From assembly GCA_949372875.1 (NCBI GenBank), contig CASIAW010000013.1:1-35107 (forward strand): a DNA stretch of 35,107 bases, read 5' to 3'. Position numbers and translations under genes: made by a program. The notes under the pieces were generated by a model. The model was not told the DNA's origin. It was given only the letters and a program-made list of their open reading frames with translations, and ran no database searches. Below, piece after piece: positions 1-35,107 of this stretch (position 1 is its first letter; each line of letters starts with the position of its first letter). The stretch is from Candidatus Poseidoniaceae archaeon (GTDB lineage Archaea > Thermoplasmatota > Poseidoniia > Poseidoniales > Poseidoniaceae).

Positions 1-223
1 CATGGCCTGGCTATGTTGGCTTGCCAACCGCCATCGGGTTCCATGACGCTGGATTCAATGTCTGGGGCGTTGATGTGTCGCAGCGAACCGTCGACATGGT
101 CAAGGCTGGAAAGAACCCAACCGGGGATCCTGATGTCGATGACATCGTTCCTGCTCCAGGACCGAACGTTGGAACATCACCACTTCAACTGCCGAAGCTG
201 TTCCGCATTGCGACGTTGTTCTT
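1..223 (+). pseudogene. N-terminal part of nucleotide-sugar dehydrogenase, split by two frameshifts
   Basis: This is the Rossmann NAD-binding start of the dehydrogenase that continues at 224. The frame at base 1 reads HGL, then the frame at base 3 reads GYVGLPTAIGFHDAGF and onward to a PAPG at about 150-161, then the frame at base 161 reads TERWNITTSTAEAV and joins the downstream frame. Both jumps are repaired by adding one G to a short G run (GGCCTGG near base 7, CCAGG near base 159). Restored, it gives the family's GLGYVGLP nucleotide-binding motif. The true start lies upstream of the window. Two missing Gs so close to the end of the sequence look like read or assembly errors, but real gene decay cannot be excluded. 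Confidence 0.8.
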
Positions 224-1294
224 GTGACCGTTCCTACCCCCATCACACACGATCTCAAACCCGATCTTTCCTACGTCGAAGCAGCAGGAAGAGCTGTCTT
301 TGAAGCGATTCCAAAGGGTTCCAACACCATTGTGGTTCTAGAATCAACGGTCTATCCGGGCGTCACCGCGCAGACATGGCTGCCAATCGTTGAAGAATTG
401 GGTCTTGTTATTGGTGAAGACGTCGAAATTGCCTATTGTCCTGAACGATTCAATCCAGGCGATGCCGCACACGGTGTTCGTCAAGTGGCTCGAGTCATTG
501 GTTGCTCAAACCCTGATGTTGGCAAGGCATTGGTTGCACTCTATCAGAAGTTGACCACTGAAGACGTTCGCTACGTCGGCAAACTCGAAGTTGCCGAGGC
601 TGCCAAGGTCATCGAAAACGTGCAGCGCGACATTAACATCGCTCTGGTCAACGAATTGGCTCGTATCTTCCCTGCTTTGGACGTCGATGTCGAAGACGTA
701 CTTTCCGCAGCAGCCACCAAGTGGAACTTCCATCGCTACACCCCCGGTGTTGGCGTAGGAGGCCACTGCATCCCCGTTGATCCCTACTACATGATTCAGC
801 GAGCAGCCGATGTCGGCGTTCCGGCCGGCCTCATCACCGCTGCCCGAGCGGTTAACCGCTCGATGCCAAGCCACGTTGCTGGCGTGCTCACCGACATCAT
901 GTGGAACGCAAAGGTCTCAGCAGACGACGCCAGAGTGCTTTTGCTCGGCTGGTCCTACAAGGCTGAAGTGGGCGATCCTCGAGAGACACCTGCCGAACCC
1001 CTTGCTGAAACGCTCATGGCGAAAGGCATCACCGTTGGTGCGTGGGATCCTCATTTGGACATCAAAAGTTTCCCAGACGGCGTCGAATCCGTCACAGACC
1101 TTTCCACCGCACAAGACTACGACATGGTCGTGCTTGTCACCGCTCACAAGGCATGCCTCGAACTTGATTGGGAGGCATTACTCGCTCACATGCGTACGCC
1201 GTTGTTGTATGACGGGCGCAGGGTCTTGGACCTTGAGAGCCTGAAAGCAATGGGTTGGAAGACCCACGCTGTTGGCCGTCCACTCGATTCTTGA
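224..1294 (+). CDS. UDP-N-acetyl-D-mannosamine dehydrogenase-like (WecC/UDP-sugar 6-dehydrogenase family)
   Basis: This enzyme oxidises the C6 of a UDP-hexose, probably UDP-ManNAc or UDP-GlcNAc, to the uronic acid with NAD+, in the cytoplasm, feeding surface polysaccharide or glycoprotein glycan synthesis. Seen in the 356-aa open part: VTVPTPI, the CPERFNPG segment (about 72-79), the AEAAK lysine (about 128), and the catalytic cysteine in GVGVGGHCIPVDPYY (Cys182). The C-terminal UDP-binding domain follows, with LGWSYKAEVGDPRETP. The GTG at 224 is only an internal valine codon of the family; the real protein starts upstream in other frames (see 1-223). The exact sugar cannot be told from sequence. 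A 4-epimerase and several glycosyltransferases lie at the far end of the window. Confidence 0.88.
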   Translation: MTVPTPITHDLKPDLSYVEAAGRAVFEAIPKGSNTIVVLESTVYPGVTAQTWLPIVEELGLVIGEDVEIAYCPERFNPGDAAHGVRQVARVIGCSNPDVGKALVALYQKLTTEDVRYVGKLEVAEAAKVIENVQRDINIALVNELARIFPALDVDVEDVLSAAATKWNFHRYTPGVGVGGHCIPVDPYYMIQRAADVGVPAGLITAARAVNRSMPSHVAGVLTDIMWNAKVSADDARVLLLGWSYKAEVGDPRETPAEPLAETLMAKGITVGAWDPHLDIKSFPDGVESVTDLSTAQDYDMVVLVTAHKACLELDWEALLAHMRTPLLYDGRRVLDLESLKAMGWKTHAVGRPLDS

Positions 1295-1333
1295 GGTTGG
1301 CACTTCAGCCTCTCGATTGAGAGCAAATGATTA

Positions 1334-1362
1334 AACAAGCCTCACTTTTGGGATGGCTTGTT
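1334..1362 (+). terminator. Hairpin after the dehydrogenase gene
   Basis: AACAAGCC (1334-1341) pairs with GGCTTGTT (1355-1362) in an 8-bp perfect stem with a 13-nt loop, 40 bases after the stop. There is no long T run, so a termination role is inferred. An SD-like AAGGTG follows at about 1374-1379, in front of the next gene. Confidence 0.4.
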
Positions 1363-1385
1363 GGTTCCCCCTCAAGGTGTAATGA

Positions 1386-2630
1386 ATGAAATATCTGCTC
1401 AAATGCCTCGGAACAGGAGACCTCATCGAAGACGCTTACACCCTCAAATACACCGAAAACGCTCTTCTCCGGGCACAATTCGACGGTCCAATGGAAGTCA
1501 AACCCCTCGAAGGCGTGTGGAAGTACCTCGATTGGATCCCCACCTCCACCTCAAACGAGTATGTGGCAGGCACCACGACGTACAAGGCAGATGCCCTCGG
1601 CGATGCATTGGGTATGAACAACCTCTGGGTCACCTTCCACGGCTATTGGCCCGAAAAAGGCGCTATGTGCCCCACTGGCAGCTTCAAGGACATGGAAGCG
1701 GTTCCAACCATCCAAAGATTGCACGATCACGGATGTAAAGGCTTGATTTGTGCAAGTGCGGGCAACACGGCGCGTGGCTTCACTCATTTCTGTGGGCTCG
1801 ACGACATGCCACTGATTGTCGTGGTTGGCAAAGATCACGGCCATCGCATCTGGACAACAAAAGGCCACCCAACGGATTCGGTCAAGGTCGTTGTCGTTGA
1901 AGACGGCGATTATTATGATGCGAAAACAGTCGCTAAAGGCATCGCTAAGGAACTCACTGGTTGGCAAATGGAAGGCAGCGTGCACAACGTTGCCCGGCGA
2001 GACGGCATTGGTTCTCTGATCCTTGATGCGGCGTTTACCATCGGTGCCATGCCTGAACATTACTTCCAAGGCATTGGCGGCGGACCTGGTCCAATCGGTG
2101 TGCATGAAATGGCAGAACGCCTGATTGAATCCGGTCAGTTCCAAGGCCCAGCGCCTCGACAGCACTTGTCACAAAATGTCGAACATTGCCCCATTCACAA
2201 CGCTTGGCAAGCCAAGCGCGACCACTTGGTACCGGAAGATTATCCCCCGCAGGACGTCGAAGTGTATTCTGATTACTTGATGAACAAAGGCCCTGCTTAT
2301 GCACAAGTGGGCGCGGTCCACGACATCCTCAAAGCCTCAAACGGACAGACCTATGTCGTCGAACGCCACGATGCAGTCGCTGCAAAAACCCTCTATGAAT
2401 CCATTGAGGGCATCGACATCATGACACCGGGTGCTGTCGCTCTGGCAAGCCTTCAGCAAGCCTTGTCTTCAGGCGAAGTCGGGCCAAATGACTGCACCGT
2501 GCTCAACATCAGCGGCGGAGGGGTCGAGCGACTCAAGCAAGAACACGCAACTGCAGTTGTCGAGCCATGGCTCCGCGTGACAAAGGCAAACGGCGCTCAG
2601 ATGATCATCGACGCTCTTGCCCGAGATTGA
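1386..2630 (+). CDS. Cysteate synthase / threonine synthase-like PLP enzyme
   Basis: This 414-aa protein of fold type II PLP enzymes most resembles the archaeal cysteate synthase branch of the threonine synthase family. Cysteate synthase makes L-cysteate from O-phosphoserine and sulfite, a step toward coenzyme M in Methanosarcinales. Seen: the PLP-lysine motif PTGSFKDMEAVPT (Lys101), the SAGNTARGF phosphate-cradle loop (about 124-132), a GGGPGPIGVHE loop, and a C-terminal NISGGGVERL that fits the PLP phosphate/ring contact. An ATG sits 4 bases upstream at 1382 in another frame; 1386 is chosen because that frame is open and an SD-like AAGGTG precedes it. Without other CoM genes in view, the substrate remains open: threonine synthase, cysteate synthase or a sulfonate-metabolism relative. 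Confidence 0.75.
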   Translation: MKYLLKCLGTGDLIEDAYTLKYTENALLRAQFDGPMEVKPLEGVWKYLDWIPTSTSNEYVAGTTTYKADALGDALGMNNLWVTFHGYWPEKGAMCPTGSFKDMEAVPTIQRLHDHGCKGLICASAGNTARGFTHFCGLDDMPLIVVVGKDHGHRIWTTKGHPTDSVKVVVVEDGDYYDAKTVAKGIAKELTGWQMEGSVHNVARRDGIGSLILDAAFTIGAMPEHYFQGIGGGPGPIGVHEMAERLIESGQFQGPAPRQHLSQNVEHCPIHNAWQAKRDHLVPEDYPPQDVEVYSDYLMNKGPAYAQVGAVHDILKASNGQTYVVERHDAVAAKTLYESIEGIDIMTPGAVALASLQQALSSGEVGPNDCTVLNISGGGVERLKQEHATAVVEPWLRVTKANGAQMIIDALARD

Positions 2631-2643
2631 ACAGACCGTGGCA

Positions 2644-2706
2644 GTGGGTAGCGTTCAACATGACCCACCCAGAGCCCTTCTGAATAAGCGTTTTGTTTAG
2701 AAGGGC
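2644..2706 (+). terminator. Tandem hairpins after the PLP gene
   Basis: There are two consecutive stems. GTGGGT (2644-2649) pairs with ACCCAC (2663-2668), and GCCCTTCT (2674-2681) pairs with AGAAGGGC (2699-2706). They start 14 bases after the stop codon, so a 3'-end role is plausible. The first arm contains the GCAGTGGG word that recurs at 4718 and 10607. Confidence 0.4.
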
Positions 2707-2822
2707 GTTTAGCATAACCCTCGTAAACATAAGCAAACCACTTGTTCACTTGTGATTCGAAACATATGCGGCCAATCACTGTTGGCAATAAACCATAAAC
2801 GCCTCCGGAGGAGCGTAATGCC

Positions 2823-4643
2823 ATGGACACTCAGCGCGCACTCCTAATTACACTGGTTTTACTTCTTTCAAGCATAGCCGGTTGCTTTGGTAGTGAACAA
2901 GAACTGGAAGAAGAATTTGATCTCAACACGGAAGAACGAACCCTGTTGGGAATGGGTGACTCTGTCATGGAATGGAACAGGGAAGACGCCTCGACCATCC
3001 CGGAGGTCGTGGGAGAGGAAGCAGGGTTCGCAGTGCTGAACAACGCCGAAAGTGGTGCCAAAGTCATCGAAGAGAGTTACGCTATTCCTTCTCAGTTCGT
3101 CGAACACAATTGGGATTGGGTCATCATCAACGGTGGGGCAAACGATGTGGATGGCTACTGCGATGAAGATGGGGGGGCCGTTCTTGATGCAATCATATCT
3201 GATGATGTTTCACAAGGTGACATGGTGGATTTGGTCAATAAGGTCTCAACCTTCGCAAAGCACGTGATGCTTGCATCCTACTATGACATTCCGTCTGATT
3301 CAGAGAGCATGGTTGGCTGTGAAGCGGTCATGGAAGAGATGGAGCTTCGCTATGAAGCCCTTGCCAACACCCTTCCTAACGTTCACTTTTTCGACATGGG
3401 AGACGCTATTACACCCAGCAACCGTGAATATTACGACGAAGACTTACTTCACCCGTCCCCCGATGGATGCGTTGCTATTGGCATGATGATGGCAGAACGC
3501 ATTCTGGAAATTGAAAGTACAGCCCGTCAGTCCGATTCTCCCGTGACGCTTGATCCACTCGAAACGGTCTTCAACGGCATGAATTACGATGGCAATTACT
3601 ACTATGCGGAAGCAGAATGGGTTGTACACGATCCTTCTGAAATCGTGGAAATTGATGGTATGTTGATGATTGCCAACACGGGAAAGGGGCAAGAAGATGG
3701 CTATAATTGCGGTCTAGAAACATGGTACATATTCCCCAATGAGACCTCCTTTAGCCCAGGTCAATGCCTGTTGAGCGAAAAGCCAGCATGGGTGTCCCAA
3801 TCTGTTTCAAGCAACGATGGTGCCTATTGGGCTCCAGGATTCTTGGATGCCAGAACCATGTATTACACCGTTCCAGTTGGCAATGCAATGGGCAATCCAG
3901 ACTCAACTGAATCGTGTATTGGAATGATCAAAGCCACTGGAACTGCTCCAAATTTGGTTTGGACAGATCACGGATCGCCGATTCTTTGCCAGCCGCTTGG
4001 TGAAGCGAATACCGACGAACCTGAACCACCGGCTTTGGACCCTGCAACAATTACTGATGATGACGGCCGAACCTATCTCATCTACGGTGGTGCCCACATA
4101 TGGATGACTGAAGTCAATTCGACAACTGGTGAGCACCTCACCGGTGAAGATTGGGATAACGGTGCTTCGGGCACCTTTGTTCATCTGGCAAATGGCCCCC
4201 TCGATCCAGAAGCCGAAGAGGATACATGGACAGAAGCCGCCTACATTCACAAACAAGGCGACTTCTACTATCTCTTTGTCAACTGGTTCAGATGTTGTGG
4301 AGGTCCAGAATCAACCTATGAGATCTATGTTGGTCGTTCTACAACCATCGACGGGCCCTATGTTGATGCAAACGGAGTTTCGATGCTTGAGGGTGGAGGC
4401 ACATTGGTCATGGATCGAACATCAGGGTACATCGGTCCCGGCCACCCTTCAATTTTCATACACGGGGACACTCAGGTCTTTACTCATCACTTCTACCCAG
4501 ATGGTGGCGATGAAGAAGAACCTTGGACTGACGGAATTGCTTGGGCTTTCATTCAAGCGAACACACTGACTTGGAGTGAGGAAGGCTGGCCAGTGGTCGG
4601 TGAGACTTGGAATCCAATGTCCTATTGGAACACAGCAAACTGA
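2823..4643 (+). CDS. Secreted lipoprotein: SGNH hydrolase fused to GH43 arabinanase-like domain
   Basis: This 606-aa protein has a lipoprotein signal (hydrophobic 6-19, lipobox SSIAGC, Cys21) followed by an acidic linker. Residues about 41-232 form an SGNH/GDSL hydrolase: GDS with nucleophile Ser47, GGAND with Asn107, and DxxH with Asp207 and His210. Residues about 245-606 match the five-bladed propeller of GH43 arabinanases: HDPS (Asp270), WAPGF, LDPATITDDDGRTYLIYGG (Asp406), TEAAYI (Glu471), FRCCGGPESTYEIYVGRS and GPGHPS. The spacing of the two Asp and the Glu fits the family. The predicted role is an outside-facing enzyme that removes O-acyl groups and cleaves arabinan-like or related algal polysaccharide. 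GGAGGAG at 2807-2813 is a well-placed SD. It is monocistronic and convergent with the MBOAT gene. Confidence 0.88.
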   Translation: MDTQRALLITLVLLLSSIAGCFGSEQELEEEFDLNTEERTLLGMGDSVMEWNREDASTIPEVVGEEAGFAVLNNAESGAKVIEESYAIPSQFVEHNWDWVIINGGANDVDGYCDEDGGAVLDAIISDDVSQGDMVDLVNKVSTFAKHVMLASYYDIPSDSESMVGCEAVMEEMELRYEALANTLPNVHFFDMGDAITPSNREYYDEDLLHPSPDGCVAIGMMMAERILEIESTARQSDSPVTLDPLETVFNGMNYDGNYYYAEAEWVVHDPSEIVEIDGMLMIANTGKGQEDGYNCGLETWYIFPNETSFSPGQCLLSEKPAWVSQSVSSNDGAYWAPGFLDARTMYYTVPVGNAMGNPDSTESCIGMIKATGTAPNLVWTDHGSPILCQPLGEANTDEPEPPALDPATITDDDGRTYLIYGGAHIWMTEVNSTTGEHLTGEDWDNGASGTFVHLANGPLDPEAEEDTWTEAAYIHKQGDFYYLFVNWFRCCGGPESTYEIYVGRSTTIDGPYVDANGVSMLEGGGTLVMDRTSGYIGPGHPSIFIHGDTQVFTHHFYPDGGDEEEPWTDGIAWAFIQANTLTWSEEGWPVVGETWNPMSYWNTAN

Positions 4644-4709
4644 GCAGCACATCTGAACTGGTATCTGACCAGCAGGAAGGAGTGTGCGCATGTGTAGTGT
4701 TGGACATCA

Positions 4710-4769
4710 AAGGGCTTGCAGTGGGTCCGTGCTAACGCTAGCGACGAATAGCACCCACTGCGAACCCTT
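4710..4769. repeat. Long imperfect inverted repeat between convergent genes
   Basis: The arm AAGGGCTTGCAGTGGGT (4710-4726) pairs imperfectly with ACCCACTGCGAACCCTT (4753-4769), and the loop contains the palindrome CGCTAGCG (4736-4743). The outer 16 bases recur exactly at 10599-10614. It lies in the 236-base gap between the 3' ends of the GH43 lipoprotein gene and the MBOAT gene, so it may be a bidirectional terminator or a small dispersed palindromic element. Confidence 0.6.
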
Positions 4770-4879
4770 GTGAATGGAATGATTGTTTACTAGGGTGTTT
4801 TGGATAAACCCATATGTACACTTTGGGTTCAATTCAACGATGCTATATTCTAGAGATTGAAAGTGGATGAGATTAACCC

Positions 4880-6340
4880 TCAAAAACGGAAATATATGAA
4901 ATCCGCAGTTTCTGCCGGCCTCAAGGTAAGGGATAATCCAATCATCGTTCCGATCAAAACACCCCACACCAAAGGATTCTGCCTTGAGATCCAATGTTTA
5001 AACCCTCCAATCTTTGAACTTAACAAATGCCCGCATATGAACAAAATCGCTATCCCAAAGGTTAGGAATTTTATTTCAGGTAGGTGTTCTAACATTTCCT
5101 GAGTATCCCAGTGAGAGCCAATGCCGATGTAACTTTTCAGGGCCGGAATTAATATCGAACTATCTTCTAATCTGAAAATTAGCCATGTCATGAAGATGAA
5201 GTATTGAGTGACAATCCATCCCATCATTGTAAAAATACGCGGTTTAGACGCGTAAAGGGATGTGACGGTGTTATTTTGTTTTACAACACGGTGAATGATC
5301 AATAATAATCCATGAATAAGTCCCCAGAGAACAAAGTTCCAAGATGCACCATGCCACAATCCTCCAAGTAACATCGTAGTCATAAGTGCGAAAAACATCA
5401 CTCGCGGACCGTTTCTACTTCCTCCCAACGGGATATACAGATAATCGCGAAGCCATGTAGATAAGGAAATATGCCACTTCCTCCAGAAGTCTTGAGGAGA
5501 GGTTGCAGTGTATGGGGAATCGAAGTTCTCAGGCAAAGTGATTCCCAACAGATGAGCGGACCCGATTGCAATATCAGTATATGCAGAAAAATCACAATAA
5601 ATTTGGATTCCAAATGCCAATGCACCCCACCACACAAGGCCTATGTTTGTTAGACCTTCAACGTCGTCAAAAATAGTGTTAACATGCACTGCCATGTTGT
5701 CGGCAATAATCAGTTTCTTCGCTAACCCATACACAATGAGCGTTAGTCCCAAACGAATGCGCATTGTTGAAGGAGAAAGCACTTTTTCGATTTCCTTTTC
5801 AAAATGATCTGCGCGAACAATTGGTCCAGCAACAAGTTGTGGGAAAAAGGCGGCATAACAAGAAAAAGAAAGGAAATCTTCGTAGGGTTTGTTTTTACCT
5901 TTGTAGATATCGATGGTGTACGACATTGTCTGGAATGTGTAAAATGAAATGCCAACTGGTAGAAGTAAACCAAACGTGTCAATTTCGGGACTGTTTGCTA
6001 ATTTCAAAGTCACCCAATTGAGTGATTGGATAAGGAAATCAAGGTATTTGAATAGGCCTAGAAGTCCGAGATTGATGATGAGAGAGCCCCGAAGCCACCG
6101 CTTTCTATACCTTGAGTCATCTGAGTTGTGAATCTTTTTCGATGCTGTCCAATCTGTAATGGTCGACACAAGAAGAAGGAGAATATGCCATCCTGAAGCT
6201 AACCAAAAAAAGACATAAGAACTTACCAGCAGGATTAGGATCTGTTTTCTTCGTTTCTTATGACCTATCGTAAAAGTCGCTAAAAAAACGATTGGTAAAA
6301 ACCAAAAATAATAATCAGTGGTGATAAAATCCATTATCAA
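4880..6340 (-). CDS. MBOAT family O-acyltransferase (AlgI/DltB-like)
   Basis: This 486-aa polytopic membrane protein is of the membrane-bound O-acyltransferase type that moves acyl groups across the membrane onto surface polysaccharide. Seen: about ten hydrophobic segments, the QLVAGPIVRADHF motif (about 168-180), DFWRKWHISLSTWLRDYLYIPLGG (about 284-307) and the invariant-His motif LLGGLWHGASWNF (His330), with a second His at 343. Family enzymes work with an SGNH partner that completes the transfer, and the gene just upstream (6337-7476) is such a protein; the two overlap by 4 bases (ATGA), indicating translational coupling. The acyl group and target glycan are not visible from sequence. Confidence 0.9.
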   Translation of the reverse strand: MIMDFITTDYYFWFLPIVFLATFTIGHKKRRKQILILLVSSYVFFWLASGWHILLLLVSTITDWTASKKIHNSDDSRYRKRWLRGSLIINLGLLGLFKYLDFLIQSLNWVTLKLANSPEIDTFGLLLPVGISFYTFQTMSYTIDIYKGKNKPYEDFLSFSCYAAFFPQLVAGPIVRADHFEKEIEKVLSPSTMRIRLGLTLIVYGLAKKLIIADNMAVHVNTIFDDVEGLTNIGLVWWGALAFGIQIYCDFSAYTDIAIGSAHLLGITLPENFDSPYTATSPQDFWRKWHISLSTWLRDYLYIPLGGSRNGPRVMFFALMTTMLLGGLWHGASWNFVLWGLIHGLLLIIHRVVKQNNTVTSLYASKPRIFTMMGWIVTQYFIFMTWLIFRLEDSSILIPALKSYIGIGSHWDTQEMLEHLPEIKFLTFGIAILFICGHLLSSKIGGFKHWISRQNPLVWGVLIGTMIGLSLTLRPAETADFIYFRF

Positions 6341-7476
6341 TCACCCACTAATATCGAATCAATAAGTGGAGAGATAAAGGAAGTAAACTTGACTTCTCCT
6401 TCACGTGAAGCATGAGTGAAATCATTGAAATCTTCCTCCACCCAATTGTCATTCCAAATTAGATCATGAACAGTAATACCATCAATTTCTGCGTATGTAC
6501 TTGTTGTCAAATTGTAATAGTCCCATTGACCTACGTCAAGCCGATCAATCAAGACAGGATTGTAAGGCAGTCCAACCAGCAATACGGGTATATTCGCATT
6601 GGTTAGTGATTCCAACATGAACTCAAAAGCGATTTGATTTCTATTTTCAACCCCTTCTGAGTTATGGTACGGGCCATCTAGGTAATTGTCCAATCTCTCC
6701 CCATAAAATTCTTCGATCGTAAGAGTCGATTTACCCTCCTTGATGAATTTTAGACTATTCCTAAACTGCGTAGGATATTGTATATATGCCTCATAATTGT
6801 AATTTTCATCACTTTGCAAAGGTACGCAATGAACTCTTCCAGTAATTGGGTCACAGGAGTATGGCTTTTCCTCTATTTCAAATTCATACAGAAATGTTTT
6901 TTCTAATGATTCTGGGGTGAGTGAAGCAGTGTACAAAATCTGTTCCGATTTTTCCATCGGTAAAAATTTAACATCTTCTTCGAAAAGGATATTTTCCCAA
7001 CTTTGCTTGCCCCATTCAGTATTCAGTGCCATCAACTGAGACATACGTTGAATTGAACCCTCATCTAATGTTTGAGGGATTGATGAAAAAGTGTTGGCCC
7101 CGATCTCAATAATGATTAATTCTGGATTTAATTCAATTATTGCATCAATTTCTATCATACGTATATACGGTTTATCTCCTGCATATGCTAAGTTATAGAA
7201 ATCTCCATCAAAAGTCGTATTTTCGCCTATTGTGATACCGTTGAAAATCTCTCTCATTTTTGAACTACCTATTGCAATGACTGGGTTTTCACTGTTGTCT
7301 TCAATATACTCATAGGCATCAAAGGTGAAAGCATATCTTCCCAACTCATTGACCGATCCATCGTACAGGCGGGGCTTAACAACGGAATCTTGAATCAAAG
7401 GGAAAAAGAGAAGAAGAGTTACTACTGCAATTGTGATTGAAGATGCAAGGCCAGCTCTTGTAACCTCATCGTCCAT
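6337..7476 (-). CDS. Membrane-anchored SGNH-like acyltransferase partner (AlgJ/AlgX/DltD-like role)
   Basis: This 379-aa protein has one N-terminal transmembrane anchor (about 11-28) and an extracytoplasmic domain. It carries SGNH blocks: AIGSSKMR (Ser72 as probable nucleophile), YAGDKPY (block II glycine), IIIEIGANTF (block III Asn) and a C-terminal NDFTHAS, giving Asp352 and His355. This domain order plus the 4-bp overlap with the downstream MBOAT gene supports a two-component polysaccharide O-acylation machine. Overall similarity to named families is not obvious by eye, so the functional call rests on motifs and context. The gene is read from the 350-base intergenic region that carries the triple palindrome array. 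Confidence 0.72.
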   Translation of the reverse strand: MDDEVTRAGLASSITIAVVTLLLFFPLIQDSVVKPRLYDGSVNELGRYAFTFDAYEYIEDNSENPVIAIGSSKMREIFNGITIGENTTFDGDFYNLAYAGDKPYIRMIEIDAIIELNPELIIIEIGANTFSSIPQTLDEGSIQRMSQLMALNTEWGKQSWENILFEEDVKFLPMEKSEQILYTASLTPESLEKTFLYEFEIEEKPYSCDPITGRVHCVPLQSDENYNYEAYIQYPTQFRNSLKFIKEGKSTLTIEEFYGERLDNYLDGPYHNSEGVENRNQIAFEFMLESLTNANIPVLLVGLPYNPVLIDRLDVGQWDYYNLTTSTYAEIDGITVHDLIWNDNWVEEDFNDFTHASREGEVKFTSFISPLIDSILVGD

Positions 7477-7593
7477 GTGTGTGTCGTCAAGGTATGAGGC
7501 TAAAGTATTTCTAAATTGATAGCAATGATTCTGATGAATGCTGTTTATTCATGGAGATTCCAGATTGGAGAAGGTGAAATGAGCATTTAGTGA

Positions 7594-7673
7594 ACACAAG
7601 GGGCCCCCTCGTGTACATATACATACACAACGGTACCGTTGTGGTCGCCCGCATACACAAGGGGTTCCCTTGT
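7594..7673. promoter_or_regulatory. Array of three evenly spaced palindromes
   Basis: The 7477-7828 gap separates divergently read genes. It contains three palindromes: 7594-7614 (ACACAAGGGG then CCCCTCGTGT, one mismatch), 7626-7643 (CACAACGGTACCGTTGTG, perfect, 18 bp) and 7657-7673 (ACAAGGG/CCCTTGT with a 3-nt loop). Their centres are about 30.5 bases apart in both steps, close to three helical turns, so they face the same side of DNA. The outer two share ACACAAGGGG and a flanking GTACAT. This looks like an operator array for dimeric regulators; a transcribed multi-hairpin RNA is the alternative. No gene is visible in the rest of the gap. Confidence 0.55.
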
Positions 7674-7828
7674 ACATACTCGTGTTTGAGTCTACCGTTA
7701 ACAAGCCTATTGCAAACCTTTGAAACAGATTTTCTAAACCGCATGGAAATTCCGATATACCCTCTGAATCCGTCCGACTTGGATTCTACAAGGGAATGGT
7801 TTATTCCTGCATAGTTTGACCATAACTC

Positions 7829-8815
7829 ATGCGAACTGACCGAATATTTGTTTTGCTGATTGTGATTTTATTGCCGATGTCTGGGTGTTTCGACTTTTAT
7901 GAGGACCCTGGTGAATCTCTGCATGAGCACGCAGTTCAACATTCCGAACCGGAAAACAACGAAGGTTCCGAAGAGGAGGAGGAGGTTGAGTACGAATCCG
8001 ATGAACCAAATATCCAACTCGAAGTTGATTCAAATGGTACGGAACCATCATCCGAATATGTCTACGTCAATGGAACCGTCCTTTCTGGAGCCGGTGAGGA
8101 AAATGACGTAATCGTTGAGATTGCATTTGAAGAAGAATACTTCAACGCCTCAGCAGTTGGAAAATATGACCTTATGCAGAATAATACCTTAGACAGGGAA
8201 CAAGAAATTAGCGATGGCGACACTTTTGTGCTTACTCTCTCTATTGAATCTCTGGTGTGTAATACCGCATTTAACCAGACCATCTACATCAAAATCGAAG
8301 AATTACATGAGAACGGAACGGTCCAACACAGTACAATTCTCGAGAATTATTCAGTCGTTGTACCAGCCGGTGACTCCGACGAAGATTGTAACAATCCTAA
8401 CGATAATAATACGGTAAATTCAAACACTGCTCCGGTCGTAACTGATGTCACTATTTCACCTTTGGAAGCCTTACAAAATGATGAACTAACATGCAATTAC
8501 AACGTTTATGACGCCGATGGCGATACATTAGTTGTAAATTTCACATGGCTAGTAAATGGCGAGGTAGTAGGAATTGAAGGTTGGGTGCCGGGTCCACAAA
8601 TCTCTAGCCAATTTAATTGGGAAGATGAAGTAGAATGTTCAGTAACTGCCAGTGATGGTCAGCTAACCAGTAATGCCGGAAATTACACAATTACAATCTT
8701 GCCCGAATCTAGTTTTGAATCTAATGATGATGATGAGTTGCCAGCACTAGGAGCATTTGGAACCATGGCCGCAATTGTTGCAGGCATTTTCGCTTCTGGT
8801 CGTAAAGACGAATGA
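7829..8815 (+). CDS. Acidic surface lipoprotein with Ig-like domain and C-terminal membrane anchor
   Basis: This 328-aa protein has a lipoprotein signal with lipobox PMSGC (Cys20), then a Glu-rich low-complexity linker (about 30-60). A beta-rich region with several N-x-S/T sites follows, then an Ig/PKD-like module starting near TAPVVTDVTISP with DADGDTLVVNFTW (about 200-290). The C terminus has an acidic DDDELP segment followed by a hydrophobic helix and a basic RKDE tail, which resembles archaeal C-terminal sorting or anchoring tails. I do not recognise a specific family. It probably sits on the outer face of the membrane as a binding or scaffolding protein, anchored at both ends. It is preceded by the palindrome array and followed by the cytochrome b561-like gene. 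Confidence 0.75.
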   Translation: MRTDRIFVLLIVILLPMSGCFDFYEDPGESLHEHAVQHSEPENNEGSEEEEEVEYESDEPNIQLEVDSNGTEPSSEYVYVNGTVLSGAGEENDVIVEIAFEEEYFNASAVGKYDLMQNNTLDREQEISDGDTFVLTLSIESLVCNTAFNQTIYIKIEELHENGTVQHSTILENYSVVVPAGDSDEDCNNPNDNNTVNSNTAPVVTDVTISPLEALQNDELTCNYNVYDADGDTLVVNFTWLVNGEVVGIEGWVPGPQISSQFNWEDEVECSVTASDGQLTSNAGNYTITILPESSFESNDDDELPALGAFGTMAAIVAGIFASGRKDE

Positions 8816-8893
8816 GAGATTAGACGTTCATCTGTACCTGCTTGTGAAATCAGTAGTGATCTCAATAATTGCTGCAAATGCGATGAGAGCGGT

Positions 8894-8923
8894 TGTATAT
8901 ATTCAGCCACAACGCTAGCGTTG
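8894..8923 (+). promoter_or_regulatory. Putative TATA box plus perfect palindrome before the cytochrome gene
   Basis: TGTATATATT (about 8894-8903) is a good archaeal TATA-like element. It is followed by the perfect 14-bp palindrome CAACGCTAGCGTTG (8910-8923), which overlaps the expected transcription start and the first possible start codon. The position would suit a repressor site; no regulator is identified. Confidence 0.4.
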
Positions 8924-9607
8924 GTATGCCCATTCGAGCAATGGGTCCTCGCGATTCAGGTGCTGAGACTATTCAATAACAAGGTGCTTTTGGGATTGGA
9001 TGTGGAACGAACTCATACTCTTCTTGCAAAATCGTTTCATTGGAGTTTTATTCTCCTGTATGTATATGGAATTTTCAAACAAGTCAACAATTTAGAGGAT
9101 CTTGAGGACACAAATCTCCTTTTGTTTGAGATTGTTTTCGCCACTGTTTTCCTCGTTATTGTCATTCTACGCTATTCATACATGAGTCGTTTTAAGACGT
9201 TCTTGGGGTCTCAAGAACCAGTTCACATCGTTCATTATTACTTTGCACGAACAGTTCACAAAGCCATGTATGCCTGCTTTATTCTTTTGCCGCTGACAGG
9301 CCTGGTGATCGCCGGATTGTACAATCAAGGATACACGGTAAACGCAACGCCTGATGAAGAGCAAACTGTTATCGATTTGGTATTAGATTTACATGGGGCT
9401 GTAGCAAATCTCAGCTACATGCTTATTCTCCTTCACATCGCAGCAGCCATTTACTCTCGAATTAAGGGCGAAGGAGTCTGGTCCTCTATGGTACCAATCT
9501 TGAAAGAGGACAAGCCAACAAAGAACAAGATAGTCAATAAAATGGCATTACTAGAAGGACAATTCTACGATAAAGTTCAGGCACTTTTAACTCGGAAAAA
9601 GAAGTAA
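8921..9607 (+). CDS. Cytochrome b561-like membrane protein
   Basis: This 228-aa protein has four main transmembrane segments and histidines placed as haem b ligands: FHWS (His40), TVHKA (His113), DLHGA (His158) and LLHIAA (His172). The pattern and the RIKGEG cytoplasmic motif after the last helix match prokaryotic cytochrome b561, which carries electrons across or within the membrane, often to quinones or superoxide. The start is uncertain: TTG at 8921 opens the frame, but GTG at 8960 would also keep all helices, and no clear SD precedes either. It is convergent with the methyltransferase-like gene. Confidence is high for fold and low for redox partner. Confidence 0.75.
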   Translation: MVCPFEQWVLAIQVLRLFNNKVLLGLDVERTHTLLAKSFHWSFILLYVYGIFKQVNNLEDLEDTNLLLFEIVFATVFLVIVILRYSYMSRFKTFLGSQEPVHIVHYYFARTVHKAMYACFILLPLTGLVIAGLYNQGYTVNATPDEEQTVIDLVLDLHGAVANLSYMLILLHIAAAIYSRIKGEGVWSSMVPILKEDKPTKNKIVNKMALLEGQFYDKVQALLTRKKK

Positions 9608-9696
9608 TTGTATCCCTTTTGATATCAAGAATAAGCACAGAATATATCAACGGTAAAGGTGGCCCACTGCCCACCCATCATACGAAGGGGATACAA
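9608..9696. repeat. Wide inverted repeat in a convergent gap
   Basis: TTGTATCCC (9608-9616, directly after the stop of the cytochrome gene) is the reverse complement of GGGATACAA (9688-9696). The 70-base interval contains GTGGCCCACTGCCCACCC, which resembles the complement of the CAGTGGGC word found in other gaps. It may be a terminator or the footprint of a small element. Confidence 0.35.
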
Positions 9697-9797
9697 GGAG
9701 GAAGAGATACAATAGAGAAGTTCTAACGTTCATTTTGTGGGGTTCAAACACTACTCTCGTTATACCGATCAATACTGAAGGGCTTTGCTCATAATTT

Positions 9798-10577
9798 TCA
9801 ATCATGACTGGGATACACACGGCGGATGAACGGAAGTTCAACTATGCCGTAGAACAAATAGATGCTCCCTTGGAAAAGAATAGCGACCAGCAAACCCTCC
9901 AGCGAACCTGCTTCTATGGCTGCCCCATATACCGAAAGATTGCCCACCCCATACATTGGGTTCGAGAAAATGGAATAGGGTCCAGTCGTCACTAGCCCTC
10001 CATCACCGGCTTCATCCAGGAACAAATCTCGATAGTAGTATACATCCATGCCGACAAGAAGTGTTGCCCAGACTTTGGCCACGGTGCTGATAAGAAAGGT
10101 AATTGCTCCAACGAGGAATATTAAGAGGTGAGGTATTGGTAAGTCAAGACTATTTGTGTAGTGTTCCAAGAAAATTACTACACACCAACCCTGGTTAAAG
10201 TAAACAACACCGAGAACCGATTCGTAAACAGTCCACGCTCTGTTTCTTCCCAAGCGATGATGCATGCGATGATGTAATCTTACTCTGTAGAAGATGATGT
10301 GGCCTGCATAGTAGATACACCACACCACAACAACGTAGATTAGCGCCTCCTCAGAGTTCGCAATCAAACTTAGTGAGAGAAAGAAGGAGAGCACAATGAG
10401 CAACAATGTGGCTCCGATTTGTAGAGCGCTCCGATCGAGTCGAAGTCCAGACATTCCGACAACAGTGGTTACAATGTCAAAAACGGTTCTGGTGGCCTTC
10501 GACATATGTGATTGAAAGCGCCTCAATCTAATAATCAAGCGCGTAGGACAGTTGCAAGGATTCACCCGAAACCCCAT
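9798..10577 (-). CDS. Isoprenylcysteine methyltransferase-like membrane protein
   Basis: This protein has up to 259 aa and several transmembrane helices. It carries the ICMT/PEMT-type motif TTGPYSIFSNPMYGVGNL near the C terminus, followed by a helix and VELPFIRRVYP, which corresponds to the conserved Glu and FGxxY region that ends the SAM-binding site. Members methylate small lipids or isoprenylcysteine in the membrane; the substrate here is unknown. The segment before residue 25 is basic and unlike a membrane protein start, so ATG at 10505 (MSKATRTVF) is the more likely start. The C terminus ends soon after the YP motif, slightly short for the family. Confidence 0.6.
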   Translation of the reverse strand: MGFRVNPCNCPTRLIIRLRRFQSHMSKATRTVFDIVTTVVGMSGLRLDRSALQIGATLLLIVLSFFLSLSLIANSEEALIYVVVVWCIYYAGHIIFYRVRLHHRMHHRLGRNRAWTVYESVLGVVYFNQGWCVVIFLEHYTNSLDLPIPHLLIFLVGAITFLISTVAKVWATLLVGMDVYYYRDLFLDEAGDGGLVTTGPYSIFSNPMYGVGNLSVYGAAIEAGSLEGLLVAILFQGSIYLFYGIVELPFIRRVYPSHD

Positions 10578-10598
10578 CCAACACGAAGAAGCCGTTGG

Positions 10599-10614
10599 AA
10601 GGGCTTGCAGTGGG
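10599..10614. repeat. Copy of the 16-bp AAGGGCTTGCAGTGGG word
   Basis: This is an exact 16-base match to 4710-4725, again in an intergenic region next to a 3' end (downstream of the minus-strand oxidoreductase gene). The right arm of the hairpin seen at 4710-4769 is not preserved here, although TTGTCACAAGGG follows at about 10647-10658. It may be a degenerate copy of the same palindromic element. Confidence 0.5.
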
Positions 10615-10693
10615 CTTTGTCATAGCCTACCGACGCGTGAGACGCTTGTCACAAGGGTATACAGAGGGGTATCACAATTCGTTTAGACCATGC

Positions 10694-11830
10694 TTAGGAT
10701 GAAATTTGCACAACGCATTTCCCCTTTGCTCGACCTGAAAAAGAGCGATTGAACGCCCCCTGCCAACCATCTTCGAGATCTTCTGAATGGAAGTCCCAAA
10801 CACCGTCAAGTACAGGCTTAATCGCACCGCTTTCGAGATGATTTCCAAGCGTTGAGAGATCTTCATTACTTGGTGAAAGGAAAAGGTAGGTCCAGTTAGC
10901 GTTCTTAGATTGAGCAGCTTTGTACTCCTTACGCTTCTCTCTCCTCTTCAAAAACAATTTGAGAATCCAAGCTGTTCCACCAATACGACGTATTTCCTCG
11001 AGTGTGGGCATTCCTGCAATGGTCACAATTTGCCCGCCCTTTTTGACAATCTTTGCCATTTTGAGACTCTCTGCCGTTGTATCGAAACACACGTCAAATT
11101 TTTCTGCATTACTTTTTCCATAAACATCGTCAAACTTGATGTTCTTGTAGTCTAACACTACATCTGCGCCGAGGCTCTTGCACAACTCTTCTTTCTCACC
11201 TTTGGAAGCAGTCGTGACAACGAGGTTGGCCTTGAATACGTGCTTTGCTAATTGAATCGCCATTGTGCCAACGCCTCCTGCACCTCCTGATATGAAGATG
11301 GAACCACCTTGTTTGAGCCCCGATGATTTGAGTACCTGAAGTGCAGTCATGCCAACAAGTGGAATTGATGCAGCTTCTTCAAAAGTAAGATTATCGGGTT
11401 TTGCCACTACGTTCGCGGTATCTGCAACGCAGTATTCTGCCATTGCGCCTCTGTACCAGGGGGTTTTCTTTCCATCTTTTGCATTCCCAAAAAGGCGAGC
11501 AAATACGGGTTGGCCTACAGTGAATTTTCCTTCAAGGTCTGCTTCTTCAACAACACCAGCAACATCGTAACAAATGACGTGAGGAAAGGCTGCAACGGGT
11601 CGTACCATTTTCAAGTCGCCTGAGAGTAGTGCTTTGTCAACAGGATTGATGGCCGATGCGTGAACCTTGATCACGATATTGTGCGATGCATCAAAACCAT
11701 GGGGATAAGCCACACTTGTTTTCTTCAATTGGGTCGGTTTGCCGTACCTTGAGAAACCAATAATATTCATTTTTTTGCCGTTTGGATGTGCCATCATAGC
11801 CCGGCCTATGGGCTTCTGTATGTAAACCAA
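10694..11830 (-). CDS. MDR-family NADP-dependent quinone oxidoreductase (zinc-independent)
   Basis: This is a medium-chain dehydrogenase/reductase of the quinone oxidoreductase/RTN4IP1 group. Seen: the GroES-like N-terminal half with HASAINPVDKALLSGD, the substrate-loop region ICYDVAGVV, and the NADP-binding SGGAGGVGTMAIQLAK, then the DVCFDTT segment. The cysteine/histidine set for catalytic zinc is absent, as expected for the quinone reductase branch. It likely reduces quinones or enones with NADPH. The open frame starts at 11830, but ATG at 11770 (MNIIGFSRYG) better matches family N termini; 11797 and 11794 are also possible. It is divergent from an HxlR regulator that probably controls it. 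Confidence 0.83.
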   Translation of the reverse strand: MVYIQKPIGRAMMAHPNGKKMNIIGFSRYGKPTQLKKTSVAYPHGFDASHNIVIKVHASAINPVDKALLSGDLKMVRPVAAFPHVICYDVAGVVEEADLEGKFTVGQPVFARLFGNAKDGKKTPWYRGAMAEYCVADTANVVAKPDNLTFEEAASIPLVGMTALQVLKSSGLKQGGSIFISGGAGGVGTMAIQLAKHVFKANLVVTTASKGEKEELCKSLGADVVLDYKNIKFDDVYGKSNAEKFDVCFDTTAESLKMAKIVKKGGQIVTIAGMPTLEEIRRIGGTAWILKLFLKRREKRKEYKAAQSKNANWTYLFLSPSNEDLSTLGNHLESGAIKPVLDGVWDFHSEDLEDGWQGAFNRSFSGRAKGKCVVQISS

Positions 11831-11851
11831 AAAGTGGCAGAGGTGTTCTTT

Positions 11852-11872
11852 TGTAACAAGGTTGTAACCTGT
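11852..11872. promoter_or_regulatory. Candidate HxlR operator in the divergent intergenic region
   Basis: TGTAACAAGGT and TGTAACCTGT stand in direct repeat with an 11-base step, and GGTTGTAACC forms a short imperfect dyad within them. They lie between the oxidoreductase and regulator genes, where an autoregulating HxlR dimer would bind. The assignment is by position only. Confidence 0.35.
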
Positions 11873-11886
11873 CTCCTAATAACAAA

Positions 11887-12258
11887 ATGCTACTTGTGCG
11901 GTATATGTCCCAAGAACAATCACAGCGCATGCAATCAATGTGTGAATCTGCGAAAGCTCATGTTGATGATTTACTCGTCCTGCTTTCAAAATCAAAGATG
12001 CTCAGCACTCTCTACGTGATGAATTGTGATCCCGATCCAATGCGTTTTTCTGAAATCAAAAAGAGGGTTGACTCTTCTTCAACAACAGTTGCAAGACGAT
12101 TAGGAGAGCTTGAAGACCATGGACTCGTCACTCGCACTGCTTATGCAACCGTACCTGCCACAGTTGAATATGCCCTTACGAAAGATGCCATAGCACTTCA
12201 GCCCAGTCTTGAATCAATGTTTGAGTGGGTGCTGAATCGAGCAGATAGTTCTCTTTGA
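11887..12258 (+). CDS. HxlR-family winged-helix transcriptional regulator
   Basis: This protein has up to 123 aa. It matches the HxlR pattern in order: a Cys-containing N-terminal helix (SMCESAK), LLSKSKMLSTLYVM, the MRFSEIKKRV helix, STTVARRLGELEDHGLVTRTAY recognition helix/wing, and the P-x-x-VEY-x-LT motif near 95, ending in a dimer helix with W. HxlR proteins such as YodB and HypR sense quinones or electrophiles through cysteines and control divergent oxidoreductases. Here Cys residues lie near the N terminus and in VMNCDPD. The start may be ATG at 11905 (MSQEQSQRM). The divergent MDR oxidoreductase is the obvious target. Confidence 0.82.
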   Translation: MLLVRYMSQEQSQRMQSMCESAKAHVDDLLVLLSKSKMLSTLYVMNCDPDPMRFSEIKKRVDSSSTTVARRLGELEDHGLVTRTAYATVPATVEYALTKDAIALQPSLESMFEWVLNRADSSL

Positions 12259-12281
12259 ATTCCAGCCAAAATACAAAGAAA

Positions 12282-12378
12282 CGACATATCATTTCCATGA
12301 AATCGCAAGGGTTCTTCCAAACCCCTCAAGACATTATGGGAGAGTACGATGGGTGTTCAGTGGCCCAGTACACTGCCT
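12282..12378. repeat. 97-bp direct repeat, copy 1
   Basis: This is about 91% identical without gaps (9 differences counted by eye) to 14124-14220. It begins CGACATATC and ends CAGTACACTGCCT, and it includes a small GGGTT/AACCC dyad. It starts 24 bases after the HxlR stop. The two copies bracket a membrane wHTH gene and an SGNH-like lipoprotein gene. No recombinase or inverted ends are visible. Confidence 0.8.
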
Positions 12379-12434
12379 AGTGTCTATACTGGCCCACCGC
12401 GAGCCCATTTTACTGTTGAAAACCAGTACAGAAG

Positions 12435-12450
12435 GGGTTCGGATGAACCC
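12435..12450. repeat. Short hairpin upstream of the membrane wHTH gene
   Basis: GGGTTC (12435-12440) pairs with GAACCC (12445-12450) around a 4-nt loop. The remainder of the 12259-12567 gap holds repeat copy 1 and a CAGT/ACTGGCCCACCGCGAGCCC stretch related to the other GTGGG-type palindromes. No gene is seen there. Confidence 0.4.
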
Positions 12451-12477
12451 ACTTGATGTATCCGAATCCGTTGATGC

Positions 12478-13068
12478 ATGGATGTGATAAATGCCTGTGA
12501 AAAAACCTTCTTCCCGATATCAACATTACACCATTTCTATTTTATACGTCCAGCGTTTGGTCACTCTATGCAAACTTCCCGTAGTCAAGAGACTCTAGGT
12601 GATACAAGAAATAAATTTGTCATTCTGCTTTGTCTGTTGTTTTTGGTGATACTCAATAGAAATATTATCGTTTCATTGATTCGATCTGGGCCTACAATGT
12701 GGGTCGGTATTGAAATCATTAGAATGCTTATCCTCGTTTCGATAGGCATACTTTTAGGAACCTCAGGATTTGGAACGAAATCGAAGAAACAATTTGATAT
12801 TCCTTTGAATTTAAATGTTGACGAATCACAGGATTCGTTAAAAGATAATCCTAGCCTTGACCACTATAATGCATCTGAACAATTTATCATTGAATTTCTT
12901 CTTGAAAAGGAAAACAAATGCTGGCAATCAGACATTGTGAAAAATTCCGACATGACGAAGTCAAAAATCAGCCGTACATTGTCGAGCCTCGAGTCGAAGG
13001 GATTGATTTCACGAGTAAGGGATGGTATGGGGAATCGGGTCATTCTTGATGATAGTGAATTGTTCTAG
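12478..13068 (+). CDS. Membrane-associated winged-helix (MarR-like) regulator
   Basis: This protein has up to 196 aa; ATG at 12568 (MQTSRSQETLG) would give 166 aa and is the likelier start. Two transmembrane segments (about 45-60 and 72-90 in the long form) precede a linker and a C-terminal wHTH: SEQFIIEFLLEKENKCWQS, then SDMTKSKISRTLSSLESKGL as recognition helix and a wing with GMGNRVILDD. Such membrane wHTH proteins are common in archaea and are assumed to sense membrane or surface conditions. It is followed by the SGNH-like lipoprotein, which it may regulate. The family assignment beyond wHTH is uncertain. Confidence 0.65.
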   Translation: MDVINACEKTFFPISTLHHFYFIRPAFGHSMQTSRSQETLGDTRNKFVILLCLLFLVILNRNIIVSLIRSGPTMWVGIEIIRMLILVSIGILLGTSGFGTKSKKQFDIPLNLNVDESQDSLKDNPSLDHYNASEQFIIEFLLEKENKCWQSDIVKNSDMTKSKISRTLSSLESKGLISRVRDGMGNRVILDDSELF

Positions 13069-13226
13069 TCGATGAGGGGTTGCGTTCTCAGCAATTGAAT
13101 CACTCTCTTTCAAACCTCCTCGAAAACGAAGTCAGAACAGAGAATGCTCGCTGTTGCAGCGAGTTTCATGTAATCCCAATCAATTTCGCCGTGATTACAT
13201 ATGGTGTTGCAACATACATAATCTTG

Positions 13227-14123
13227 ATGAACAAGAAAATCACGATTTTAATGATGGCTCTACTGCTCACAGGATCTCTATCAGGATGCTTAGGCAATGG
13301 CGACAAAGGAGACGACGATGAAACAGATACGGTGCCAGTGTATGAACCAACACCTGACCCAGATTCCGATCATCTCGTCAACGCTAATGATTACAACGTC
13401 CTCTACATAGGTCACAGCTTTGGACGAGTTTTTGCTGAAACACTTCAAGATTATGCACACACCGCAGGGTTCACCGATCACGCACAGTACATCGAAATGA
13501 GTGGAGGTGCTTCAGGTGCCCCCGATGCATTATGGGAAGACGACGGCCATCGTGAGAACATTAAGGCTTACTTGGACACAGGCCAAATTGATGTTTTGAT
13601 TATGATTTGTTGTTCGGTTGAATTCGTGGAAACAGGAGCGCAGTCTGACGAAGCAATTTGGAACTTTACTGATTATGCTCTGGACAAAAATCCAGATACT
13701 CGTATTGGACTCTCGATGCTTTGGAAAGATTTTCCTGGACAGTATGAAAACGCAAGTGATTATAATAACGGAAGCGAATTGTTACATGACTCTTGGGTTC
13801 GATTAGCCTCAAACTTAAGCGGTGATTATCCTGGTGCAGATATTTTCACCTTCAATCACGGCGCTGTTGCATATGAATTATGGGATATGTTTGAAGCGGG
13901 TCAACTTGATGATGACCTCGACCAAGTCACAGGTCCAAGAGCAACCTCTATATTTACTGATGAAAAAGGACACGCAGGACTAATGATGATCGATACCGGA
14001 ACTTTGATTTGGCTTCATGCAGTACATGGTGTCGAGCCGTTGGATATGCCAGAATTTACCCAATGGAACACCGACATACGAGTCATCGCAGACTCTCTTC
14101 TAGATGAGGAAGATCAAGAGTAG
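13227..14123 (+). CDS. Secreted SGNH-like lipoprotein
   Basis: From ATG 13227 this is a 298-aa protein with a lipoprotein signal ending in lipobox SLSGC and an Asp-rich linker. The frame is open from 13080, but those 49 extra residues lack a signal sequence and place the lipobox internally, so 13227 is chosen. The domain begins NVLYIGHSFGRVFAETL, like the GNSF/GHSF block I of SGNH-type DUF4886 proteins. A MSGGAS loop and a TDEKGHAGLMM segment follow; the latter could supply the Asp/His pair. The probable role is an outside-facing esterase or glycan deacylase. The call rests on motif order only. It is flanked by the 97-bp repeats. Confidence 0.6.
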   Translation: MNKKITILMMALLLTGSLSGCLGNGDKGDDDETDTVPVYEPTPDPDSDHLVNANDYNVLYIGHSFGRVFAETLQDYAHTAGFTDHAQYIEMSGGASGAPDALWEDDGHRENIKAYLDTGQIDVLIMICCSVEFVETGAQSDEAIWNFTDYALDKNPDTRIGLSMLWKDFPGQYENASDYNNGSELLHDSWVRLASNLSGDYPGADIFTFNHGAVAYELWDMFEAGQLDDDLDQVTGPRATSIFTDEKGHAGLMMIDTGTLIWLHAVHGVEPLDMPEFTQWNTDIRVIADSLLDEEDQE

Positions 14124-14220
14124 CGACATATCCTTTCCATGAAATCGTAAGGGTTCTCTCAAACCCCTCAAGACATTATGGAGGAGTACAATGGGTGTTC
14201 AGTCCCCCAGTACACTGCCT
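14124..14220. repeat. 97-bp direct repeat, copy 2
   Basis: This copy begins directly at the lipoprotein stop codon's 3' side and ends 19 bases before the stop of the convergent deacetylase gene. The mismatches to copy 1 are scattered, so the repeat is not a recent exact duplication. Its position between convergent 3' ends would suit a terminator or palindromic 3' element. Confidence 0.8.
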
Positions 14221-14238
14221 ACCCTTTGCACTTTACGT

Positions 14239-15048
14239 TCAAAATCTCAAGGGTGGTACCCACTTCTGGTTTTTACGGGCATGGTCCAATAAATGCCAGT
14301 ACAGAGTCGTCACGACAGTTTTAGAGGAAGTCAACTTTTTTTGCAATTCTTCTCTCGTAAATGGCCGAGGGCTCTTCTTCCACCCTCTTTTAGCAATCAG
14401 TGAAAGTGGAAATAAGGACAGTGCGGGGCCATTTATTGGAAGGCTGTAATAGGTTTTCCAAGGACGCGAAACTATTCCGCTTTGAGCCAATGCAGTTTCG
14501 ACATCCGCCCAAGAATTTCCTTTTCCTGCTTTCCTTTGAACCAGCCATGAAGGATTCACAGAAGAATCGAGGACATAGCCTTGTTCAGCCAAAACTGGTG
14601 CCATCCAAGGAGACATGTATCCGCCTGGGGCGCGAAACCAAGGTCGAAACAAATCTCCAGCATGTTTGGAAATGATTTCAGTTGCTTTTGCGAGATCTGT
14701 TGAAAATCCATCTTTATCTTCACTCCAAGCAGACCAAGACTTGTGTCTCCACCCATGGCATCCAACGGTAAGTCTCTCTCGATATCTCTCAATTAGTTGA
14801 GAAAACCATTGAGTAAATTTCTCACTTAAAAACAAATCACCGATGACAAATAACGTCACTGGATACTCATTCGTGTCCAGCCATGAAGTGAATCCATGCA
14901 TTCCTTGAAGAAATTGTTCAGAAAGCTTTTCTTGTATTCCAGTTTCCATGACTTCCTCATAGGAATGTTTGCTGCGTGTAGGATGGCCTGCAAAACTTGG
15001 GACATGCCGGATGTCGTCAAAGTCAACAGTCAGCCAAGTAGAGCTCAA
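14239..15048 (-). CDS. Polysaccharide deacetylase (NodB domain)
   Basis: This 269-aa cytoplasmic-looking protein has the NodB motifs in order: TVDFDD (Asp11/12), GCHGWRHKSW with metal His98 and His102, the FRAPGGYMSP arginine motif (Arg139), a LDSSV strand, and the C-terminal TLYWHLLDH histidine. It removes N- or O-acetyl groups from sugars with a metal ion. No signal peptide is visible, so it may act on a lipid- or nucleotide-linked precursor inside the cell. It overlaps the upstream GNAT gene by 4 bases, so the two are probably coupled. Confidence 0.88.
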   Translation of the reverse strand: MSSTWLTVDFDDIRHVPSFAGHPTRSKHSYEEVMETGIQEKLSEQFLQGMHGFTSWLDTNEYPVTLFVIGDLFLSEKFTQWFSQLIERYRERLTVGCHGWRHKSWSAWSEDKDGFSTDLAKATEIISKHAGDLFRPWFRAPGGYMSPWMAPVLAEQGYVLDSSVNPSWLVQRKAGKGNSWADVETALAQSGIVSRPWKTYYSLPINGPALSLFPLSLIAKRGWKKSPRPFTREELQKKLTSSKTVVTTLYWHLLDHARKNQKWVPPLRF

Positions 15049-15626
15049 GCCCCTTCACCACGAGGTAAATCGAGGATGTGCATTCGATGAGGAACGGTGC
15101 GTTGGCCAATTTCAATGCCGATAAATTCGTCAATAATTTCTCCATTCCATTCTTCACATATACGGTTCGCCGTCGCGAGTCCGGCTTCGTTGTGAGGATG
15201 AACCGTTATTTCGATACGAGAGAAACCCTCTTCATCAATCGTTTTCTTTTCCAACCATTGAAGCACGGTTCTGGTTGCTTCCAACGCCACGCCTTGTCGT
15301 TGATACGAAGAACGAACCCAATACCCAAGATTGTAATTTGACTGCAGCAATTGTAATTCATCTCCGAATCCAATTAATCCTACAAATGTGCCCTTTTCTT
15401 CAGCACGAATCCACCAAAAATGTAAGCGGTCAACCTCTGCTTGATTTTCGACATCAAACAGCATGTCGCTAAGTTGGCCTTGCACATTGAACGTAGCATC
15501 GAGCCAAGGCAATGCAGTTTGTGCAGCCGCAGGGTCTTCATGATACGCTTCAAGAAGTTGAGGGAGAATGGCCTTGCTGACAGGAATAAGCCTCATATCA
15601 GGGCGAAACTCAAGTTCAGGAGTCAT
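15045..15626 (-). CDS. GNAT-family acetyltransferase (RimJ/RimL-like)
   Basis: This 194-aa protein starts at ATG 15626 (MTPELEFRPDMRL). The frame is open to 15755, but that would overlap the upstream gene with no recognisable fold. It has the GNAT pattern: FVGLIGFGD strand, NYNLGYWVRSSYQRQGVALEA with the acetyl-CoA loop QRQGVA, and VHPHNEAGLATANRI typical of RimJ/RimL-like transferases. It transfers acetyl from acetyl-CoA to an amine, such as a protein N terminus or a sugar or antibiotic amine. It is the middle gene of a minus-strand operon, 10 bases after the zinc-ribbon gene and overlapping the deacetylase by 4. Confidence 0.83.
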   Translation of the reverse strand: MTPELEFRPDMRLIPVSKAILPQLLEAYHEDPAAAQTALPWLDATFNVQGQLSDMLFDVENQAEVDRLHFWWIRAEEKGTFVGLIGFGDELQLLQSNYNLGYWVRSSYQRQGVALEATRTVLQWLEKKTIDEEGFSRIEITVHPHNEAGLATANRICEEWNGEIIDEFIGIEIGQRTVPHRMHILDLPRGEGA

Positions 15627-15636
15627 GGCAATTCCT

Positions 15637-16755
15637 CTAGGACAATTGAGCGACCGCCGCCGCAACCTGTTCATTGTTGGGATGGACATGTCTTGCCATT
15701 GCAAGTGTCCATTGCAAGTGTTCTTCTCGTCCAAGTTGTCGCATGGATGCACCAATGTGAAGCAACATGTCGAGGTTGTGTTCTAAATGTGGGCCAAGAA
15801 CATCGAGGGTTTCAGCGGCTTTAGGGAGTTGGCCTGATTTGATTGCTTCTAAAACAGCCACCACTTCTCGATAGACTTGGCGCGGGTCCCATGGCTCTTG
15901 GGCAGGCCATGGCCAGATGCGAACGCTGTGCTGAGGTTCAGGCACAGGTGTGATTGGGGCTTCATTCGGCACGTCCGGTGTAACAGTCTCGGATTCAGAG
16001 GTGTCTGGAAGTTCAGGTTTTACTTCAGGCAGATCGGGGATTTGAGGGGTCTGCATATACCCAAGAGTGACAGAATCCATGGCGTCGGGCAACTCTGGTG
16101 TGGAGGTGGGGGCAGGTTCAGGGGCAGTGGCAATGGCCTGTGTGATAGGTAAAGTCACAACATCGATAGGCGATTCGCCAGGTAGGTCTGGGAGTTCTGG
16201 AGTGGACTGCGGAGCTCCGAGTGCAGGCCCAACGCTGCCCATTAAATCTTCATCAGTTTCAGTCTTCACGGATGGAGAATACAATTTGCCTAATCCGGTA
16301 TGGACTGGTTCCAGTTCTTCGCCCAGAGGATCTTCCTCCCCCATATCAAAAACAACGAGTTCAGCAGGAGCATCAGAGACTTCCAATTCGACTTCTTCGG
16401 GTGCTTCAAATTCTACGGTTTGCGAGAGAGTAGGGCTGCTTCCGCTGATAAATTGGAAGGAGTCATCTTGCTCTTGCTTACCTTCTTCATATTGGTCGAT
16501 TTCAACAGAAACCTCGTCAAGAGAGATAACCGCTTCAACCGCAATCTCCTCATCTTCAACCTCAGCCTGCGACATCAGTGTATCCAACAATTCAGAACCG
16601 GTTGTGGTCGGCGTTGCCATAGGTTGGTCCCGAGCCGCTAAATTCAGCGAATAATAGCACTGAGCACATGTTTCAACGCCTTCTTCGTTAACAAATTCGC
16701 AGTAAGGGCAAACATTTTCTTCGTCTGCATTTCCATCTTTACGACGTCGAAACAT
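15637..16755 (-). CDS. Zinc-ribbon protein with acidic Pro-rich linker and helical C-terminal domain
   Basis: From ATG 16755 (MFRRRKDG) this is a 372-aa protein. An N-terminal zinc ribbon, CPYCEFVNEEG...CAQC (C-x2-C-x10-C-x2-C), is followed by about 220 residues of acidic, Pro/Thr-rich low complexity containing repeated PELPD/PDLPE-like words, and then a C-terminal helical domain of about 80 residues that looks TPR-like (LPKAAETLDVLGPHLEHN). The frame opens at 16779, which would overlap the divergent helicase gene. I do not recognise a named family; an adaptor or scaffold function is a guess. Related zinc ribbon plus disordered linker proteins are frequent in this group of archaea. Confidence 0.68.
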   Translation of the reverse strand: MFRRRKDGNADEENVCPYCEFVNEEGVETCAQCYYSLNLAARDQPMATPTTTGSELLDTLMSQAEVEDEEIAVEAVISLDEVSVEIDQYEEGKQEQDDSFQFISGSSPTLSQTVEFEAPEEVELEVSDAPAELVVFDMGEEDPLGEELEPVHTGLGKLYSPSVKTETDEDLMGSVGPALGAPQSTPELPDLPGESPIDVVTLPITQAIATAPEPAPTSTPELPDAMDSVTLGYMQTPQIPDLPEVKPELPDTSESETVTPDVPNEAPITPVPEPQHSVRIWPWPAQEPWDPRQVYREVVAVLEAIKSGQLPKAAETLDVLGPHLEHNLDMLLHIGASMRQLGREEHLQWTLAMARHVHPNNEQVAAAVAQLS

Positions 16756-16765
16756 ACTGCTCACC

Positions 16766-18886
16766 ATGCCTTCGTCCAATAATTTGGGTTTAAGTCATGG
16801 GGTTTCTCGTCCAGTGAATACTTCATTCGAGAAGGAATATGCTGATGGGGTACAGCGTCGTGCCACCTCTATGGAGGAGCGGGGCAAAGTGCATCGGATG
16901 AACAACAGCGCTGCTCAAAAAAAAGCCGATAAAGAACTGGCAGAGGAAATGCCACTCAAGTGGCAAAGAGGTCAAGACCACCTTTCACGCTTTACGAAAC
17001 TCATCCGCAGAGAACTCGATGATGAAACGGCAATGGTTGAAGAACGCTGGAAAAAGTGGAGCAAACAGCGTTTACTAGCCGCAGGCCTAACGTTGTTTGA
17101 TTTGACAGGGAGAGTACAAGGCCGATTTTTTGGAGAACCAATTCTTGTCTTTGAATCGAAAACCCGTACTCGCTTACCCATCCACCGGTTTGGCCATGGG
17201 GATATCGTCTTGATTTCTCGTGCTCGACCTTGGGGGGAAAAAGTGGTTGAAGGAATCGTTTTGGATAGAGGGCCGACCCGTATCCGGGTGGTTGTCGCTG
17301 AGAAACCCAGTGATTTGAAAAAAGGTATGTGGCGGCTTGACCGAGGTGCTAATCGAGTCGCACACGACCGGATGCATGAGGCGCTCACCACATTCCATTC
17401 CACCGAAGGAGACAGTGGAACAGTTCTACGCGATGTTTTGCTTGGTGCTTTACACGATATGTCAGCCTCCGCTCAGCGTCCACCTGAAATCCGGGGTCAG
17501 AAGCGACATGGGCCGTTGGGTATCGGGAAAATGGAGTTGAATGAATCTCAGGAAGCAGCTATTGAAGCGGCTTTAGCCCAACGCCTCACTTTGATTCAAG
17601 GGCCACCTGGAACTGGTAAAACCCATACTGCCATCCGTCTACTCACCGCCTTTGTACGAATGGGTCGCGGGCCAATTCTAGCAACGGCTGAATCCAATGT
17701 GGCAGTGGATAATTTACTCGAAGGCTTGCTGGAGATGAACATTAAAGCCGTTCGTATAGGTCGACCAGTCAAAGTGAGAGAACATCTGCGTGAAGCAACA
17801 CTTGACGCTCGAATTGAACAGCACCCAATGCAAGAAGAGTTACGCTTTATACGAGACCAAAATGATGAACTTCGCAGTAATCTCTCTGGTCTAAAGGGGA
17901 AAGAAAAAGGCTTAGCCCATCGCGAAGTCAATCGTAACTTCAAGGAGATTCGACAGATAGAAGGCAACATGATTTCAGCGGTTCTCGATGAGGCGGAAGT
18001 GATTTGCGCTACTACAATTGGTGTCGGGCATAATTTGCTAGGAGACCGTAAATTTCCTGTCGTTTTGATGGACGAAGCAACCCAAGCAAGTGAGCCAAGT
18101 GCACTTGTCCCAATTACTCGCGGATGTCGGCAGTTGATTCTTGTTGGCGACCATAAGCAACTTCCACCGACCGTGATTAGCAAAGTAGCTGAGGACGGCG
18201 GACTTGGGCGTTCATTGTTTGAACGATTGATTGAATGCGGGCTCGAAGCTCACATGCTTACCACCCAATATCGGATGCACCCTACAATACGCGAATATCC
18301 AAGCACGAAATTTTACGATGGGCGATTGGAAGACGGCTGCAGTTCAGCAGATAGACCGCCTGCAGCCGGTTTTTTATGGCCTGATTGGGATCATCCCGTC
18401 GCCTTTGTCCCAATCGATGGTTCTGAAATTGTAGATGAAGAAAGCAGCAGTAAATCCAATCTTGATGAGGCTGCAAAAGTGCTCTCAATTGTCAATGATT
18501 TACTCAGTGCAGGAGATTTAACGCCCTCCGATATTGGAGTTATTACGCCTTACAATGGTCAGGTGCGGTTATTGGCCGACTTATTTGATCAAGCAGGCGG
18601 ACGAGAAGAAAATGAGCCTTATGCAGGCCTTGAGATAAAGAGCGTCGATGGATACCAAGGAAGAGAGAAAGAAATCATTGTCTTTTCAGCAGTTCGGGCC
18701 AATGAGGACGGTATTGTTGGGTTTTTGAAAGACCGGCGACGCCTCAATGTGGCATTAACGCGAGCGAAACGAGGACTAATTGTCATCGGGAACCTGAAAA
18801 CACTCCGTCACGATGGAACTTGGCGTGCTTGGCTGGATTGGGCCGAAGAGAGAAATCTCATGGCTTGGCATGTTTCCCATGGCTAA
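16766..18886 (+). CDS. SF1B DNA/RNA helicase of the Upf1/IGHMBP2 type
   Basis: This 706-aa protein has all superfamily 1 motifs: Q-motif region LNESQEAAI, Walker A GPPGTGKT (279-286), Ia ATAESNVAVD, Walker B MDEATQ, III GDHKQLPP, IV TTQYRMHP, V VDGYQGREKEII and VI LNVALTRAKRG. The N-terminal part (about 110-200) has the beta-barrel 1B domain of Upf1-like helicases. ATP-driven unwinding of nucleic acid, 5' to 3' in known members, is expected. The ATG at 16766 lies 10 bases from the divergent zinc-ribbon start; ATG at 16871 (MEERGKVHRM) is a possible alternative. It heads the plus-strand block to 22.5 kb. Confidence 0.92.
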   Translation: MPSSNNLGLSHGVSRPVNTSFEKEYADGVQRRATSMEERGKVHRMNNSAAQKKADKELAEEMPLKWQRGQDHLSRFTKLIRRELDDETAMVEERWKKWSKQRLLAAGLTLFDLTGRVQGRFFGEPILVFESKTRTRLPIHRFGHGDIVLISRARPWGEKVVEGIVLDRGPTRIRVVVAEKPSDLKKGMWRLDRGANRVAHDRMHEALTTFHSTEGDSGTVLRDVLLGALHDMSASAQRPPEIRGQKRHGPLGIGKMELNESQEAAIEAALAQRLTLIQGPPGTGKTHTAIRLLTAFVRMGRGPILATAESNVAVDNLLEGLLEMNIKAVRIGRPVKVREHLREATLDARIEQHPMQEELRFIRDQNDELRSNLSGLKGKEKGLAHREVNRNFKEIRQIEGNMISAVLDEAEVICATTIGVGHNLLGDRKFPVVLMDEATQASEPSALVPITRGCRQLILVGDHKQLPPTVISKVAEDGGLGRSLFERLIECGLEAHMLTTQYRMHPTIREYPSTKFYDGRLEDGCSSADRPPAAGFLWPDWDHPVAFVPIDGSEIVDEESSSKSNLDEAAKVLSIVNDLLSAGDLTPSDIGVITPYNGQVRLLADLFDQAGGREENEPYAGLEIKSVDGYQGREKEIIVFSAVRANEDGIVGFLKDRRRLNVALTRAKRGLIVIGNLKTLRHDGTWRAWLDWAEERNLMAWHVSHG

Positions 18887-18931
18887 GGATTTCAGCCAAC
18901 ACTTGACAAAGGGCAGACTCTACCCTGCACT

Positions 18932-19501
18932 ATGGCAGACAGTCCAGTTGGCATCTACCAAGGTGGAGGAGGCACGCTTGCCCAAGCAGTCCTTTCCTCA
19001 GCTCCCGAAGGTATGCTCATTGCGCCGATGTGGAAACGGGTTGCAGCATTTATGCTTGATGTCGTTGTATTGACGTTACTTTTACACTTCTTAACTGGTC
19101 AAATCTTGTTGTATTATCTTATGAATTATTCCTTATTGACTGAAGGGCTAAGATATACTGCGGCTTTTGCCATAAATTGGTTGCTCTTTTTCGGTGCTCA
19201 TTATCTTTATTTCAAGTATACAGGCCGTACACTCGGCCGTACACTGGCTCAACGTGGGTTCCGGATTGCCATTGTCCACGATAACGGAACATTGCTCGAA
19301 CAACACCACTGGGGTCCACGTGCATTCGGAAAACTTGTGTATCTCCTTCCAGTAGTTGGAATCTTGTGGTTTGGCCTTCGAGATGCATTACGCGGTCGTT
19401 CGAAAGAAGCGGAATACCGTACATCCGTCGATGTCAAGAATCATACCGTTGCGGCAGTCGACTGGTCTCTGCCTTCTGAAACACGCCTCCGACTGCGATG
19501 A
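18932..19501 (+). CDS. RDD-family membrane protein
   Basis: This 189-aa protein carries the RDD signature: WKRVAAFMLDVVVLT in the first helix (Arg and Asp spaced as in the family), then a second helix pair, GRTLGRTLAQRGFRI and HWGPRAFGKLVYLLP. The role of RDD proteins is poorly known; transport has been proposed for some. It starts 45 bases after the helicase stop and is likely co-transcribed with it. Confidence 0.8.
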   Translation: MADSPVGIYQGGGGTLAQAVLSSAPEGMLIAPMWKRVAAFMLDVVVLTLLLHFLTGQILLYYLMNYSLLTEGLRYTAAFAINWLLFFGAHYLYFKYTGRTLGRTLAQRGFRIAIVHDNGTLLEQHHWGPRAFGKLVYLLPVVGILWFGLRDALRGRSKEAEYRTSVDVKNHTVAAVDWSLPSETRLRLR

Positions 19502-19565
19502 ATCGTGGATGCTGCAACATTGAGTTGAAGTAGGACTTTGTAGAGTGACTTCTACGGTGACAAAC

Positions 19566-20651
19566 ATGAGTGACGACCATTCAGTTCGAGCGGCATCTCT
19601 TGAAGCACGATTATCCACTGTTCAGATGGAGATTGATGATGACGATGAAGACGTTCTTTTGGTTTCTATCGACATGACCAATGAGGCAGCAATTCCTCTT
19701 GGCGGATTAGAGGTTCATGTCTTGACAAGCGATGGAAAAAAGGTGGAGTCTGATTCTGGAATCACTTCGCTTGGCCCTGGTTTGACGCGCAACTTTTCAT
19801 TTGAATTCCCTCTCGAAACTGGCACATGGACCTTTTCGGTTTCTGGAGCCGGACAATCTCTCTCATTAGGTCCCTATGAAGCAGATTTCACGTATGAAGC
19901 AGAGCAAGGTCGGGCGTTTGGCAATGCGATAGGCTCAACTTTATTCAGCGGTGCATTTGATGCGAACCTCGACACCTTTGGTAAAACGGCGGAGCGAGAA
20001 ATCATTGACCCATCCTCGGTTGTTCTTACCTCCTATAGCGGAGAGAATGCTGCTGGAGGATCTACCAAAATCTCACTTGGTGAAGAAAAGGTTGAGGTCA
20101 AAAAACAATCCAAAGACGGTCCTCGAACCCCCCCCTGGGAACAGAATAAAACCGTCGAACCTGTTCAAGCAGAACCAACCCGAGCCTCTGGAGATTTACT
20201 TCTTCACGTTGCTCAAACCAATCTTTCCCCAGACCCTATCGTTGAAGATATCCCGGAAATCGTAGAATCTGTAACTCCTGAGGTTGCAGCGACACCACCG
20301 TCTCTCCCGACTCCTCCTGCGACACCTGCAGTCGAGGCACCAACACCAACTCCTCCATCCAGTCCCCCGAGTGGCCCACCATCCGGTGGCCCTCCAAGTG
20401 GCCCTCCAAGTGGCCCTCCAAGTGGCCCTCCAAGTGGTCCACCCTCCGGCCCTCCAAGCGGTCCACCCTCCGGGCCTCCAAGTGGCCCTCCAAGCGGTCC
20501 CCCCTCCGGTCCTCCAAGTGGCCCTCCAAGTGGCCCTCCAAGCGGTCCCCCCTCCGGTCCTCCAAGTGGCCCTCCAAGCGGTCCACCCTCCGGCCCCCCA
20601 TCAGGTGGTCCACCATCAGAGCGACCGCCTCAACGTCCTACAGAGCTGTGA
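19566..20651 (+). CDS. Protein with beta-rich domain and long PPSG repeat tail
   Basis: This protein has 361 aa from ATG 19566 (MSDDHSVRAA); a GTG 21 bases earlier also opens the frame. Residues about 1-150 form a beta-rich domain with LLVSIDMTNEAAIPLGGLEVHVL and SFEFPLETGTWTFSVSG, which looks like an Ig-like or CARDB-like fold. A charged linker follows (to about 230), then a Pro-rich region ending in 20 PPSG units. There is no signal peptide or transmembrane segment, so the tail may be cytoplasmic unless export uses another signal. I do not recognise the family. It could be a structural or scaffold protein working with the neighbouring RDD membrane protein. Confidence 0.65.
   Translation: MSDDHSVRAASLEARLSTVQMEIDDDDEDVLLVSIDMTNEAAIPLGGLEVHVLTSDGKKVESDSGITSLGPGLTRNFSFEFPLETGTWTFSVSGAGQSLSLGPYEADFTYEAEQGRAFGNAIGSTLFSGAFDANLDTFGKTAEREIIDPSSVVLTSYSGENAAGGSTKISLGEEKVEVKKQSKDGPRTPPWEQNKTVEPVQAEPTRASGDLLLHVAQTNLSPDPIVEDIPEIVESVTPEVAATPPSLPTPPATPAVEAPTPTPPSSPPSGPPSGGPPSGPPSGPPSGPPSGPPSGPPSGPPSGPPSGPPSGPPSGPPSGPPSGPPSGPPSGPPSGPPSGPPSGPPSGGPPSERPPQRPTEL
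20364..20606 (+). repeat. 12-bp tandem repeat coding for 20 PPSG units
   Basis: There are twenty 12-base units coding Pro-Pro-Ser-Gly, interrupted by one extra glycine codon after the second unit. Units fall into a CCTCCAAGTGGC type and a CCACCCTCCGGC type, which alternate in larger blocks of 24-36 bases; this suggests block duplication. Length variation between strains by slippage is likely. Confidence 0.9.
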
Positions 20652-20660
20652 AGTGACACC

Positions 20661-20939
20661 ATGAGCGAAGGATTTGTGATGGAATTATGCGGGAACAGAG
20701 CCGCATGGCAAGTTGTTCCTGATGGAGTCACTTCCATCAATCTCGAACATGTTGGAAAAAGAATTGAACAGGCTGGTTACACAATCGGAATTCAAAACCG
20801 ACTCTGTTGGACATTTACAGGCCCATGTGATCTGACACTCTATCCGAGTGGCAAACTCTTGATTAAGTCGGAAGACAGACAGATAGCAGCCTTAGTAGCT
20901 GAGCAACATGCGTTCACTTGGGCTCATGCTGAAGGGTGA
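20661..20939 (+). CDS. Small conserved-looking protein of unknown function
   Basis: This 92-aa acidic/neutral protein has no signal or membrane segment. It contains VDLTLYPSGKLLIKSED-like spacing (seen as DLTLYPSGKLLIK), which resembles the PSGK strand turn in TBP-like repeats and in some small archaeal proteins; this is a weak resemblance. Its stop overlaps the GTG start of the next gene by 4 bases, so it is translated together with the YrdC-like gene, which supports it being a real gene. Confidence 0.6.
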   Translation: MSEGFVMELCGNRAAWQVVPDGVTSINLEHVGKRIEQAGYTIGIQNRLCWTFTGPCDLTLYPSGKLLIKSEDRQIAALVAEQHAFTWAHAEG

Positions 20940-21553
20940 GGGTCATGGGAACAATTCCCGAAGCGACGCAAACCCATCTACATTCAAATGGTGTTGTGGC
21001 GTATCCAACATCGACTTTGCCCGGACTGGCAACTCTCCCCACAACTGAGGCCCTTGACGAATTATTCGCTTTGAAAAAGCGCCAGGCCGATCAACCCGTG
21101 AGTTTAGGCGTGGCCACACTTGAACAGGCATCGCTTTTGGTAGAGGTCCCTGATTTTGCATATCGGCTTTTAGCGGGTTTTGAAAGAGGTTCTTTGACGC
21201 TTATTCTCGATGCGCATTCACCTCTTGACCCTCGGTTGGGAGGCCATCGCGTAGCGGTTCGAGTTTTTGCACACCCGCAAGCGATAGACTTGGCGAACAC
21301 GATGGGGCCAGTTACAGCGACTAGCGCCAACATTGCGGGGACTCCTCCACTTTCAAGTGCGGAAGATGCAGGTCAAGAATTGGGCTTAGTGGCCCATGCA
21401 ATCCTCCCTGGAAACTGCCCAGGTGGGCATGGCAGCACTCTACTTTCGGTCGAAAAATCTGAAGGCTCACCCATGGGGTATTCGGTAAGCATTATGAGAG
21501 AGGGCGTCATACCTTATACTGACGTGACCTCATGGATGTCGAAGAATCACTGA
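20936..21553 (+). CDS. YrdC/Sua5-family L-threonylcarbamoyladenylate synthase
   Basis: This 205-aa protein is a single YrdC domain: VAYPTSTLPGLATL, LKKRQADQPVSLGV, SLTLILDAHSPL, HRVAVRVFAHP and VTATSANIAGTPPLSS match the family in order. It makes threonylcarbamoyl-AMP from threonine, bicarbonate and ATP, the first step of t6A37 tRNA modification. The KxR and SxN ligand motifs are present. It lacks the C-terminal Sua5 domain, so it is of the short bacterial TsaC length. GTG at 20936 or ATG at 20945 are both possible starts. It overlaps the MetAP gene by 22 bases. Confidence 0.88.
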   Translation: MRVMGTIPEATQTHLHSNGVVAYPTSTLPGLATLPTTEALDELFALKKRQADQPVSLGVATLEQASLLVEVPDFAYRLLAGFERGSLTLILDAHSPLDPRLGGHRVAVRVFAHPQAIDLANTMGPVTATSANIAGTPPLSSAEDAGQELGLVAHAILPGNCPGGHGSTLLSVEKSEGSPMGYSVSIMREGVIPYTDVTSWMSKNH

Positions 21554-22545
21554 AGTATTGGCGTGATGCAGGGCATGTTGCTCGCCGTACATTAGAAGCA
21601 ATGAAACTTGAATTGCAACCGGGTAAGACATATCATGAAGTGATTGAATCTGCTGAACGCTACATTCACAGGCATGGGGGGAAACCAGCATTTCCAGCAA
21701 CAATTCATTCAAACGACCTTGCCGCACATTTCACGACCAATCATTTGATTGAAGGTCCCGAAGGATGGGAGGGAGACATGGTTCTTGAGAAAGGAGATTG
21801 TGTCAAAATCGATTACGGTGTTCATATTAAAGGGCATATTGGCGATAATGCATTGACCTATGAAGTCGGAAACACCAACAATCACACTGAACAAATCAAG
21901 GCTGCTAAAGAAGCACGTGATGCTGCAATTGAAGTTATGCATCCGGGGACTCCGTGGTATAAAGTCGGCGCTGCAGCCGCACAACCTTCGATTGATGCAG
22001 GCTTCCAACCGATTCGCAACCTTTGTGGTCATCAATTGAAACCTTGGGAATTACACGCAGGTGTTTCTATCCCGTCTTATGCATGTGGACCAGATAACCG
22101 TGGTTTCAAAGGCGTTGTTGAAGAAGGTGGCGTCTATGCCGTTGAGCCGTTTAATACAACTGGGAAATCAGGGTTGATTGAAAATATTGGTTCTCCAAGT
22201 TCTTCGAATATTTACCGAGTGACGGGTCTGACCACTTCTCGCAAGGCGCGTGCAAAAGGTCAATTGAAGCCTCTCGGAGCTCAACTTGCACGTAATCTTG
22301 AGGAGCGATACTCGACCTTGCCATTTGCAGAACGCTGGGCTTACCCAATGCTTGAGAAGCCATTTCCTGAAGCAGATGAAGCCAGCCGTCAAAGCAAATG
22401 GAATGCATTAGTAAAGAAATTGATCAGTATCCGATTCCTCGAAACATACCACGCCTTACGTTGTATGGATGGGGGAAATATTTGTCAATTTGAGCATACT
22501 GTTTACATTACAGATGGCGGGGCAGAGATTCTAACAGTTGAGTGA
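21532..22545 (+). CDS. map: Methionine aminopeptidase, type II
   Basis: This 337-aa enzyme removes initiator methionine from new proteins. The pita-bread fold ligands are present: Asp94 (KIDYG), Asp105 (IGDNALT), His167 (CGHQL), Glu205 (VEPF) and Glu321 (CQFEHTVY), with the substrate His66 in AAHFTTN. The insert between the His and the final Glu places it in type II, as expected for archaea. The ATG start overlaps the YrdC gene by 22 bases. It is the last gene of the plus-strand block. Confidence 0.94.
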   Translation: MDVEESLKYWRDAGHVARRTLEAMKLELQPGKTYHEVIESAERYIHRHGGKPAFPATIHSNDLAAHFTTNHLIEGPEGWEGDMVLEKGDCVKIDYGVHIKGHIGDNALTYEVGNTNNHTEQIKAAKEARDAAIEVMHPGTPWYKVGAAAAQPSIDAGFQPIRNLCGHQLKPWELHAGVSIPSYACGPDNRGFKGVVEEGGVYAVEPFNTTGKSGLIENIGSPSSSNIYRVTGLTTSRKARAKGQLKPLGAQLARNLEERYSTLPFAERWAYPMLEKPFPEADEASRQSKWNALVKKLISIRFLETYHALRCMDGGNICQFEHTVYITDGGAEILTVE

Positions 22546-22887
22546 TGAACTTAGCGTTCAATCCCCGAATCCTTCTTTTTCTCTTGAAAACCAATATAAA
22601 CCGCGATTGCGTGGCTTGAATTGAACAGGGCTGTTGAAGTTCTTGTTGAGTGCATCCCATCCCCTCCGCATTACTCTCACCCTGTTCACCTTAATTCACT
22701 CCAGCCTTGAGGCTTCAAAAAATAACAAAAAGGAAAAACCTCCCTTTTTTCGTTTAACCGCGCAGTTCGCGCTTACAAACTCATTGCTCTACTCGCTACG
22801 GCCTCAAATTTTACAAAAAGGTAAATTCCTATAATCGGGCTTTTTAGACCGTTCTGAGGCGTTTTAAGAAGATTGTAAGAGGCAGGG
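22546..22887. other. Gene-free stretch between map and the pilin gene
   Basis: There is no convincing coding frame or structured RNA gene. The sequence includes A- and T-rich tracts (AAAAAATAACAAAAAGG near 22718) and small dyads such as GCGCAGTTCGCGC (about 22763-22775). It may hold upstream regulatory sites for the pilin; I see no tRNA. Confidence 0.4.
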
Positions 22888-22946
22888 TTAAATATCACGG
22901 GTACGGTAGAGAATCTACCCCCGATTTCGGGAAGGAGGACAAAAAT
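22888..22946 (+). promoter_or_regulatory. Pilin promoter and leader
   Basis: TTAAATATC (22888-22896) is TATA-like. It is followed by a GGTAGA/TCTACC hairpin (22905-22919), a CCCG/CGGG mini-hairpin (22920-22931) and a strong SD, GGAGGA, at about 22934-22939, 8 bases before the ATG. The arrangement suggests strong, perhaps leader-regulated expression. Confidence 0.5.
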
Positions 22947-23456
22947 ATGAAAAACGAAAATAGAAACGAAGAAGCTGTTAGCCCAGTTATCGCTACCATT
23001 CTAATGGTCGCAATTACTGTGGTACTTGCTGGTGTCTTGTATGTGTGGGCTAGTTCCCTCGCAGAAGGCAACACTGATGGAAACCTTGCACTTTACGTCA
23101 TGGACGCTGAAGATGCATCTGGATCCCCATCAGATGGAGTAGCTGACAAGCTCGTTCGTGTAACAATGACCCAAGGAAGCGACATCAACTGGGCTGCAAT
23201 CTCTGTGAAGATTTCAGTCAACAATGAAGCTCCTGTGACCTGCAACAACCCTGGCGCTGAAGGATCTGGCGGCGGCTGCGACCTGCTTGAGTTCGGCGAC
23301 TCCAGCGACCAAGTTTGGTCTGTTGGTGACGGCGTTACCATCATGGAAAACGGACAAGACATTTGCTCTGCATCTGCAACTTGCACAGTTTCGGTTACAA
23401 TCACCAACACACAAGAAGGAAAGACTCTCGATGAGTCCTCCGCTGTTGCTGAGTGA
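22947..23456 (+). CDS. Archaeal type IV pilin-like protein
   Basis: This 169-aa protein has a short charged class III leader and the archaeal pilin N terminus EEAVSPVIATILMVAITVV (about 8-26). The prepilin peptidase is expected to cut just before the VSPVIAT helix. The rest is a small beta-rich head with Cys pairs (CNNPG...GCD and ICSASATC) that could form disulfides. It is probably a major surface pilin used for adhesion or motility. It has a strong SD in front and a strong intrinsic-type terminator behind. It stands alone, without a prepilin peptidase or assembly ATPase nearby. The downstream glycosyltransferase genes might glycosylate it, but nothing in the sequence proves that. Confidence 0.88.
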   Translation: MKNENRNEEAVSPVIATILMVAITVVLAGVLYVWASSLAEGNTDGNLALYVMDAEDASGSPSDGVADKLVRVTMTQGSDINWAAISVKISVNNEAPVTCNNPGAEGSGGGCDLLEFGDSSDQVWSVGDGVTIMENGQDICSASATCTVSVTITNTQEGKTLDESSAVAE

Positions 23457-23519
23457 TTTCAGTTAGAAATTAATTTTAACTGATAAGTCAAACACGTGTT
23501 CCGTTGGAATACGAGAGCC

Positions 23520-23563
23520 GCCCCTCCGTAGACTTCGGTCTGCGGGGGGGCCTTTTTTTTTTT
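23520..23563 (+). terminator. Intrinsic-type terminator after the pilin gene
   Basis: CCCCTCCGTAGAC (23521-23533), loop TTCG, and GTCTGCGGGGGGG (23538-23550) form a 13-bp stem with two G-T pairs, extended by G23520-C23551. Eleven T residues follow (23553-23563). The T run lies on the pilin side only, so it acts for the plus strand; its end abuts the stop codon of the convergent GT2 gene. Confidence 0.9.
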
Positions 23564-23564
23564 A

Positions 23565-24794
23565 TTAATTCACTTCGTCTGATTCAGCGAGAGCCATCCG
23601 TGTATCACTGTGTTGATCCCAGATGTGGAGTGAACGGCCTCTCAATGATTGCCAATGAGCAGCGAGTAGATGTTCCATTCCTGAAAACAGAGAGCCTATC
23701 GTTGAGAGAAGTGGGATTTTGATTCCTTGACGATCAAGAAGCCAGGCAGTCAAACACCCTAATTCAATCATAGCAAGCGTTCCATGCAATACAGCAAGTG
23801 TTCCATTTGGCATTCCTGCAAGACTAATGATACTCCAGCGAATAACTGCAGCAAATGCAGCTCCAGCGAGGAGTAATGGGGCAAACAGATGGAAGTGCGC
23901 CTCACGTCGTAGAATACTCGCAAAAGTCCCTAACCTCCGGTCAAACCATCGTTTGCGATGGCTTACCAACAACCGTTGCAAGCCTTGGCCTCGGCGGATT
24001 TTTTGGCGCCTTTGTCCTTCAGGAGTCGTTGGTGCAACGTCTTCAAAGTAGACATCACTGTCATGTAGACTGCGTAATCCATTCAATCGAATACCAGTTG
24101 CAATTTGTGCATCATCTGCATTTGATTGAACATTGAGTTGCGTTGATGAAAAACCACTGTGTCTCCACATCATGCATGAGCCTTCAAGAAACGGTGTAGA
24201 ATCTCGAGCCGACTCTCCCTCCCGAAGCATTTCGAACATCGAACGGTGCGTTCGTTCTGCTTGAAGCGCTTGTTTTCGCAACGCCTTTGCTCCAACAGCA
24301 CCAATGGATCGGTCAGCAAACCACCCTTGCAATCGCGAGAGGGCGTTTGGCGGTAGCATAGCGTCAGCATCCGTCATGCAGACGAGACCGTGATAGTCTC
24401 GCTCTTCCAGAGAATGGATGGCTTGACGTACAGCCTCAGTCTTTCCGAGACGTTTCTTCATTTCAAGAACAGTTGAGTTCTCAAACGCCTTTGGATTTTC
24501 TTTCAACCATAACTTGGCAATTGATAGCGTTGAATCGGTCGAAGCAGAATCAATCAAGAGAAGAGAGAATCGCATGTTTTGTGATGCAAGGTTGTCAAGT
24601 TTTTTCTTGAGGATTAATTCTTCGTTCCATACGGGCAAAAGAACGGTCACAGAAGGCAATTCAGCAGAATGTACCGGATACTCAATCCCCTTCTTTCTCC
24701 ACATTCCTACCGAAATTCGGTGAATAAGAAATGGAGCCAAAGCAGCAACTCCCAAACCGACTTCAACCAAGGCCGGAATCCACACCATGACCAT
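23565..24794 (-). CDS. Family 2 glycosyltransferase with membrane segments
   Basis: This 409-aa protein has an N-terminal transmembrane helix (about 5-25) and a GT-A domain: VTVLLPVWNEE, LLLIDSASTDST, the metal-binding CMTDADAM, and FLEGSCMMWR. The acceptor-side motif EGQRRQKIRRGQGL resembles the QxxRW motif of processive GT2 enzymes with a changed last residue. Two to three C-terminal helices follow (about 305-375). It is expected to transfer a sugar from a nucleotide donor to a lipid-linked or growing glycan on the cytoplasmic face. It is convergent with the pilin gene. Confidence 0.86.
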   Translation of the reverse strand: MVMVWIPALVEVGLGVAALAPFLIHRISVGMWRKKGIEYPVHSAELPSVTVLLPVWNEELILKKKLDNLASQNMRFSLLLIDSASTDSTLSIAKLWLKENPKAFENSTVLEMKKRLGKTEAVRQAIHSLEERDYHGLVCMTDADAMLPPNALSRLQGWFADRSIGAVGAKALRKQALQAERTHRSMFEMLREGESARDSTPFLEGSCMMWRHSGFSSTQLNVQSNADDAQIATGIRLNGLRSLHDSDVYFEDVAPTTPEGQRRQKIRRGQGLQRLLVSHRKRWFDRRLGTFASILRREAHFHLFAPLLLAGAAFAAVIRWSIISLAGMPNGTLAVLHGTLAMIELGCLTAWLLDRQGIKIPLLSTIGSLFSGMEHLLAAHWQSLRGRSLHIWDQHSDTRMALAESDEVN

Positions 24795-24893
24795 TTCAAT
24801 TCAGCACTCCCCTTGATATCTCCCCTCAAAATCAATGCCTTAAGGTTGATTTTGTTGCGGAACTTCTTCATCCGATGGCTCTGAGGGTGTACT

Positions 24894-25886
24894 ATGCCAA
24901 AGGTACTCCACATCGGTCCGTGTGAGACGCCAGGCGGTATGGCAAACGTGATGCGTATTCTTGCAGAACACCCGCCAGATGGTTGGGAGGCTGAAGTTCT
25001 ATCCTCCCATGCAGTTGGCTCTCCATGGGCGAAATGGAGAGCATATCGTCAAGCACGTGCATCACTTAATCAAATACTCAAGGATAACACACGACGTCCG
25101 GATATTGTTCATCTTCATACGGCTGCTGACTGGTCGTGGTGGAGAAAACGCCGATTTGCTCGAATGGCACACATGGCAGGAGTTCCAAATGTTGTACATA
25201 TTCATTCTGGGCAATTCGACACCTGGCTTGAATCTCCGGAATCGAAGCGTAGTCGAACATTGAACGCATTTCTCAAAGCCAACCAAAGCCATACAGTTGT
25301 ATTGGGAGATGGCTGGAAAAAGCGTCTGGAGCCTTTTCTTGGAGCTGTTTATCCAATGAATAATCCAGTTGATGCCGACATTCAACCAAGTTCGATTGAA
25401 CGCGATGTATCTCACCTCCTTTTACTTGGGAGAGACGATGCTGTGAAAGGCCATCAGTTTGCCATCACCGTATGTGAAAAGGTACGGAAGGAATTTCCCG
25501 AACTCAAGGTTACGATGACTGGCATCTCTTCAAGCCCTCATGAGTGGCTTTCTGCTCGTGGATGGGTGAGTGATTCAGAAAAGAAACACCTTCTCCAAAC
25601 CGCTTCACTTCTCCTCGTTCCCTCGACCTTTGAAGGTCAACCACTGGTCATTTTAGAAGCTCTTACTTGTGGCCTTCCCGTACTTGCCTCAGACCGAATC
25701 ATTTCTCCTGAAGGAATCGAAAGTGCCCCTTACCAAGATGTAGATGGATGGGCGTCGTCAATATGTGATGCTTTGAATTCTTCAAATGTGAAAACAAGTG
25801 AAACGATTCAAACAGATGTGTTCAAAACCGAATATGTATCTCAGCAATGGGGACTTTTCTATTCAACTGTCTTGGGCAATGAGTGA
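24894..25886 (+). CDS. GT4-like glycosyltransferase
   Basis: This 330-aa GT-B fold protein has the N-terminal Gly loop ETPGGMANVMR, IVHLHTAADWSW, HIHSGQF, LLLLGRDDAVKGHQF and the C-terminal STFEGQPLVILEALTCGLP with the E-x7-E motif of retaining GT4 enzymes. It uses a nucleotide-sugar donor for surface glycan synthesis. Its last 24 bases overlap the convergent next gene. It starts at ATG 24894, divergent from the GT2 gene by 99 bases. Confidence 0.87.
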   Translation: MPKVLHIGPCETPGGMANVMRILAEHPPDGWEAEVLSSHAVGSPWAKWRAYRQARASLNQILKDNTRRPDIVHLHTAADWSWWRKRRFARMAHMAGVPNVVHIHSGQFDTWLESPESKRSRTLNAFLKANQSHTVVLGDGWKKRLEPFLGAVYPMNNPVDADIQPSSIERDVSHLLLLGRDDAVKGHQFAITVCEKVRKEFPELKVTMTGISSSPHEWLSARGWVSDSEKKHLLQTASLLLVPSTFEGQPLVILEALTCGLPVLASDRIISPEGIESAPYQDVDGWASSICDALNSSNVKTSETIQTDVFKTEYVSQQWGLFYSTVLGNE

Positions 25887-26987
25887 AACAATCGATGCTT
25901 CAAGAGCGTCAACAGAATGAGACCATGCAAGGTATTCTTCCGCATACTTTCGGGATTGAAGGGCGAGATTTTCAATGTGTGATTGTTCAAGACTTTGCAA
26001 CCATTTCACTCCTTCATCATGAAACTCTGATTGTTGAACCAGTTTCATCCAATCGAGTTTCACTTTACTGGTAAATCGATGTCCGTCATGATTTATTCCA
26101 AACATCAAAAGTCCTGATGCTGCGTATTCACTTCGCTTGAGTGGACTGGAAATCATCCACATTTTTCTTTCGGGCATTGGTAACAATCCAATATGGCACT
26201 GAGATAAAATGGCTGCCAGATCTTTTTGTTCTAATGTAGGGTGAACAGTGACGTACTCATTTGTCGCTGCCATGGCCTGTAGCCCCTCAACGCAATCTCC
26301 TTCGCCGATCAGGATTAACTGGACGTTGAGTCCCGAGGTTCTTGCTTTTTGAAGAAGCATAGGTAAGGCAAGAACACCTCGATGTTGGTCGAGTTGACCG
26401 TGATAAATCATGGTCAATGTATCATAGCGTTCTGCCATAGTGAATTTCTCGAGATCAACTCCAGCAGGTAAGACAGTAATTTGAGCTTGTTTCACGCCAG
26501 TTTTCGTACTGACAAATTCACGATGCTTCAAAGAAACGACACAACCATGACCAGATTTTTCGTCTCGAACTCGTTTCCAACTTCGTTTCCATGAAGGCCA
26601 TTGCAAGAGGGAAAGAAGTCCTTTGTCTGCAGGTGGGCTGCGGTCGATGAGAATCCACGGAATTTTTCGACTTTTTAGCTCTGGAATCAAAATATGAGCA
26701 ATCCGCCAATCCACCAGTGCGAACGCTTCTTTTCCAAGGTTGTTTTTTCTCAACCAGTGTTTCATGTTTTGACCTAGGCTTTGAGAACGACGCCCAGGAA
26801 AAGTAGAGATTGCAATTGACTGGTGTTGCCAAGGCCATTTCTCATGACTCAGTTCAGGATCTGAATTCACAAATGTGAGGTCATAGCCACGCTCGATAAG
26901 TCCGGAGGCGAGTGAGGTTTGAGTCGTTGCACAGAGGTCCTTCATTGAGCGACCTGTGAACCAATAGATATTCATAAAAATCCCCAT
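25863..26987 (-). CDS. GT4-like glycosyltransferase
   Basis: This 374-aa GT-B fold protein shows IYWFTGRSMKDLC at the N terminus, TVLPAGVDLEKF (the linker motif between the two domains), MIYHGQLDQHRGV, LILIGEGDC and the donor-site motif SSPLKRSEYAASGL. It is a typical group 1 transferase without membrane helices. ATG at 26975 (MNIYWF) is an equally good start. It overlaps the previous gene tail-to-tail and is divergent from the PP-loop gene at 27138, with a 150-base A+T-rich region between. Confidence 0.83.
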   Translation of the reverse strand: MGIFMNIYWFTGRSMKDLCATTQTSLASGLIERGYDLTFVNSDPELSHEKWPWQHQSIAISTFPGRRSQSLGQNMKHWLRKNNLGKEAFALVDWRIAHILIPELKSRKIPWILIDRSPPADKGLLSLLQWPSWKRSWKRVRDEKSGHGCVVSLKHREFVSTKTGVKQAQITVLPAGVDLEKFTMAERYDTLTMIYHGQLDQHRGVLALPMLLQKARTSGLNVQLILIGEGDCVEGLQAMAATNEYVTVHPTLEQKDLAAILSQCHIGLLPMPERKMWMISSPLKRSEYAASGLLMFGINHDGHRFTSKVKLDWMKLVQQSEFHDEGVKWLQSLEQSHIENLALQSRKYAEEYLAWSHSVDALEASIVSLIAQDS

Positions 26988-27137
26988 TGTAAAATCAATC
27001 GTTTTTCACGATTTCATCGGGAATAGAGTTACCGACATGAATGTATGAAAACTTAAGGATTACATATGCTTTGGTATTTAGGCTCGATAAACGCTTGTCC
27101 TGGTAAATCTTGATACGCTCCACAACTATCTGTAAAC

Positions 27138-28526
27138 ATGATTCGGCGGTTCCTGATGCGTCGGGCCTACAACGACGGTTCTTGGGAGAAAGCAAGAAGG
27201 TATGCTTTTCAAATCCTCGACCAACCGAAAGAAACCCAACTCGCTCGTAGTGTAATTATTCGATCTTTTTGGAATCAAGAGAATACTACTGAAGTAATCC
27301 GTCTAAATTCGCTCTGGGATAATGAGTTTGATGAACTCTCTCTCAAGGCCGAGTATGTTTTGCAAAAAGGTGAATCTCCGAATTCTGAAATACACCATCC
27401 GCGGATTTTGAAACTTCATAAGAACCAGATCCGACCTCAAAATGAACAGAAACAATGGAATGATGAGGACATTGTGGATAATTTTTGGCAAGAGGGGTCC
27501 CGTGTATGGATGTTACACCCACATGGTTGGACGTTTTGGGATATGCCGGGAAATTTTTCTCTTTCTACAACACATCCGGACTTGCTAAGACTCACAGCAG
27601 AAGTTTTACTTTACCCTTGGCAAAAATCGACCCTTCAATCGTTTGAAGGCACTCGTAAACTCGGCTCCCTGCCAGCTTTGGCTTTTTCCGCAGGTACAGA
27701 CTCAACTGCTGCGGCCTTGGTCATGCCCGAAGAAACGATTCTTGGATACCACCGACGGAATTTTGAGAGTATTCTTGATCATCGTAATGCCGACAAATTA
27801 CTTGAGCATATGAAAAGGGATAGAGGAAAACAGGTAGTAGATATTTCTTCAAACCATGAACTTATTCGAACTTATTATCATAAACAGATTGGGTTTTCTT
27901 CTGACTTCGCTAGTGGCACTCACCTGATTCTTCTCGCTGACCACTTCGATATTGGCGCAATTGCTTTTGGAACACCGTTGGATAATACATGGCTTTCAAA
28001 GGGCAGAAAATTTCGTAAGTTTGAGGATACCAGGTATTTCAAATACTGGACAGAGCGTTTTTTATCTGCAGGAATTGAATTGTTCTTACCCATTGCAGGA
28101 ATTTCTGAAGCAGGAGCAATAAAAATATGTCAAGATTCCGAGATACTTCCATATCTCAACTCCTGTTTGCGAGGTGATGGAAAAAAGGGCTGTGAAGGTT
28201 GTTGGAAATGCTTCCTCAAAAACGGACCAATTGGACGTCCATTCGATATCCAAGCAAATGAGATACAAACCTTTCTTCGACGTAAACCTTTACCAACCGC
28301 TACACACGCGTTATGGGTTTTACAACAATTAAATCTTGAATCTGAAATACTTGAATTAAGTACATTCTTGGAGTCTGATTTATCATGGTGGACTTCATCA
28401 TATCCGCCTGCCAAAGAAATCATTCCTTTACGATGGAGAGAAGAAACATGGAAGAAGATTCATCAGTATCTTGCTCCACTAGTAGAGCCTTACCCCATAG
28501 AATCGATAAATCTCTACGATGAATGA
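27138..28526 (+). CDS. QueC-like PP-loop ATP-pyrophosphatase protein A
   Basis: This 462-aa protein has three parts. Residues 1-110 are helical and TPR-like (WEKARRYAFQILDQP). Residues 120-175 contain HPDLLRLTAEVLLYPW, shared with its paralog at 31952. Residues 178-365 are a PP-loop ATPase: SAGTDSTAA (184-192), FGTPLDNTWLSKGRKF, LPIAGISEAG, and four cysteines at 343, 352, 355 and 358. That C-x8-C-x2-C-x2-C spacing is the same as the zinc site of QueC, the 7-cyano-7-deazaguanine synthase. PP-loop enzymes adenylate a carboxylate or carbonyl. No other deazaguanine genes are in view, and the neighbours are glycosyltransferases, so a role in modifying an acidic sugar is inferred. It pairs with the GT-like gene 103 bases downstream. 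Confidence 0.75.
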   Translation: MIRRFLMRRAYNDGSWEKARRYAFQILDQPKETQLARSVIIRSFWNQENTTEVIRLNSLWDNEFDELSLKAEYVLQKGESPNSEIHHPRILKLHKNQIRPQNEQKQWNDEDIVDNFWQEGSRVWMLHPHGWTFWDMPGNFSLSTTHPDLLRLTAEVLLYPWQKSTLQSFEGTRKLGSLPALAFSAGTDSTAAALVMPEETILGYHRRNFESILDHRNADKLLEHMKRDRGKQVVDISSNHELIRTYYHKQIGFSSDFASGTHLILLADHFDIGAIAFGTPLDNTWLSKGRKFRKFEDTRYFKYWTERFLSAGIELFLPIAGISEAGAIKICQDSEILPYLNSCLRGDGKKGCEGCWKCFLKNGPIGRPFDIQANEIQTFLRRKPLPTATHALWVLQQLNLESEILELSTFLESDLSWWTSSYPPAKEIIPLRWREETWKKIHQYLAPLVEPYPIESINLYDE

Positions 28527-28629
28527 TTTCATACCTCACACTACGAAAGGGCATTAAAATATCGCTATTCGCCAATATGACAATAACATAGAGCAATTGA
28601 CACACAATCATAGACAGAGGTGAGGCAGC

Positions 28630-29928
28630 ATGGAAGATGGAGAAACACGGCTTTTTCGCCTTCAAAGAGAAATTCATCGTCTTCGGACATCGCCTTCTCT
28701 TCGTTTAGGATCTCATCTCACTAATGCTATACGAATGCCCTGGCTCGCTCCATTTCTTATCTTTAGTTTGCCTTGGATGATGTTGATGATTGGATTTGAA
28801 CTTCTTGGCTGGAAGTCACAACCTGCTGCCCTGGAAATCAATTCCTCGGGGCGATTATCTTCGAAGGGTAATTGCATCGTGATGTTTCCTACCAATGGTG
28901 TGGGTTTTGGCCATTTTACTCGTATGCTGGCTGTTGCCAAGCGGATGAAAAGCATCGATTCTAAGTTAGAAATCATTTTTTTCACAACAATGCCTACTTT
29001 ACACCTCTTGAAACCTTATGGCATTCCAGCTCATCACATCTCAGGCCCGAAATATTTCAGAGACATGGATTCAGCAGAATGGAATTCTCTTCTTGAAGAA
29101 GAATTGAATATTTGTTTTGAAACACATCGTCCAAGTATGTTTCTCTTTGATGGCGCCTTCCCATATAGGGGAATGTTACGCGCTATACAGGGGAGAAAAT
29201 CAATGGAGAAACTTTGGATGCGACGCGGCACATTCCGCAAAGGCTCATCTATCCCAGTTGATAGTATACAATATTTTGATACAATTATCCATCCTGAAGA
29301 TAGCGTTTCAACAGCTGGAGATAACCTTGATCATGATCTCGAAGTGATTACATGCCCACCGATTGTAATGCTTGATCATGATGAACTTCTATCAAAAGAA
29401 AAATCACGGTCTCGTTTGGGCCTCCCTCAAGATGCTACTGTAGTTTATGTTCAACTTGGTGCGGGCGAGATTAATGAAATTGAAAGTGAAGTCCGTCTTA
29501 CTTTGGAGGCGTTACTTGAAAACCCAGAAGTATACATCGTTCTCGGTGAATCTTTGATTGGTGAGCGTATTCACTTTGAATTACCACGTGTTCAAATTTT
29601 ACGTGATTATCCGAATTCAGTATATTTCCGAGGTTTCGACGCAACCGTTCAGGCTGGTGGTTACAACTCATTTCATGAAACTCGAACGTTTGGCTTACCA
29701 GCCTTATTCTATCCAAATATGAATACTGGAATGGATGACCAACTTGCTCGCTGTAAGGTTGCTGAACAAGAAGGCTGGGGGATTGTACTCGAAACAAGAA
29801 CGCCAAAGAAGATAAAAAATTATTGCCGGCAATTAATTTTAAGCATAGGTCCTAAAAACCAGTTAAGTGTTGAAAATGGAGCACACATTCTTTCTAAAAC
29901 CCTCGTAAGCCACTTAATCGAAGACTGA
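28630..29928 (+). CDS. GT-B glycosyltransferase-like protein A (MurG/GT28-like C-terminal domain)
   Basis: This 432-aa protein has an N-terminal extension (1-60) with LRTSPSLRLG and hydrophobic PFLIFSLPWMMLMIGF. This resembles the S-x-x-RLG segment found at the ends of some glycan-synthesis transferases and could bind the membrane. The GT-B core then begins with TNGVGFGHFTRML (the Gly-rich acceptor loop of GT28 enzymes), and includes SMFLFDGAFPYRGML, YVQLGAGEINEIESE, and AGGYNSFHETRTFGLPAL followed by DDQLARC, which match the donor-binding half. A hexose or aminosugar transfer to a lipid-linked acceptor is expected. A paralog is at 33226. Confidence 0.75.
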   Translation: MEDGETRLFRLQREIHRLRTSPSLRLGSHLTNAIRMPWLAPFLIFSLPWMMLMIGFELLGWKSQPAALEINSSGRLSSKGNCIVMFPTNGVGFGHFTRMLAVAKRMKSIDSKLEIIFFTTMPTLHLLKPYGIPAHHISGPKYFRDMDSAEWNSLLEEELNICFETHRPSMFLFDGAFPYRGMLRAIQGRKSMEKLWMRRGTFRKGSSIPVDSIQYFDTIIHPEDSVSTAGDNLDHDLEVITCPPIVMLDHDELLSKEKSRSRLGLPQDATVVYVQLGAGEINEIESEVRLTLEALLENPEVYIVLGESLIGERIHFELPRVQILRDYPNSVYFRGFDATVQAGGYNSFHETRTFGLPALFYPNMNTGMDDQLARCKVAEQEGWGIVLETRTPKKIKNYCRQLILSIGPKNQLSVENGAHILSKTLVSHLIED

Positions 29929-30020
29929 AAGACCCGTAATTTCTAGGGCTGTTTGAACTGTTAGTAGAAATAAGACAATCAATGGTTTCGAGAAAAGGAA
30001 AATCGTTTGTATGCACGGCC

Positions 30021-30854
30021 TCAATTCGAGTTTAATAATTTGGATATAGATTTCAATTGAATCTCCCCAACAATTTCGAGTTTGTCTTTTGCATAGTGGT
30101 TAAGGTCATTGCCTTCTTTCATGAGTAGATCTTTAGCTTCATATTCTTCAAACATTGTTGCAGGATTAAACACTTGTAGGTTTCTTTCTTCTGCATATTC
30201 ATTGATAATGTTGCATAATTTATTCCGTGAAGTAATGAGTTTACCATTAGTGCCTGGCAAGTTAATGTGATTGACAAATAAAACTGGAATTTTAGCAAGG
30301 TTTCTGATTTCATCTAAGTCTGAAGAAATTATCTTACTGTCCTGTACTACTGGAACAAGTTCTGAGATGAGGTTTGAAAACTCTTCGGGAAATTCGTCAG
30401 GTATTTTTTGTTTTGGCATTTGAACAAAGTGCTCTCTTTTATTGAATGCATTGTTGAGGTTTTGACGCAATTCCATTCCAAAGTCGCCATGTGGGGTGCA
30501 CATGTGTCTTGCAACTTCATTAAATTGTAGTGGGTTTCCATTTGCAGACAATGACTTTATTGTAGAAATCTCTACAACTAAAATATCGGTCTCAGAAAAA
30601 TCAAAACCCTCGTCGGGCTTGGTTTTTTTCTCATTTGATTCTCCGACCTGAAGTTTTAGAAGAGTTTCCTTATATGTTTCCAATTGCAGTAAAACTTTGA
30701 GTCTTAGCACAGCTTCTGGCGTACTGTGAATGAAAGTTCCAAGACCACCATTGTTCATTACAATACGTTTTTTTTCTGCTAGATTACGTAGGGTGTGGTG
30801 AACTCGACAAGTCCCAATTACCGTGACAACTGGCAATTTTCCTTCTAGGCCCAT
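30021..30854 (-). CDS. Putative SGNH/WcbI-like surface-polysaccharide protein
   Basis: This 277-aa protein has no signal peptide. It starts with VVTVIGTCRVHHTLRNL, a strand-turn like the GNCQ/GSCR block I of WcbI-, GSCFA- and SGNH-type proteins. It has VVEISTIKS in the middle, VLFVNHINLPG, and near the C terminus EGNDLNHYAKDKL, which could supply the Asp and His of an SGNH-type site. These proteins are linked to acyl decoration of capsules. The match is weak and the nucleophile Ser is replaced by Thr/Cys, so the enzyme class is uncertain. It is read opposite to its neighbours and sits between the two PP-loop/GT pairs. Confidence 0.5.
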   Translation of the reverse strand: MGLEGKLPVVTVIGTCRVHHTLRNLAEKKRIVMNNGGLGTFIHSTPEAVLRLKVLLQLETYKETLLKLQVGESNEKKTKPDEGFDFSETDILVVEISTIKSLSANGNPLQFNEVARHMCTPHGDFGMELRQNLNNAFNKREHFVQMPKQKIPDEFPEEFSNLISELVPVVQDSKIISSDLDEIRNLAKIPVLFVNHINLPGTNGKLITSRNKLCNIINEYAEERNLQVFNPATMFEEYEAKDLLMKEGNDLNHYAKDKLEIVGEIQLKSISKLLNSN

Positions 30855-30980
30855 GTCTTTATGAAGAGCGCATTATTTATCAATCTTACACAAATCGAGT
30901 CGCTACTGTACTTCGGTAAAAGAATACATTGTCAAAAAAGAAGAGAAACCTTTGAAGGATAAGTCAAATGACGAGCAAAC

Positions 30981-31979
30981 ATGGTAGAAGAGGCGACTTA
31001 CGCACAAATGCATGTTCTTGTTACAGGCGGGGCTGGTTTTATCGGTTCCAATTTAGCCGAAGTCTTGATTACAAGGGGTTGTAAAGTAACAGTGTTAGAT
31101 AATTTACTTACAGGGCATTTAGAAAACATATCTCACCTCCTTGATCACCCTCGGTTTTTTTTCATTGAAGGGGATATTCGAGATTTTGCAACATGCCAAT
31201 CCGCGATTAAAGGTTGCACACATGTTAGCCATCAAGCCGCCCTTGGCTCAGTTCCGCGCTCAATCGATGATCCACTATTGAGCCTGCATATCAATATTCT
31301 CGGAACTACGAATGTATTTTTTGCTGCCAAAAAAGAAGGGGTTAAGCGTGTTATTTTCGCCTCAAGTTCTTCTGTTTATGGAACCGACGAGACTTTGCCT
31401 AAAGTTGAACAGATAACAGGAACTCTTCTTTCACCATATGCTTCAAGTAAACGTTCAACAGAACTGATTCAAGAAGCATTTGTAAGCAGTTATGACATGG
31501 AAATTATCGGATTCCGATACTTCAATGTGTTTGGGCCCAAACAGGACCCGAATGGCCCTTATGCTGCGGTGATTCCAAAATTTATTTCTTCTATGATGGA
31601 TGGGGAAATACCACAGATATATGGAGATGGAGAACAAAGTAGAGACTTTACGCATATCAGTAACGTCGTAGAGGGGAACATTCTAGCACTCACTTATCCA
31701 AATGTTAAAAATATAAACGGGGAAGTGTTGAATTTAGCTTATGGGGGGACAACCACAGTAAATGACATTTTTTATGGGATTCGCGATGCTTTAGCTAAGC
31801 ATAATTCGGGCTTGTCATCTCTCGAACCACAGTACTCGAACAAGCGTAAAGGGGATATTTTGCACTCACATGCGAATATCTCTAAGGTTATATCTCATCT
31901 TGGTTATTCCCCTCAGACAGATCTTCGTGAAGGCTTAGATCAAACTATTTCTTGGTATTTTCATCAAAACCAGAGTTGA
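30981..31979 (+). CDS. UDP-hexose / UDP-GlcNAc 4-epimerase (SDR family, WbpP-like)
   Basis: This 332-aa extended SDR enzyme has the NAD-binding VTGGAGFIGSNLAE, the HQAALGSVPRSI signature seen in WbpP-like UDP-N-acetylhexosamine 4-epimerases, the catalytic SSSSVYG and YASSK, FRYFNVFGPKQDP, and YGDGEQSRDFTHI. It interconverts UDP-Glc(NAc) and UDP-Gal(NAc) for surface glycan synthesis. ATG at 31008 (MHVLVTGG) is the start typical of the family; 30981 adds nine residues. It overlaps or touches the next gene, so it is probably co-transcribed with PP-loop protein B. Confidence 0.9.
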   Translation: MVEEATYAQMHVLVTGGAGFIGSNLAEVLITRGCKVTVLDNLLTGHLENISHLLDHPRFFFIEGDIRDFATCQSAIKGCTHVSHQAALGSVPRSIDDPLLSLHINILGTTNVFFAAKKEGVKRVIFASSSSVYGTDETLPKVEQITGTLLSPYASSKRSTELIQEAFVSSYDMEIIGFRYFNVFGPKQDPNGPYAAVIPKFISSMMDGEIPQIYGDGEQSRDFTHISNVVEGNILALTYPNVKNINGEVLNLAYGGTTTVNDIFYGIRDALAKHNSGLSSLEPQYSNKRKGDILHSHANISKVISHLGYSPQTDLREGLDQTISWYFHQNQS

Positions 31980-33229
31980 TAAACGTGATAATTTCTTACC
32001 ACTACGAGCAAGGTAAGTTAGAATTTAACTATCAATGTGAGTCGGAGGAACCCAAGGAATCTTCTGCCAAAATGTCTCGAACTAAATTTTTTGTAGAACT
32101 CCCCGTTGATGTCCCGATTGACTCAATCCATCCAGATCATCTCGCGCTATGTGCTTTCTTGGTGATTCGGCCTTGGGTCAATAAAAAATTAACTTTTTCA
32201 ATTCCAATTAGTCAACGTTTTGCAGATGGTTTGAACAAATGTAATTTCACAGTTGGCCCTGTGGACGAAAATCTGGAACCGTATTTACCTAAAGGCGGTT
32301 TGAGTTATATGGGATTGGCATACAGCGGGGGCGCAGACTCAACTGCCGCTCTTTCGGTTTTACCTAAAACCACTATTCCTATCTTTCTTGATCGGCCAAA
32401 AATGGAAAACACTCTCTATTCAAAAGAAGCTGCAATACAATCCTGTGAAAATCTTAAAAAAGTGGGATACCAGTGTTTGCTAATCAAGTGTGATCTTGAA
32501 TCAATGCGAGAACCATTAGGATTCCCTACTGACCTTTCTAACGGAGTTCCGGCGATACTTCTTGCCCAAAAATTAAATCTTTTTGCTATCTCTTATGGTA
32601 CAGTTTTAGAATCAATGTACGGGTTAGGTCGTCTAAAATTCAAAGATTATGAGGAAACATCGCATAAGCGAATGTGGTGGGATGTGTTTGAATCAGCGGG
32701 CTTGCCTCTTACTTTTCCCATTGCTGGTGTAAGTGAAGTCGGAACAGAATTAATCTGTTCACGTTCGAATATTGGTTCAATTGCGAGATCGTGTATTCGC
32801 GGTACTGCCTCGGAACCTTGCTATAAATGCTGGAAATGTTTTCGAAAGTTGACACTTAAGCAAAGCCTTGACTTAGGGGCTGAGGGTGACGAACACCTCA
32901 TTGGCCTAATTTCGAATAAAGAAGTAAGGACTAAGTTGTCTAAAATGCCAATAAGCCACGAAAATGTTCTCCTTTATGCCTTCTCCAAACTAGAAATGAG
33001 CATTTATCCCCCAGGTTTTTCAACCCGGTTTTCACATAACCTAGATCTTGATTACTTGGAAAAATGGTATACTCCTTCGAAGGCATACATTGATTCCAAA
33101 ATAAGATCTGAAGTAATTTCAAATATTAACCAATATATTTCACCCATGCAAGAGAGAGAAGAGGAATTAGTCAAAGAATGGGACAATCAAGTACGTATTG
33201 AAAAATTAATACCTTTAGAATATGATTAA
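31952..33229 (+). CDS. QueC-like PP-loop ATP-pyrophosphatase protein B
   Basis: This protein has up to 425 aa. It lacks the TPR-like N terminus of paralog A but shares HPDHLALCAFLVIRPW, the PP-loop SGGADSTAA (125-133), a YGTVLESMYGLGRLKF loop, FPIAGVSEVG and cysteines 281, 290, 293 and 296, again C-x8-C-x2-C-x2-C as in QueC. PP-loop A has SAG where B has the canonical SGG. The start is unclear: TTG 31952 opens the frame inside the epimerase gene, and GTG 31985 lies just after its stop. It is convergent with the GT-like gene at 33226, overlapping by 4 bases. Its substrate is unknown; an activated carboxylate is the inference. Confidence 0.75.
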   Translation: MVFSSKPELINVIISYHYEQGKLEFNYQCESEEPKESSAKMSRTKFFVELPVDVPIDSIHPDHLALCAFLVIRPWVNKKLTFSIPISQRFADGLNKCNFTVGPVDENLEPYLPKGGLSYMGLAYSGGADSTAALSVLPKTTIPIFLDRPKMENTLYSKEAAIQSCENLKKVGYQCLLIKCDLESMREPLGFPTDLSNGVPAILLAQKLNLFAISYGTVLESMYGLGRLKFKDYEETSHKRMWWDVFESAGLPLTFPIAGVSEVGTELICSRSNIGSIARSCIRGTASEPCYKCWKCFRKLTLKQSLDLGAEGDEHLIGLISNKEVRTKLSKMPISHENVLLYAFSKLEMSIYPPGFSTRFSHNLDLDYLEKWYTPSKAYIDSKIRSEVISNINQYISPMQEREEELVKEWDNQVRIEKLIPLEYD

Positions 33230-34497
33230 TTATGATTGTTCATGATGACTTTGACAAGTTTTTCAGTACCACTCTCAATCCCTAGTTTAGCCATTCTTTC
33301 TTTGAGTTGGACTTGAACATCACTGTCAGCCAACCGGTTCAAAGCAGCGTCGATAAGTCCATCGCCCATCATTGAATCAAGATACATGAGAGGCAAATCA
33401 TCAGTTCCAAATTCTTCTGATAACTCTTTCAATGTCGTTTTTTCGTCAGCAATTGATAAGGTTGGAATATTCAAATGAAAAGATGTGTGAATACTGTAAT
33501 GGTCTGGGTAAAGAACGGCTGCATCTGAAACCATCATTGCCCCAGAATAGTTTAGATTCTCATCACATATCGTTCTTGGATGATTGATTACAGATAAAAT
33601 CTTCATGTTTTGTCGGACGAGCAAAAATACATTTTCATTGGACAAAAGGCTCAGTGCTATTTTCTCAGTAAATTCATCTTTCACGCCAATATCAAAGAAG
33701 AGTAATGTTGCACCAAGAGGTAGGTGCTTTTCACGGAAAAGTAGACAGTCATTTCGACTTGGCGAATGGCTAATTATTGGGTTACAAAATATGGAACCAG
33801 ACCTCCCTATATTGATGTCAGTATCTGTTGTCTTTGAGATACTTGGATGAATAATTGCGTCGAATTGTTCAAATCCATCAATCGGTAGTGATGAAATCTT
33901 AAAGTTTTGAGAGGATTCTCGTACCCAATACCGATTCATTCCCTCTCGAAGACCCATCGCATTTAGCATTCCTCGGAACGGATAGTCGCCATCAAAAATA
34001 AAAGTTTTAGGAGAATATATATCAAAAATAGTATTGAGAAAAACCTCACATTGGTGATTCCATAATTTTGGATTCATTCCTTTCACACTGCTGCGTTCAG
34101 GAAAGGTATAGTATTGCACGTTTTTGTTCTGATTATGGACCCCGTCTTTATGGGTGGTAATGTGAAAGATTTGTGTATTCTTATCGTTTATGCTTTGAAT
34201 TATTGACTCACAGCGATCAAAGTGCAACCCCCGGGGAGATTTGGTTGAAAATAAGACTACACAATTGCGCATTATTCGTGGTTCCGACTTGTGATCAAGC
34301 CCCTTTTCTCTTAAGATGGCCCACATTAATTTTGGAATTGAAAAAGGCAGAAAAAAGATTTTCCAAGGTCTTTCGATTGCTTTTACCAGAAGGTTTCCAA
34401 ATCGAAAAGACGCCGTTTGGACGTATTCTCTTAAGTTCTTCTTGCAGAACCTCCTCCTTCCGAGAGAGTGTAAGAGGAACATTGTATTCTTCCACAA
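33226..34497 (-). CDS. Diverged GT-B glycosyltransferase-like protein B
   Basis: This 423-aa paralog of the protein at 28630 shares the N-terminal extension (ASFRFGNLLVKAIERPWKIFF), TFIFDGDYPFRGMLNAM, RYWVRESS, SLPIDGFEQFDAIIHPS and the overall domain order. Its catalytic signatures are changed: the Gly-rich GVGFGHFTR is SPRGLHFDR here, and the AGGYNSFHE donor motif is PDHYSIHTS. It may have a different donor, or be a non-catalytic partner. It is convergent with PP-loop protein B and divergent from the partial TPR-like gene. Confidence 0.7.
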   Translation of the reverse strand: MWKNTMFLLHSLGRRRFCKKNLREYVQTASFRFGNLLVKAIERPWKIFFLPFSIPKLMWAILREKGLDHKSEPRIMRNCVVLFSTKSPRGLHFDRCESIIQSINDKNTQIFHITTHKDGVHNQNKNVQYYTFPERSSVKGMNPKLWNHQCEVFLNTIFDIYSPKTFIFDGDYPFRGMLNAMGLREGMNRYWVRESSQNFKISSLPIDGFEQFDAIIHPSISKTTDTDINIGRSGSIFCNPIISHSPSRNDCLLFREKHLPLGATLLFFDIGVKDEFTEKIALSLLSNENVFLLVRQNMKILSVINHPRTICDENLNYSGAMMVSDAAVLYPDHYSIHTSFHLNIPTLSIADEKTTLKELSEEFGTDDLPLMYLDSMMGDGLIDAALNRLADSDVQVQLKERMAKLGIESGTEKLVKVIMNNHN

Positions 34498-34610
34498 AGA
34501 ATGCTACTTGGATTTGGTTAATGACATATGTGGCATTATCAGCATTGAATCATGCCAATCATACACATTACATATTGAGTGGCGGCCATGTTTTTACAAA
34601 AGGGGTTCTA

Positions 34611-35107
34611 ATGAGCGCAGTTAGCAATCCGAATGCGTTAAGAAAAGGCTATTCCTTACATGGAGTGAGTTTAGATCTCCGTGATCAATTTTCGTCCATC
34701 TCATATGTGGACTATGAATCGCTTCCAGACATTACAACTCTGTACAACAGTTTAGATGACGAACAGATTTTTGACACCTTTTTCCAACTTGCACTGGATG
34801 GCCAAATCCATGAACCAGATGATTTTTATCTGCTTGTAAGATCTCTTTTACGTTCGAGAAAACCGGATGAAGCCATTGAATTAATGAATCGTAATATCGA
34901 ACTTGTATACTCCTCTCGTAATGTGATATATGAGTACATAGTAATCTCCAGTAAACTTGGAAAATATTCCAACATGAATAAAGCAATCTCCCACCTTGAT
35001 GAAATTTATGCACTGAATGGAACCCATTCGAAAGTTTTGCAAGCTTTAATTCAGGCCCGTGTTGATGATTCTCGAATAAATGATTATATCGAAAAAATGG
35101 ATTTACG
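34611..35107 (+). CDS. Partial helical-repeat (TPR-like) protein
   Basis: The frame is open from ATG 34611 to the window end (165 codons) and runs on beyond it. Residues about 60-150 look like TPR units (RKPDEAIELMNRNIEL, then GKYSNMNKAISHLDEIY). An SD-like AAGGGG lies at about 34600-34605. The N-terminal 50 residues are not recognised. It could be the N terminus of another PP-loop or transferase protein, since paralog A also begins with a TPR-like segment; the window is too short to tell. Confidence 0.65.
   Translation, partial: MSAVSNPNALRKGYSLHGVSLDLRDQFSSISYVDYESLPDITTLYNSLDDEQIFDTFFQLALDGQIHEPDDFYLLVRSLLRSRKPDEAIELMNRNIELVYSSRNVIYEYIVISSKLGKYSNMNKAISHLDEIYALNGTHSKVLQALIQARVDDSRINDYIEKMDL

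Follow-up and report, generated by a model that had tools for sequence, protein, structure and literature searches.

The DNA analysed here, called the window, is a 35,107-nucleotide stretch of contig CASIAW010000013.1 from a Candidatus Poseidoniaceae archaeon. An initial annotation had placed four open reading frames towards its right-hand end, and all four are present: PPA (27138..28526, forward strand) and PPB (31952..33229, forward), two PP-loop proteins, and GTA (28630..29928, forward) and GTB (33226..34497, reverse), two proteins related to GT-B glycosyltransferases. Between the PPA-GTA and PPB-GTB pairs lie two further genes. The first (30021..30854, reverse) encodes a TviD-like protein, a possible polysaccharide acyltransferase (NCBIfam PRK15180, 5.1e-14, far under the cut-off). 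The second (30981..31979, forward) encodes an SDR epimerase closest to TviC, a UDP-GlcNAcA C4-epimerase, for which PRK15181 was the best of 99 NCBIfam families (1.6e-84) yet scored below its cut-off. Upstream of PPA are genes for two GT4-type glycosyltransferases (25863..26987, reverse; 24894..25886, forward) and a GT2-type glycosyltransferase (23565..24794, reverse), all syntenic in related loci. A nucleotide-sugar 6-dehydrogenase is encoded on the same contig (224..1294, forward), with a TIGR03026 match over the cut-off (3.3e-89) that starts at model position 83. The two pairs sit in a gene cluster that seems to build the surface sugar coat of the archaeon.

Both PP-loop proteins belong to the Pfam family DUF6395 (PF19932), with scores of 74.6 bits for PPA (1.2e-20) and 136 bits for PPB (1.8e-39) against a gathering score of 25 bits. 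The paralogy proposed for them in the initial annotation holds (30% identity over 360 aligned columns, E 2e-41), as do the features said to be common to both: an upstream HPDxLxL-type motif (HPDLLRL in PPA, HPDHLAL in PPB), a PP-loop (SAGTDS, SGGADS), a PIAGxSExG loop (PIAGISEAG, PIAGVSEVG) and four cysteines with the identical spacing CX8CXXCXXC. A search of the genome with PPA found two places, PPA itself and PPB (query residues 178-450, E 3.3e-33), and a Pfam search of the same genome added one DUF6395 match, a short remnant on another contig. The family occurs in archaea, bacteria and phage-size contigs; a scan of genome contigs gave at least 75 loci, which are a sample, with genes called by a longest-ORF rule that was GC3-weighted in GC-rich loci. 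All 72 aligned homologues matched PF19932 (E<=1). In trees built by quick searches without bootstrap, and midpoint-rooted for drawing only, PPA (clade A1) and PPB (clade B) are separated by a deep split, with archaea and bacteria on both sides of it; clade B includes Bacillota and Actinomycetota. No paper naming DUF6395 was found in the literature searched. A tblastn search of phages and a PDB sequence search with DUF6395 were uninformative, and a Foldseek search of the PPB model (pLDDT 93.1) against the PDB returned nothing at E<=1e-3, the best match being LarE (2.4e-3).

The QueC-like fold that had been proposed for these proteins is supported by profile comparison (hhalign 88% against a QueC profile whose rows extend into a fused C-terminal domain) and by viral structure matches, the three at E<=1e-3 all being phage QueC models. 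With QueC (7-cyano-7-deazaguanine synthase, PF06508) the family shares fold, PP-loop and cysteine pattern: the QueC-type PP-loop [SA][GA]GxDS is found in 68 of 72 DUF6395 proteins, and CX8CXXCXXC is exact in 58, has another first spacing in 13 and is unmatched in one. Weak matches to the QueC family (31/72, best 7e-4) and to the NCBIfam QueC model (8/72) were also seen. In contrast, QueC has only about 220-230 residues and lacks the domains that flank the PP-loop region of DUF6395. The QueC substrate motifs YxQxHxxE, VPxRN and YPDC (PMC13329287), all found in the E. coli QueC used as control, were each absent from all 72 proteins. Orthology to QueC was rejected on the missing motifs and on the presence of a separate QueC elsewhere in the genome of the window.

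The two GT-like proteins are likewise paralogous, as had been claimed (BLASTP E 2e-32, 28% identity over 358 aligned columns), and both carry the FDGxxPxRGML motif (FDGAFPYRGML in GTA, FDGDYPFRGML in GTB) and an N-terminal SxRxG-type segment (SPSLRLG, TASFRFG) followed by a hydrophobic stretch. No Pfam or NCBIfam family covers either protein above its cut-off. Structure prediction bears out the suggested GT-B fold for GTA (pLDDT 83.7, PDB structure match 1.7e-11); a search of the PDB gave 348 matches at E<=1e-3, of which the best 50 are GT-B enzymes by title, and a profile of the family matched UDP-glycosyltransferases at 6e-6. GTA is a canonical, GT1/GT28-like enzyme, similar to MurG/UGT-type glycosyltransferases in fold and in the donor-site motifs GxGHxxR and GGxN. 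It differs from them, as does GTB, in the N-terminal helical extension and in FDGxxPxRGML. GTB retains these two features, whereas a motif scan of 33226-34497 found neither donor-site motif; judged by its motifs, it is a degenerate member of the GTA family.

In most loci examined, DUF6395 genes lie among polysaccharide genes, and fusions to GT2/GT7C glycosyltransferases were found. A nucleotide-sugar dehydrogenase gene is present within four genes on either side at 27 of 79 loci. These include 8 of the 21 bacterial or viral loci, where nucleotide-sugar 6-dehydrogenase is the commonest neighbour and a GT of the GTA/GTB family occurs at three. Four bacterially labelled loci (L048, L053, L085 and L113) were kept out of the bacterial count, their genes being similar to those of the archaeal loci. 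For 13 of 17 bacterial genomes (all except L074, L078, L099 and L116, on short or cut contigs), a dehydrogenase was found near DUF6395 more often than near initial-sugar-transferase loci of the same genomes at each of three thresholds, picked after the data were seen: 10/13 against 4/22 at 8 kb (p 0.001), 7/13 against 4/22 at 5 kb (p 0.035) and 6/13 against 3/22 at 3 kb (p 0.043). For this comparison contigs were assigned to loci by coordinates. L080 and L121 were scored manually as lacking a nearby dehydrogenase (on C701, if that is the contig of L080, the nearest would be about 12.8 kb off), and the four control loci with a dehydrogenase include the DUF6395 locus of genome G061 itself. Two compact operons combine a dehydrogenase and DUF6395 with a GT-B-type glycosyltransferase (Alkalithermobacter) or a GT2 enzyme (genome G674). 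All eight full-length or long dehydrogenases scanned had a UDP-HexNAc type (TviB/UDP-ManNAc dehydrogenase) as top equivalog, each below cut-off. One neighbour cluster was WecB-like by a family search of one representative.

QueC and MurL, the nearest characterised relatives of DUF6395, both act on a carboxylate. Together with the polysaccharide context, the fusions, the proximity and type of the dehydrogenases and the compact operons, this suggests that DUF6395 is an enzyme of polysaccharide assembly which activates an N-acetylhexosaminuronic acid at its C6 carboxylate, giving most likely an amide and possibly a C5 epimer. PPA and PPB would be ATP-pyrophosphatases of surface-polysaccharide assembly that bind ATP through the PP-loop, and their QueC/MurL-type tetracysteine probably holds zinc. 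The substrate would be supplied by the nucleotide-sugar 6-dehydrogenase, in some cases with a TviC-like 4-epimerase acting next; AMP would be moved onto its C6 carboxylate, and attack by ammonia or an amine would most likely yield a uronamide. GTA may add the modified uronate, or an adjoining residue, to the growing glycan, while GTB, predicted no longer to bind a donor sugar, may just serve as a membrane anchor for the acceptor or for the PP-loop enzyme. Uronamides do occur in bacterial glycans, one being made by WbpS, a relative of AsnB (PMC7468200). The proposed product resembles that of the WbpS/WbqG uronamide synthase, which, however, belongs to the AsnB family, and DUF6395 reached just 1.2% against E. 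coli AsnB in hhalign. Literature searches on GalNAcAN amidation, or on PP-loop proteins and uronic acid, gave nothing useful.

Several observations weigh against this uronate reading. By both the four-gene and the 8-kb count, 11 of the 21 bacterial or viral loci lack a dehydrogenase (L041 and L043 have a short dehydrogenase-like gene recognised by eye, which in L043 had no NCBIfam match at 1e-40; four others are on short or cut contigs). An AsnB-like protein, the type known to form uronamides, is encoded at 5 of 79 loci, so that amidation there could have another agent. Further, MurL epimerises rather than amidates, and the dehydrogenase of the window lies 26 kb from PPA. Taken whole, with transfer by GTA and a non-catalytic GTB, the uronamide scheme is the account to which we lean, at somewhat less than even confidence.

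The kinship with MurL raises a rather unlikely alternative of its own, that DUF6395 is a C5-epimerase. By adenylating a (UDP-)HexNAc-uronate at its C6 carboxylate it would acidify C5-H; deprotonation at C5, reprotonation from the opposite face and hydrolysis would give the L-uronate. MurL is ATP-dependent and, by its family name (UDP-MurNAc-L-Ala-L-Glu epimerase), has a UDP-sugar-linked substrate. The two families are alike in N-terminal domain, PP-loop, tetracysteine, C-terminal tail and length (about 450 residues). They reached 93% in hhalign with common SE, SC and CXXCXKC positions, a comparison of low specificity, since argininosuccinate synthase reached 82%. One clear MurL, encoded beside MurD (NF041275 4.9e-76, below the model cut-off), passes the Pfam DUF6395 cut-off with 26.7 bits against 25, and 3 of 6 MurL or MurL-like proteins match that family (best 6.6e-6). 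Two MurL proteins (L220, L215) have CX8CXXCXXC, and that of Xanthomonas sacchari has a longer first spacing. In the other direction, the NCBIfam MurL model matched 0/72 DUF6395 proteins at E<=1, whereas the QueC model had its eight weak matches, and most PP-loop enzymes form C-N or C-S bonds. MurL differs as well in adjoining murD, of peptidoglycan synthesis. Visual inspection of the 28 neighbour clusters that recur most at the 79 loci revealed no Mur ligase. A PDB sequence search with MurL gave no useful match. It is similarly unlikely that DUF6395 adds to the QueC/MurL group a third catalytic branch, in which ATP drives the C5 epimerisation of nucleotide-linked hexosaminuronic acids; adenylation of the carboxylate would serve to invert the neighbouring carbon, as it presumably does in MurL. 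At some loci A and B subfamilies stand side by side, at times sharing one GT; under such epimerase activity they would yield an L-uronate and a second uronate that is further modified.

The initial annotation had also regarded the two pairs as a co-duplicated functional unit. Recent tandem co-duplication was rejected, since PPA and PPB belong to two old subfamilies, GTB lacks donor-site motifs and a single GT can sit between two PP genes (L062, L064, L067, L068 and L069). The functional unit fares better in part. Among 339 genomes of the class of the window, a profile search found both families in 50, DUF6395 alone in 9, the GT alone in 13 and neither in 267, with a GT match within 1.3 kb of 60 of 88 DUF6395 copies; adjacency recurs in three Bacillota genomes, and PP clade and GT type correspond in part. 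Obligate pairing was rejected, because DUF6395 is missing from 13 of the 63 class members that have the GT (some of these GTs being at contig ends) and 13 of 17 named DUF6395-bearing bacterial genomes lack a full-length GT of this family, which four have. Beside GTs without DUF6395 (12 loci), the recurrent genes are those for ABC exporters and for proteins of about 970-1090 residues, with nothing uniform as a non-homologous partner. These exceptions would suit a further, doubtful explanation, in which PP and GT genes occur together because surface-polysaccharide islands, where both are common, are exchanged as blocks, with no direct functional link. Other island genes are syntenic too (GT4, GT2, epimerase, ABC exporter), 43 of the 99 DUF6395 genes in the loci collected stand without a GT directly beside them, and the GT profile (A4) came from loci selected for DUF6395, a choice biased towards such GTs. 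The close spacing in the class, the partial correspondence of clade and type, and the adjacency at the Alkalithermobacter locus, which shows few further island genes, argue against mere passengers.

It is very unlikely that DUF6395 acts like the N-acetyl sugar amidotransferase WbpG/NASAT, replacing an N-acetyl oxygen by NH to form an amidino group. NASAT, an enzyme of LPS biosynthesis, does combine a PP-loop with a zinc tetracysteine (PMC10607449) and so resembles DUF6395, in which zinc is predicted. Its cysteines, given there as CXXCXn[GN]XCXXC, nevertheless follow another pattern and it belongs to another family, TIGR03573 matching 1/72 DUF6395 proteins at E 0.14. Deazapurine conjugation as by Cap9/QatC, a defence-type protein modification (PMC13329287; PMC12424860), is highly improbable in spite of the QueC-type PP-loop and tetracysteine and one QatC-model match (1/72, 0.004), since none of the 72 DUF6395 proteins has the QueC substrate motifs (which QatC lacks too; PMC13329287), the neighbours are glycan genes and no PADLOC model matched any of six proteins submitted, on which ground membership of a defence system was rejected.

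Marine Group II archaea are abundant and uncultured. Through the uronate reading, DUF6395, a Pfam family of unknown function, gains a testable role in the activation of uronic acid carboxylates. If true, this would provide a route to uronamides independent of AsnB, or an ATP-driven route to L-uronates, and would place such chemistry on a fold that is more familiar from phage defence, peptidoglycan and the modification of tRNA. The compact operons of Alkalithermobacter and G674 would allow this role to be tested without culture of the archaeon.

In the 27138-34497 region, the two PP-loop and two GT-B glycosyltransferase-like genes proposed by the initial annotation were borne out by ORF, Pfam and pairwise comparison. 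These are two DUF6395 (PF19932) PP-loop proteins, PPA (27138-28526, forward strand) and PPB (31952-33229, forward), together with two proteins from a single GT-B family, the canonical GTA (28630-29928, forward) and its degenerate relative GTB (33226-34497, reverse). The genome, which its public relatives place in the Poseidoniales (Marine Group II archaea), comprises 13 contigs, the window being one entire contig of 35,107 bases, and the pairs lie within a polysaccharide cluster (GT2 and GT4 glycosyltransferases, a TviC-like epimerase and a TviD-like protein), much of which is syntenic with related genomes. Elsewhere in the window, an MBOAT-like membrane protein and adjoining SGNH-like protein (4880-7476) resemble O-acetylation pairs in layout, as judged by eye, and a protein at 19545-20651 ends in a long PPSG-type repeat. 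At the start of another contig of this genome (L040; G000:C6:1-12000), positions 492-833 and about 1901-2083 hold what is left of one more DUF6395 and GT gene, alongside a nucleotide-sugar dehydrogenase split over two ORFs.

Pairing of DUF6395 with the GTA/GTB family (hereafter GT) recurs across the class. Among 339 genomes (thresholds E<=1e-10 for GT and E<=1e-5 for DUF6395), 50 contained both, 9 DUF6395 only, 13 GT only and 267 neither (Fisher 3.7e-38, uncorrected for kinship of genomes). A GT match lay within 1.3 kb of 60 of the 88 DUF6395 copies, within 3.5 kb of 66 and on the same contig for 72. GT-profile matches were found in 8/17 named bacterial genomes with DUF6395, and full-length ones in 4/17; the full-length GT adjoins DUF6395 in Halobacillus, Alkalithermobacter and Oceanirhabdus and lies about seven genes away in Cellulosilyticum. 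The profile also matched 57 of 291 Clostridia genomes at E<=1e-3; the sole match below 1e-20 was in the genome at the centre of that set, the next reached 7.7e-14 and the others were mainly C-domain only.

The DUF6395 tree has two deep clades, A (54 rows; PPA, GT2 fusions, phage-size contigs and Pseudomonadota) and B (40 rows; PPB, Bacillota, Actinomycetota and others). In the sampled loci, a family GT directly flanks 56 of 99 DUF6395 genes; the other 43 have no such neighbour, 10 of them being at a locus end or absent from the tree. A1 proteins pair with GT clade A (14, including two fragments) and one unplaced GT fragment, A2 proteins with degenerate GTs (8), and clade B with other canonical GTs (15), clade-A GTs (5), degenerate GTs (2) and degenerate fragments (3); eight further pairs involve genes outside these clades. 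This pattern indicates that the pairs are old lineages gathered in one cluster. A single GT stands between two DUF6395 genes in five loci (L062, L064, L067, L068 and L069).

The PPB structure model is confident (pLDDT 93.1, pTM 0.93). Its three matches at E<=1e-3 among viral models were all phage QueC (TM by target 0.53-0.62); no PDB structure matched at that threshold, LarE, TilS and TrmU ranking top and GMP synthases lower. Profile comparison gave 88% for QueC, with the alignment running through the tetracysteine, and 93% for MurL, as against 1.2% and 0.1% for the controls, E. coli AsnB and reversed QueC; since argininosuccinate synthase reached 82%, these values alone cannot rank the relatives. 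The QueC models of Pfam and NCBIfam matched 31/72 (best 7e-4) and 8/72 (best 0.011) DUF6395 proteins, and the NCBIfam MurL model 0/72. Conversely, the Pfam DUF6395 model matched 3/6 MurL or MurL-like proteins, one above cut-off, and none in 14 control genomes (0/14), QueC being found in 12/14 of these. On this evidence, QueC and MurL are both near relatives. That DUF6395 is itself QueC was rejected, because three QueC substrate motifs are absent from 72/72 sequences. MurL-like proteins were also seen on Pseudonocardia plasmids (L222, L223 and L224), with no murD annotated nearby and adjoining large genes annotated WD40 in 2/3. Another PP-loop-like family occurs at L045:7482-8687 and L216:1477-2739, the latter carrying GGVDAF and CX8CXXCXXC; the Priestia plasmid gene ~6 kb from DUF6395 resembles it by eye.

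GTA (model pLDDT 83.7) is a GT-B protein by its PDB structure matches (6j31, 1.7e-11; MurG, 9.7e-11). The family profile matched UDP-glycosyltransferases in PDB (6e-6), and a Halobacillus member the GT28 C-terminal domain (2e-12). GTB lacks the donor-site motifs GxGHxxR and GGxN and keeps FDGxxPxRGML and the N-terminal extension. By simple patterns, 28 of 61 members near DUF6395 have both donor motifs, 15 one and 18, some of them fragments, neither.

The commonest families within four genes of DUF6395 in 79 loci were GT (47), SDR epimerase (39), ABC exporter ATPase (28), GT4 (27) and nucleotide-sugar 6-dehydrogenase (27); the counts in the 21 bacterial or viral loci were dehydrogenase (8), GT (3) and epimerase (2). 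The best equivalog model was of UDP-HexNAc type in 8/8 dehydrogenases scanned, each below cut-off; a family scan of the short dehydrogenase-like gene of L043 gave no match. In 13 genomes, with thresholds picked after the data were seen, a dehydrogenase lay within 8 kb of DUF6395 in 10/13 cases versus 4/22 for initial sugar transferases (p 0.001), and more weakly so at 3 and 5 kb. For the window's dehydrogenase ORF (224-1294), the family match does not set in before model position 83, and an ORF in another frame (13-303) may contain the start. Three of 391 Clostridia genomes gave DUF6395 matches over the Pfam cut-off (G674, G310 and the previously identified G060); dehydrogenase, GT2 and DUF6395 are consecutive in G674, and G310 proved to be MurL adjoining MurD. 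A UDP-GlcNAc 2-epimerase-like gene, one confirmed as WecB type, adjoins DUF6395 in eight loci, and DUF6395 is fused to GT2 and to GT7C domains. On IMG/VR contigs of 41-297 kb (L041-L044, around 8000-9050), its neighbours by eye are a glycan-gene run in L043 and L044 and DNA polymerase-like genes in L041 and L042.

No mention of DUF6395 was found in the papers searched, and a term search of a 2026 QueC-family survey found neither 'polysaccharide' nor 'glycosyltransferase' (PMC13329287). We propose that the common theme is carboxylate activation, with a MurL/QueC-tetracysteine PP-loop enzyme beside the maker of a sugar C6 carboxylate, which DUF6395 would adenylate. C5 epimerisation of the uronate by DUF6395, for which the relation to MurL speaks, is a serious rival. 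Most PP-loop enzymes form C-N or C-S bonds. For this reason, and since bacterial glycans are known to contain uronamides (PMC7468200), our preferred outcome is an amide at the putatively activated C6 carboxylate. A 2010 review places threonine on ManNAcA position 6 in Methanococcus voltae and calls the threonine-attaching enzyme of M. maripaludis unidentified (PMC2952790). Given threonine at this position in an archaeal sugar, the amine in the putative DUF6395 reaction could therefore be one other than ammonia.
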